NCBI RefSeq assembly: GCF_902686445.1
Contig: NC_062219.1
Coordinates: forward strand, 112,159,160-112,223,159
Reading direction: 5' to 3'
DNA length: 64,000 nt
Origin: Sciurus carolinensis
Taxonomy: Eukaryota > Chordata > Mammalia > Rodentia > Sciuridae
Shown piece by piece: positions 1-64,000 of the stretch. Below the pieces are notes generated by a model. That model did no database searches, was not told the DNA's origin, and was given only the letters and a program-made list of their open reading frames with translations. The first letter of the stretch is position 1, and each line of letters starts with the position of its first letter. The position numbers and the translations under genes were made by a program.

Positions 1-92
1 CGAACAAGGGTTACTCCAGAGCGAAGGAGCCTGACACGCGCTCGCCCAGCCCGCTGGAAAGCCTGACTCAGGCGGAGTTTACATAAGTCATA

Positions 93-114
93 CTTACGTA
101 AGCGTAGGCCTACG
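93..114. promoter_or_regulatory. Two abutting perfect palindromes, the first a PAR-bZIP/NFIL3-type site
   Basis: CTTACGTAAG (93-102) and CGTAGGCCTACG (103-114) are perfect palindromes lying end to end. The core TTACGTAA of the first equals the D-box consensus (TTAYGTAA) bound by NFIL3 and by DBP/HLF/TEF. An AP-1 consensus TGACTCA lies just upstream at 64-70, and the first 60 bases are CpG-rich. Function is inference from motifs only. Confidence 0.45.
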
Positions 115-3100
115 AAGACTTGGGAAGGTACACAGAGAAATGTAAATAGCCAGGATTATGGGTGTGTTTAATTTGGGGTACCTGATATTGCAAGACCGCT
201 TTTAAAAATAATGTAGCCATACTCAAAATTAAGCTTAGGCAGAACGTCTGTGTGTGCCCGGCCCTGTGGAGGGGTTGTCAGATAATTAAGACATGTTATG
301 AGAGGGCCCCTGTCTTAATGAAACTGAAACTCAAGGTGCATAAAGGAGCTCCGGGTTCTGCCCAAGCAGGCTGCCATCTACCTCCCACCGGGTGGAGCTC
401 TGGGTTCAGACCCCTCCTTCCCCAACAGGTCCCATTGCCCCCCAGCCAGACAGCCCCGCATTTGGCCTCCAGTCCCCCACAAAGGACCAATCCTCTTGTA
501 GTTCAGATGTTTCTTTGCATGTCACTGGTATTCTGAATTATGACAATGTCAAAAGTCACGGTCTCCTGGGTCCCCTCTCCCAACTCCCTTCCTTGCCTCC
601 CCAGTATCTTTAAGGGAACTTCAGTGTTTTTGATCACTATCTGTCCCCAGTGCTCCTCCCCGAACAACCCAGGGGACACTGGAGCGTGGGTGGGGGAGGG
701 GTGGTGGCAGGGTGGCCACCACCATCTGCATGTTCTCAGCAATCAGTCCTCCCCCATTGCCTTTCTGGAGCTGGGAGGGGGGCACTGCTGAGTCAGGATA
801 TTCTTCACATTCCCTCCCTTCTCCCCTGCCGACCCAAATGCCACAAACCCTGCCTCTGAGTGACCAGCCAGAGCTGAGTGGCTGTTCCACCCACCTTGAC
901 CTCCAAGCCCAAGACCAGCCCTCCTTCCAGGACCCCAGGGAGAGGCTGCAAGAAGGAGGTCGTCTGCCCACTGTACTCTGGGGCCTTGCTGGGAGTCAGG
1001 ATGCCACGTTATCTCTGCTGTTCCCATCTCCCTGCCTTTCTCTTAACTGCATCTCTCCCAACTCCCCTGGCTGAGAGGATCTGCCACCACTGATCAGGAA
1101 GGTGATGGGAAACAGGCCCACTCCACGTGGGGTGTAGTCAGCCCTCTAGCTCAACATCTAGGGACCCTCCGGTGTGCAGAGGTGAGCCTAGAGGGAGGCC
1201 CCAAGAAAGACTTCAAACCCCATTCTGAAGGGAGAGCCTGCCCTGTACTCAGGGAGCTCCTAGCCAGTTGGGAGAGACCCCCAAAGGCAGGTGAGCAAGG
1301 GGGGAGGGGGCTGCTCTCACACTAACATGAACTCTCAGGGATCAAGTACACGAAGACTCAGAAATTCAAGGGCAAACTAGGCTGGGCCTGGAAGAGGGGA
1401 AGAAGTATAGGAATAGTTAGTCTCAACAGGAAAGGAAGCCTTCCTGGAGGAGGAAGTCTTGGGGGACAGAGAAGCTTTCTGGAGGCTTAGAAGTAAGCAA
1501 GGAGGGAAAGACACGTAGGAAGGCCCAGGTCAGAAGCAAGGCCTGCCTCACACAGTTGGGCAGGAAGGAACCCTGAACAGGGAGCAAGCGTGCTGGGCTC
1601 TGTTCCTGGCTGTGACATTGCCTTCCAGGGTGGCAGAGGCCAAGGCCTGTACCTCTCAGGCACAGACCCCTCTTTAGCCAGTGCAGGGGTTGGCCTCAGG
1701 ACTCCTTGGGTGCCTCCCAGCAAGATATATGGCCTGTCCAGCTGCACAGGGCCCATTATTAGAAGGGCTCCATGCTTGCTTTAATACTGTGGGCGCACAG
1801 ATTTGTACCCTGTCCTGCCCCAAGCCTGGCAGCTCTGTTTTCCTCCTGTGTCTTCTGTTCTGCAGAACCCTTAGTGGGAAGGAAAGCAGGTCAGCCCAAA
1901 GCCCCGACTCCCCACCCCACAAGCGGCGGGAAGGGAGGAGGCTGCTCTCCTGGAAGCTACGGGCAGCAGCTGACTCCCAGCACATGCAGGTCCCCAGCCT
2001 GACCCTTGGCAGCCTGCAACAGCCCACTCAGCCCGCGAATGGCCTCATCCCTTGGAGAGCCCAGCAGGAGCATTTCACAACCACATGCACTCCGCAGAGC
2101 CTGTTCTTGGAAAGCTGAGGACGGGACAGCTCAGTTCTGGGTGTTAGAGAAGCTTCAGCCCCTGGGGTCTTCACTTGAACAATAAACAACTGTGGGCCTA
2201 CTCGGTGGGAGAGAGAGTAAGGTCAAGGTTAGCTAGTGCTCTGAGGCTGGGAGAGGGGGAGAGCACAGGTCCGCATGGGTTTCCCACACAGCGTTCACTC
2301 TGCAGGGGGTTATCCCAACCTAATGAGGGGCACACAGTCAGTTCCCACTGGAGGAGGTCGGATCGGAGGCAAGAGGAACGTGGTGTGCCAGGGAAGGACG
2401 TGTAGCCCGGTAGGCTGAGGGGGCTCTGAGGGCAGGGCCACCCCCAGAGACTTCCACAGTGCTGGACTCCCCACTACATGCCATATGAATTAGGGAGGTG
2501 AGACACTCAAAAATAAAGTCAGGGTGGCAGGTGAACTGCCCTTTCACAGCTGGAAGCTGGTCATATGAGATGGGACACTGAGGCAAGAGAGAAGCCCAGA
2601 ACACAGGAAGGTCCCACTCGAGGGTACAGACTACGTCATAATGTGCTAGGAAATGGCACCGATGCCAAGCAGGGGTAGGAGTTCTCAGAGTGGGCCTTCA
2701 GGAGAAGGGGCCCTGAGACCCCTTGGTGAAGAAGGGAAAGACAAAGGCTCTGCCCTGCACAGAATGGGGAGGGGGATCCCAGCGAGGGCAAAGACCTAGC
2801 TGTGCCTAGAAAATGAAGGTCTCATCCCTAGTGTGGGTGGGCCTGGGGGTAGTGACAGAGCAGGAGGAGCTGCTGTTTCTTCAGACTGATGCATGAAGAG
2901 AAGCCCCAAGTGGAAGGTCAGGGCCAATCTCCATTTGATGTGCCAATTCAAATATCTGAGCTAGACGCTCCTAACAGGAAGGGGCCAGGCTGGGCCAGGT
3001 GGGAATGCTGGAGGAGGAGACATGGCACGGTGGCTGTCATGGTGCAGGTGCTCACTACACATCTTAATGAATGAATGAACTGATTGATGGATTGGTTAAG

Positions 3101-3350
3101 TCAGGGAACTGGCTTGACTGGGAGATTGGCAAAAGTAACCTTTGAACTCAGCGCGCTTCTGATGCCTCTGAAGGTCCTGGGGATGCTGCAGATTTGAGCC
3201 ATCCATTTCAGCTCCTTCAAGCGGCCTCTGTGACTTTCCTGATTTCTCTATCTCAAGCCACTTGCATGCTCCAAGACCTTAGACTTAGAATATTACGAGA
3301 TTAGAGAACACTAAGGACTTTTCTGTTCATACAAAATCCATATTTATATA
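115..3350. other. Unique, GC-rich non-coding DNA; no gene seen
   Basis: No recognisable exon, RNA gene or young repeat. The open frames here are short, overlap on both strands and lack domains, as expected in GC-rich DNA with few stop codons. Confidence 0.6.
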
Positions 3351-3351
3351 A

Positions 3352-3475
3352 TAATGATAGCAATAACATTTAACTTGTAATGATGGTTTACTGTGTACCA
3401 GGCACTATGCCATAGATTTACACTTCAGCACAACGCTTCCAAGTAAACCAACCCTCCTATGTAAACACTATTAGA
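3352..3475 (-). repeat. MIR SINE fragment
   Basis: The stretch resembles reversed MIR, with a TTTACTGTGTACCAGGCACTATGCCATAGATTTA core followed by a diverged remainder. Diverged and ancient. Confidence 0.65.
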
Positions 3476-3479
3476 TGCG

Positions 3480-5157
3480 GGGAATAAAAAAAAAAATGTG
3501 TATCCAAGAGAAATGTTGATAGAAATGTTTTTCACTTTATTTTGGTTCTCTGACACACATTTTTCACATTTTAACATTTTTGAAATCAGGATGCGCCTTG
3601 CAATCAATAACAAGAAGGCACTGTGTCATAGTTTAATTAGCACTGTTCTTTCTTCTCGTTAGCACATAATTTAACTGTCTGTCTTGCTTTGGATGAAGAA
3701 TGGTGGATCTCTTATGTGGTATGTGTAACTGACCCACCTTCCCCTTTCAACCAACAGTAGATGATACATGGGGCAAGTGTGTTTGGGGAGACATGGAGGC
3801 TGTATCTTGGCCCATTGGTCAGGGAGTTGCCTGGGAACAAGGCTGTCTTTCCTCCCCAGAGTTCCTGACAGCCCCCAAGTGAGCACCCCTGGTCCTGGAG
3901 GCCCGGTAGAAGGGGTCATGGGAGTGAGCAAAGAAAACCTTGGGCTTCCCAACAAAGCCCTTTTTATGCAGCTCAGTGGGGAAAGCCTAGAGAAGCTGTT
4001 CTCAGCAGCTCCAGGGAGGAATGGAGGTAAAAGGGAAGGCACAGGATTGCTCCACTTTTCTCCAGGAACCCTGGGCCAGTGGAAACCATACAAGCAGACG
4101 GCACTAGGCCATCAGGATCAGCAGCCGACTACAGACGCGCAGCCAACACTGACCTCAGCCTGCTCCAGCACTTACTATGCTTACCTGCCAAAATGTGTCA
4201 CCCTTGGCCTTTCCCTCTGCCCTCATGCTGGCCCCAGGAGGGGAAGAAGGAGCAAGTGAGAAAATGACCAGCCCCCGTAGACAGCCACAGAAATGAAGGC
4301 CTCCGGAGCCCGGGCCTGGCCCCTCAGCCCTCTCTGCTCCATTCCCGCAGCAGTGCTTGGGTTGGGTGCCTGGTCTGCCTTCTAGGCACTCCTCAGCAGG
4401 GGATCTCCAAGGTGGCAGGGGGCGAAAGGAAGGGAGAAGCGGCTCTTGCCAGGGACTCTCCTACTTGGTCAGAACTCTGCCACCACCTCCTCCCCTTTAC
4501 CCTCTTTTCCCAGTTCTCCTCCAGTCAGAGGCCTGTCTTCTCCCTCCTGTACTTCTCAGAAGATTTGTCCTGGGGTCCTAGTGGCCCAAGGATGCCCAGT
4601 GACCCATCAGATACCTAAGCCCAGCCTGGTTGGGGGCAGGGGAAGGACAGAGACCCTAGCTTGTCCCCTCCCCACCAGACCTGGGAGTGGAAGCCTCTGC
4701 ATCTGCAGTGAGGGCGAGGGGATCAGGGCCTTTAATGAGGACCAAGACCAGGGACTTAAGGGGTTAGGGAAGGGGCTTTCGTCCTGGCCTGGATGGGGGA
4801 GGGGAGTCAGGGTCTTCCCTAGAGCCCACTCCTTCAGCATCTCCTCCCCACCCCCCTGCCTTCTGAGGCCACAGATGCATCCTGCTGGGGTGCAGGCAGG
4901 AGGCCAAGATAGTGGCCACCCCTCCCACCCATGGCCCACCAAGTCTCCGCAGTCAGAGTCTGCCAGAACTACACACACTCAGCATCTCCACTCAGCTGTG
5001 GGCCTTGGAAAGGAAGCCTGTCCCTCTTGCCTGTATCATAGCACGTACTCCTGCAAATGGATTTTGGAGTGCCTTCCCTTCTGTCCTTGCCACAATGAGC
5101 CAGGAGTGGGCCAGGACTATCTTCCACCCTAGCATTACCAGCCCATAAAAACCGCAC
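3480..5157. other. Non-coding intergenic DNA; no gene seen
   Basis: AT-rich until about 3700 and then GC-rich. A 228-codon open frame at 4446-5132 is Pro/Ser-rich with no domain; another overlaps it on the opposite strand. I see no splice-site pattern that would turn them into exons. Confidence 0.55.
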
Positions 5158-5262
5158 AGGTATTAACTCATATAATTCCTTATACGAGGAAACTGAGGTT
5201 CAGAGAGGGTAAGTAACTTGCTGGGCATCACCCCCTAGGGAGTCTGGCTCTAGAACTTGTAG
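5158..5262 (-). repeat. MIR SINE fragment
   Basis: Contains GAGGAAACTGAGGTTCAGAGAGGGTAAGTAACTTGC, the reverse of the MIR core, followed by the usual remnant of the tRNA-like head. Confidence 0.85.
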
Positions 5263-5669
5263 GTGTTTAGTTAACAGTCACTCTCCAGGTGGCATTTTTG
5301 GTATGAGGCTGAATCCTGAGGTTGGAGCTGAGTGAATGTCTCTGGGGGTACTGCAGGCTGACCCAGGAGTGAGGGACACCCATCCTTCCAGGCCCATCCC
5401 AGGCTCTACTTGGAGTTGCCAAGGCAGGCAGGGAGAACTGGCATCCCTGTGTTCTACGTGCTCGCTGCTCACAGAGTGCCTGCTCAGCCCTGCCCTCATG
5501 GCACAAGGGGCCACATGGCCAGTAGGGCTGCCCTTGGGGTTGCCAGCCTGGGAACCGCAGGCCCAGACTCCACTCCATTCCCGCCCACTCTGTGGTGATG
5601 AGGGAGCTACAAGGTGACTCCTCCAGTCCAGAGTCACCCTGTGGACACTCACCGCCGGCCATATCTTTT

Positions 5670-5752
5670 CACCATCTTATCTCCAGCCCCCTGACACAGT
5701 GTCTGGCTATTGAAGACACTCAGTAACTGTTGAATGAATGGCCAAGAAACAC
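5670..5752 (+). repeat. L2-like 3' end
   Basis: ACACAGTGTCTGGCTATTGAAGACACTCAGTAACTGTTGAATGAATGG resembles the L2 3' terminus (CTCAATAAATGTTTGTTGAATGAATG). Confidence 0.55.
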
Positions 5753-6057
5753 AAAGATCAATGAGTCAGGGACCTGGTCTCCAGCAGTGGGCAATCACAT
5801 AGGAGAGTCAGGTTTGTGGACACACTGATTATAACACAAGGAGACCACAGGAGCTCAGTGGAGAGCGAGATCATCCAACTGCAGGTCTGGGGAAGGCTTC
5901 ATGGAGGAGGCTGTATTTAAGCCACATAATTGTGGTTTATGTTTACAGATGACCACATATGGCACTCTTCTTCCTCAGTACTCTTTACATATTAACATTT
6001 ATCTCTCATTTTGCCATCAGAGGTCGATACTATGGACATGCCCCCCTTTTTATGTAA

Positions 6058-6130
6058 GGTGCTGGGGATCAAACTCCCAGCCTTGCAAATGTTAGGCAAG
6101 CGCTCTACTACTGAACAATACCCCTAGTCC
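6058..6130 (-). repeat. Old ID element
   Basis: The reverse complement reads as an ID unit (tRNA-Ala-derived SINE). The + strand shows GTGCTGGGGATC-AAACTCCCAG, then GGCAAGCGCTCTACTACTGA. It is diverged, with no clear tail. Confidence 0.75.
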
Positions 6131-6230
6131 TAACATACCCATTTTACAGATGAGGAAACCAAAGCTCAGATGAAGTACCTGCTCAAAGTCACACAGCTAC
6201 AGTAAATGAACAGAGTCATCATTTGACTCC
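6131..6230 (-). repeat. MIR SINE fragment
   Basis: CCATTTTACAGATGAGGAAACCAAAGCTCAG and CAAAGTCACACAGCTA are the reversed MIR core. It abuts the ID element at 6058. Confidence 0.85.
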
Positions 6231-8900
6231 AACTCTGGCACAGAGACAGGAATGGGAGGGCTCTATAGGGAACAGCAAAAGGTAAATTTGGCCAGGTGGG
6301 AAGGTTGCAAACTGGCACCCCCTGGACCACATCCGGTCCTGAGACATGTTCTGTCTGGCCCACTGGCACTGACCTGCACAGCCCTGCACAGCCTGCACAG
6401 CGTCCTTGTCCTTGAAAAAAGGTGCAGCCCATTACTGTAGCCAGAAAGTAAACAGTGAGGCTGGGGGAGGGTGGTGGCTTCAGAGACTTAAATTCCAGAA
6501 ATGCACAACCATTGAGAAGTTGAGTGGCAGACCTCCCCCCACCCCCGGCCCACATCCCTTGTCCCCAGTTACCTGTCTGGCCCCTGTCAACATTTAGTTT
6601 GAGGACCTGGAATAGAGCCCAAAGGACAAAAGGGAACAACAGCAGGTAACCAAGGGAAGGCACCTTAAGGTCTGGACACAAAGGGCCCTATATTTGGGGC
6701 TGAAGAATTTGGGCATTGCATTGGCAAAAGCTCTGTTATCAGAGTCCCTCCACCACCAGCCAGCAACTGAGAAGGGAGTGCACATGCCCAGGTGAGGGAC
6801 AGTTTAAATTGGTGTCAACCAAACCTTGAGGGTGGTAAGCAAAATCTTTACAAGCATTGTCACCGCCTCGAATTTCTCACCTCTGTGACCCCCATACTCA
6901 GCTCTGTGATTGTCCCAGCTGTGACCACACAGGCCTCCCTCAGCAGGCCTCTCTGTTTAAGCAGAAGGAAAGTCCCAGAGCCAGTACCCCTGCCCAGTGG
7001 TGTCCCCTGGCCCCGTGGAACTCTCCAACCCACAATGCAGAGCTGGCGGGCCAGAGTAAAAATGCAGGACAGGATTTCGGACTGGAATTTCCCTCTGAGT
7101 GGGTGGGGTCCATCAGGTGAACCAGGTGACCCAGCTGGGGGCCGAGTGGAAAAATTTGGTCTGTCCCAGCCCCTTCCCCCAGTGACTCAGGCCCATAGTG
7201 GCAGTGTGTCTGGAGAGGGGAGGAGACAGGAACCCACAGAAAAATTTTCCCTTGTCTCTCTGGCTCTGCCACTGCCCAGCTCACCCCCACCCCCATTAAA
7301 CACACATCCCGCCTCACCACTGGCTCACCACAGCCACTGTCTGTACCTGTGGCAACAGCCATGGAGCTGGCACATCCCAGGGCCTTCCCAGCTCTTTGGG
7401 GTGGGGCAGTCCTCCTGAACTTGAGTGCTCCCCACACCCAGATAGCCTGGGGGAGGAAGCATGTTTGACACAGGGAGGAGGGTTGCCAGGTGAGTGCAGG
7501 ACATCCATGGTCCAAGCAATATTCGAAAGATACTTATACTAAAAAAATGTTTATTCTCTTTTTGCAGAAGGGAGTCCCAGACTCTGAAATTCAGATTTAA
7601 TTGAGAAGCTTATATTTTATCTGGCAACCTTCTGCAAGAGACAGACGTGAGGATAGGGAACGCCCAAGTCACCACCTACCACCATCCCACCACTCCATGT
7701 CTCCCTACAAGGCCTTTCTATGTTGACTTTGACCTCAGGGCCTCTCTCGGACCTTCTAAGTCCCTAGGCACCAAACTCTATCTCCTGACAAGTTATCCCT
7801 GGGACCCAAATGCCACAATAGACGTAGAGTCAGCAAGGATCTGGTAGGGGTGGTTCTAGGAGTGCTTGTCTGGAGCTGAGGACGACCCACCCCACAGCAT
7901 GCAGCTCCAAGTGAGAAGGCTTGAGAAGGAGGAGGCCCGCTGCTCCAGGGCACCTCTTATACACCCCTATCTTCCACCTCCAGTTTCTACCCAGACCTCC
8001 CAGGGTCTGGGTTGAAACAGTATCTCTCTTTCTCTTCTTTTGGACCCCACAGCCCTCCCCAGACATACTTGCCCATGAACTTATCATATTACCCTCCACT
8101 GAAGTTTCACATCCAAGCAAGGGGCTTGGTCCTGGAACAGGGAAGCAGGCAAGGGCCGGGTTCCTACACCATCTCCTCCTTCACCTAATGGTGCCGCTTG
8201 CAGCCAGACACTGTGCTGGGCCCCAGGACAGCACAGCCAAGACCCTCACGGCACTCTCAATGTGGTGAGAGACAGAACATGCGCCTAGTAGTGAGGGAGG
8301 GGCAGAGAGAGATGAGAAAAGGATGGAGGGCCAGGACCAAAGCAGCATTTGGTCTGGTTGGGGGAGGGAGCTCTGTGGTTTTACAAGACAGATGTACGCG
8401 GCCAACCACTTTGTCTAATGTGTGGCCCTCCGTAGGGAGCCGCGCCTCCTCCTCCTTGAGTGTAAATGGACTTCTGTCTGCCACAGCCATGGGCCAGGCC
8501 TGCTGGCTCCCACTAAGCCCCAGGCAGAGCCACGGCCTGCTTGCTGCTGTCAGAAATTCCCTGGAGACACGGGTGTTTTGACCTAGGATTGGTTGACAAT
8601 TCTCTTGTTGGCAGTAACTGCTCAGCCCTTGGGGCAGGTAGATGCTGAAGGGTCATGTTGTCCTTACCCTCTCCTTCCTGGAAATCCCCATATCCACCCA
8701 GGGTAGCAAGGCAGGAACCCATTGTCCAGATGCAGAGGCCAAATCCCAAGGCTCAGCTAGTGTCACAGGGCTCACAGAGAAGCAGGGGCAGGGTGGGGAT
8801 AAGAGACAAACGCTGGGTTTCCAGAGCACACTCCAGGGCTCGGCAACCCACCTGCTCCCTGCCTGGCGCAGGGCCTGACTCAGTGCTGTAACAGCACAGG
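6231..8900. other. GC-rich intergenic DNA; no gene seen
   Basis: Multiple overlapping open frames of 60-208 codons on both strands without domains. The stretch is unusually poor in SINEs (none recognised in about 2.7 kb), which can accompany regulatory conservation but does not prove it. Confidence 0.5.
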
Positions 8901-9240
8901 CTGGGGGCTTCAATGACAGACATTTATTTCTCACAGTTCTGGAGGTTGCAAAGTCCAAGATCAACGTGCTGGTCAATTTGGGTCCTAGTGAGGGCTCTCT
9001 TCTATTCCTGATTAATTCCTGGTGTGTGCACATGGAGTGGGAGGGAGAGGGAGAGTGCTCTGGTATCTTCTATGGGCACCAATTCCACCTTGGGGACACC
9101 ACCCTCACAACCCAAATCACCTCCCAAAGGCCCCATGTTCAAATACCATTGATTGGGGGTGGAATATCAATATATGAATTTGAGGAGACTCAACGTCGTC
9201 CACAGCACTGGACATGAGGGAAGACCCTGTGGTCACTTTA
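8900..9240 (+). repeat. Old medium-reiterated repeat, family not assigned
   Basis: GACATTTATTTCTCACAGTTCTGGAGGTTG-type start and CCTCCCAAAGGCCCCATGTTC...ATATGAATTTGAGGAG end. Related copies occur at 13795-14172 and 42314-43010. This is a common ancient mammalian repeat, but I cannot name the family with confidence. Confidence 0.6.
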
Positions 9241-9284
9241 GAGAGGCCCTTTCACTCATTTTTCTTTTTCTTTCTTTCTTTTTT

Positions 9285-9330
9285 TTTATTTATTAATTAA
9301 TATTTATTTATTTATTTATTTATTTATTTA
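9285..9330. repeat. (TTTA)n microsatellite
   Basis: About eleven TTTA units directly abut the tail side of the - strand SINE at 9331, so the array probably grew from the SINE's A-rich tail. Confidence 0.9.
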
Positions 9331-9530
9331 TTGGTACCAGGGATTGAACCCAGGGTGCTGAACCACTGAGCCACATCCCCAGTCCTTTTTTTTTTTTTTT
9401 AAATTAGAGACGGTCTCACTGAGTTGCTTAGGGCCTTGTTAAGTAGCTGAGGATGGCTTTGAACTTGTGATCCTCCTGCCTCAGCCTCCAAGGTGCTGGA
9501 ATTATAAGCATGCACCACCACGCCTGTCCC
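9331..9530 (-). mobile_element. B1-dID composite SINE
   Basis: Read on the - strand: a 7SL-type B1 monomer (from 9530 downward), an A/T-rich linker, then an ID unit ending in GGTACCAA. On the + strand it shows GGTACCAGGGATTGAACCCAGGG, CACTGAGCCACATCCCCAG, and the B1 signature CCTCCTGCCTCAGCCTCC. Confidence 0.93.
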
Positions 9531-9539
9531 TTTCAATCT

Positions 9540-11067
9540 TTTGAACAGAGCAGTCAGAAGTGAAGGAGGAAGAGGAGTGTCTTTCTGACCTTCAGGACTC
9601 CTCCATACCCCAGTCTAGTTCCTGACCCTTGGAGGGGACAGGGCAGGAACATCCCAATCTGCACTTCCAGGTACCTAGGTTCTGAGCTTGTCTCAGCAGG
9701 CCTCCCCCTCACTAGCCCCATTTGGCATCCCCCCTGGGTCCTACCCAGGTTGTTACCTCACTATTGAGATGTGCCCTTCTCCTACCTTGAGGTTGCTTGA
9801 ACAGTCAGATGCTGGCAGAAGTTGAATGTCAGGACCCTGTCAGTCTCCAGGCTGGATGGTCCAGTGGATAGGGCCCAGAGCTGTGAACCTAGCAGAACCC
9901 TTCTGCCATCTCCCAGACTCAGCAACCCAAACACAACAGCTACTGGTCCCTTAGTTGACACAATTGTATTGTTGGAAAGAGTTTCCTTGAATCTACTGGG
10001 AAGATCTCCTTCCTTCACTCCACCCCCAGGTGTCCCCACCAGTATACCTGAGCACTTTACAGGGAAAAACAGGAGAAGGAGGAGAGGAGCAAAAGGCTCT
10101 GAGCAGGCCCATAATATCAGAGCTGGAAAGAAATCTGGAGATTTCCCAGGCATCCCTACATAGACAGATGAGGAAACTAAGGCTGTGGGATAAGCCACTG
10201 TGTTACCCTAAGCATGTGCTTTCCCTCTCTGTGCTCTGAGATTCTGCCCAGTGTTGCTGTTCCAGCATTTGAGTTGAAGAATCTTGCCCAAGGAGCTCAG
10301 TCCCCACCACAACCAGCCTGCTGTGGACTTCCACAGGCTGTCACCCTAGCCAGGTCCTGGGGACTTCTAACAGATGGGGCTGGGGCAGTGGAGGGAGTAG
10401 GGGAGGGAAAAATAGAAGGGGGAGGAGGTGAGTGTCACCCAGGGGAGGGGCAGCAGGAAAGGGAAACTGAGTATGTCCCTGGCTTGCCCCAGCCTGTCCC
10501 TTGCATCCGGGGAAGGGTGAGAGTGACTGTCAGCTGAGGAAGGGGGGCAAGAGGGGCAGGCTGGGGAGGGGCAGGGAACCCCCGCCTGGACTTGTTGGGG
10601 CAGCTGGGTGCAGCTGTTTCCGGCTGATGAAAGGGCCCTGCTTGATATGGTGGCGGGGAATGACGCTAACCCCGAATCAGAGCCCTTCCCATCCTCCCAA
10701 CCTGGTCATGCCCAGGGGCCCACTTTAGGGACAGTCAAAATTCAGGGAGAAGAGGGAAGCGCAGGGCTCCTGTTGCCACTGAGGACAATACCCTGAGGGT
10801 AGGATGGCCGGGGGGCGGGGCATCCATCCAATCTTCCCTACTCCAGGTCAGCAGGGACTGGGGAGGTGTCCAAGCAGGACCGGAAGACGGGGCACAAGGA
10901 CCTTGCTCCCTCCTGTTCCCATGGGGGTACCTGGGCACACAGCTCAACATTCGAACACTCACACACAAAGACAGGTGGCACCCAGAGGACGGAGGAGCAG
11001 GGAGTGTGGCTGAACGTTGAGTGTACAAACTGTCTAGCCACCTGCCTTTCGTCAGGTCTGGGTCGTA
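9540..11067. other. Intergenic DNA; no gene seen
   Basis: Mostly unique sequence, with short MIR-like words (GATGAGGAAACTAAGGC at about 10165). A 138-codon open frame on the - strand (9782-10198) has no domain or family resemblance that I recognise. Confidence 0.55.
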
Positions 11068-11325
11068 AGAGATAACACTTATTGAACACATCCTGTGCGT
11101 CAGGTATCTTTCTAAGACCTTTCTTTAGGTACGTGGCCTTGTTGAGCCCTCACCACAGCTCCATCAGGTAGGTGCTATCATCACCCTCATTTTATAGATG
11201 AAGATATAGGAGCCCAGAGTGGTTAAGGAACTTGCCCGTGGTCATTCAGTGGTCAGAGGCAGAGCAGAGATATGAGCCCAGCTCTAGGGCCTGAGGTCTT
11301 AACCACTATGCAACCCTTCCTGGAG
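11068..11325 (-). repeat. MIR SINE, nearly full length
   Basis: Runs from ACACTTATTGAACACATCCTGTGCGTCAGG through TTTTATAGATGAAGATATAGGAGCCCAGAG to TGAGGTCTTAACCACTATGC, which is the complete MIR in reverse. Confidence 0.9.
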
Positions 11326-11624
11326 GGAACTCATCAGGAGATGAGAGTTCTGGTCATCCTGTGACCACCTTGCAAACAAACAGTGCCCTTACAAGAAGGG
11401 AAAACTTCAATCAGAAATGCATCAGGTACAATGAGTTCTTAGAGAAAGGGCACCAGGTCCCAGGATTGGGGAGAAAGGAAGAACCAAGAGAGACTTCCAG
11501 AACAATAAATATTTAGATTGGAATTGAGGAGTTTGAATGTCCTAGTTGAGGTTGTTTATTTTGTTTTTTTTACTTTTTTATTGCGATAAAAAGTATATAA
11601 CGTAAAATTTCCCCTGTTCTATAT

Positions 11625-12009
11625 AATGTGAATCTTGAATGTTCCCCAAAGGCCCGTTCTGTGCTGAAAGGTTTGGTTGCCAGTTAGTGGTGCTACTGCG
11701 CAGGGTTGGAACCTTTAAGAAGTGGGGCGTAGTGGAAGGAAGCCAGGTCAATGGAGCATGCCTCAAAGGGAAAAATTGTGCCTCGGTCCCTTCTTTCTCT
11801 CTCTTTTTGCTTCCCAGGCACCATGAAGTACATAGGACTCCTCCATCACATCCTGCTGCCATGGTGTACTTTGCCATCATAGGCCCAAAGCAACAGGGCC
11901 AAGTGACCATGGACAGAAACTTCTGAAACTGCAAGTCAAAATAAGCCTTTTCCCTTATTAAGTTGATTACCTCTGCCATTTTGTCACAGAGATGAAAAAC
12001 AGACTAACA
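11625..12009 (+). mobile_element. Solo LTR of MaLR type (ancient endogenous retrovirus relic)
   Basis: Layout fits an MST/MLT1-like LTR: TTGAATGTTCCCCAAAGGC near the start, GAACCTTTAAGAAGTGGGGC in the middle, AAGCCTTTTCCCTTATTAAGTTGATTACCT and ...AGACTAACA at the end. The flanking sequence on both sides reads as one older element interrupted by this insertion. It holds no coding region. Confidence 0.65.
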
Positions 12010-12470
12010 CTGCATTTTATCCATTTTCAGAGTACAATTCACTTTTTAATGTTGATGAAGTGCAATTTATTTTTTCATGTTTCTGTATTTGTAGTGTCAT
12101 GCTAAAGAAATCATTGCCAAATTCAAGATTTTTAAGATGTCCCCTCATGTTTTCTTCTAAGAGTTTTGAAGTTCTACTTCTTAAATTTGGGTCTTAGCTT
12201 CTTTTTGAGGTGATTTTTATATGTAGTATAAGATAAGGTAAGATTATGTGATCTGGAGACAAAGATTATTTTACTTCTTTTTTCCAAGTTAGATCCATTT
12301 TATTTCTTTTTCTTGCCTAATTACACTGACTAAAACTTCCTTTGTTATGTTGAATTGAAGTGACAAAAGTTCCTGATGATAGGGTCAAAGCTTTCAGACT
12401 CCCATATTTTAATATGATGTAAACTGTGGGTTTCTTTCCTTTATTCTATGAACGTGGTACATTATATTGG

Positions 12471-12497
12471 TTGTGTGTGTATGTGTGTGTGTGTGTT
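12471..12497. repeat. (TG)n microsatellite
   Basis: Thirteen TG/TA steps inside the degraded L1. Confidence 0.9.
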
Positions 12498-12960
12498 GAA
12501 CTATCCTTGCATTCTAGGAATAAATCCCACTTGGTCATGGTGTATAATACTTTTAATATGCTACTGAACTTGGTTTGTGATATTTTTGTTGAGGAGTTTT
12601 GCATCTCTATGCATAAGACATATTGGTCTGCAGTTTCCTTGTATTGTCTTTGTCTCTAAAGTCAGGGTAATGCTAACCTCTAGGCTGAGTTGGAAATGTT
12701 CCCTCCTCTTCGATATTTTGGAAAAGATTGAAAAAGGATAGTGTTAATTCTTTACAATTTTAGTAGAATTCACCAGTGAAGACGCCTGGTCTTGGACTTT
12801 TTCTTTGTTGGGAGGTTTTTGATTGCTGATCCAACCTTTTTACTTGTTATTGATCTATTCAGATTTTCTAACTCTGTTTAAGTTGGTTTTATAAGATGCA
12901 TGTATCTTTTTCATCTAGGTTATTATTGTCCATAATATTCTCCTATAATCTTTTTTTTTT

Positions 12961-13150
12961 TTGGTACCGGGGATTGAACTCAGGGGCACTCAACCACTGA
13001 GTCACATCCCCAGTCCTATTTTATATTTTATTTAGAGACAGGGTCTCAATTAGTTGCTTAGGGTCTCACTAAAGCTGACTCTGAACTCTTGATCCTCCTG
13101 CCTCAGCCTCCCAAGTCTCTGGGATTACAGGTGTGTGCCACCGCACCCAG
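12961..13150 (-). mobile_element. B1-dID composite SINE inside L1
   Basis: + strand: TTGGTACCGGGGATTGAACTCAGGG ... CACTGAGTCACATCCCCAG ... CCTCCTGCCTCAGCCTCC ... CACCGCACCCAG. The T-run before it (12951-12962) is the reversed tail. Confidence 0.93.
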
Positions 13151-13794
13151 TGCTATGATCCTTTTGATGTCTTTAAAATCAGTATTAATGTCTCCACTTT
13201 CTGATTTCAGTTATTTGAATCTTCTTTCTTAGTCAATCTAGCTAAATATTTGTCAATTTTCTTGAATTTTTCAAAGAACAAACTTTTGTTTTTATTTTCT
13301 CTATTATTTTCTATACTTCATTTTTTCATTTTATCTTTACTCTTTATTACTTTCTTCCTTCAGCTAGCTTTGAGGCTAGTTGATTTTTCTTTTTCTAGTT
13401 CCTTAAGGTATACAGTTAGGTTTGAGATCTCTTTTCTTTTTTAATATAGGTATTTACAGCTATAAATTGGTCTCTTGCCACTGTGTTTGGTACATCCCAT
13501 AAGTTTTGGTATGTTGTACTTTTATTTTCATTTGTTTCAAGATTGTTTTCTTCATTGACTCATTGGTAGTTTAAGAGTGTGAATTATACAAATTTTTCCA
13601 TTTTCCTTCTGTTATTGATTTCCAGTTTCATCCCATTGTGATTGGAAAATAAATTATTTTAATATTTCAAAACTTTATATAGACCATGTGGTCTATCCCG
13701 GAGGGCATTTCGTGCACACTTGAGAAGATATATGTTTTGCTGTTGTTGGCTAGAGTATTCTATAATGTCTGGAAGGTATAATTGGTTCATAGTC

Positions 13795-14172
13795 ACGGCT
13801 CATTTTCTGTTGCTATATTAAAAACCAGAGACAGGATCATTTATAAAGAATAGACGTTTATTTGGCTCATGGTTCTGGAGGCTGTGAAGTCCAAGAGCAT
13901 GGAGCATCTGTTCAGCATTGGGTGCAGGCCGATGATACATGATAGCATGGCAGAGGGCACCACATAGCAGGGCAGAGCCAGTGTCCTAGCTTGGGTATCT
14001 CTTCCTCTTCTTATAAAGCTGCAATTGCCATCATGGAGACCCTGTTCTCATGACCTTATCTAATCCTAATTACCTCCCAAAAGCTCCACCTCCAAATATG
14101 ATTAACATATGAATTTGGGGATTAACTTTTCAATACATGAAAACTTGAGGGACACATTCAAACCACAGCAAT
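13795..14172 (+). repeat. Old medium-reiterated repeat inserted in L1, family not assigned
   Basis: Begins CATTTTCTGTTGCTATATT...GATCATTTATAAAGAATAGA and ends CACATTCAAACCACAGCA. Same family as 8900-9240 and 42314-43010. L1 ORF2 sequence resumes directly afterwards. Confidence 0.65.
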
Positions 14173-15065
14173 TGTGTTGTCCAAGTCCTCTAGTTCCCTA
14201 TTGGTTTTCTGTCTGAATGTTCAGAAAACACTGAATGTTCCCTATTGATTTTCTGTCTGAAAGTAAGGTATTCAAGTCTCCAACTACTACTGTAGAATTG
14301 TCTATTTCTCCCTTCAATTTTGTCTATTTTGCTTCAAATATTTTAGGGCTCTGTTTTCAGGTGTGCATATGTTTATAAATGTTATGTCTTCTTACTCACT
14401 CAATTGAATCTTTTACCAATATAAAATGTCTTGTCTATTTTAAATTGTTTTGGCTTAAAGTCTATTTTGCATGACAATAAGCTCTCTTTTGGTTACTATT
14501 TGCATTAAATATCTTTTTCCAACATTTTAATTTAAATCTCTTTATGCCATTATATCTGAAATAAGTCTCTTAAATATAGCATAATTGTTTTCTTAATCCA
14601 ATCTGTTAGTCTCTGCCTTTTGATTGATTTTAATTCATTTACATTTAATATAATTATTGATAAAGAATTATTTACTTTGTCTATTTAACTGTTTTTCTGT
14701 ATTGTTACATGTGTTATCCCCATTCTTCCATAATTGCCTTCTTAAATTTAGTTGATTTTTCGCTAGCATATCATCTTGATTCGTTTGTTTCTTTTTTTCT
14801 TTCCTTTCCTTTTCTTTCTTTCTTTCTTTTTTTTTTTTTTTTTTTGTATACTGTTTAGTGATTTTCTTAGTGGTTACCTTGGGATTGCAATTCTCATCTT
14901 AAATTTGTAGCAACCTAGCCTTAATGACTCCTATTTAGTTTCAATAGTAAACAAATACTCTTGCTCCTTGTATATCTCTCCATTTACTTTGTTATTGTTC
15001 CAGATTACATAGATTTACATTTACATGGTGTGCCCTTAACATGAATCTATGCATTTGCCTTTTAA
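14173..15065 (-). mobile_element. Continuation of the ancient antisense L1
   Basis: + strand phrases such as GTATTCAAGTCTCCAACTACTACTGTAGAATTGTCTATTTCTCC and AATATAAAATGTCTTGTC are reversed L1 ORF2. It includes a T/C-rich tract at about 14786-14845. Confidence 0.85.
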
Positions 15066-15234
15066 ATCAAATAAAGCCCTCATAAGCAGAAAAGGTTTCA
15101 AAGTAAAAGGTACAAGGTATGAGGAGTCCTTGGCGGAAGGGTGCTGTCAGTAGGCTTGCGGGGAAGGGGAGAGACTGGGAAGCTCTCCAGGATGGTAAAC
15201 ATTGGAATTGGAGTTGAATTTTCTTAATTTTTTT

Positions 15235-15315
15235 TCTCGTGGTGCTGGGGATCGAACCCATTGCCATATGGATGCTAAGCAAGCACTCTACCACTGAGTT
15301 TTACCCCCAGCTCTG
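15235..15315 (-). mobile_element. ID element
   Basis: + strand: GTGGTGCTGGGGATCGAACCCATTGCC ... TAAGCAAGCACTCTACCACTGAG ... CCCCAGC. This is the reverse of a tRNA-Ala-derived ID unit; the TTTTTTTCTC before it is the reversed tail. Confidence 0.88.
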
Positions 15316-15319
15316 GAAT

Positions 15320-16470
15320 TAAATTTTGAAGAACAAAAAATTACTATGTAAAACTGCTTATTCACAGGAAAAGATGTCCAAAATATTTCATTTAGGGCAA
15401 AAAGTAGGTTACCAAATAGCATGAGTGACCTCATTTTTGTAAATATGTGTGTATTTATACATATTTAAGGATATATGTGTATATGAGCATAGAAAAAACA
15501 TTCATTTTTATAATCATAGTATTTTAACAGTGTTTATCTCCAGTTGTTGGAACTATGGGAAAAGGAACATTTTCCTTTTTTCCTAGTGCATTCTATATTA
15601 TTTGAATTATTTACAATGAGTACATACCACTTTTATAACCAGGAAGAGCAATAGTGTCATTTTTGTTCTGCAGGGTCAAATGAATGAGTTGGCATTCACT
15701 TTGGAAAGAAGGTCGGAAGGACCTACTAGGCAGAGGAACAGCATCGGCAAAAGCAAAGACACATGAAAATCATGCCCTGTAACAGGAACTGCCAGTCACA
15801 TGGCTTGGCTGGAGGGCATTGGGAGTGACTGGAAAATCTGTGTTCCTAGGGCCACATTATCAAGGCTTTTCATTTCACAAAAAGTTTAGAGATGGTTCTT
15901 GGCACCAGGGCAGGAGAGGAGCAAGTTTTGGTTTACATATTAAGCAAATTGGCAATAGGGGAGGGGAGAAGCTAAGAGACTGGGAAGTCAATGAGGAGGC
16001 TGTTGCAATAACTAAAGGAAGAGAAGATGGTGTTGGAGGTGAGTCAAGGTCTAAAGGGTAGAAAAGACAAATGGAAAGAAAGATAAACTGAGGGCAAATC
16101 AGACAACACTTTTCCCTGGGAGGAAACTGAGTTTATCTGTCTGTCATCAAAGTCTCCAGGTCTGTGTTCCAGTCTGGCATATTAATGACAGGAAGCCAGT
16201 CTAGAAATGATCATGATCATGATGAAAATGGTGCTGATTCATGATGATAAGGAGGAAAATCCCATTCAAAGATCTCGGTAGGTCTTTACAGCTTACACAA
16301 CCCTCTGACTTCTGTCTCCCAACACTCAAAATATATGTTCCCATTCTACAAATGAAGAAACTGAGGCCCGGAGAGCTGATGCACCCAGAGCGAGACCAAA
16401 GAGACAGCACCATTCCCTAGGTGTATGTTGGGCAGCTGCTGCTATGCCCAGCAGAGCATGAGCAGGGGCT
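15320..16470. other. Intergenic DNA; no gene seen
   Basis: Contains ancient repeat words (GGCAGAGGAACAGCATCGGCAAAAGC at about 15729; a short reversed MIR core around 16352-16373). An 80-codon open frame at 15819-16061 has no family match that I recognise. Confidence 0.5.
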
Positions 16471-16474
16471 TGTG

Positions 16475-16640
16475 TTCACTTTCTAGCTGCGTGACCCTAG
16501 GCAATTTATATAATCTCCCTGTGCCTCTGTTTCCTCTCCTATAAAATGGGCAAATAGTATAATTACTTCATAGGTAAATGAAAAGAGCTTAGGACAGAAC
16601 CTGGCACCTAGTAAGTGCTCAGTAAATATGAGCCCTATTT
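16475..16640 (+). repeat. MIR SINE
   Basis: TTTCTAGCTGCGTGACCCTAGGCAA, TGCCTCTGTTTCCTCTCCTATAAAATGGG, and CCTGGCACCTAGTAAGTGCTCAGTAAATA follow the MIR order. Confidence 0.9.
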
Positions 16641-16700
16641 TTTTTTTTTTATAATTACTAGAAATACCCAACACAGATAACCTGGACAGAATGAATGGGA

Positions 16701-16819
16701 CAATCAGAAAAATGAGACAATTATACTCCATTTATGTATGATTTATCAAAATGCATAAATGCATTCTTCTGTCATGTATCACTAATTAGAACAAATTTTT
16801 AAAAATTAAAAAAAGAAAA
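16701..16819 (+). mobile_element. 5'-truncated young L1 tail with 13-bp target-site duplication
   Basis: The 3' end of a lineage-specific L1 (TTATACTCCATTTATGTATGATTTATCAAAATGCAT...GTCATGTATCACTAATTAGAACAAA) is followed by an A-rich tail. AGAATGAATGGGA occurs immediately before (16688-16700) and after (16820-16832), a perfect duplication. Similar tails lie at 38230-38338 and 61566-61609. Confidence 0.85.
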
Positions 16820-16997
16820 AGAATGAATGGGAAACTAGACTCTGGGCATTCACGGGGCCCCTTCCTTACTTCTCAGACCCTGGTTCATGGGATAAAGACC
16901 AAAGTTTGAACTTGTGTTCCTGGCCTGGCTCACTTGGGCTCTGGGGGCCTTTGTGGAACCTACTTTTCTACTCTTTTCCATGTTCCTTGGCACAGAT

Positions 16998-17120
16998 TTG
17001 TCATTCATTCATTCATCCATTCAGCAAATATGTATCAAATCCTGATCTGGACCAGCACTGAGGCCTGAGACGACAAAGAAGATTATGACCTGGGTCTGCC
17101 TTCAAGGAGCTCCCCTTGTG
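16998..17120 (+). repeat. L2-like fragment
   Basis: TTCATTCATTCATCCATTCAGCAAATATGTATCAAATCC followed by CCTTCAAGGAGCTCCCC fits the L2 body pattern. A second copy of similar type appears at about 17460-17710. Both are diverged. Confidence 0.5.
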
Positions 17121-17759
17121 GTTGTCTCAGTCCCCTCCCTCCCTCATTCACTTATTATTAAACACTTGCTAGGCGCCTCCTCTGGACCACACACACGCAG
17201 GTTTCTGTCTCTTCCTGCCTTGGACACGAAGCAGTTACTGAAGGAGTCATTGCCCTGGGATGTTTAGTTTCCAATCTGTTTCTCATTCTTTCCCCCTGTG
17301 TGCCCACTCTGCGCCCACACACACAGTCACACCGAGACACCAAAACAGAGATCCAGAGGAACATTCTCCCCGCATCTCCCCTGACTGAAGACGTCCCACT
17401 AGTTTTCAGAGTCAGGAGGGAAGAGCAGCAGCAACCGAGGCCTCTGGACTCTCTCCCATTCCATCATTCTTTCATACTTTCAACAGCCGTTTACCAAGCA
17501 CTGTGTCTGGGCAGAGCAGGGGTAACAGAAATGAACAATCACAGAGCAGACTTGAAGCAGTCTCCACTGAGCAGCTTATTCTTTCTACTATTATGTAGTG
17601 GGCATCTCTAAAGTGCCAGTCAAAGCTTGAGGAATGTGAATAAGATGAAGCAGCTGCCCTCAGTGAGCTTGCCCTCTCTGGAAGAGACCACAGGCAAGCA
17701 AACGCATAAATATTTCACTGGTTTTACGATCAAATAAAGAGGGTGACACAATAGTCATG

Positions 17760-20700
17760 GAGGTTCTTTGTATTTTAGCAGGACTTCCCTTCTCTGGGCT
17801 TCTGCTTGTTCACAAGTAGTAATCATATCTACCTGTGCGATGAGGAGCACTGTGTGTGTCATCAGTTGTTATTATTTTTAAGTAGATGCACAAATGGATC
17901 ATCAAAAAGACTCAGCAGTTAGTGCAGGATAAAGCAATATAGGTTCAGGACATCCCAGGGGTACTGGGGAGGATCCTCAAGGAGCCAGATCCAGCCCAGC
18001 CAGGGAATAAGGTGAGGAGAGTGGACACAGATGCCCTCTGCCCCTCACCTAGCCTTGCATCTCTGGCACCCATAGCCACCCCCAAGGATGCTGGGTCTCT
18101 GAGAGGCTGGAGCAGGTGGGAGCAGACAGAACACACCCACAAGCCTCACCTCCCTGCAGGACGAGAGAAGAAGAAGGGTTCACAGGTGGGCACTAACCAC
18201 CCTCCCCAGGCACAGGGCAGGTAGGACAGTGGTTACCTCCTCCCAGGGCCCCTGGCTCTCCAGAGTGCCCACCACCCCATCTAGTGAGGAGATGTTTGGG
18301 TGGGAGACGGAAGGACAGGGCAAATCCCATTCATGAGGTCCCTCCCTGGATCCTGGAGTTCGGAGCCCCTGAACACACCCGACCCTTTCCGCAACTCTGT
18401 GGGTTTTATCAAAGCCCCCGCTTCTCAGATGAACCCACAGAGGGGAGAAAGCACACATCATTTTCAGTCATTTACTTCAGAAATGGCAGTGAACAGATGG
18501 TATAAGTCTTTTTGTCCTCCCCATCTTCTTCTGGTGGGGTAGGGGGCGTAAGGGAAGGGAGACCTGGGCAACCCAGGATGGTGGAGGGAGAGGAGTGAGA
18601 GAAAGACACTGCTGTGCAGAATGACCTGGATCTGGGGGGAGGGCTCCGGGATGGATGGAGAGAGGGGGGTGGGACTGGCAGGATGGAAGGAACACGAGCC
18701 ACAGGGAGGAAGCCCCGCCTGCCCTCCACCCCCATCACAATAGGCATCCTGGCAAACAGGATGGGGATGGAGCAAGGCCCTGTTCTCTGTACCAACCCCC
18801 ATCCAGCATCACCTGGCCAGGCAGCCCCATTCCCAGCCCTGAGCCCACAGGGACCAGGATGTGGGCAACTAGGGATAGACAAGCCCTGACGTAGACAACT
18901 CTGCGACCCCCATGCCCGGCCTCCGCAACCACAAGCCAAATACTCTTTGTGGTTTGGGCCCCAGCCAAGCGCCCACACCCCAGCTCACGGGACCGCAACT
19001 TCCCTGTTGCATCAGGTTACTGAGCGCGTGCACACACACCCAGCCTGTTACACAACCGTGGTGCGCGCGCCCGGCACCCACACACCTCGGGTGGCCAGAC
19101 AGTCCACAGAGGAAACCGCAGCCTTGCGCAGAGGGCACAGGCTTCTCTCCAGCCTCCTGGCATCTAGAGCTGGGAGGTGGGAGTGGAGAGGGTACCTGGC
19201 CAGAAGCCAGGGCCTACAGGCTCTCCCACTGGTTCACTGAGAAACCCCAGTAGTCACGTCGTCCACCTCTCTGCGCCTGTTTCTTAGCCTAGAAAGGAAG
19301 ATCACCTTCCACCCCGATGATCTACATACCCCATTACCCCCGGGCCAGCCAACACCCTCCAAACCACTGCCAACGCCCTCCTTTCCCTCGGACTGTCAGC
19401 TAGAAAGGGGGCCGGAATTGTCACAGAGGAGAAACAGAGGGCTGGATGAGATGACCACCACAAAAGGGCCCTTTTCTGAAGCAGCTCCCCGCAAAAGAAG
19501 TGTTCCTTGAGAAACTCATGGTCGCCCCTGTGAGGAAGAGGGACACAGCTCTTTCCAGGCAGGATCGAGGAGTAGGAGGTGGGGGAGGGAATATTTTTCT
19601 GTGCACTTTCTCTTCTAATTTTTCTCCAACAAACACGTGTCACATACTACTTTGCAAAGCGGGGAAGGGGTGTGCTTGATGTATGAACATTCCCAGGGGC
19701 ATTTGCCCTCTGACCCAGGGCGATAACTTAAACTAGTGTTTCCCTAAGTGTGATGTGACGAATGGTTTCAAATAAGCACAGGAAACCTGGATGGAACACC
19801 CCCACAGGTTGGCTTCACAGGGCCTCTAAATGCTGATCTGGGGCACGGCCCTCTAAAAGGCCCAATGAGACAAGAGATGCCATTGGCCAGCGAGCATCTT
19901 CAGAGACACTTTCTAGGCACTGCTGGAAACCAGGGTCCAGTGGGAAGCCTAGCGCTCACCCAGCCAAGTTGTGCCTCCATCAAGGAGGCTCAGGAGGGCA
20001 CGGAAGCCCGATGCCCTAGATAACCTCTGCTAACTACATGAGTCAAACCCCAAGCCCTCTGCCCAGAACTGGTCCAAGACCTGCATCCTCCTTAGGAAGG
20101 CAGGTCGTGACTTGAGGAGGGCCCGTGGGAGGCCCTGCAGCCTCCCTGAAGTTACTTAGATCTGCAGTGACCCCTACTGGCTCTGGCCAAATCGCCCCTC
20201 CCCTTAGTCCTCACCCTCACCACTCCCTGTTCCTTCAGCATTCTCCCCACCTATAGTGTTCCAGTGTAATTTTGTCTGCCATTGCTACCCATTGCTCTGG
20301 GGAAGGATGATTCAATGGGCCTTGCCCATGCCCTCCAGGAATGGCCCTGTGATCCAAATCTGACCAGTCATTGAACCATTTCCCCTGGTAAACCAGGATG
20401 CAGATTTGATTTTCAAGCCCAGGATGCCTCCCCTCTTCTGCCAATTGTGTCTTGATTTCCCTTGGGCCATCCCCACACCCTCAGTAAAATTAACTTGAAT
20501 GGAGATGACCACTCCACTATCTCCAGGGGAAGACACACGATTTAGGCCTGGCCACTCAAGCACAAAACATCCTGGCCACAGTGATTGGTCCTGGAAGGGT
20601 AGATGGCCAACCCAGGCCCATTAGAGCCAATTCTGGGCTATTCCCAGAACCACTGGGAAGAAGAATGGCTTTCCACACTGGAGTTGCTAAACAGTGGGGT

Positions 20701-21180
20701 ATAAGCTTCCAGGAGCGCTGCCTGGGGAGATCACATTGAAGAAGGAAGTCCACCCAGGAGAGCAGAGACAAAGTCCTGATGACATAGCCCAGCTGAGCCA
20801 AGAACAGATTCTCCCGCGGACACTTCAGTGACAGAAGCCAATAAAATACTTTTTCGTTATTGTTCTTGTCTTGGCAGGTATGAGTTGTGTTCCTGTTCTT
20901 TGAAACAAAAATCTATCAACGCCCCGCCCCCCATTGTTAATCATTGTTCACAGCTACATCTTCTACTTGCCTTTGTCTCCTATGCTTATACAGACATACT
21001 GGACATTTTTTAAATAAAAATCGACACCACTGGCTACTTCTTCCTTCAAGATATACTCTTTCAATTATTTTTATGAAAACTCCCTCTTCTAATTTTCCTC
21101 CTGCGCCTCCGAAGTCCTGTCTGGCTCATTTTCCTTTGCTGGCTCCTCTTTGTTTTCAAGTAACAGAAACCAACTCTGAC
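17760..21180. other. Intergenic DNA with little repeat content; no gene seen
   Basis: About 3.4 kb, GC-rich between 18000 and 20250, with several overlapping open frames on both strands but no domain, no plausible exon series and no young SINE. A small CpG-bearing patch lies at 18890-19110. Confidence 0.5.
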
Positions 21181-21189
21181 ATTTGTAAG

Positions 21190-21240
21190 GAAAAAAAAAA
21201 AAAAAAAAAAAAAAAGGGAAAGGAAAGAAAAAGAAAGAAT
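21190..21240. repeat. A-rich tract
   Basis: About 26 A residues, then GGGAAAGGAAAGAAAAAGAAAG; simple sequence within an older repeat-like stretch. Confidence 0.9.
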
Positions 21241-22433
21241 TTATTGGAAAATATTGAGAAGCCAGTGCAGAGGATTGACTGGAAGGCTAGAGTGCTTAGC
21301 TTAGAAATGGGATGAAAATGACTTGGCTGGATTCCAAAATTCCCTTCCATCCCAGGGTCAGGATGTTCAAGATGCCCAGTCCCAGGACAGAGTCTGGCCT
21401 ACTGAGCTTAAGTTGCATGGACACCCCCTCAGTTGTCCCATGGAAGTCAAAGGGATGCCAGAATAGAATGAGTCTCTAGGGACTCTTCCAACTCTGACAT
21501 GGGAAAGTAGATCACGTGACTTTTCAGCCCACAAGATGGAAGAGAGGAAGTGACCCAAGAGGGAAACAGAGGCCAAAAGACCACAAAACTCGGGTGCACT
21601 TTTCCTGAGTTTTCCCCCAGACCTTTCTCTTCTTCCTCTACACTGCTTCCTGGGCCTTCTCCTTCCCTCCCAGAATGGCCACAGCCGCCTCTGAAATGCC
21701 TATGATCCCCAGTACAGACCTCCAGCCAGCCCAGAGATCTGGGTTCAGTGTCCTGAGTCCAGTCATGCCATCAACTCAGAGGATCCAAACTGAATTTTCC
21801 CTGGTCACCAAGTCTACTTCTTTGGAAGCATCACACCAGAAACTGGGAGCCATTGAGTCATTTTCAATGTCCTGCCTGACCCCCACACCAGGCTCTTTCT
21901 CTAGCATCCTCCTCTCTGTCACTGTCATGGTCACCCAGCGAATTCCCTGTGACATAAACTTCTATCCATCTCCCCTTCTTCAGTAATAGGCCTGCTGATC
22001 TGATCTGTAGCTAAGTCGATGGCTGCCTGGAATAAAGACAGCTAAGGTGAGATGGTGTGGCCAAGCTCGAGACGATTTTATACAAGTAGAAGTGGCTGTG
22101 TTATCTACAAAGATTCGCCCTTGAAGAGAAGAATGTGCCCTCCTCTCTCCCTTTTTCTCCTTCTTTCCAACTGGACTGTGGGCATAATGACTAGAGTTGG
22201 AAACGCAATTTTGGACTATGAACATTCAAGGGTGGTGAGGTGGCACCATGAGATAGGAGGCTGGGCTCCTGATGTCCGTGGAGCTATTCTACCTGCCCTG
22301 GCTGCCCAGCTCTCCACCTTATTTACACGAGAGAAACAAATGTCCATGTTGTCAGGGGTTTTCAGTCAGTCACTGCTAAACTCAATCCTCACTCACTGCT
22401 GTCATCCCCGAAGCCTCAGTTTATGTTTTATAT

Positions 22434-22547
22434 TGTTTTTTGAGACTCTGCTGCCCTAGCTGACCTAGAACTCCTGATTTCAAGCAATCCTCCTGCCTCG
22501 GCCTCCTGAGTACCTGGGACTACAGGCATGTACACTGCACCCAGCTC
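22434..22547 (-). mobile_element. 7SL-derived SINE monomer (B1/FLAM-like)
   Basis: + strand: TTGAGACTCTGCTGCCCTAGCTGACC ... CAATCCTCCTGCCTCGGCCTCCTGAG ... GGACTACAGGCATG. There is no attached ID unit, unlike the other SINEs here. Confidence 0.85.
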
Positions 22548-22709
22548 AGTCTCAGCTGTAATGTCACTTCCTCAGGGAAACTTCCTGGATCACACAGACT
22601 CAGGCGGGTTCAACTGGGAGAAATTTCTCAGCATAGCATCCTGCACTTCTCTCCAGGACTTTTCACATTTGTATCCAAGTCATTTTTTTTCATATAATAA
22701 TTGTTTTAT

Positions 22710-22822
22710 TGTTTTTCACTCTATTTGAACACAATGTCCAATAGGGCAGGAACTGAGTCTGTCTTATTGAATCTTCAGCACCTAAAATAGTCACTCAATA
22801 AACTTTGTTGATGAATGAACAT
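22710..22822 (+). repeat. L2 3' end
   Basis: CAATGTCCAATAGGGCAGGAACTGAGTCTGTCTTATT...CAGCACCTAAAATAGTCACTCAATAAACTTTGTTGATGAATGAA follows the L2 terminus closely. Confidence 0.75.
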
Positions 22823-22876
22823 CACCTTTTTTGTGGGGGAGGATCTGGGAACTTCCCATTTTAAATGAGATGACTG

Positions 22877-23052
22877 AGCCAGGCATGGTGGCATGCACCT
22901 GTAATCTAAGCAACTCAGGAAGCTGAGGCAGGAGGATCCCAAGTTCCAGGAAAGCCTGGACAATTTAGCAAGACCCTGTCTCATAATTTTAAAAATTAAA
23001 AAGACTGGATCTGTAGCTCAGTGGTAAAGCACCCATGGATTCAATCCCCAAT

Positions 23053-23056
<4 letters not shown>
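22877..23056 (+). mobile_element. B1-dID composite SINE
   Basis: GCCAGGCATGGTGGCATGCACCTGTAATCT...GCTGAGGCAGGAGGATC (B1), then GGATCTGTAGCTCAGTGGTAAAGCACCC...TTCAATCCCCAATACC (ID). Its tail has become the GA microsatellite at 23056. Confidence 0.93.
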
Positions 23057-23106
<50 letters not shown>

Positions 23107-23110
23107 AGAT
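23056..23110. repeat. (GA)n microsatellite at a SINE tail
   Basis: About 22 GA units, then AGAGAAAGAGAAAG, directly abutting the 3' end of the B1-dID element. Confidence 0.93.
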
Positions 23111-23639
23111 TACTGTATTCTTCATTGACCAGATCAAGTTCTTATAGTTGCTGTACATAACACAGTGACCCAACCAGACCCTCACCTCAGACACACCAGC
23201 TTCTCCATTGGAGTCTTACCCACATGGAAATTTGCCCTCCCCTCTCTCTGTCCCAACCTCTGTATCTTTGTGCTCCTCTTTTTCCCAAAATTCTTGGATT
23301 ATCTATTTACCACAGACAAATTGGCAGCAACAGGTCCCAGAATTCCAGTTCAGCAAACAGGCTGTTGTCCTTCTGGAAGTCACCTCTAGCAAAGAAGAAG
23401 ATGATGCCACCATCCTTCTCCCACTCGGTAGCTGAGGAGCTGGCAAGAGAGAAGCCATGAGGTCAGGTGACCTTCCAGGCGCTGCTCTCTCTAGCTCCCA
23501 CTGGCAGCCATGTGTGTGCCCCAGGCCTTCTCTGACCTTAGACCCTGAGATTCCCACCTTCGCCTCTTTTCTCCACCTCAGTGACCTTCCAAAGCACTGA
23601 AGCATGGAGGGTAAGATTGAGGGCCTGGCCAGGTTGGTC

Positions 23640-23745
23640 CCCACTAGGCTGTGAGCACCTGAGGGCAGGGATCGAAATTTACCCAGCCTTGTCTTCCCGT
23701 ACTTCCACGTACCTGGTACAAAGTGGGCACTTAGCAAATGGCCAC
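23640..23745 (+). repeat. L2-like 3' end
   Basis: CTAGGCTGTGAGCACCTGAGGGCAGGGATC...ACCTGGTACAAAGTGGGCACTTAGCAAATGG resembles the L2 terminus. Confidence 0.6.
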
Positions 23746-24092
23746 TAGGTAAAGCAAAATGCCATCTGGCCGCAGCTTGGAGAGGAAGAAAGGGCTTGGT
23801 AGGGCAAGGAGGATCATTTGAAATACTTGCTGCCCACTGGGTGACCTAAGGGGCTGGAGGGAAAGTGAGATGGAGGACAGTCGGGGCTACAGATCAGGTC
23901 TGACCGCCAGCCACTACCAGTGAGGGAGTAGGGGCCCAGTCAGGAAAGGCCAGCTGAGTCCAGGGTCGGTGGGAACCATATCCCAGCAGACCCTTTCCCT
24001 GCAGCACCCCAACACCAAGGGGAACTATAACTATAGGTGAGCGACCACAATCGGCTATTGGCTCTAATCAGTGCCATCCTTAGCTGCTGCTT

Positions 24093-24136
24093 TTATTAAT
24101 TATTATTATTATTATTACTATTATTATTATTATTAT
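24093..24136. repeat. (TTA)n microsatellite
   Basis: Runs of TTA/ATT triplets adjoining the - strand SINE at 24137, on its tail side. Confidence 0.92.
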
Positions 24137-24315
24137 CGGTACTGGTGATTGAACACAGGGGTGCTTTATCACTGAGCTACATCCCCATACCTTTTAAGTT
24201 TTTAGTATAAGACACAGAATTGCTAAGTTGTTGAGGTTGGCCTCCAACTAGAGAGCCTTGTGCCTTAGCCTCCCACATAGGTGGAATTTTAGGCAAGTAT
24301 CACCATGTCAGGCAG
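24137..24315 (-). mobile_element. B1-dID composite SINE
   Basis: + strand: GGTACTGGTGATTGAACACAGGGGTGC ... CACTGAGCTACATCCCCATACC ... CCTTGTGCCTTAGCCTCCC ... CACCATGTCAGGC. Moderately diverged. Confidence 0.9.
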
Positions 24316-24769
24316 CTACTCCACCTGAGAGAGCACAACCTAAGAGGCTGCCACCACAGGGCCACACAAGAGCTGTCCAGGTCCACCACAGTCTTCTGGG
24401 CCATTGTCTTCTACCCTCCCACCCCAACCTGAATGATTCCCAGGGACCATGTGGATCTCAGGGATGCCCCCCATACAGAAGTAGTTCCAAGTTGGGCTAG
24501 CTAAACTTCAGATGTCAGGCTGGAAGGGCCTTCAGAGATCATAGAACTCAGTCCAAAATATACACAGGGCGGATGAGGAAACTGAGTCCAGAAAGAACAA
24601 AGATTTGCCCTCAGCTGTAGAACAAGCTAGAGGAACAAGAGGTTCCTGGCTCCCATTTCAGTGCCATTTGCCACACAAAGTAGGGTCTCTGAGGAAGAAA
24701 GATCTGCAGGTTTGGAATGGAAGCTCTCAGTCTCAGAGGAGGATATTCACCCTTACTTCACAATGGAGT

Positions 24770-25012
24770 AAAGAGCACAACCCTGTGGCCCAATAAGCTG
24801 GGTACTAATCCTATCTCATCCACAGTATAACCTTCAGGAAAAGTCCCAGCCTCTCTGTACTTCAGTTTCCTCAATGAAAAAATATAGACAATAGTAATGG
24901 TGCTAACCTTGTAGCAATGTTGGGGAAATTAAATGAGTGGATACATACAAAGTGCTTGGAAAAGGTCTGATTATATAGTATGTGCTCAGTAAACACAAGC
25001 TGTTACTATTGC
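24770..25012 (+). repeat. MIR SINE, nearly full length
   Basis: AAGAGCACAACCCTG, CCTCTCTGTACTTCAGTTTCCTCAATG, GGGGAAATTAAATGAGTGGATACATACAAAGTGCTTGG and ATGTGCTCAGTAAACACAAGCTGTTACTATTG follow MIR from head to tail. Confidence 0.9.
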
Positions 25013-25014
25013 AT

Positions 25015-26160
25015 AGCATCAAAGCCCTCTGTGTCTTAAGTCAGCAGAAGGCCCTCCCCTGAGGAGTGATTTGCAGTAGCAAGATTTGCATTTCCCAGAG
25101 TGTGGGTGGAATCCAGGGCCCCCTCCCCAGGCTGTCAGTGACACCACCCTCCAACCTCCTGTCTCCCGACTCAGTGGGCCCTCAGCCCCTCCAGTCGCCA
25201 GCCTGTCTGCCCGGATCTCACGCCCGATGCAGAGATAAACATATCCCACGATAGTATTGTTTCCCACTTCCCGTAGCTCTCAAGTGCGATCCTAGGGGGT
25301 AGGATTAGCCAGGCATCCAGGCAGCTTAGAGGTTTGAGAGGCTATTCACAGAGTTGGCCAGTCCCCAGTCCTTAAAGACAGTGGAGGTAGCTGGGATTGA
25401 AGGGAAAGGGCAAGGGAAGCTGCTGCGGCCTGACCTTCTGGAACACTGTGCCGTCCTCAGCCACACACCACAAGCACATTTGACCTAGATAGAGGGAGAG
25501 CTGCCCAGCTGAGTGGAGACATAAGACATCCCCTCTGCTAGTCAACTTCCTCCCCATCCCTGATCCGAGCCTCTGGGTTCTGTGTTCCCTCAGGTGGCTG
25601 ATCTGACATGCAAGGTGTGTCCTAGGAAGGGAAGCCCAGAGCCCTTGGCAGACAGCCCGTAACCCTGGATCCTAGGAGGCAGGCAGGGGGAGGGGCTGGA
25701 GGATGGAGGGTGCTTACCTCATCCAGTGGTAGAGTCAGCCAGGGGAGAGAGGCCTTCCTCCCAACTCAGCCAGGGCGGGCCCCCTGCTCTCTCCCCACTC
25801 CCCAGTACTCCCAGTACAGCCACTCTCATGACCTCACTGCCATGACCAAGCCAGGCAGGCAGCCAGCAGCCGGGGACCCGCCAAAATCCACATCCCTCCG
25901 AGACCACCACAAGTCAGTCATGGCCTAGACAATGTTGCTCAAATAAACCTCCACCCACCCAAATGCACATCCACAAGACAGTGTGTCCCACTACATGTTT
26001 ACTCCAGTCAGGGGGCCCACCTCCCCTCCCAAGAAGGCTGGACCAGGGCGGTCCGTCCTCTACTACCAGACATCCTAGCTCCTCCTCCCCTGCTCAATTC
26101 TGCTCAGCTACCCCAACATGATCTTCCCTAAGTAACCCATCTGCTATTAACCTTGCCACA
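25015..26160. other. Intergenic DNA; no gene seen
   Basis: GC-rich unique sequence without domains or young repeats. The segment runs up to the GGTGAT satellite. Confidence 0.5.
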
Positions 26161-26161
26161 A

Positions 26162-26935
26162 TTCCATAGTAATGGCGGTGGTGATAATGATGGTGATTGT
26201 GGTGGTGATGGTGATGACACATGTTAGTGATGGTGATTGTGGTAGTGATGGTGGTGGTGTTGGTGATAGTGTTGGTGATTGTGGTGGTGATGGTGGTGGT
26301 ATTGGTGATGGTATTGGTGATGGTGGTGGTGTTGGTGATGGTGTTGGTGATTGTGGTGGTGATGGTGGTGGTATTGGTGATGGTATTGGTGATTGTAGTG
26401 GTGATGGTGATTGTGGTAGTGATGGTGGTGGTGTTGGTGATAGTGTTGGTGATTGTGGTGGTGATGGTGGTGGTGTTGGTGATGGTATTAGTGATTGTGG
26501 TGGTGATGGTGATTGTGGTAGTGATGGTGGTGGTGTTGGTGATAGTGTTGGTGATTGTGGTGGTGATGGTGGTGGTGGTGGTGATGGTATTAGTGATTGT
26601 GGTGGTGATGGTGGTGGTATTGGTGATGGTGTTGGTGATTGTGGTAGTGATGGTGGTGGTGTTGGTGATAGTGTTGGTGATTGTGGTGGTGATGGTGATT
26701 GTGGTGGTGATGGTGATTGTGGTGGTGATGGTATTGGTGATTGTGGTGGTGATGGTGTTGGTGACGGTGATTGTGGTGATGATGGTGGTAATGGTGGAAG
26801 CGATTATGATGTGATATTAGAGATGGAGGTGATAGAGGTGAAGTGGTAGCAGTGGTGATGAGCTGGTAGAGGGGATAGAGATGGTGATGGTAGTGGAGGT
26901 AGTGGTGGTTGAGGTAGTGGAAATGAAGTGAGTAG
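26162..26935. repeat. GGTGAT/GGTGGT hexamer-phased satellite, about 0.77 kb
   Basis: This is an almost uninterrupted array of GGT, GAT and GTT triplets with T/G/A bias and nearly no C on the + strand. A longer internal unit beginning GATTGTGGTAGTGATGG recurs at about 26235, 26409, 26511 and 26637. The spacings (174, 102 and 126) are all multiples of six, so the array is hexamer-phased with higher-order duplication. It degrades after about 26800. Long open frames across it (Gly/Asp/Val-rich on +, His/Asn-rich on -) are by-products of the repeat and not genes. Confidence 0.97.
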
Positions 26936-27454
26936 GGGTGTCTCCTCTCCTTCTCTAAGCTTGAACAGACCATCAGCCATGACCCCAAGGACTACAGGAA
27001 CACTGTGTTGATTAAAGAGTGTCCAAGGCATTCGGCACAGAAGGCTCTCAGAGCAATGGGAGTAACTACCCCTCCCCTGTTCCCCAGCAAGGCATAATAT
27101 GTTCCCATCTGGGACTTCAGACTATCCTCCAACTCGCAGCAAGTATCATCTGGCCTAGAATCTGCTGAGGCTTCCCTTGAGGAAGGTGGACAGAGACCCA
27201 GCTCAGGAGGCAGAGGATCTTACAATGGGATACCATCTAAATGCACTACACTATGCATCCTACCATAAAACAGGAATCATAATTCTTTTTGGCAAAGTTA
27301 TTGTGAGGACTGAGATAAATATCCTTAGAAAGGCCTGGTACAGAAAGTGGCATAAGAAGTGTTAGATATTTTTCATTCCGTTCCAGGGTTTTCTTATCAA
27401 GCCCCACCTACCCACTCCCCCAGCCCACCTCCTTTGCCGCGTGCCTCCATGCAT

Positions 27455-27835
27455 TCACTTTCTAGAGCTACTGTAACAAATCATCACAAACTTTGTGGCT
27501 TAAGACAACAGAAATGTGTTCTGTCACAGCTCTGAAGACCAGAAGTCTAAAATTAAGGAATCGGCAGAGCCGAGTTCTCTTCCAACTTCTGGAGGCTGGT
27601 CCCTGCCTCTGTCTTCACCTGAGTCTTCACATGACCTTCCTCTGTGTCTCTGTGTTCCTTTCTGTTTCTTACAGGGACTTTCACTGGATTTATGATCTAC
27701 CCTAATCCAATATGATTTCATCTTAATCCTTACCTTCATTATATCTGAAAAGACCTATTTCTAAATAAGGTCACAGTCTCAGATTCCAGGTGGACATAAA
27801 TTTTGAGGGACCACTATAAAATTCATTCTATCCCC
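27455..27835 (+). repeat. Old medium-reiterated repeat, family not assigned
   Basis: CTAGAGCTACTGTAACAAATCATCACAAACTTTGTGGCTTAAGACAACAG ... TTCTAAATAAGGTCACAGTC...GACATAAATTTTGAGGGACCACTATAAAATTCATTC. A recognisable ancient mammalian repeat type with a related but different consensus from the one at 13795. Confidence 0.65.
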
Positions 27836-27839
27836 CGCC

Positions 27840-28800
27840 ACAATCTGAGTAAACCAAACTTGATTCCTCAACCCCCTATCACCTGGCACAACCGCAGCCC
27901 TGTCCAAACTGCTCTGAGACCCACACCCAACCCCTGCAGTGTCCCAGGCCACTGGCCAGTGCCCAGCTCTGCAGCACCATGCGTGCATGAGCTCAGATTC
28001 CCTCTTCACTTGGCGGTGAGAAAGGGGGATTCTAGGCTTCAGCCAGAGCCCATAGGGGCCTCTCTGCTCGGAAATGCTTCTTCCTCTCCCCCTGGCAGCT
28101 GTTTGGCTTGGCGGGGGTCCAGCTGGCAAGTTCAGCAGCCAAGGAGCCCTGGGGGGCAGGGGGAGGGAATGGTGTGGGGCAGGCAGCTCCCTGCTCAGGC
28201 CCAGGCCCTGGGAGCTGGGCCAATGGCTGGCCTCCCTGCTGGCTGGCTCCGGTCCCCTCACCCTTGGTTCTCCTCCTCCTGGTCTCCTGTCCTCCCCATC
28301 CCACAAAGGGGAATTCTGGAGACCCTCCACCACCCGCCCCAGCCAAGGAGAAGACGTGCAGAAGAGGAGCATCAGCTGGCAATGCAAGAAACACACCCAG
28401 AGAAAGAGCGTTTAGCCGGTGCTGCAGATCGGCTCGTACAGGCTTTGGATACTCCTTCAGGGCACCCTAGGACAACCTGAACTCCTTCCAACATGTGGAT
28501 ACCCTGTCCCTTGCTCCATCATGTTCCTGCACTCTCCTGTCCCTTGTATCTCCTCTAAAGCACTTGCCTTCTCTTTCCAGGGCCCTTCTGAACCCCCAAG
28601 CTATTGCCCATTCTTCTGAATCAGGCCTCTCCTCAGATAAACAGGACAGGAAATGAAGTCTCAGACACCACAGGTCCTTTACCAAGGATGAGAATGTGGT
28701 AAAGAAACATATGAGAAGGGTCTTTAGAGCCCATTCTGCATAGGTTTAAGTGAAAGCCCTACATTTAACACCTGTGGAAACCTGGACAGGTAATAACTCT
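27840..28800. other. GC-rich intergenic DNA; no gene seen
   Basis: A 225-codon frame (27803-28480, +) and a 205-codon frame (27779-28396, -) overlap almost fully. Both are Pro/Ser/Arg/Gly-rich, begin inside or beside an old repeat and have no domain, so neither is called. Confidence 0.55.
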
Positions 28801-28809
28801 CTGAGCCTC

Positions 28810-28986
28810 TGGCGCACACCTGTAATCCCAGCTACTCAGGAGGCTGAGGCTGAGGAACAGTGTAAGTTCAAGGTCAACCTTGGCAACTTAGATCCTATCT
28901 CAAAAAACTTCTAAAGGGCTGGGGATGTAGCTCAATGGTAGAGCTATATTGCTTTCAAGGCCCTGAGTTTAATCCCTAGTATTGGG
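28810..28986 (+). mobile_element. B1-dID composite SINE
   Basis: GGCGCACACCTGTAATCCCAGCTACTCAGGAGGCTGAGG (B1) then GGGCTGGGGATGTAGCTCAATGGTAGAGC...TTTAATCCCTAGTATT (ID). Confidence 0.93.
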
Positions 28987-29039
28987 GGGAGAGGAATGAG
29001 GATACTTAATATAGTTAATTTCTGGATTTGCAAGGACAA

Positions 29040-29215
29040 AATCACATTGCGTCTGAAAGAACAGAGGTACTCTCTAAATGATAACGACTTACTACGTGCC
29101 ACTTTGTATTGATTATTTCATTTAAACCTAATAATAACTTTAGGAAATAGAAACCATTTCACAGCTAAAGGAGCTAAGCAGTTTAGGTTCCAGAAAAAGT
29201 AAGTGGCTGAGTAGG
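29040..29215 (-). repeat. MIR SINE
   Basis: ACGACTTACTACGTGCCACTTTGTATTGATTATTTCATTTAAACC ... CAGCTAAAGGAGCTAAGCAG; reversed MIR. Confidence 0.7.
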
Positions 29216-29964
29216 GATTTTTTTTTCCAAGCACCATGAATCCAGACCCTGTCGTCTAAATCAGCATGCTCTGGCAGAGTAAACATGGTAGATAGTACTA
29301 GTGTTAGTATTAATATTAACATCATTATGGGCTGTTCGGACTGAGCCTAGGTCACAGAGAGCAGCTGTGGTGCAGGGGTTTTCCCAGGGACCCCTGCAGG
29401 TGCAGCATGGAGGTCTCCCTCACCCGGCACAACACAAATTTATATGCAGTTTGCAAGGAAGGTTCTGCCTGGCTGCCTCTGTGATACTGAAGTCCCGGAT
29501 GCTAGGGTCAGCCCATCCCAGCCTCTCAGTCACAGGAGGAGACCATTGAAACTGAGTCTCCGAGGCGCTTTTGCCTTGGCACATCTGGAAGCTGTTAGCC
29601 TCCTCTGCCCCCCTCCTGGAGCCAGCTGTTTGCGGTGGCTAATTCTGGGAAGTGCCCCTCAGTCAGCAGCTGCCTGTGGGGACAGGGGTGGGGGTTCCTC
29701 ACCACCAAACCAGTGGAAAGGGAGGGAGTTGGGCAGGTCGCACAGGGTTAATCTGAATAACCACAGCTGTCACCCAGAAGAGCTGGTCTCCTCCCCCAGC
29801 CCTGCAGATAGCCATGGGGTTACTATGGGTTGAGTAATGAGAGGGGAAGAGGGGGAGGAGGCAGCCAGACCGAGGAGCAGAGATGGAGAGAATGTTTCTG
29901 CTGTAAAAGATCTTCAAGAGGTCATCTGATATTGTCCATCCCCCTGTTGCCTGGGGGTCACAGT

Positions 29965-30112
29965 GACCGTGTGGTGTAGTAGAAAGAGGGCATCCTTTGT
30001 AGTTGAGCTGAGCTAGGTCATGATCCTGACTCCATCACTGTTGGTCTCAGTGACCTTGAGAAAGGTCCTCAGCCTCTCCGGGTCTAAAAATCTCATCTGT
30101 GCGATTGGGAGA
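29965..30112 (+). repeat. MIR SINE
   Basis: GTGTAGTAGAAAGAGGGCATCC ... CATGATCCTGACTCCATCACTG ... CTCAGCCTCTCCGGGTCTAAAAATCTCATCTGTGCG; MIR head and core. Confidence 0.75.
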
Positions 30113-31039
30113 CCCGTACCTCCCTGGCAAGACTGCCAAGAGGCTTCTGGGAAATGTGGTCTGGTCCAGGCCCCAAAACATGGGCTTCCTCCTGCTGAGA
30201 GCATCAGGAAGCTACAAGCCATCTTCCCCTGGCTCCACTCCCTGCTCCACCTGCTGGAGTCTCACTCTAGCTTTTGCCCATGGCACACCGGCCTCACTCC
30301 AGACCTACTCTCAAAGGTATGCCTTCCCTACAGCCTGAGCTACCCACCTCTCTACCCAGCTCTGCCGCCTCACTTCCTAAGCTTATTGAACACACCACCT
30401 CCCCACAGGAACTGGCAGCTCCTGCCAATTTCCATAGCCCCAAATCTCCCTCCACCAATGGCCTCCTTACCCCTGGCCTCAGGGAGGTGATTGGATACCT
30501 CTGAAGTCAGTCATCCTGGGGTTTAACCGTCATCACTGCTGCAAAGATGCCTCTTTATACACTATCACATGTAAGTTTCATCATTATTCGGAAAAGCTAC
30601 TATTTTTATAATATAGAACAAAGGACAGATGTTAACATTCATTAGACTTGATATACACCAAGCTGTGAGAGAAAAGCCCAGGCCCTCCTGGATTCTCTTC
30701 TAAGTAGATGCAGCATTAATAAATGAAGGACTGGCTAAAATCTCCTACAGGGATTATTGCAAAGGGCTGTGACCCCAGATAGCCACCCTCACCTCCTCCT
30801 GGCTGGAACACTCAGAACCACTGCTCAGCCCTAACCCAAGGAACTGCTCCATCACCTGCAATTGGGTGGCACCTATACCCACTTTCACAAGTTTCTCCTT
30901 CCTGTCGTCCCACAAGCTGGAGTCCCTGGAACAGTGAAATCACATCCTCAGGCTTCAGGCCCTCCTCCCTCCTCCCTAATCCACACACCTTAACACCTTT
31001 GATGGTGGTGCTTTGGTTTTTTGTTTGTTTGTGGTTTTT

Positions 31040-31214
31040 GCAGTACTGGGGATTAAACCCAGGGGTGTTTTACCACTGAGCTATATCTCCAGTCCTTTTT
31101 ATTTTTTTATTTTGAAACAGGGTCTCCCTAAGTTGTTCAGGTTGGCCTTTGGCCTTGAACTTGCAATCCTCCTGCCTCAGCTTCTTGAGTTGCTGGGATT
31201 ACAGGTTTGACTGC
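31040..31214 (-). mobile_element. B1-dID composite SINE
   Basis: + strand: CAGTACTGGGGATTAAACCCAGGGGTG ... CACTGAGCTATATCTCCAG ... CCTCCTGCCTCAGCTTC...GGGATTACAGG. Confidence 0.92.
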
Positions 31215-31229
31215 ATACAGCAATTGACG

Positions 31230-31277
31230 TTTTGTTTGTTTGTTTGTTTGTTTGTTTTGTTTTGTTTTGTTTTGTTT
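31230..31277. repeat. (TTTG)n/(TTTTG)n microsatellite between two SINEs
   Basis: TTTG units grade into TTTTG units, lying between the - strand SINEs at 31040 and 31278. Confidence 0.92.
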
Positions 31278-31403
31278 AATATTTTATTTTAATTGTAGGT
31301 GGACACAATGCCTTTATTTTATTTTTATTGGTGCTGAGGATTGAATCCAGGGCCCCACACATGCTAGGCGAGCACTCTACCACTGAGTCACAACCCCAGG
31401 CCC
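31278..31403 (-). mobile_element. ID-type SINE with extended A/T-rich 3' region
   Basis: + strand: TTTAATTGTAGGTGGACACAATGCCTTTATTTTATTTTTATTGG, then GTGCTGAGGATTGAATCCAGGGCC ... CACTCTACCACTGAGTCACAACCCC. A tRNA-Ala-derived unit with an extra tail segment not seen in the simple ID copies. Confidence 0.82.
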
Positions 31404-31406
31404 ACA

Positions 31407-31565
31407 GCAATTGTTTTTAACCACCATTTATCAAGTGCTTAACTTTGTGCCAGGCGCTTTATGACTACTATCTCATTCAACAGCCCACACATGCTCAGCG
31501 ACCCCCAAAATGAGTATTGTTATATTAGGCTTACAAATGAGGAAGCCAAGCTTCAGAAAGAGACC
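31407..31565 (-). repeat. MIR SINE
   Basis: CCATTTATCAAGTGCTTAACTTTGTGCCAGGCGC ... TACAAATGAGGAAGCCAAGCTTCAGAAAGAG; reversed MIR. Confidence 0.85.
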
Positions 31566-32604
31566 CTTCATACAAAGCACAATCCCAGTCTGTGGGAATA
31601 GCAACCACTGGCCTTGCAAAGGGCCCAGCAGCCCAGCACACTATCAAGGGTCCCAGACCTGAAGGGTCAGTCACCTAGGTGTCAGCTCCACCTCATGTCT
31701 ACCAGATGCCTCAAACTCAGCATGTCCAAAAACACACCTTCTGAGCTTCTCCTTTAAAAGCATTTTGCCCAGAGCTTTCCCATCGCAGTTCAGAGCCACT
31801 CTATCCTTCTAACAGCGGAGACTCCCATCAGGAAATCCTGTTGTCTGGACCTTCGGAACTCACCACTCCCAACCACCTCCCCTGCTTGACCACAAGGACC
31901 CCCTCCCCCACCTCCAGGGCGGGTGTGTAGAGGAGGGAGGACCTTAGGACTGATGCAGACGTAATTGAGCAGACAGCATATGGGAGGCCCCTGCTGAGAG
32001 ACCAGTCTTATCCCGCCCTTAAGAGGTTTCATGTTTGCAAAAACGCCTTCACATCCATGTCTCCTGGGACCCTCACCATTAGCCTTAGACAGTTCTCTCC
32101 CTCCCTCCCCTCTCTCTTCCTTCCTTCCGTGTCCTCCCTCCTACCTTCTTTCCTTTGCTTTCATGTGAAATACATACTGAGCATTTGCTCCATTCGTAAC
32201 ACAGAAAGATGGGGGTTAGGGAATACCAGTGTGGTTCTAGGGCCCTAGAGAATTGAAAACTGTACTTGTGGTTTCCATAACGAGACCAAGATGTTGGACA
32301 AGGAACAAAACCAGCCATAGGCCTCACCAGCAGGTATGCTCAAGGATGCAGGGAACTCTCGCTGGAAAAGCAGATCTGAGCTGGGGGTGGGGATTTTCAG
32401 ACAGACCAAGGTAGGACAGAGGAAGGAAAGGACGCTGGGCGTAAGGGACAGTTTCAGCACAGCCTTGAAGAGAACAGACCAAGTCTGGAGGGCACCCATC
32501 TGGTTGGAACAGAAGGGTCACTTGAGGTGTGGTGGAGTCCGGGGAGCATCCAGAAGTGAAGAGAGAAGAGGATCAACGGTCAGACCTCCCAGCAGGATTT
32601 ACCA

Positions 32605-32790
32605 TAGGACAATGGTGGCACAGCAAAAGCACTGACTTTGGACATACACTGACCTGGGCTCAAATCCTTGCCTCCTGGGCAGGTGGCTTTCTCTCTGCCT
32701 TGGATTTCTCACCTCTAATAGAGAAAATAATCCCCACCTCACAGAGTACTTAAATGAGATGATCTGGCATCATACTTCATAGATGCTTTT
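32605..32790 (+). repeat. MIR SINE
   Basis: AAAGCACTGACTTTGGACATACACTGACCTGGGCTCAAATCC ... AATAATCCCCACCTCACAGAGTACTTAAATGAGATGAT; MIR head through core. Confidence 0.88.
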
Positions 32791-33024
32791 TAAAAATGTT
32801 TATTGAATCTGAGCAAATGAAGGCAGTGGGTGTGAAGCGCTCGTTCAAGTGGTTTAGTCACAGAAGAACCGGATTGCACAATGGCCCAAGTCAGCGCGGG
32901 GTCAGGGGAGGCTGTTTCTTAGCTGAGGGAGACCTGTGGGTGTTTGCAAGTTGAGGAGGATGGATGCTGCCAAAAGAGGGCCCAGGGAGGAGAAGGCTCA
33001 AAAACAGATAGCGGGGACAGTGAC

Positions 33025-33122
33025 ACGGCCCTGCGAATGTACTAAAACCATCAAATGGAACACTTTAAGTGGGTGGATTGTGTGGAATGTGAATTTTATC
33101 TCAATAAAACTGTCAAAAAAAA
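33025..33122 (+). mobile_element. Old L1 3' end
   Basis: CGAATGTACTAAAACCATCAAATGGAACACTTTAAGTGGG ... GAATTTTATCTCAATAAAACTG followed by an A run. This is the widespread mammalian L1M 3' terminus. Confidence 0.85.
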
Positions 33123-33124
33123 TG

Positions 33125-34270
33125 TCTGGAGAGATCCACTAGCTCTTGGGAGTCAAGGAGGGAGGACTTGGGCTAGAGAACAGAGAAGGATATATAGCGT
33201 GCTTCATGCTTCCAAGACAGAGAATGGCAGGCTGATGGGCTTGCTCTTTGGTTCCACAGCTTAAATGAGTATCTACTATGTGCCAGATGCTGTGCCAGCC
33301 TGGAGTTGCTCACAGTCCCTAGGCAGGTCCAACATGAATGGAGCCATGGAAGGGTGCACAGAGTGTGGTGGCAGCCCAACACAGTGGGCACAAAGAGGGA
33401 CTGGATGCTCTGTCCCATCCCACAGTCTCCAATAGAGCCAGGCATCTCTCAATTGGACCCACCTGTGTGGGCTCAGACCTGCAGTACAGGGGTGACCTGT
33501 GGGCTGTGACCACGGGTGGTGGACAGCAAGGTAGGACTCTCTGCAGCCCAACTGGGACCATGGTTGGAAGTGTCATTCTGGGAGAGTCAAAAGCAGGTCC
33601 TGAAGTCATCAGCCCAGTCCCCAAGAGGACCTGCATGTGGTTTCTTTGCTCTTCTGAGCAAGTGCCTTCCCTGCCCCTGAAACACCGCAGGTCGTGTTCA
33701 TATGGTAAAGTGATGCTCCATGACAGGTGGGCCAGGAGAGGCCTGGCAAGCTTGTTGGACAGGACGAGGAATTAGTTCAGGCCACAGAAAAGCCACCAAG
33801 TGGACAATCCACAGTTGGGGAGAACATTGAGAATCAGGCCCATCTCCTGAGTCAGGGGTCTTAAAGGCACCCCCAGATCAGCCTGCACTACCAGATGTTC
33901 CACACACTGACCCAAAGGCCCCAGCTGCCCGTGCCACCACCCAGAACCACTCACAACTTTTCTGTTCACCCCTACAAAGCCACATCCTTGCTACCACCTC
34001 CTTCTCTTCCCATCCCTCAGGCAAACTGAAGCAGTGTCCCAGAAGGAGGGCCTGAAGGGACCTGTTCTAACCCTGACTCTGCCACCAGTGTGCTGAGTGC
34101 CTTGCCCTCTGGGCTCAGCCCCCTTCCGTGTGCAGAGGCAGAATGTGAGGTGGTGAAGGGCATGGGCTCCAGACAGACTCCTGGGTGACCCCAGCCCCTC
34201 ACTCACAGCGGTGAGAGCTTGGGCATGTTCTGCATCCTCTTTGCGTCTCAGTCCCCTTACCTAAAGAGAG
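33125..34270. other. Intergenic DNA; no gene seen
   Basis: Unique GC-rich sequence. Open frames up to 145 codons overlap on both strands and have no domains. Confidence 0.5.
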
Positions 34271-34277
34271 CGACTCA

Positions 34278-34350
34278 GGCTGGAGGTGCAGATGTGTGGC
34301 AGAGTGTTCACCTAGCCTGTATGAGGCCTTGGATTCGATCTCCAGCTTGG
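34278..34350 (+). mobile_element. Old ID element with (AAAT)n tail
   Basis: GGCTGGAGGTGCAGATGTGTGGCAGAGTG...GAGGCCTTGGATTCGATCTCCAGC; the tail is (AAAT)n at 34353-34373. Confidence 0.82.
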
Positions 34351-35099
34351 AGAATAAATAAATAAATAAATAAACAGGCTTCTCAGAGGACAGCATAAAG
34401 ATTAAATGGATTATAGATATAAAGCACTCAGAATGGGGTATGGCCCAGAGGAAGAGTCAATTAATATTAACTCCTTATACTATTACAACTGTGTGGAGGT
34501 TTGTTCAGTGGCCTCTGAGGTCCTTCCAGCTCTGGCGTTCTATGACCTTGGGATTCTGCCAGTGCTCTCATACTGGTCTGCCTTTCTACTTCTGTACAAT
34601 ATATAGCCATTATTTGGGTAACGCAGGCACCTCAAACCTGGATGTCTTCTTGTCCTCAGGTCCCCTTGACTTTGGGTCTCCTTGACCTATGCTTTCCTAT
34701 AACATCCAATGGGAGGCTTGGGCCCCACCCACACATGGGAAAGCGCAGAGCCCTTCCCAGTATCTCTGAGGACAGCCTGGAGCGGGGAGCTCCTATTCCT
34801 CTTTGAAAGTCTCTGCCCTGTTGTGATCTGCTCTTAAAATACACCTGTGTGGCAAACCTTTCTGAAGTTTCAGGTGTGCGGTAAGAAATCACAGCACAGA
34901 ACAGGAAGCAAGTCCAATGTCAAGTTGAAACAGCAGGAATCTGGGTGTGTCCCCAGCACATGTAGACAATGGAACAGGAGAAAGTAACGAGGAAGCTCCT
35001 GGGGTGTCCGCTAGTGAATACAAAGACAAGCGAGTCCTGAAAGAGTACAAAGCTGGATGCAGGATACCATGAATGACATGTTTGCAGGAAAAAGGGGGG

Positions 35100-35172
35100 G
35101 GACTGGGAACAGCTCAGTGGGAGAATGCTTGCCCAGCATGTGCGAGGCCCTGCATTTGATCCCCACCACCAA
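35100..35172 (+). mobile_element. Old ID element
   Basis: GACTGGGAACAGCTCAGTGGGAGAATGCTTGCCCAGCATGTGCGAGGCCC...TTTGATCCCCACCACC. Confidence 0.85.
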
Positions 35173-35709
35173 CCACGAAGACAACAGCAAAAGAAAGAGG
35201 GAGATGTGGGAAGGGGTTTGCTATATGTACGTAGAATACATCTGGGAAGCCACATAAGAAACTGGGGGTCACCTTAGCTGCTGAGGAGGGGTGGAGGGAG
35301 ACTTTTTATCATACTTAAATGTTTGAGATAGGCAAAAATATTACCTATTAACAAAAAATATTTTTTAAATCAAAATAAAATTTGATTCTGCCCAGACATT
35401 TCCTTAGTAGTCCTCAAGCACTGGCCCTCTCGTGAGGACTTTCCCTGTATCCCTCTCTGTCACTGTCTCAGAGATGCCAGTTTCCTCACAGCTCGTGTTA
35501 TGCAAAACTTTCGCTCTATCTCTATCTCATTGTCACTCATTCTGACCTTACCTCTTTCACTCTGAGGACCCATCACTGTGATTTCCTCACAGGAGAATCA
35601 TTTCCCCAGGATGAACCATGACACATCCCTAGAAAACAAGAGTGGCGGCAGCTTCCAGACTAAATGGTTTTTTTTAGTCTGTTCCATGCCTGCCACGGTA
35701 GGGAGTGTG

Positions 35710-35711
<2 letters not shown>

Positions 35712-35743
<32 letters not shown>

Positions 35744-35911
35744 TACCAGGGATTGAACCCATGAACTCTTAACCACTGAGCCACATTCCCTGCCCTTTTT
35801 ATTTCTTTATTTTGAGACAGGGTCTTCCTAAATTGCTGAGGCTGGCTTTGGGTTTGTGAGCCTCCTGCCTCAACCTCCTGAGATTACAGCTTGCACCACT
35901 GCACTCGGCTG
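35712..35911 (-). mobile_element. B1-dID composite SINE with 31-base T run
   Basis: The T run at 35712-35742 is its reversed tail. It is followed by GTACCAGGGATTGAACCCATG ... CACTGAGCCACATTCCC ... CCTCCTGCCTCAACCTCC ... GCACCACTGCACTCGGC. Confidence 0.93.
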
Positions 35912-36049
35912 ACTGTGAACCTCTTGAGAGCAGAGGCCCCCTAGCACATGTTTACCAGATGGAATCTGTTTGGGGAGACAAGTGTGAGGACAAGGAGAGA
36001 CAAGCCAGAGGGTGGAACCTAGGCCAGATCAGAAGCAGAGCAGGAAAGT

Positions 36050-36238
36050 AACAAAAGTTCACACTTACCAAGCATCTGACCCCTTGCCAGTCACTTCCCC
36101 CACCAAGTGCTTTCCTTACATTAGCTCATTTAATCACGACAACCCCAAACGAGTTATTATCTGTGTTGTACAGATGAGGAAACTAAGGCACAGAGTGACT
36201 AAGGAACTCCCCTGACATCACATAGCTAAAGAGCAACG
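36050..36238 (-). repeat. MIR SINE
   Basis: CACTTACCAAGCATCTGACC ... TTACATTAGCTCATTTAATCACGACAACC ... ACAGATGAGGAAACTAAGGCACAGAG; reversed MIR. Confidence 0.9.
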
Positions 36239-36239
36239 G

Positions 36240-37655
36240 AGAAGAGTCCAGTTCAGACAGTCAGACAGAGCTGGAGCTGAGAAGTAGGAAGAAGGGCCTC
36301 AAGGAGGCTCCCTCTCTGGACCCTCTCTGGAGATTTTTTTTTTTTTTTTTTGAGGAAAGGGCAGACCATTCCCAGACCAGACCTGCTTGCTGTAGTCTGG
36401 ACAAGATCACCTTCCAGGGCCTTCACCACTTTTTGAGTCTCTCTTCTGAGCTGAGAGCCCTGAGGGCAGGGATCTAAGTCCCTCAGTAGGTCTGGCTTAG
36501 AGCAGCAACTGAGGCCAGAGGTTAAAAAGCAGGAAGCACCACAGCTCCTTGCAGAAGGACAAATGTTGTTCTGACCCCATATCCCTGCCCAACAAAGGCT
36601 CCAAAGGGGCTGGATGGGTAGCAAACAGGGGACGAGAGTGGGCTTTCCAGCTCCAAGACCTCCAACCCCAGCCTAGAGTGACCTGTCCCCTCTCCACTGC
36701 CCCTATTTTTAAGTGTGTATACACAGAAACCCTGGCCCAATTCGATGAATCCAGTGTTCCCTCAGGGTACAACAACCCTTGGCTTTGATTTATACTAGTG
36801 AATACACACTCCAGGAAATTCATTTATTCATTCATTCACTCTTCTTTCCACAAGTTTTCATTGAGCTCTGCTAAGCTCCAGGCCCTACATGACACAAGCC
36901 CCTCAAAAAATTACCCACCTACTAGAGAAAATGGCACTTGGACTTGTAAGCCCAATAAAGATCCTTACCAGTGAGCTGGGTGGAAAGAGGATGTGTGGGC
37001 CCAATGGACGTCTTCACGGAGGGAACATCTGAGCTAAACCTTCAGGGCAGGTGGAACTTTCCAGACAGTAGCCAGTTGAGAAACTGAAGGTCATGTGGGG
37101 ACTAGCGTGTACAACCCAAGAGCAGCAGCCACAGGCAAGACCAAGAGAGAAGAGAGAAAGCCAGGAGCTACACCACAGAGGCCCCTGCAGGGCCCTGGAC
37201 TCAGCGGCAAGGGAGCAACATTGTCTTCTTTCTGGTTTAGACAGACTATGCTGGCAGGGAGAAGAAGGATCAAAGGGGGAAGCTGGGCCTCCTTAGTCAA
37301 TCTTGCCATTCACAGGCCCCTCCTGCCCTTCGCACTGTGCTGGCTGCCTGGGGCCCGGCCTCCTCACAGCCACCATCTTTAAGTGTCTGAACCATATTCC
37401 ACCACAGGCATGTTAGGGGAGTAAAAAGAAGAAGACCCCTGGTGGCTGGTCAGCATCCTGTCCTAAGCCCCAGGGTGTGTGTGTGATGTTTGCTCCACTC
37501 ACTTCTCTCAGCTGGGACCCCGGCAGGAGCTCAGAGAAGAACAAGAGAGAGCCTTCCAGGAGCCAGCCCCTGAAAACAAAGTTACAGGTTTAAGATTACA
37601 GCGAAGGCTTACTGAGCACCTAGTGTATCTGCGAACTAGCCAGGCTTAACATTAG
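36240..37655. other. Intergenic DNA; no gene seen
   Basis: Contains an 18-base T run at 36333 and diverged L2-like text around 36820-37060. Open frames here lack domains. Confidence 0.5.
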
Positions 37656-37659
37656 AAAT

Positions 37660-38338
37660 CCTATCAAGGATACATTGCTGGTGGGACTACAAATTATTGC
37701 AACCACTCTGGAAAGCAGTATGGAGATTCCTCAGAAAATTTGGAATGGAACCACTGTTTGACTCAGTTATCCCCCTTTTCAGTATATAACCAAAGAAGTT
37801 AAAATCAGCATACTACAGTGACACAGCCACATCAATGTTTACAGCAGCTCATTTCACAATAGCTAAACTATGGAACCAACCTAGGTGCCCTTCAATATAT
37901 GAATGGGTAAAGGAAATGTGGTATATAAACACAGCGGAATATTACTCAGCCATAAAGAAGAATGAATTATGGCATTTGCCTGTAAATTGATGAAACTGGA
38001 GACTGTCATGCTAAGTCAAATAAGCCAATCCCCAAAAATCATATCTCTGATATGCAGATGCTCACACACAATAAGGGGGAAGGGCAGAGGGAGGGAAGAA
38101 TAGAAGTTCATTGGATTAGACAAAGGGGAATGAAGGGAAGAGAGGAGGATGGGAATAGAAAAGACAGTAGAATGAATAGGACAGAACTTTCCTATGTTCA
38201 TGTATGAATACACAGCCAGTGAAACTCCACATCATGCACAACCACAAGAATGGGAAGTTATACTCCATGTATGTATAATATGTCAAAATAGACTCTACTG
38301 TCATGTTTATCTAAAAGGAATAAATTTTTTAAATTTTT
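37660..38338 (+). mobile_element. 5'-truncated L1: ORF2 end and 3'UTR
   Basis: Starts within the end of ORF2 (TTGCTGGTGGGACTACAAATTATTGCAACCACTCTGGAAAGC ... GGAATATTACTCAGCCATAAAGAAGAATGAATT) and continues into a lineage-type 3'UTR ending ATACTCCATGTATGTATAATATGTCAAAATAGACTC...AATAAATTTTT. The reading frame is broken; it is a dead copy. Its tail overlaps the target-site duplication of the next ID element. Confidence 0.9.
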
Positions 38339-38359
38339 AAAAGAAATTTTATGAAGAGA

Positions 38360-38454
38360 GGGCTGGGGATATAGCTCAGTTGGTAGAGTGCTTGTCTTGC
38401 AAGCACGAGGCCCTGGGTTCGATCCCCAGCACCGCAAAAAAAAAAAAGAAAAAA
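38360..38454 (+). mobile_element. Young ID element with perfect 21-bp target-site duplication
   Basis: Intact tRNA-Ala-like unit: A-box ATAGCTCAGTTGGTAGAGTG, B-box GGTTCGATCCC, ending CCAGCACCGC and an A-rich tail. The 21 bases at 38339-38359 are repeated exactly at 38455-38475. It should not be called a tRNA gene: the acceptor stem does not pair and the copy is flanked as a retroposon. Confidence 0.95.
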
Positions 38455-38599
38455 AAAAGAAATTTTATGAAGAGATTCTATTGCCAAACCCATTTTACAG
38501 AAGGAAAAATAAAGCAAACAAAAACCCCATAGCATATACCACAAGGGCTCAAAACCAGGTCCTCTAGCTCCTTTTGTTTATTCAATAAATGCAATCATC

Positions 38600-38890
38600 A
38601 TCTTTCAGGATCTGTCAGGGAATTGGTTCTAGGACCCATGAAAAAAACCAAACTCCTTGGGTGCTGAAGTCCTTCATATAAAACACAGTCCTCCTGCACG
38701 CTTTAAATCATCTCTAGGTTATTTATAATACCTAACACAATGTAAAGGGTATGTAAGTGGTTGTTACACTGTGTTTAGGAATAAAAAGTGTGCATTCAGC
38801 ACAGTTGCTATTTACTCATTGATTTGTTTATTAGTATTTTCGCTCCTCAGTTGAATGTGCTGATGTGGAACCGTGGATTCGGCAGGACCC
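38600..38890 (+). mobile_element. Tigger/MER2-like DNA transposon fragment
   Basis: GGGAATTGGTTCTAGGACCCATG ... GGGTGCTGAAGTCCTTCATATAAAA ... CTTTAAATCATCTCTAGGTTATTTATAATACCTAACACAATG ... GTGGAACCGTGGATTCGG matches the order of this non-autonomous mariner-type family as I remember it. The family name is less certain than the class. Confidence 0.6.
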
Positions 38891-38899
38891 AGGAATGCA

Positions 38900-40034
38900 G
38901 AGGGTGCACTCTGCTTCCTAAACCCCCGGCAAATGTGCCAGGCACCAGCTAGGCTCTTAGGAGAATAAGTAGTGAATCTGCAACAGTTCATGCTGTAACC
39001 ACCCTGGGCCACCTCCCTGGGGTAGGATGAAGGTCAGGAGCAAGGATCAGTCATCATGCTTAGAGACGAAGTTCAGAGTCCCAGAGCATGATCAGTTACC
39101 AAAGAGAAAGAACAGTCACTCTGCTAAGGAGCAGGAGGGCTCTAGGGTTCATGACCTCCTCTCTGAGAGGAGGACACAAGGCTTGAATCCTCAGCATCCT
39201 CACTCAGTGCTCTTCCTGGTCTCTTTGGGTTGTGCCCAATCTCTTAACAACCATGTCCCTTGGTGTCCTAGAGGCAGGAGGGGATAAGCGAGAGCCGCCA
39301 GGAGGACCTTATGGAGGAGAAGGGAGACATGTTTTCCCTCCCCCAGCCTGCTCCTGGCCTTGCACCTCAGGGGCCTAGCTCTGGCCTGGGAAACAGAGTA
39401 AGTGGGTAAGAGAAAATGGCAGGAATCTGGGACGATGGGACAATTCCCTTGCCTGGGTGGCAGGTGGCTATCTCTGCAACAGTGACTCAACTGCAGGTCA
39501 CTGAAGTCAGGGGAAGATAGAGCGGTTTGGTGTGGTCACCTTCGACTCAGCGGCCCCAGGCAGAAAGACTGAGGGCCAGGTCAGCCTCAAGGATGTGGAG
39601 CTGGGCGTGTGTATGTGCTGGAGGATGGAGGGATCTTTGGGGACTTTCTTGAATTCACAAGCCAAAGGCAAGAAAGATTGTCTGGGATTACATTCCTATT
39701 GTGGGGTCTATAGAGACCCTGGTCATCCCCTCCTACCTCCCATTCCTCAAGACCCTCCCTAAGAGTCTTCCGCCAGGAAGCCTCCCTGTACGAATGCATC
39801 TTCTCCCCACTGATCCGCGTGCACTGACTGACGCAGGGCCTCTCCAGCATTTTCCTCAAACTTATACCCAAGTCAGGGAAGTACTACACTCCACCCCATC
39901 TTCAGGCTCAGGTTTCCTAAAATGGTGGCCAAATTTCTTTAACAGCTTATCTTTTAGTTTTAAATATGTGCAAATTTTATGTTCTACTCCAGGATATAGT
40001 CATATATGTTGTTATTATTTTTTTCTTTTTTGTA
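38900..40034. other. Intergenic DNA; no gene seen
   Basis: Unique sequence with domain-free open frames up to 124 codons. Confidence 0.5.
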
Positions 40035-40036
40035 TG

Positions 40037-40213
40037 TGGTACTGGAGATTGAATTCAGGGGCTCTCTACCACTGAGCTACATCTTCAGTCTTTTCTATTT
40101 TTTATTTTGAGGCAGGGCCTTACTAAATTGCTGAGGCTGGCCTCCAACCTGTGATCTTCCTGCTTCAGCCTCCTGAGTCACTGGGATTACAGGCATGTGC
40201 CCCTGAGCCTAGC
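40037..40213 (-). mobile_element. B1-dID composite SINE, left arm of an inverted pair
   Basis: + strand: TGGTACTGGAGATTGAATTCAGGGGC ... CACTGAGCTACATCTTCAG ... CTTCCTGCTTCAGCCTCCTGAG ... GGATTACAGGCATGTG. Confidence 0.92.
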
Positions 40214-40244
40214 TATTATTGTATTTTTTTAAAATAATAATTCT

Positions 40245-40450
40245 GCCATGCCTGGTGGCACATGCCTGTAATCTCAGCGACTCAGGAGGCTGAGGCAGGA
40301 GGGTCACAAGATCGTGAGTTCAAAGCCAGCCTCAGCAATTTAGGGAGGCACTAAGCAACTCTGTGACATTGTGTCTCTAAATAAAATACAAAAAAGGGAT
40401 GGGGATGTGGCCTAGTGGTTAGGCACCCCAGAGTTCAACCCCTGGTACCA
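40245..40450 (+). mobile_element. B1-dID composite SINE, right arm of an inverted pair
   Basis: GCCATGCCTGGTGGCACATGCCTGTAATCTC...GCTGAGGCAGGAGGGTCACAAG (B1), GATGGGGATGTGGCCTAGTGGTTAGGC...TTCAACCCCTGGTACC (ID). It faces away from the SINE at 40037, with about 30 bases between. Confidence 0.93.
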
Positions 40451-40507
40451 AAAAGAAGAAGAAGAAAAAGGAGGAGGAGGAGGAGGAGGAGGAGGAGGAG
40501 GAGGAAG
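40451..40507. repeat. (GAA)n to (GGA)n microsatellite at a SINE tail
   Basis: Purine-only tract, AAGAAGAAGAAG then about 14 GGA units, grown from the tail of the SINE at 40245. Long purine tracts of this kind can form triplex DNA. Confidence 0.93.
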
Positions 40508-40788
40508 GGGACTCATACTTAACCTATAACTTTGTAAACTACCTCAACTTTAGCAAGTATGTCATTGTGGACCTCGATTTGAGGACCAATGAGGCAATAA
40601 ACTTCATCTGGATCCAAGAGCTGTCTGGCTGGTCCTGAAACCCTGATCTCTGCCATCCTCAGGGCAGCTAGGTAGGTGGGCAGCTGGAGGCCTCTCTGTG
40701 GTTCCCTCTGCTGACAGGGCACAGCTCAAACCTCACATTCTGCTGATGTCACAATGTTACTGGTTTGGAAGCACATCCAGAACATTAG

Positions 40789-40962
40789 TGCTCAAATTTA
40801 GCTGGAAATTATAATCACTTGTGGATCTTTTGAAACCCCTGCCACTCAGTCCACAACTTACACCAATTAAATCAGTGTCTCTTGAGGATGAAATTCACTC
40901 AATGGTACTTTTTAATTCTCCCCAGACAATTCCAATGTGCAGCTGAGTTTGAGAACCAGCGA
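40789..40962 (+). mobile_element. MER5A-like hAT transposon relic
   Basis: GTGCTCAAATTTAGCTGG ... TAATCACTTGTGGATCTTTTGAAA ... AATTCCAATGTGCAGCTGAGTTTGAGAACCAG matches the MER5A ends. Confidence 0.8.
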
Positions 40963-41494
40963 TTTGGGCCAACCCTTTATAATGACAGAGATGCTGAGGC
41001 CCAGCGAGACGTGCCTGGCTCAAGGTCATCAGCAAGGCAGTGGCCAGACCCAGCAACTCCACTAACCAAGGCAGGCCTCCTCCTGTCCACACTCATCCTC
41101 CACACCCCTGGGGGCACTTGCCTGGCAGACTGCTAGTTCCACAAGGATCCTAGAGTTCTTGGTTCAAGACTGGCTCAGAGGAAGATCCCCAGGAAAAGCT
41201 CCCCGAACCCTTCATCCCAGAGTGCCCCCATTCAAGCTGCTCTCTGGAGACAGGATGTCCTAGAGCATTTCCAGCCTGCAAACTCTCCTTGCCTCAAAGC
41301 CAACCTGGATTGATTTAACAGGATTTCAGGGGGACTGAGGACTGGGATGGCTGGGGCTTGGGGGCAGGACACCACAAGGAGATACACTATAGCTACAGGC
41401 AAAAGCTGGGACAGGCATGGCACAGGGTTCCCCGGCTCCACCCTGAGGAGGGGAGTACTCTCCCCTCCCTCCTCTCCCCACCCTCTGGTGACGC

Positions 41495-41526
41495 ATGCCC
41501 GCACGCACGCAAGCACGCAAGCACGG
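41495..41526. repeat. (GCAC/GCAA)n short tandem repeat
   Basis: GCCCGCACGCACGCAAGCACGCAAGCACGG; a short CpG-bearing tetranucleotide array. Confidence 0.85.
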
Positions 41527-41857
41527 ACCTCTGCCTTCCACCTCATACCCTTGCCCCAGTGGGGAGATGAGGGAAATCTGTCTGCAACTTATTTTCATTT
41601 GGGTCTGGCGGGTCTCAACAGATCCATCCAGGGACGTGCAGGGCCCTGTGTCCTATCCATATGACACACACCCACAATCAGAACTTCTGGAGGGAGAGGG
41701 AGGAGGAGGCATCCCAGGGATTCAGAGTCTTCGGACTGAAGACATTCAGTGGCCAAACACCACCCTAGAAAGGGAGGAGGGATGGGGATCACAAGGAAAG
41801 ACAAAGAGGCCGAAGTGGGCATCCAGTCTTCTGTCGTCTTCTTCCATCTTCCAACCC

Positions 41858-41972
41858 AGTGGTTCTCAACCCAGGTCACACATAGAATCACCTGGGGAGC
41901 TTTTAAAAATGCAGATGTCTAGGCTCCAGTCCCAGGAAGTTTGATTTAACTCTTCTTCCAGTAAGAAGTTTG
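41858..41972 (+). mobile_element. MER5A-like hAT transposon relic
   Basis: CCCAGTGGTTCTCAACCCAGGTCACACATAGAATCACCTGGGGAGCTTTTAAAAATGCAGATG is the typical MER5A 5' half; the 3' half is lost. Confidence 0.9.
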
Positions 41973-42119
41973 TGGCATCAATTACATGTGCAGACAGGAC
42001 CTTTGCCTAATAGAATGGCAGAGGGCCAGAGGAAGAGCTTGCCCTTTCCAGGCGTACAGGGTGGGCACCATACTCTGAGACCCCAGCTTCATGTCCTTCA
42101 TCAACATAATGCAGAGAAT

Positions 42120-42302
42120 GGGTAGGTTCTCATTTTCCCTGTCCCCTTCCCTGGCCTTGGACAAATCACTTGGCTTCCCAGAGCCTCAATTTCTTCATCC
42201 ACAAAATAGTTGGAGAGATTAGTTGCCACTTGAGAGGTACTTGTAAAAATTAAGTGATTAAGTCTACACAGTCCTGAGCATTTAAAAACAATCAATAAAA
42301 TG
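42120..42302 (+). repeat. MIR SINE
   Basis: GACAAATCACTTGGCTTCCCAGAGCCTCAATTTCTTCATCCACAAAATAG ... ATTAAGTGATTAAGTC ... CTGAGCATTTAAAAACAATCAATAAAATG; MIR core to tail. Confidence 0.75.
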
Positions 42303-42379
42303 TAGCTAGATTACCTAGTCAGCTTTCCATTACTATAACAAACACCTGAGATGAGAAATTTATAAAAAGAAAGGATTGG

Positions 42380-42552
42380 ACAGCCACAGTGGTGCACACC
42401 TGTAATCTCAGTAGCTTGGGAGGCTGAGGCAGGAAGATCTCAAGTTCAAAGCCAGCCCTAAGCAACTCAGTGAGACCCAGTCTCTTAATAAAACATAAAA
42501 GAGCTGGGGATGTGGCTCAGTGGTTAAGAGACCTGGGTTCAATCCCCATTAC
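42380..42552 (+). mobile_element. B1-dID composite SINE (nested)
   Basis: ACAGCCACAGTGGTGCACACCTGTAATCTCAGTAGCTTGGGAGGCTGAGG (B1), GAGCTGGGGATGTGGCTCAGTGGTTAAGAG...TTCAATCCCCATTAC (ID). It sits inside the older repeat at 42314. Confidence 0.93.
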
Positions 42553-42680
42553 AAAAGAAGGGGGGCATATTTTGGCTCACAGTTTGGGAGATATCAGTCC
42601 ATAAGCAGTTGGCCCTGTTGCTCATGGGTCTATGATGAAGCAGCGCATCCTGGTAGGAATGGCAGAGTGAAACTGCTTAC

Positions 42681-42812
42681 TTGAACCCAGCGAGAATTCA
42701 AAATAAAATATAAAAATGGCTGGGGATGTGACTCACTGGTTAAGTGCCCCTGGGCTCAATCCCTGGTACCAAAGCACAACAAACAAAAACAAACAAACAA
42801 ACAAACAAAACA
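42681..42812 (+). mobile_element. 5'-truncated B1-dID SINE with 11-bp target-site duplication and (AAAC)n tail
   Basis: Only the end of the B1 part and the ID part remain (GGCTGGGGATGTGACTCACTGGTTAAGTGCCCC...CAATCCCTGGTACC). AAACTGCTTAC at 42670-42680 recurs as AAACTGCTTGC at 42813-42823. The tail is an (AAAC)n array. Confidence 0.9.
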
Positions 42813-43152
42813 AAACTGCTTGCTTCATGGCCAAGGAACAAAAAGAGAGAAAGAGGAAGGGGCCAGCCAGTGTCCCAGTATTCCCTTGAAGAGCACACCC
42901 AGTAGCGTGGAGACCTGCCACAAGGCCCTAATAGGTTCCACCGCCTCCCAATAGTGCTGCCTGGGAACCAAGCCTCCAAAACTTGGACCTTTGGGGGATA
43001 TTAACCTTTTTTTAAATTGTAAACAAATGGTGTACAACTTGTTTCTCAGGTTGTACATGAAGTAGAGGCATACCATTTGTGTAATCATACATTTACATAG
43101 GGTAATGGTGTTTGAGTGCTAGCCTTTTATTTTGAAAAATGAAAGCTAAAGT

Positions 43153-43335
43153 CGGTCATGGTGGCACCCACCTGTAATCCCAGTGACTTTGGAGGCTGAG
43201 ACAGGAGGATCACAAGTTCAAGGCCAGCCTCAGCAACTTAGTCCTGTCTGAAAATTAAATCAATCAATCAATCAATAAATAGAACTGAGGTCATAGCTCA
43301 GTAGTAAACATCCCTGGTTTCAGTTCCTAGTATTA
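43153..43335 (+). mobile_element. B1-dID composite SINE with internal (AATC)n linker
   Basis: GTCATGGTGGCACCCACCTGTAATCCCAG...GACAGGAGGATCACAAG (B1), an AATCAATCAATCAATC linker, then GAACTGAGGTCATAGCTCAGTAG...TTTCAGTTCCTAGTATT (ID). Confidence 0.9.
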
Positions 43336-43509
43336 AAAAAAAAAAAAATGAAAGCCAATTTGTACACCTGTGTTCGTAGTAGCATTATTCGAAACAGCTA
43401 AAAGGTCAAAGCAAACTAAATGCCCATCTACAGAAGAATGGATAAGAAAATGTGATAAATGCACACAATGGGATATTACTCAGTCTTTTTAAGAAGGGAA
43501 TTCCTTTTT

Positions 43510-43633
43510 ACTTTCCATATTTTTTATTGATGCATTATAGTCGTACATAATGGTGGGATTTGTTGTTACATACGTGTACATGCACACCATGTAACAATAT
43601 AATTTGGGAAATATCATTCCCCAGTATTTCCCC
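43510..43633 (-). mobile_element. Antisense L1 3' terminal fragment (nested)
   Basis: The reverse complement ends ...TTATGTACGACTATAATGCATCAATAAAAAAT, a poly(A)-signal-containing terminus unlike the host L1. It lies inside the host L1 3' region. Confidence 0.6.
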
Positions 43634-43954
43634 TTTCCCAAAAGGAGGAAAATTTTGACACAGGTCACAGCATGGATGACCCTCAAGGACATATGTTAAG
43701 TGAAATCAGTCAGTCACTAAAAGATGCTGTATGGTTCCACTTGCAGGAAGTTCCTAGGGTGGTCAAATTTTAGGACAGAATGGTGGTTGCAGGTGCCAGG
43801 GGTACAGGAGGTGGGGACTTAGTGTTTAATGGGTACAGAGTATCAGTTTTGCAAGATGAGAAGAGCCGTAGAGATGGATGGTGGGTTTAGATGCACAACA
43901 ATGGAAGGTATTTAATGCCACTGGAACTGTACACTTAAAAATGAGTTCAGATGG

Positions 43955-44047
43955 GACTTGGGATGTAGCTCAGTGATTAGGGCACTTACCTAGTATGTGC
44001 CAGGCCTTGGTTTCAATCCCCAGCACCACAAAGATTTTTTTTAAAAA
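43955..44047 (+). mobile_element. ID element with 11-bp target-site duplication (nested in L1)
   Basis: GACTTGGGATGTAGCTCAGTGATTAGGGCACTTACC...TTTCAATCCCCAGCACCAC. AGTTCAGATGG flanks it at 43944-43954 and 44048-44058. Confidence 0.93.
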
Positions 44048-44083
44048 AGTTCAGATGGTAAAGTTTATGTATACTTTGCCACA

Positions 44084-44150
44084 ATATTAAAAAAAAAAAA
44101 AAAAAAAAAACCTGGAGAAAAATAAATAAATAAATAAATAAATAAAAGCC
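44084..44150. repeat. Poly(A) and (AAAT)n simple repeats
   Basis: About 21 A residues at the end of the L1 at 43350, then (AAAT)n at 44120-44147. Confidence 0.93.
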
Positions 44151-44159
44151 AGAATTAGC

Positions 44160-46900
44160 CACACAGTTGACCTGAGCAATGCTGTGCTCCTAGAGAAGGG
44201 TGGACACATGGCCTTGCCTTCAGGCCTCTCCTGAGATAGATACAGGGGGACAGATGCTAAATGAATGAACGCAAGATTTATACTGACAATAAACAGGAAA
44301 TCATAGATGGTTTTAAATATTTACATAGTATACAGGCTTCAGGGTGAGGACATTACAGGGGAGGGTGGAGGAGGGGCAGGAGATATAGGACAAAGTAAAC
44401 ATTGGTAGAAAAAGGGGACTGAAGTCGTCCAAACATGCGCACCGAGGGAGAAAAGACGACCACTGGAGGGGGAAACCCCTGTCCAGGCCCAGGAGAGTGA
44501 GCCAGAAGTCTGGGCCGCCTCCTGTCTTCCTTCCACAGGAGATCCTTGTTTACCCTGCTAGGCTGAAAGAGAATGTAATCAAATTACGACTCATTATTCT
44601 AAACTGTCTCCAGTGGGCAGGGCAGGCAGGGAGGCTGGAAAAGGGAAACAAGCTGTTTTCCAGAACATTGTTCATTTGCTCCTTCTCCAGCTCCCTCTGT
44701 CCCCAAGCCCTTTGCTCCCTTTCTGGCTCCCCCTGTCCTGCCACATTCCGCCCTCCTTCCCGCCATCAGTTCCTTGGGCAGAACCAAAGTTAGGGGAGCA
44801 GAGCTGGAACTTCCATATCTGAGCAAGTGACCACAGGCAGGACAATCAGCAATGTCCCGCCTCCAGGGGCTCCCATGTTGGAGACCACCTAACCCCCAGC
44901 AAAGAACCTCTCCAGCCCCTCCCACCTGCCCACCAAAGAACAAATTCAATCTGTTGCTAGAAGTCAGGTTGCTTGGTTGATCAGGTCTACCTCTCTAACT
45001 TGCTGGGTCTTCGGGGTCTTTGGGGAGTGGTGGGTCATGTCAGAATGAACCCCTCTGTTTTCCCTTTCCTGCCATCCAGGACTTATTTGAGAATAAGGGG
45101 TGATTCCATCCATTAGGACCCTCAGATCTGACACCCAGAAGCCTAACACAGATAAAATAAACAGAGCTTCAGCAACAGGGGCAGCAGCTGGGAGCGTGGG
45201 ATGGCCCTGTGCCATGAACCCCACAGAGATCCAGGGACCAACATGGCCTGGCAGCAACGAACTCAATGCCCCGCAAGGATCATCCCTGATCCACACAAGC
45301 CTACATGCAGTTTCTCACAAAGGGGAGTAGTGGGGCAGAGGTCCCTTTGGAAGGCCAAATGGGTTAAAAAGGGGAAATAAAGCAATCGCCCTCTTCCTCC
45401 GTTCTGGCCAGCTGCCTTCCAATGACCCAACAGGAGTGAGCAGAGAGGCCGGCTCCACCGCCTCCCCTGGGTTCTCACGTTCCATGTCCTGGCAGCTCTT
45501 GGTCATAAATACATCAGAAAATCTTCTCTGGGGTCAAAAGGAAACTGTGAACAAAGGGGAAAATTGGCATTTTTCCAAACATTGAGTTATGACAGTCCCG
45601 TCTCCCCCACCCACCCCGCCCCACCGCCACGACACACACGAGCCATGCATGGAGCATGTTTGTGCTCACTCAGAAAACATGGGCACGAGTCCTCACATCC
45701 CAGAAAAACTCTAGTTTATGTTATTTTATTATTAATACTCACAACTTTAATAAATTCACCCCCAAACTGCCAGATCCAAAGCTCACTCAGTTTCCAGAAG
45801 CCAGGAAGATGGTATTGAGGGAATGTTGTGACTGTCCCAATCCTGACCCTGCACTCTTCTCACTGCCCCCACCCCACCACTCTCACCTGAGGCCAGTCTC
45901 CCTCGGGTCAAAATGGCTCCTGTAGCAACAGTAGGGGCAGAGTGAGAACATGAAAACAGAACTCCCCCGGGTCCCAGCCTCTCCCTTCTGTGCCAAGCCC
46001 AGTCCAGCGATGGAGGCACAAAGGAAGTACTTATACTTTGGCTCAAAGTGACAGATTCGTAAAATTGGGAGGTGACCTCAGAGATCCCTTGCCCAACATT
46101 TCATTTATACATGAGGTCATGGTAGTCTAGAACAGTCCAAGGTTGAGCCTCAGGCTCCACAGGCACTGAGAGGCAGAGCTAGCAGGTCATCGGCAGGGAC
46201 TCCCCAGTCCTTCAGCTATCTCCTTCCTCCCTCTGTCCTATCACTTTGTGACATTTGTCTCCCATCAGGCCTTCCCAGGATCCAGAAGAAAACCATTCTC
46301 AACAGTAGCCTTCTCCAGGAGCCCATTCCAGCTGGTTCCTAAGATGATCTCTCTCTCATCTGGACCCTATCCCTGGACTATGGCCCAGGTGATCTCCTGG
46401 CCCTCTAACGACACCCACATCAACCTCCAGGCAGGGATGGGGAGGGCCTTGGAATTCAGACTGCCAGATCAGGGCTTCCAGGTCTAGTCCATCCCTCTAG
46501 GTGACTCGTCAGACATCATATCTTATAAGAGGAGAAACAGAGTTTCAGCAAGGTGAATTGACTGGCCCAGGCTGACTTAGTTGGTCACTGGCAACTCTAG
46601 AGTCCCAAGGCTTTCTATTTCCATATGTCTGCCTAGAATAAAGACAATTCCCAGCAGCCCTGGCAGCTAAGTATAGCTATCTAGCTAAGTTCTGGCAAAT
46701 GCGATAAACCCGTCCTACCACTCTGAGTTGTAAGGATGGGACTGTTTGCAGAATCAGAGTCAAGAACCAGATGATGCTCTTTATGGATGGAGAAACAAGC
46801 CCAGACAGCATATGCATCTGACTTTATGTTGCCTAATTGTTCGGACAGAGGCTGATTTTCAGTCTGCAACTCTGTCCTTTTGTTTTTTTGGGTTTTTTGT
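44160..46900. other. Intergenic DNA; no gene seen
   Basis: Largely unique sequence with a candidate regulatory cluster at 44540-44700 and diverged MIR-like text at about 46055-46200 and 46520-46600. Open frames up to 116 codons have no domains. Confidence 0.5.
44540..44700. promoter_or_regulatory. Candidate non-coding regulatory element with forkhead and paired-homeodomain motifs
   Basis: This unique, non-repeat stretch packs recognisable motifs. TTGTTTAC (44546-44553) is a forkhead consensus. TAATCAAATTA (44576-44586), inside the inverted GTAAT-CAA-ATTAC, fits the P3 paired-type homeodomain dimer site TAAT-N3-ATTA. An AP-1-like GACTCATTA follows at 44588-44596. It contains no open frame of interest. 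Conservation would have to be tested; the regulatory call is inference. Confidence 0.35.
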
Positions 46901-46918
46901 TTGCTTGTTTGTTTGTTT

Positions 46919-47109
46919 TTGGTAGTAGTGGGACTGAACCACTGGTTCTCTAGCATGGAGCTACCTTTCCAGCCTCCCCCTACACTTTTTGTAATTTATT
47001 TTGAGACAAGGTCTCACTAAGTTGCCCAGGTTGTCCTTAAACTTTCAATCCTCCTGCTTCAGCCTCACAAGTCACTAGGATTACAGGTGTGCACCACTGC
47101 ACCCAGCTA
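46919..47109 (-). mobile_element. B1-dID composite SINE
   Basis: + strand: TTGGTAGTAGTGGGACTGAACCACTGG ... CATGGAGCTACCTTTCCAG ... CCTCCTGCTTCAGCCTCAC ... GTGCACCACTGCACCCAG. The TTTG-rich run before it is the reversed tail. Confidence 0.9.
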
Positions 47110-47239
47110 CTCTTATATATTTCTTCTTTGCATATAGAGGATAGCATCTGCCTAAAGCACCATTTTGTACATGTTCAGCAAAATGCACCAGCAGTTTCAA
47201 AGTGCCTTAAAAAGTTACAAACTTTTCCTTAGACCAGGG

Positions 47240-47439
47240 GCCCTGTGTGGTGGCGCACGCCTGTAATGCCAGTGGCTCAGGAGGCTAAGGCAGGGGAATT
47301 GTGAGTTCAAAGCCAGCCTCAGCAACTTAGCAAGGCCTTAAGCAACCTAATGAGACCCTGTCTCAAAATAAAATATAAAAATAGGACTGGGGGATGTGAC
47401 TCAGTGGTTAAGTGCCCCTGGGTTCAATCCCCAATTCCA
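47240..47439 (+). mobile_element. B1-dID composite SINE
   Basis: GCCCTGTGTGGTGGCGCACGCCTGTAATGCCAG...GCTAAGGCAGGGGAATTGTGAG (B1), GGACTGGGGGATGTGACTCAGTGGTTAAGTGCCCC...TTCAATCCCCAATTCC (ID). Confidence 0.94.
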
Positions 47440-49440
47440 AAAAAAAGAAAAAATGCATTTGGAGAAAGGACTCAGATGAGTTGCTTAGATTAACAGGGAC
47501 ATGAAGGCATTTTCGGAAAGGTATCCAGCCCTCTGCAGAAATACCAGAGCAGGGGCTTACTTAGATTGTGAGGGAACTGAGCTGAGTTGGCTTCACTGGA
47601 CATGGCCGCAGGCTGGGCCTCTCACTTGGTTTAGAGTCCAGTCCATGCCTGTGAGGGCACCCAAATGCCATACCAGGTCTTTTCCCCCTCCCACAGGCAG
47701 TTTTGTTTGGGACCTTCCTCTAGTCTCACTTTCCCAGAAGCCTTTGGGATAATGAAGACCCTCAGAACTGCCTCTCACTGATTCTACTTCTTTTTTTTGT
47801 TTTCCTTCCTTGTCCTTATTAGGGCAGTCCTGTGTCCTAGTGCTCCAGCATAGAAATGAATCTGTTTTGCTTTACAATCAATCTGTTATATGAAACATTT
47901 AAGTTTCATGTACTTTTTCTGAATGTGTCCTATTTTCATGATTTAAAATGTTTTAAAAATAGATAAATTAAAAGGAAAGAGCAAGTGAACTTCAGGGCAA
48001 TCATCAAATTCATAAAATGTTTCTTTTGTGAAACAAGAGGATTCACACCCAGAACATGTTCCCTCAGTGCATATAATCATTTGTTTATAAAAGGCACATA
48101 GTAACTGCTCAATTAATACCTATTGATGAAATGAATTCCTGAACAAATGAATGACAAAATTTGGACAGAGTAAAAATCCTGGCAAAGAAGAGAAGCAACA
48201 CTGAAAATTCGATGGGAAATGTTGAATTAGCAAAGACTCCAGATCTAGTCCCAACTGTTGCCAGGCCCATGGTGTCAGCAGGACACACCTGTAGAAAGGC
48301 CACTACCAAACAAGGGCTTTTTGTCCAAGGTTTCCCCCACCCCCCGACTCAGCTTTTTGGGAGGCCACAGCCCAAACTGTCGGGCACTGCCCCGTATGAA
48401 AGGTCGTGGGAAACCAAAGTGTGCAACCAGGCGAGCCCACAGCAGCCAGGCCCTGGCCTTTTCCCCAGCCCAGCTGTCTCCACAGCTTGAGGTGCAGTCC
48501 CTTCCCTCATCTGCATAAAACCAGTGAAGGGAGAAGGGCTAGCCGCTGCACATGAAACCAGACCCTTCTTGGGAGGCATCCAGCCTCAGTTCCTGGCCTG
48601 GGCAGGGCAGGCCACGTGTTGTTATGGTTGAGTGGACCAGCTGGGAATCAGCAGGGGGGTTGTAAGGAAACCACATTAATTAAGAGAAAGCAAACATGAC
48701 TGTCACTCCAGTCTGCCAGTCCCTTCCTCTGCTTTCCCTTGCCCCCTCCCACCATGGTCTCTACCGGATCAGTTCTCTCCACCTTCCCACACTTTTCATT
48801 GCCTCTGCTCTTTCACAGATCACAACCATGTGGCTCTTGGCTCTGATCTTTCTTCCTGGGCGAGGTGGGAAGAAAGCTAGAAGCACATCCATCCACAGCT
48901 GGGCTCAGAACTTCCCTGAAGTCAGACTGGCTGACCCACCCAAGGCGTCCTAACTCTTGCGTCTGCTCTGGCCTGAGCCTGTTGGTGGGCAGCAAGGCAC
49001 CAGACCACATCGTTTCTGCTACAAGTTGAAATTTTCCTTGGCATGAATATGTCTGGGTTCTTCTCCTATGGGCATTTCCCTGAACATCTTCCTTAGGAAG
49101 CTTTATTTGGGATTAACATGATCTCCAGAATTAGGAGACAAAAGTCCAGAACAAAGTATGGAGGAATAAAGGAAGGTTTCCTTGGGAAGCAGGGTGGAAG
49201 CTGGGGGTTGGGCTCCTTGGAAGAGGGAGTTGGGTAAGGGGAGGTTCAGCACACAGTGTCATTGCTGCTCTATGAATTCCAGGATTGTCACTGCAGCTAG
49301 AAATAGTTCTCCCATACATTACAGTAGCTCTGCCAACAGCCCCCAGAAATCATGAAAAGACCTTTCCCTTGGGTGGCAGCTACCATTTTGTAGCCCCCAG
49401 ACAAGGTCCTTCATCCCCTTTTATTTCGCAGCATAATTGT
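47440..49440. other. Intergenic DNA left of the LARP4 retrocopy; no gene seen
   Basis: Holds an L2-like terminus at 48085-48165 (GGCACATAGTAACTGCTCAATTAATACC) and otherwise unique sequence. No promoter-like CpG island is seen before the retrocopy apart from its own copied 5'UTR. Confidence 0.5.
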
Positions 49441-49452
49441 ACTTAAAAAAAG

Positions 49453-49470
49453 AAAAGAAAAGAAAAAAAG
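49453..49470 (+). repeat. Left target-site duplication of the LARP4 retrocopy
   Basis: The 18-base A/G sequence immediately before the GC-rich 5' end of the LARP4 copy recurs at 53273-53290 in its tail. It is preceded by TTAAAA, the preferred L1 endonuclease cut site. Low complexity (A and G only) makes the exact length uncertain; it could extend to 26 bases on the left. Confidence 0.75.
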
Positions 49471-49608
49471 CGGACGGCGGGGGAGGAGACGGGTCCACTG
49501 CCCGGTGGAGGGGCAAGGCAAGTGTCCTTATCCAAGCGATTGGGGCTCTGGCCTGCGTGCCAGTTGGAGTCGCCGCAGCCGGAACGATTGGGCCGAGCGG
49601 AGGAAGAC

Positions 49609-49710
49609 ATGTTGCTCTTCGTGGAGGTAACATCTGAAGGAACTGGTTTAAATCCTAATGCCAAAGTATGGCAAGATTTCCTCCTGGAACCCCTGATGCC
49701 ACTCCTGTAA
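49609..49710 (+). pseudogene. LARP4: Ancestral LARP4 start frame, frameshifted after 20-odd codons
   Basis: The frame MLLFVE...GTGLNPNAKVWQ matches the LARP4 N-terminus, including the PAM2-like PABP-binding segment. It then shifts by a deletion at about 49674-49678 and stops at TAA 49708-49710 after 33 codons. It overlaps the start of the long 651-codon frame by 43 bases. Translation from this first ATG would bypass the long frame, so the layout resembles an overlapping upstream ORF. Confidence 0.85.
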
Positions 49711-51623
49711 CTCATGGAACTGAAAGCTCTTGGCATGAAACAGCAGCCACATCAGGGTCTCATCCTGAAGGAAATGCTGAGCTTTCAGAAGATATGTGTA
49801 AGGAATATGAAGTAATGTATTCTCCATCTTGTGAAACCACAAGAAACACTACAGGCATTGAAGAATCAACTGATGGAATGATATTAGGACCTGAAGAGCT
49901 GAGTTACCAAATATATGATGTTTCTGGAGAAAGCAGTTCAGCAATTTCTACAGAAGACCTAAAAGAATGTCTAAATAAACAATTAGAATTCTGTTTTTCA
50001 AGAGAAAACTTGTCAAAGGATCTTTATTTGATATCTCAGATGGATAGTGATCAGTTCGTCCCAATTTGGACAATTGCTAACATGGAAGAAATAAAAAAGC
50101 TGACCACAGATCCTGATCTAATTCTTGAAGTGTTGAGATCTTCTCCTATGGTACAAGTTGATGAGAAAGGTGAGAAGGTGAGACCAAGTCATAAGCGTTG
50201 TATTGTGATTCTCAGAGAGATTCCTGAAACAACACCAGTAGAGGAAGTGAAAGCTTTGTTTAAAAGTGAAAACTGCCCCAAAGTGATAAACTGTGAGTTT
50301 GCACACAATAGCAACTGGTATATCACTTTTCAGTCAGACACAGATGCACAACAGGCTTTTAAATACTTAAGAGAAGAAGTTAAAACATTTCAGGGCAAGC
50401 CAGGCATGGCAAGGATAAAAGCCATCAACACTTTTTTTGCTAAGAATGGTTATCGATTAATGGATTCTGGTATGTATAGTCAGCCCATTCAAACTCAAGC
50501 ACAGTATGCCTCACCAGTCTTTATGCAGCCTGTATATAATCCTCACCAACAGTACTCAGTCTATAGTATTATGCCTCAGTCTTGGTCTCCAAGTCCTGCA
50601 CCCTACTTTGAAACGCCACTGGCTCCCTTTCCCAATGGTAGTTTTGTGAATGGCTTTAATTCACCAGGATCTTATAAAACAAATGCTGCTGCTATGAATA
50701 TTGGTCGACCATTCCAAAAAAATCGTGTGAAGCCTCATTTTAGGTCATCCAGTGGCTCAGAATATTCAACAGAGGGTTCTGTATCACTGGGGGATGGACC
50801 ATTGAACAGATCTAGTTCAAGGAACTTTCCACCCGAACGGCCTAACCCTATGGTAACAGGGAATCAGGAGCAAACTCAACTTCCCAAGGAGACTCCTGTT
50901 TTACAAGTGGAACAGAATGGGGACTATGGTAGGGGCAGGAGAACTGTTTTCAGAGGTCGAAGACAGCAAGAAGATGACAGAGTCCCAAAACCCCATCCTT
51001 CAACAGCTGAAACAAAGGCTCCAACACCAAAGTTTGACTTACTAGCTTCAAACTTTCCTCCACTACCTGGCAGTTCATCAAGAATGCCAGGTGAACTGAT
51101 TTTGGAGAACAGAATGTCTGATGTTGTTAAAGGTGTCTACAAAGAAAAGGATAATGAAGACTTGAGAGTTAGTTGCCCAGTGCCTGCAGAGGATGAGCAA
51201 ACAGACTGCACTTCTGCCCAGCAACTCAATATGAGTACCAGTCCTCCATGTACAGCTGAGCTTCCTGCATTAAGCACAACTCAGCAAGAAAAGGATCTGA
51301 TAGAGGAATCCACTGTTCAGAAGGACATTCTCAATCACATGACTATACCAGTTTCTTCCCCAAGCACTACAAAGACATCACGGGCAAATACTGCTTCACC
51401 AAGTAATAGTAACATAAATGCATCTGGAGCTGTGACCCTACAGGAACCTCGAAAGTTAAGTTATGCTGAAGTGTGCCAGAAGCCCCCTAAAGAGCCAGTT
51501 CCAGTTCTTGTGCAGCCACTACGGGAACTTCGCTCCAATGTTGTGTCTCCCACCAAAAATGAAGAGACTGGAGTTCCTGAGAAGTCCATTGAAAAATTAC
51601 GAGAAGCCAGAAGCAAGGGTTAG
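49668..51623 (+). CDS. 651-codon open frame of the LARP4 retrocopy (La motif + RRM; expression unproven)
   Basis: This is the longest open frame in the window and matches LARP4 over nearly its whole length. The La motif is at about residues 94-176 (from STEDLKECL to PSHK, including LEFCFSRENLSKD). An RRM-like domain follows at about 177-255, with RNP2-like CIVILRE and RNP1-like NWYITF. After it come a Tyr/Gln/Pro-rich linker, an RG-rich patch (GRGRRTVFRGRRQ, 421-433) and the conserved KFDLLASNFPPLPG (455-468). The start ATG has A at -3 and G at +4, a good initiation context. It is overlapped by the ancestral ATG frame (49609-49710), which would act as an inhibitory upstream frame. The product would lack the first ~20 LARP4 residues, including the PAM2-like LNPNAKVW segment, and would end in about ten aberrant residues in place of the normal C-terminus. 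Human LARP4 is about 724 residues. No native promoter is evident. Confidence 0.75.
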   Translation: MARFPPGTPDATPVTHGTESSWHETAATSGSHPEGNAELSEDMCKEYEVMYSPSCETTRNTTGIEESTDGMILGPEELSYQIYDVSGESSSAISTEDLKECLNKQLEFCFSRENLSKDLYLISQMDSDQFVPIWTIANMEEIKKLTTDPDLILEVLRSSPMVQVDEKGEKVRPSHKRCIVILREIPETTPVEEVKALFKSENCPKVINCEFAHNSNWYITFQSDTDAQQAFKYLREEVKTFQGKPGMARIKAINTFFAKNGYRLMDSGMYSQPIQTQAQYASPVFMQPVYNPHQQYSVYSIMPQSWSPSPAPYFETPLAPFPNGSFVNGFNSPGSYKTNAAAMNIGRPFQKNRVKPHFRSSSGSEYSTEGSVSLGDGPLNRSSSRNFPPERPNPMVTGNQEQTQLPKETPVLQVEQNGDYGRGRRTVFRGRRQQEDDRVPKPHPSTAETKAPTPKFDLLASNFPPLPGSSSRMPGELILENRMSDVVKGVYKEKDNEDLRVSCPVPAEDEQTDCTSAQQLNMSTSPPCTAELPALSTTQQEKDLIEESTVQKDILNHMTIPVSSPSTTKTSRANTASPSNSNINASGAVTLQEPRKLSYAEVCQKPPKEPVPVLVQPLRELRSNVVSPTKNEETGVPEKSIEKLREARSKG

Positions 51624-51780
51624 TAAGGATTATTCTGGCTTCCGAGGCAATACCATTCCCAGGGGAGCAGCTGGAAAAATCAGGGAACAGAGACGCCAGT
51701 TTAGCCATAGGGCTATACCTCAGGGAGTGACTCGACCTAATGGCAAAGAGCAATATGTGCCACCCAGATCACCAAAGTAA
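51600..51780 (+). pseudogene. LARP4: Displaced LARP4 C-terminal coding segment
   Basis: After the deletion near 51597, the C-terminal LARP4 sequence continues in a third frame (EKPEARVSKDYSGFRG ... REQRRQFSHRAIPQG ... PPRSPK) and ends at the natural stop TAA 51778-51780. The long frame itself runs out at TAG 51621-51623, so this basic C-terminal region is not translated from the retrocopy unless ribosomes shift frame. Confidence 0.9.
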
Positions 51781-53011
51781 AATCAAAAAAACAAAACTAT
51801 TCAAAAACTTTCTCTCTTCCCATTAAACTTGAGCCGTGGCTATATCGAACTGTTTTGGAGGGGAGTGGGTAGCCAGGAAGGAAACAAAGTATGTCCTTAA
51901 ATCATTATGGATTTTTGAGTTGTGAGGAGTAGAATCCCAAAATTCATCTCTAAAGTGATTTTAAAATGCTGGAGGATTCCAATCAGTATAAATACATATC
52001 TATATACCTATATAAAATGTAATTTTTCTATTTTTGTTTTCAATTTTAATTTACAAAGATTTTTCTGCCTGGAATCAATTTTGAGGGTTCAGATTTAGCT
52101 TGAGAAATTTTAAAAAACAAAACAAAACAAAACAAAAAAAAAAACAGTATACATCCTTCAGTATAGGAGATGAGGGAGTGAGAGAAAATATTTTTTGAAG
52201 AAGCATTTCTGTAAAAATTAGAAATTACTTTTTTTAATCTATTTAAAGTTTGGCTTGGAGAATGTCATCTCTGATTATATGGCCTTGTGTTGCAAGCAGA
52301 TCAGTGACTAGGGTGTCTGTGAGTGTGAGTGTGTGCAAGAGTGATTTAAGCCAAATCTGTTGTCATGTTAGTAAATGATTTGAAAACTGAATGTAATACT
52401 TGAGTAGATTTTTATTCTAGTTTGAAATTTAGTCTGTCTTTTCGACTTTATTAATATTTCATTCAACAGGCTGTTAAAATTTGATTGTACTTGGAGATGT
52501 GACTACCAATCACTTTGATACTCAAGGAAAGAATGGAGGCTATCCAGAAAACTTCATCTTGGACCTGAAGTGATAGGTCAAGTGAATTTCAGAGGTTTAA
52601 ACTACTCTGTGATCCCTCATCCACAAAACTTTTTTGCTTCTTCATTTGTTACTCTTTGTTTTTTGACTACCTACCCCCAAAAGCAAAATAACCAACCACC
52701 TACTGAATTGTATATTTCTGTCTGCTTTAATTAGTCCAGTCAAATCATATAACAGTTATAAATTTGGAAATTTAATGTTGAATTACTTTAGTCTTCTGTT
52801 CACATACTCAGAATTTTAGGTCCCAGAAAGGTGGAGCAGACTGACCTTCCAGTAATATATTTGTTTATTGTTAAAAATGGAATTTTGTAACTGACTTTTT
52901 TTAAGTATTAAATAGTATAGAAGTAAAGAGAAAATTTTTATAAAGGCTTAATTTGGGGGAAACTTTCTGTTTACAGTATATTTATCACCTTGCTTCCTTC
53001 CTCTTCTCAAA

Positions 53012-53084
53012 AAAAAAACTATATATATATATATGTACACTATACATATATATATATATGTATATATATATACACACACAGTTT
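53012..53084. repeat. AT/GTAC/CA dinucleotide microsatellite in the LARP4-derived 3'UTR
   Basis: Alternating TA runs are interspersed with TGTACAC and end in CACACACA. The tract sits in the 3'UTR of the retrocopy, about 200 bases before its tail. Whether the parent gene carries the same microsatellite cannot be told here. Confidence 0.85.
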
Positions 53085-53272
53085 GGAATTCACTGAAACA
53101 GCAAGAGATTTTTATGATAAGGTGATAAAAATGGTTGAATAAAATTAATGCAGAATTTCTCAGTGAATAAAGTTGTAGCTGTCATATTAAATAGGCAAGT
53201 TTACATGCTGGTATTTAGAAAATGGCTAAAATATTAAAAACCATGTTGCATTAATCTGTTTTAAGTAAAAAA

Positions 53273-53290
53273 AAAAGAAAAGAAAAAAAG
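53273..53290 (+). repeat. Right target-site duplication of the LARP4 retrocopy, merged with its A-tail
   Basis: This is an exact copy of the 18 bases at 49453-49470, lying inside the A-rich run that ends the retrocopy. The tail before it is ten A residues following TTTTAAGT. Confidence 0.72.
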
Positions 53291-53647
53291 AAAAAAAGCC
53301 CACAGCATACCCAACTGAGGATAGGGGTATATAAAGAGGGCTCACTGATTAACTAGGTGTCATTTTTTGAGTAGGAAAATAGGTCCTAGAAAATATGTTT
53401 GAATTGAAAGCAAGCTAAAAGTCTAGCAACAGGGAATTGGTTGAATAAGGGCTGGCAACTTCTAGAAAATGAAATCATACATTGTCATGAAAAATGATAC
53501 CCAAGGACAACAATAGAGATTAATGGAACCAGAGATGCCAGAAGACAGACTAGATAAAATGTAGTGGGGGAAGTGTACTTTTTTTTTTTTTTAATGGTTC
53601 TGGGACAGTTAGATATTGCTGTGGGAAAAATGAATTTTTTTTTTTTT

Positions 53648-53839
53648 AAACCGGGGATTGAATTCAGGGACACTCAACCACTGAGTCACATTCCCAGCCC
53701 TATTTTTTATTAAGAGCCAGGGTCTCACTGAGTTGCTTAGCACCTCACTTTTGCTGAGACTGGCTTTTAACTCTCAATCCTCCTGCCTCAGCCTCCAGAG
53801 CTGGGGGGGATTACAGGCATGTGCCACCACACCAGGTGG
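53648..53839 (-). mobile_element. B1-dID composite SINE
   Basis: + strand: ACCGGGGATTGAATTCAGGGACAC ... CACTGAGTCACATTCCCAG ... CCTCCTGCCTCAGCCTCC ... GTGCCACCACACCAGG. A T run (53635-53647) is the reversed tail. Confidence 0.93.
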
Positions 53840-54660
53840 AAAATGAAACTTAATCCCAATCTCAAACCATATAACAAAACAATTCCAGATGAATTTAAAT
53901 TCTAAATGTGAAAGGTAAAAAATAAAGTTTTGGGGAGAAAAATACTAGAACATCTTTGTGACTTTAAAGAGAAAAACAATTAATAGTAAATTAAAAGAAC
54001 AAACAATAAAGAAAAACCCCAATGAACTGCAATATATTAAAAATGAAAGATTACTGCTCACCTAAACAACATACTAACTGGAAAGAATAAGCAACCCACA
54101 GAGAGGTATAAGACATTTGCTATATAAGGATAAGTATCTAGAATATATAAAGAATTAGAAATTGAGAAGACAGAAACAAGCAACCCCAAATAAAAGAGAC
54201 CAAAGTCTTGAACATATATTTTACAAAGGAAGATATATAAATAGCCTATAAATATATGAAAAGTTATTCATCTTCATTAGGCATCCAAGAAATTAAAATT
54301 CACAATGAGACACTACTACACGTCAACCAGAATGACAAGATAAAAACTACAAAAGATATCAAATATTAACAAGGCTGAAGATCACCTCTATCTCTTATAC
54401 ATTAATTGGTGTCAGAGTAAACTGGTGCAATCACTGTGGGAAATTGTCAGGATTTATGAAAGCTCAGCATATGTATACCTGATAGCCTAACAATTCCACT
54501 GCTAGCTACATGCCGGAAAAAGGGTTATTCTTGTTTTTGCCAAAGGTCACGTTTTGTCCCAGGACTATTTTCAATAGTTTTAAATGGAAAGGATCAACAG
54601 AACACAGGTTTTTTTTTAAATGTGACATATTCACAGCAGAGTATTTCTGGTGCTAAAAGT
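53840..54660 (+). mobile_element. Old L1, 3' part of ORF2 (degraded)
   Basis: L1 ORF2 phrases: AAGGAAGATATATAAATAGCCTATAAATATATGAAAAG, GCATCCAAGAAATTAAAATTCACAATGAGACACTACTAC and CTAACAATTCCACTGCTAG. Several stops and indels make it non-functional. Confidence 0.85.
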
Positions 54661-54680
54661 TGACATAAAGATCATCCTTG

Positions 54681-54773
54681 CAGGGGCTGGGGAGACAGCT
54701 CAGTTGGTAGAGTGCTTGCCTTATAAGCACAAGGCCCTGGGTTCGATCCCCAGCACCCCCCCCCCCAAAAAAA
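54681..54773 (+). mobile_element. Young ID element with 14-bp target-site duplication
   Basis: GGGGCTGGGGAGACAGCTCAGTTGGTAGAGTGCTTGCC...GGTTCGATCCCCAGCACC, then a C run and A tail. AAAGATCATCCTTG is at 54667-54680 and again at 54774-54787. Confidence 0.95.
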
Positions 54774-55697
54774 AAAGATCATCCTTGGAAGGAGTAATGT
54801 CTAGAAGGGGACACAGCCAGCAGTAAAGAGTGCTGGTTATGTTTACTTGTTGGCATGGATAGTGTGTTCCATTTGTGAAAACTCATCAAATTGCACACCA
54901 CTGATTTGTATACTTTCTTGTATAATTAATACTTTCATTTACAGGGGTGTGTGTAAAATCTTGTCTCTCACATTTCATGTAGAGACTAATAATAAATGTA
55001 TTTAGAAAAATAAGATATTACAAAACAATACACAGATTATTATTTCATTTTGCTAAACAAATAACACTTCTCTGGTCATGGGTGGCACTTATTTTCTTTT
55101 TATTTCATCTATTTCTTCTTTATTCTACAATGATCACATTACCTGCTATTGTAGAAAATATGTGGTTTTTCAAAATAAAATTTGATTGTGATAAGTTAAT
55201 GAGCAAAGGTTGGGCACTTGAATGCTTTAGCTCACTATGTCCAAAACAAGTGCTGGGTGGAGCTTTGTTACTGCCCCAATCTCTGCCGTGTCCCAAGAAG
55301 TAGTTGAGGATGGGTAAAGAAATGGAATACGGTACAAAAAGTGGGTGTGGTTAAAGGTCATCTACATAAAAGAAAAGTGTAAGCTATAGGGAGAGTCAAA
55401 GCTTTCGAATTTTGGCTGGGAAACCTAGACCTATATCTCACCAAGACCTTCTGTTCCATTCCTAACCCAGGTGTTAGTCTCTCCCACTTGACTGACATTT
55501 CTTTCAAGCTTCCCCTTAGCCTGGTTGTCTTTGCTGAGTGTGGTGTTTTTTAGTACCCCAATGCCACGTTTCCCCTGTTCTCCATGTCTTTGGTGATGCC
55601 ACTCAAGTGCCTCATGCAGCAACTGCTCTGCATCGTCCAGCCCACCAGTCCCAACTAGAAAATGGGCTCCTCTCTCTCCCTCTCATCAAGGAACATC

Positions 55698-55786
55698 TGG
55701 GGGCTGGGGAGATAGCTCAGTCGGTAGAGTGCTTGCCTTGTAAGCACAAGGCCCTGGGTTCAATCCCCAGCACCCCCCCAAAAAAA
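55698..55786 (+). mobile_element. Young ID element with 8-bp target-site duplication
   Basis: GGGGCTGGGGAGATAGCTCAGTCGGTAGAGTGCTTGCC...GTTCAATCCCCAGCACC, C run and A tail. AAGGAACA lies at 55688-55695 and 55787-55794. Confidence 0.92.
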
Positions 55787-55799
55787 AAGGAACACTTAA

Positions 55800-56810
55800 T
55801 AAGCCTCATCTTTCTCATCTTTGAATCAAAGTAAGATGACTAGAAATTCACCCTTTAGGTTTATTCTGGAAGGGAGGGGGATTCTTACCACTAAGTGGAA
55901 TAATTGAGTTGCAAATGATCTTCCTTTCTTACATAGCTCCAAGGGGAACACTGTACAGATCCTGCCAATGTAAAAGAGGGAAAACTAGGCAGTGGTATTT
56001 TCTTTCTGGGTATCATAAGTTTCCTTATAAGGCAAGACGGTCAAACATGAAAAGAGCTATCTCAATTAATTCACTTATGTTTGTGGAACATGTTTTATCT
56101 AAGATTCACAACAACCCTACAGAATTGATTTGCAACCGGAGGAAGTGTTGGAGATACTAAAGTCAGCAAAAAGCAATATTCCTGCTTTAATGGAGTTTAC
56201 ACTCTGGTAGGGAGACACATGTTATACAAACGAATGTAAAACTGCCACTGTGTTGAGCACAAAGATGGAGACTTATCTAGGGCTGAGAACCAGAATAAGG
56301 ATGGTCAAGGAAGACTTCACTGTAGAAATGAATGTGAGGTGGGCTCTAAGAAATAAGGAGGAGTTTGCCAAATTGTTAAAAGAGCAGGCAGAGGATAAAA
56401 CTTGTGCAAAGACCTTGATGCTGGAGAGAAGGCTGAGCAAGAATCCAAGATCAATGTGTGTGTTGGGGGTGTGGAGTGTCGGTAAAATGGTCGTGTTAAT
56501 TCTATCCCCAGTCTGTCTAAAAACCTGATACTCCAAAGTCAGAGTTTCTAACCATTCAACCTCTCCAGTACAGGTCTAGCCCCAGTCACAGATACTGAAC
56601 ATCCACAGCTGATTTGCAGAAAAGAGGAAACTCCGAAGAGTTACGGGTGGTGTAAAGAAGTCTCCTAGGGAACGAAAGCAACTTTGGAGACGAGGGATTG
56701 GCAGAAAGAAGCTAGAAGATCTCGAACGAAATGAAATACAGACTTGACACAATGGCTTCTCTCCTTAGCTCAAATCCAGAAGGGGCAAGAGAAATGGCAA
56801 TAACAGGCCT
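55800..56810. other. Intergenic DNA with L2-like remnants; no gene seen
   Basis: Text around 56090-56470 (GGAGTTTACACTCTGGTAGGGAGAC ... GGCAGAGGATAAAACTTGTGCAAAGACC) resembles an ancient L2-type repeat. A 92-codon open frame on the + strand (56250-56528) lies in it and is not called. Confidence 0.5.
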
Positions 56811-56813
56811 AAA

Positions 56814-57003
56814 GGCCAGGAGCGGTGGTACACTCCTGTAACCCCAGGGGCTCGGGAGGCTGAGGCAGGAAGATCTCAACTTAGGCAGCAATTTAGGAAG
56901 GCCCTAGGCAACCTAGAGAGACCCTGTCTCAAGATAAAAAGTAAAAAGAGCTGGGGATGTGGCTCAGTGCTGAAGCGCCGGAGGGGGTTCAATCCATGGT
57001 ACC
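56814..57003 (+). mobile_element. B1-dID composite SINE next to the MRPS18A promoter
   Basis: GCCAGGAGCGGTGGTACACTCCTGTAACCCCAG...GCTGAGGCAGGAAGATC (B1), GAGCTGGGGATGTGGCTCAGTGCTGAAGCGCC...TTCAATCCATGGTACC (ID). It ends about 30 bases before the CpG-rich promoter begins. Confidence 0.94.
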
Positions 57004-57029
57004 AAAATAAACAAATATATAATAACAGC

Positions 57030-57137
57030 ACTAAATGAGCGAGGAGTCCGCCGCCGCTGGCGTTCCTGCCCAACTACCGGCTGCGCGCGCGCCGTTACGG
57101 AAGCGGAAGTGAACGGAGGTCAGGCTTGGTTTTCAAG
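57030..57137 (+). promoter_or_regulatory. MRPS18A: MRPS18A CpG-island promoter with ETS and YY1 motifs
   Basis: This stretch is markedly CpG-rich compared with the rest of the window, including an alternating GCGCGCGCGCC run around 57081-57092 that resembles a degenerate NRF-1 site. Two ETS-type cores lie close together, ACGGAAG at about 57097-57103 and GCGGAAGT at 57103-57110. The start codon is embedded in CAAGATGGCG (57134-57143), the classic YY1 element of many housekeeping genes. No TATA box is visible. ETS (GABPA/NRF-2), NRF-1 and YY1 sites are typical of nuclear genes for mitochondrial proteins. Transcription probably starts within about 40 bases upstream of the ATG, but the exact start cannot be read from sequence. 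Confidence 0.8.
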
Positions 57138-57249
57138 ATGGCGTCCCTCATGGCGCTGGTATCCGGCTGTGGGCGGCTGCTCCGAGGGCGCCTGGAGGTC
57201 CCACTCACTACCAGTTGTGCTCGACTTCCAGCTCGCGGATTCAGGGAAG
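57138..57249 (+). CDS. MRPS18A: MRPS18A exon 1 (partial gene; mitochondrial ribosomal protein S18A, N-terminus)
   Basis: The ATG at 57138 opens 37 codons plus one base, ending at a consensus splice donor (G|GTGAGT, donor at 57250). The peptide contains [10 protein letters not shown] and RLPARGFRE, which match the N-terminus of human MRPS18A as I remember it at the same length. The split base is compatible with the Val codon that follows in the human protein. MRPS18A is a bS18-family protein of the mitochondrial small ribosomal subunit, encoded in the nucleus and imported. The Arg-rich, acid-free start fits a mitochondrial targeting sequence. The frame is also open from a TTG at 57126, but the ATG is preferred because it sits in an AAGATGGCG context and gives the family's start. 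The remaining exons, including the zinc-binding-type S18 domain, lie beyond 64000. If intron 1 were retained, the frame would stop at 57351-57353. Identification is by memory of the family, not by a search. Confidence 0.93.
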
Positions 57250-58109
57250 GTGAGTCCCAAATCCTTGAGCGTCCGAAATTGAGAAAAGCAACAGAAAGTA
57301 CTTCCGCCTTCCTCTCCCTTCACGAGATTCTGAAACATCGGCGGAGGTGCTGACCTCGCGGGGTGCTTAAAACCTTCTTCCAGACCTTGGTGATGTTGCT
57401 TGAATCTCTGTGCCTTGTTAGTGTTCTCAGGAAATGGAGGAAGACGGAGGGAAAAGCCTAGTTACTTAACAGAAATAAAAAGAAACCTGTCGCAGGGTTC
57501 AGAAAAGTTTTCAGGAAGGACTTGCACCGCCATCTCCTTCATTAAAGTATTCCTGGACGATGAAGAAAGAACATTGGTTTCTCTTCTGAAAATGCTGTGA
57601 TCTGAAGGTGGCTTCTCCCCCATCCACCCTGGCCGGTAGTTTTCCTGAGAGGTGGAGTGGAGGCCAAGGCGGAAAGGCCACTGAACAGCTGAGACAGGCA
57701 AATGCCTCATGGTGGTTCCGCATTTCGTTAATATTGTCTGGGAGCCTGATTCTAGCATCAGCTGAAAGGTTACTGAAGGCCAAGTGCTGTGCTTCAAGCT
57801 GTGAAGGGATTCTGAAGAAAGAAAACACAGCCCTTTTTCTGAGAAGCTTAGGTTCTAATGAGATGATATGTATGCACTCCAGTAAATTCAAGTTAGACAT
57901 TTACATGACAAAGTACAGGGAGATTCAGTTACCAGAAACAGCAGACCCGGTTGGAAATTTTCATAAAGGAAATGTTTCTTGAACAGGCTTATAAATGGAT
58001 GGAATCTGGCAGAGAGTGAAAAGGTCTTTCAGGACATGGCCTTCTTTTGTGTACTGTTGGAAGCTGGAAAGGGAGTGATGTGCAAAATAAGCGATATGAT
58101 TTGGTTTGG

Positions 58110-58165
58110 GGGTTTTTTGTTTTGTTTTGTTGTTTGTTTGTTTTTTGTTTTTGTTTTTGTTTAAG
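58110..58165. repeat. (TTTG)n/(TTTTTG)n simple repeat
   Basis: T/G-rich tract in MRPS18A intron 1. A similar tract at 58730-58763 precedes the next SINE. Confidence 0.9.
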
Positions 58166-58766
58166 ATTCTGTCATAGTATTTATTGGCCAGCCAGTATAT
58201 CGTTAAAAGCTGAGAAGTATCCAGTGAAAAGAATGATCATTGTTGTCAGAGGGAGAAAGAAAAAAAGAGTTTAATTAAGGCATCTTTCGATTTGCCTTGG
58301 AAGAATTCTCTTTTTGGATTTCAAACAAGTTTCAGTTAGAGTGGCAAACAAATTTGGGGAAATCAAAGAGATATTCAAGAAGAAATGGTAATAGCAGGTA
58401 TGCTTGAAGAATTCAACTATGAAGGGAAGATGGGACAATTGGTAGGAGGAAAAAAAGTCCAGATTATTCCTGTTTAATGCTGGAATAGTCTATTAATAAA
58501 GACCAGACATCATGCTGATGACAGAAAGAACTTGGATAAGGTGTTGCATCTACTCCCATGCTGCATAATTAGGCCTATACTCACATATTTTTGAGGATAT
58601 CTACCAAGTGTCAAACACTAATGGCTGGAAATTGCATATCCTTTATGAAATTCAGAGTTGGAACAGTTCTTTGTTTTGTTCCCAGAAAAAAAAAAAGAGG
58701 AATAGTTTTTGTTTTGCTTGTTAGATTTTTATTTGTTGTTGTTTGTTTTGTTTTGCTTTGTTTTCC

Positions 58767-58936
58767 AATATGGGGGATTGAACACAGGGGTGCTTTACCA
58801 TTAAGCTACATCTCCAGCCCTTTGTATTTTGAGACAGGGTCTTCCTAAGTTGCCCAGGGCTGGCCTTGAACTTGTGACCCTCCAGCATCAGCCTCCCACA
58901 GTCCTAGGATTACAGATATGCGCTACTGCGCCAGGT
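58767..58936 (-). mobile_element. B1-dID composite SINE in MRPS18A intron 1
   Basis: + strand: CCAATATGGGGGATTGAACACAGGGGTGC ... TTAAGCTACATCTCCAG ... CATCAGCCTCCCACAG ... CTACTGCGCCAGG. Confidence 0.92.
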
Positions 58937-59460
58937 CTTATTTGTTGGGTTTTTAAAGACAGGAATGTTTGAGGTTAGACTTAGGGAATTGTTTTAGTTG
59001 AGGAGTCTGGGAAGTGATAGACTGTATATTCAAATGGCTCTCTAAAGTCTTCTCCATAAATACTTAGGTTAGTAGCTCTTATGTCTGTTAATCATTGGTA
59101 AACCTAAAGCTAGTCATTAGATTGAATTGATGTGGTCTTATGTGAAGGCACTATCATATTCTATGTTCTTGGGAATCATCTATGTATAGAACCTTTCAAT
59201 GAAATGAAAAATTATTTTGATCTATCCATTATTTGTAAAGCATAAAGTATTGCACATAAGCTAATTTTTATTAGTTCCTGTGGGTATATTTGACACCCAA
59301 ATAATATCGTACACAGAATTTAAAGTTGTGGGGAGGAAGTTGAGTCACTTGCTATAAGCATTTAAGCATCCTGCTTTTCAAAGGTAAAACTACATAATTT
59401 TATCAGAATGCTTGAGTACTGGGCACCTTCCTCCTGCCTGTGAATACTTCTAGTCTAAAA

Positions 59461-59650
59461 CAATGGTTCTCAATCAAGGACAGTTTATCTCCCAGGAAAC
59501 ATTAGGCAATGTCTTCAGACATATTTGGTTGTCACAACTGGTACTACTGGCATCTGATGGGTAAAGGCCAGGGATGCTACTAAAATAGTGCACCTGGCAG
59601 CTCCCTATAACAAAGAACCATCTGGCCCCAAATGCGAATCATGCTGCTTT
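59461..59650 (+). mobile_element. MER20 hAT transposon relic
   Basis: CAATGGTTCTCAATCAAGGACAG ... CAATGTCTTCAGACATATTTGGTTGTCACAACTGG ... GGCCAGGGATGCTACTAAA ... AACAAAGAACCATCTGGCCCCAAATG is in the MER20 order. Confidence 0.93.
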
Positions 59651-59774
59651 TAAGAATGTCTGGTGTAAAGTTTGGCAAGAGGTACATACAAAACCAACAG
59701 AGAGAGAGAGACAGAAAAAAATTTTTATGGAAGGAGCAAGACTGAAAAATAACAAAAATGAAAATTGTGATTTG

Positions 59775-59990
59775 CTAAGTTCTTGCTGCACCTACTGTGC
59801 TTGACTCTCCCATATGTTTATTCATTCTTTTTAACAGTCCTTAAAGGTGGCCATTAACTGTCCTTGTTTTTACATCTGAGGAAATCTGGTCCTAAGGAGT
59901 TCAGTAGCTTGCCCAACATGAACTGTAAGTGGTAGAGGTGGAAGTGGAGCCAACAGTCTTCCTTCTCAACCAGTAACATCATCTTGGTCC
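59775..59990 (-). repeat. MIR-like SINE
   Basis: TGCTAAGTTCTTGCTGCACCTACTGTGCTTG ... GTTTTTACATCTGAGGAAATC ... GTAGCTTGCCCAACATGAACTGTAAGTGGTAG; reversed and diverged. Confidence 0.65.
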
Positions 59991-60414
59991 TCCATGGCAC
60001 GACCTTCCTGTTGTTCCCTCCTTTCCTGAAAGTTCTTACCGTTTAACTTGCTAAAGACTGTTTAAATACCTTTATGGTTGGTACTGCCAGATGTAGCAAA
60101 GATTTTGTTAGATCTTAGTCCTGCTTTGTCACTCTTAGAGCCCTTGTTAAGGAATTTTTTTATTTAAAAACAAGAAAACAAATACATGATTACATGAATT
60201 AACAGCCATTATCTATACACGATTCAATACACTTTCAGCAGAACTTATTGAAATGAGGAAAAGCCAAAGGGAATTTGCATCATTTCTTTCATTTAGTTTA
60301 GGGAGCTTTCTAGAGGACTGTCATTTCATGTGCCAAGCAGGGTGGACAGTTTTGTGAACTAAAAGCTATGAGAGAAGAGTGAGCAAGTTGAAGACTTGGA
60401 AGAATTCAAGGGAC

Positions 60415-60538
60415 AGTCAGGTGGAGTGGCACACACCTGTAATCCCAGCAGTTTTGGAGGCTGACACAAGAGGACCACAAGTTTAAGGCCAGCCTCAGCA
60501 ATTTAATGAGACCCTCTCTCAAAAATAAAATAAAAAGC
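60415..60538 (+). mobile_element. B1 monomer, first of a SINE cluster
   Basis: GTCAGGTGGAGTGGCACACACCTGTAATCCCAG ... CACAAGTTTAAGGCCAGCCTCAGCAATTTAATGAGACCC followed by an A-rich linker. Its ID half is missing; the next SINE starts immediately. Confidence 0.9.
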
Positions 60539-60540
60539 TG

Positions 60541-60825
60541 GAAGTCAGGCCTGGTAGCATATGCCTATAATTCCAGCAGCTTGGTGGGGTGAGGCAGGAG
60601 GATCACCAAGTTCAAAGGCAGCCTCAGCCATTCAGTGAAACCTTGTCTCAAAAGATAAAAGATAAAGGGCCGGGGAGATAGCTCAGCTGGTAGAGTGCTC
60701 GCCTCGCAAGCACAAGGCCCTGAGTTTGATCCCCAGTACCACAATAAAAAATAAAAGATAAAAAGGGCTAAAGATGTGACTCTGTGGTTAAGTGCCCCTG
60801 TGTTCAATCTGGTACCAGAAGGGGT
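60541..60825 (+). mobile_element. B1-dID composite SINE split by a nested ID element
   Basis: GTCAGGCCTGGTAGCATATGCCTATAATTCCAG (B1), a linker interrupted at 60667-60750, then GGGCTAAAGATGTGACTCTGTGGTTAAGTGCCCC...TTCAATCTGGTACC (ID). Moderately diverged. Confidence 0.9.
60667..60750 (+). mobile_element. ID element nested in a SINE, 12-bp target-site duplication
   Basis: GGGCCGGGGAGATAGCTCAGCTGGTAGAGTGCTCGCCTCGCAAGC...TTTGATCCCCAGTACC. ATAAAAGATAAA occurs at 60655-60666 and 60751-60762. Confidence 0.93.
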
Positions 60826-60827
60826 GA

Positions 60828-60890
60828 GGGGTGCTGGAGATGTAGCTTAGTGGTAGATATGGGTTTAATCCCCACTACCACAAACAACAA
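60828..60890 (+). mobile_element. Short ID element, fourth of the cluster
   Basis: GGGTGCTGGAGATGTAGCTTAGTGGTAGATATGGGTTTAATCCCCACTACC; the middle of the tRNA-like unit is deleted. Confidence 0.85.
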
Positions 60891-61565
60891 AACAAAGAAT
60901 TCAAGGGACATAGTCCAGAGTAACCTGCTAGTGGAAAGAGATTTCTGTGCTGCAAATAATCCTCCTCATTCAGAACTATAGGGCAGGGGATGTTCCCTGA
61001 GAGGTCCAAGGGAAAAGAAGGGGAGAGGCAGTGGAAGAACCAGGAAACTTCAATGACTGAATTAAAGATGAACTAAAGAAAGCAGTGTTTGATGCAGGAA
61101 GGCTTTTGAGAAAAGCAGTCAGTGATCAGAAATGCAGGCACACATCCCGAAAATGCTGCTACCTTCTGGTTATCAGTTGTTCCATTCCTTCATAGTCTGC
61201 TCACAACTTGATTTCCACATATCTTAGGCCCTTGGTTTCTTTGACCTGACTGCATCCATACACTGCAATAACTACTCGTCATTTATCTGTCCTCACTTTC
61301 TTTACTAAGCAGTCAGGTCTTTATACAGCTGCAGTTCACTGGGTGTGTTTATGTGGCCTTCAAGGTCTTTTGTGTTCATCGCAGTCTCACCACAATGCTA
61401 TTTTGCTCCAGACTATTATAATTTAATTATCTTGGACTCCATCCTAGGAGAGTATTTACTGAAGTACTCAAAGAACCTCTTTAAGAGGCATGAGCTTTCT
61501 TATGGTGAAATTCTCATACTTGGTTTAGTTCCCTCTCCTCCGCTAGGGCAAAAATTGTGTCTTCC

Positions 61566-61609
61566 ACTAATTAGAACAAATTTTTTAAAAATCTAAAAAA
61601 GAAAAAAAG
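61566..61609 (+). mobile_element. Minimal L1 tail insertion with 12-bp target-site duplication
   Basis: Only about 44 bases of the L1 3' end remain (ACTAATTAGAACAAATTTTTT plus an A-rich tail), matching the end of the copy at 16701. ATTGTGTCTTCC before it (61554-61565) recurs as ATTGTGCCTTCC after it (61610-61621). Confidence 0.8.
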
Positions 61610-61849
61610 ATTGTGCCTTCCTATTCAATCCCCAACTCTCCACAGTAGGTAGCATGAGGCTGTGTACCCCATAGGTGCTTAGCATATATGTTGCCTCATT
61701 TGGGACAGATTATTCCATGCTTATGAGAAATGCCTATCTTGAAAGATTTGGGCCTTAATTCTAGTTTAGAAAACTGCTTCATCTTTTTCCTTAGTTTACT
61801 TCATACTGCCATATCTGTGAACACAAGGGTGATTTTCATCTTTTCCTAA

Positions 61850-63060
61850 ACAAGTTTTCTGTTAGTGCCTAAATCTCTTAGTTCAGCTTTTAGCCATCCC
61901 ACTTCTCTTGAATGAAGAGGAGGCTGGGAACAAAATGGATCTCAGGTTTGTTTGGTTTTAACATGTTTTGCTATACACACTGAAAATCAATACTATTTCG
62001 ATTCCTATCTCCTCTTTCCAGAGGCTTAAAATCTACTGAGGTCCTGTCCAGGCTCCAGCTGGGCCCTCTCCCCCTGCACTAAGACACCACCCTGATCAGT
62101 CTCTGTCTCATGTGAGTTCTCAGGTCATTCCTCTGGTTTGACAAATTGTCTCTCTCAGATAAGCATCAGCCTATTGTTTTACCCACTGGCTCCTAGTAAG
62201 ACGATTCACTGGCTCAGAGTTGCAATGCAGAGAGCTTGTGAATAGTGGAGCTTGCCATCAGCTTTGATCTCTTTTCCAGGGGCCAGTGGGATGACTTCAG
62301 GGTTTGGGTCTTGGCCGAGAGTGATGTGTGTTTTGTTAGACTTGTTTACCTCATGGTTAGGACCAAGTGCCTGCACCACGAAGGGAACCACATGTTTATC
62401 CTCTGTGTTTCAGGGCATTGTTCTTGTGCTGACTCCAGTGGTACTAGAATGTGTCTCTACTTTTGTTTCCTGTGGGACTTCTTAGCTTAGAAACTTTCCC
62501 CCCTATTTACTGTTCACATCCAGTTTCCTGCAGACCCTCTCCCAATTTGGTTTGTACAAATTTTCAAAGTTTGGGGCGCTTGGATCCCTTACTGGGTTGG
62601 GGATGTACCCTCTTTCGACTCCCCTAACCCTTGGTTGCATCTGCAGATTGACCTTCTCTCTGCAGCTGTGCTGGCTTTCAGACTAAGGACCAGGTTGAGT
62701 CTCATCCACATCCCGTTCTTGGGTTGGTCTCTGTTCTGTACAAGTAGATCCGTGTGTGGGGTGACGTAAATTAAGTTTCTGTGAGAAACCTAAGTTTGTC
62801 TTCAAATTGGTTAGTGACTACAGTGTTCTCGGGAGAGAGCCTCAGGGCTCTGCTAGTTGTTGTTTCTCCTTTGTCTGTCTGGATTGGACACTGAGGGGCT
62901 CTCAGGTTAGTTGTTTTGGAATAACAAAACAGACTTTTTGAATGGCTCACCCAGAAAACAAATGGGGGACAATTTCAAGCAGTCTGTGTCCAATTAGGTG
63001 TGGGTCACAGAGCTCAGTGATCACAGATGCTGCCATGCGCCTCTAGTTGAGTTAGAATTG
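61850..63060. other. Unclassified stretch in MRPS18A intron 1, possibly an old retroelement
   Basis: About 1.2 kb without recognised SINEs, MIR or L1. The - strand has successive open pieces (a 67-codon frame ending near 62780; a 61-codon frame at 62206-62391; another of about 50 codons at roughly 62485-62650) in different frames. This could be a degraded LTR element or processed pseudogene, or chance. I recognise no family in it. Confidence 0.3.
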
Positions 63061-64000
63061 CCTTTTTTCCTTATACAGTCCCTTCTATTTTTATTTTTTA
63101 TTGCAAAATCCATATATGTTTTAGAAAATGTAGGTAGGCAAAAAGAAGAAACTAAAAGCACCTACATATTCTCACCACAAGGAATAACCAGAAAAAAGAT
63201 TTGGATTTCTAACATATAGACATACAGCTGGCCAGCAGCCTCTTGCAGTCCACAGTCAATTTTGTATATGCTAATGGCCATTTTCCTGGGGAGTGGTCTG
63301 TAGCTTTCACTGGGTTCTCAAAGTTAAAGACCTTAGACTCTTTCTAATCTGTACTATTTCTTGCTTTGGCCAGAGCTGAGTAAAGCTAAACTGTGGTAGC
63401 CACGCTGCTGTTTAAATAGGGTTTTAGTGTTTTGAGAGACAGTTTTCAGCCTAGCTATGCGGGCCCAAGTTTTCTCTTGCAGGAATTAGCAGTTAGAAGG
63501 GGATTGTGACAAGTATTTTGCTCCCTAAAATAATAGCTAGCATTGAGCATTGAGCATTTGGTATGGACCAGTTCCTCTGCTAACAGCTGTGGCTGCTCTC
63601 TTCCTAAAGACACTTGAAGAACAAGGGATTCTCTCCAAGAACAGTGCTGAGTGTGGCTGTCTGCTTGGTTCTTCCTTTGATCATTGTTGGAGTTGTCATT
63701 CTGCATCCTGGTTAGGTTAAGAGAGGAAATGTGTGTAACCTGACAGAGGTGTGCAACTGACGGTCTTGCCCTGTTTTTCCTTCTGACTGTCTCAGACCTA
63801 GGGAGTTGCTCTGTTTGGAGTGACAGTGCTCTCCTTGAAATGGCTGCTGCACCCTATCTGCATGTTCTTTATTCCCTCAGATTTCTTGCATCATCCCTTT
63901 CCAGTATAGATAACAAAATGCAACCCTGCAGGAGAGGAATAGAGAAGAATACTGCAGAGGAGAGGATTCAATTCACAGGGCTGTCTTCCTAGGGATTTAA

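Follow-up and report, generated by a model that had tools for sequence, protein, structure and literature searches.

A near full-length LARP4 retrocopy with a 651-codon open frame in Sciurus carolinensis, very probably a young processed pseudogene

A long open reading frame in a retrocopy may reflect either constraint or recent insertion. This question is raised by a 64,000-nt stretch of Sciurus carolinensis DNA (contig NC_062219.1, positions 112,159,160 to 112,223,159, forward strand), here called the window. Its positions 49471-53266 are a near full-length, intron-free copy of the spliced LARP4 mRNA, in which a central frame is open over 651 codons. A sequence-only reading of this DNA had attributed the open frame to "recent insertion or constraint" and had suggested that its product could compete with LARP4. 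It is very probable that the copy is an ordinary young processed pseudogene.

Structure of the copy and its insertion site

The features of the copy are listed below. Only the coding part was set against LARP4, at the protein level, and the assignments of the 5'UTR and 3'UTR are presumed.

49453..49470, + strand: 5' target-site duplication, exact 18 nt
49471..49608, + strand: G+C-rich 5' part, presumed LARP4 5'UTR
49609..49710, + strand: N-terminal frame of the parent, containing the original ATG and the PAM2w segment, 33 codons, stop
49668..51623, + strand: 651-codon central frame including stop; La motif, RRM, and by numbering the PBM and RACK1-site regions
51601..51780, + strand: parental C-terminal frame past the 2-nt deletion, with the normal ...VPPRSPK end and stop
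51781..53266, + strand: presumed 3'UTR
53267..53272, + strand: poly(A) remnant, running into the A-rich 3' target-site duplication
53273..53290, + strand: 3' target-site duplication, exact 18 nt

The protein search with the 651-residue frame as query (7991 candidates scored, 1922 matched, the best 120 of the 1922 listed) ranked S. carolinensis LARP4 isoform X2 (P0001) first among the listed proteins, with 98% identity over 99% of the frame. On realignment, the copy and isoform X2 are continuous and colinear, without an intron-sized gap. The parental LARP4 would be a multi-exon gene, since listed isoforms, such as P0034, skip segments. This intron-free alignment and the flanking repeat support the earlier claim of a full-length LARP4 retrocopy. 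The source mRNA apparently belongs to an isoform that lacks both the extra glutamine and the optional LLPDPIPPLDSSLAS segment. A mutation of the copy is rejected as the reason for the glutamine absent after MLLFVE, because it is absent from isoform X2 as well. The copy differs from isoform X2 by two frame-changing deletions and 15 replacements counted as its own.

An identical A/G-rich repeat of 18 nt stands on both sides of the copy (49453-49470 and 53273-53290). When the 3' stretch was shuffled 1000 times at the mononucleotide level, one shuffle reached this length. The repeat is weaker evidence than this frequency suggests, because the sequence is A/G-rich and of low complexity. Thus, the exact flanks carry moderate weight for the target-site duplication noticed in the sequence-only reading. 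Ten A residues are found at 53267-53276, and the poly(A) tail is inseparable from the A-rich repeat. At the 5' flank, the A/G-rich stretch begins at 49445 and is preceded by GTACTT, a junction that we take to resemble the TT|AAAA nick site of L1.

About 1.5 kb of the presumed 3'UTR is retained. Its polyadenylation-like motifs include AATAAA at 53138 and 53166 and ATTAAA at 53233. It also contains a TA-rich microsatellite at 53020-53072, which may serve as a population marker.

In its intron-free structure, its flanking repeat in an A-rich site, and its frameshifts, the copy is like the mammalian processed pseudogenes generated by L1. It differs from them only in the particular parent gene and host, not in kind. 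Target-site duplications and poly-A tails are also described for the primate KU70 retrocopies (NUKU) in the excerpt of PMC8496227 consulted; those form a family of copies from another gene in other hosts, whereas a single copy was examined here. In a limited literature search, no paper pairing LARP4 with "retrocopy" was found; the pairing of LARP4 with "processed pseudogene" does occur.

Reading frames and retained domains

The central frame runs from ATG 49668 to the stop at 51621-51623 and is open over 49668-51620, as had been described. The parental frame is split by a deletion of 1 nt near 49676 and another of 2 nt near 51598, in agreement with the two frame-changing deletions noted before. 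Both were deduced from the change of frame and from the number of bases separating the codons that match the parental protein, rather than from parental DNA. These two deletions are the disabling mutations present in the copy. The parental N-terminal frame begins at ATG 49609, reads MLLFVEVTSEGTGLNPNAKVWQD, and ends after 33 codons because of the 1-nt deletion. After the 2-nt deletion, the C-terminal piece is back in the original frame, with its stop at 51778-51780.

The product of the central frame had been predicted to lack the PAM2-like segment. The PAM2w segment itself is still present in the DNA, downstream of the original ATG in the N-terminal frame. Its loss by deletion is thereby ruled out. 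The 33-codon frame from the original ATG overlaps ATG 49668, and an additional ATG at 49658 (12 codons) lies between the two. ATG 49668 has A at -3 and G at +4, which we grade as a strong context; ATG 49609 has G at -3 and T at +4, presumably a moderate one.

The retention of the La motif and RRM in the center was borne out. Pfam La matches the central frame at 74.3 bits against a cut-off of 37.1, and the RRM is recognized by alignment through the human La module structure 6i9b, which aligns over central-frame residues 91-266. The Pfam models RRM_fung and SET_assoc are below their cut-offs in the copy and the parent alike.

Age of the copy and survival of the open frame

The tree of 16 proteins groups the copy with the S. 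carolinensis proteins P0001 and P0064 and leaves S. vulgaris outside (support 99/94). This position and the closest listed protein both support the squirrel origin of the copy, and S. vulgaris outside this clade indicates that the copy is young. At eight sites, the copy shares its residue with S. carolinensis and differs from S. vulgaris. P410 and H575 are common to the copy and S. carolinensis and are not found in S. vulgaris or in those ground squirrels whose sequence covers the site (1 and 4 sequences, respectively). These residues occur rarely in other proteins (2 and 1, respectively, in the listed counts), and parallel change is therefore possible. The remaining six sites are best read, from the alignment, as changes in S. 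vulgaris or as uninformative. The comparison of sites is incomplete, as the S. vulgaris protein P0051 is gapped at 72 positions.

If missense changes make up ~0.7 of all substitutions, the 15 counted here imply an estimated ~21 substitutions in 2169 coding bases, or ~1% on the branch of the copy. The neutral rate in rodents is roughly 2e-9 per site and year. At this rate, the copy would be about 5 million years old. For scale, the excerpt of PMC8664420 consulted gives 19.27 MYA for the Sciurus species compared there.

The copy and P0001 differ at 20 positions. In the first version of the analysis, these were 16 copy-derived changes, three residues altered in the parent after the copy was formed (indices 13, 583, and 682), and one unpolarised position. 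In the second version, positions 23 and 663, beside the deletions, were dropped, and the unpolarised position 264 (V or I to G) was counted as a change of the copy, giving 15 changes, 11 of them in the central frame.

These mutations are too few to yield a stop, and the 651-codon frame survives for this reason. For 11 missense changes, 0.54-0.76 stops are expected in the central frame under neutrality, and the probability of none is 0.48-0.59. When the four residues shared with P0064 are left out, 7 missense changes remain, with 0.34-0.48 expected stops and a probability of none of 0.63-0.71. Over all three pieces, with 15 missense changes, the values are 0.81-1.14 and 0.33-0.46. Under one model, the probability that the central frame has acquired a stop reaches 95% at ~81 substitutions. 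The frame has thus not been kept longer than chance. Of the two earlier explanations, recent insertion stands, while constraint as the cause of the open frame is rejected by this calculation.

The copy has changed more in amino acids than its parent. Over all pieces, 15 copy-derived replacements stand against 3 parent-derived ones (binomial p 0.0075), and 11 against 3 without the four P0064-shared residues (p 0.057). In the central frame, the counts are 11 against 1 (p 0.0063), and 7 against 1 without the shared residues (p 0.070). The replacements fit the LARP4 profile about as random missense changes do: -4.44 against -4.64 to -4.71 in the second version (p 0.21-0.27), and p 0.49 in the first. 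Slightly fewer invariant columns are struck than at random in both versions, not significantly in either: 3 of 15 against 5.3-5.6 (p 0.13-0.17) in the second and 4 of 16 against 5.65 (p 0.28) in the first. Invariance was judged from 117 listed proteins, several per species, with 259 of 723 columns invariant. By mean BLOSUM62 score, the replacements are milder than random: 0.50 against -0.38 (p 0.017) in the first version, with 16 changes. In the second, with 15 changes and inferred parental codons, the mean is 0.27, and random changes give -0.35 to -0.41 (p 0.06-0.08). This mildness leans weakly toward constraint and runs against the pseudogene reading. Judged from the aligned proteins, the relative rate and the profile fit argue against protein-level constraint. 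All these tests are at the amino-acid level.

It is very likely that the copy arose as follows. A spliced LARP4 mRNA would have been reverse-transcribed, most likely by the machinery of L1, and placed into an A-rich site after the S. carolinensis lineage had split from S. vulgaris. Later mutations, the 1-nt and 2-nt deletions among them, would have accumulated without evident protein-level constraint, and the copy presumably has no function. The case gives numbers to a general point: when the change on a retrocopy's own branch is estimated at 1%, an ORF of 651 codons does not point to function.

Within the S. carolinensis clade, the copy pairs with P0064 (support 86/89), owing to four shared residues. 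P0064 is a partial S. carolinensis LARP4 model (longest contig 3.5 Mb). It was compared at the 20 positions where the copy and P0001 differ. It has the residue of the copy at four of them (286, 320, 413, and 417) and that of the parent at 14 (10, 13, 23, 226, 384, 451, 452, 583, 586, 663, 664, 671, 682, and 710), and is gapped at 121 and 264. Between P0064 and P0001, five differences are found in 627 aligned columns: those four and one at 176, which stands where P0064 is without a segment. P0064 also has a C-terminal extension that is absent from P0001. The extension and the four residues are likely to reflect a mis-joined gene model and assembly collapse, or possibly gene conversion; the copy-type residues probably stem from copy-derived reads that were built into the parental locus during assembly. 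A shared ancestral polymorphism is unlikely, because P0064 also has the three parental changes that are later than the copy. If P0064 reflects collapse or gene conversion, the copy would be present in a second S. carolinensis individual. The significance of the copy is mainly practical: it is near enough to LARP4 to yield false LARP4 variants in short-read data from squirrels, and P0064 may already show this.

Putative product, alternative explanations, and surroundings

The sequence-only reading expected the product of the central frame to bind RNA and to be able to compete with LARP4. In the excerpt of PMC6486636 consulted, PAM2w lies at 13-26, and the PBM, a second PABP site, at 287-358. 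On its own, the La module has a KD of 100-200 uM for oligo(A) and binds it >100-fold more weakly than the 1-287 domain. The truncations 95-287, 79-287, 50-287, and 24-287 are progressively better binders, none equal to the full domain. The largest contribution comes from the first 24 residues, with PAM2w. RACK1 binding is mapped to 615-625 in the excerpt of PMC11565960. The squirrel EPRKLSYAEVCQK segment starts at 613 of P0001 and is intact in the copy. By numbering, the PBM and the RACK1 site would be inside the central frame, and the putative product is therefore not simply without PABP binding. It would resemble LARP4 24-287, and reduced rather than absent oligo(A) binding is accordingly to be expected of it. 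Some RNA binding thus stands, but the proposed competition is weakened by the overlapping upstream ATG and the loss of the first 24 residues. A competitor is possible on paper; it would depend on presumed expression and on skipping of the first start codon.

A functional retrogene, whose translated 651-codon frame would interfere with LARP4 or PABP, is very improbable. The frame is open behind an ATG in strong context, the La module is retained, as are by numbering the PBM and RACK1 regions, and the replacements are somewhat milder than random (p 0.017; 0.06-0.08). However, the original ATG with its overlapping 33-codon frame, and ATG 49658, lie upstream; the intactness does not exceed neutral expectation; the copy has changed more than its parent; and the residues lost are the main contributors to oligo(A) binding in the excerpt of PMC6486636. 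A more specific form is equally hard to credit. The copy would be expressed in Sciurus, and leaky scanning would give a truncated LARP4 with the PBM, La module, and RACK1 site and without PAM2w, and this product would be a separation-of-function competitor. A weaker form of the idea has the parental LARP4 receiving sequence from the copy by gene conversion, a route that would account for the four copy-type residues in P0064.

There is only a slight chance that the frame breaks are assembly errors and that the real copy is intact. Both breaks are indels of 1-2 nt, the kind of error produced by long-read assemblies, but neither is in a homopolymer longer than five, and the copy has its 15 replacements besides. 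A transcribed non-coding retrocopy, acting through the shared 3'UTR as a microRNA sponge or other RNA decoy, would be consistent with the retained 3'UTR and its polyadenylation-like motifs. It is nevertheless most unlikely. Over 34001-49002 and 53301-64000, 12 read-through frames gave no Pfam match above cut-off that would point to a host gene in the vicinity. For the window as a whole, the longest ORFs were viewed by eye. The sole Pfam match in the scanned frames is Ribosomal_60s, at 18.3 bits against a cut-off of 28.1, overlapping an AGG repeat. An ordinary young processed pseudogene is thus the preferred reading.

Other repeats were observed in the window. A minisatellite at 26179-26921 has a 12-nt unit, TGGTGATGGTGA, with overlapping rows of 42, 72, and 102 nt, and the GC skew reaches 0.616 over 26001-27000, at this minisatellite. 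Rfam gave three tRNA matches (38365-38434, 54689-54760, and 55706-55778), of which ARAGORN finds only the last. We regard the three as probable SINEs derived from tRNA, of the rodent ID type, and not as tRNA genes.
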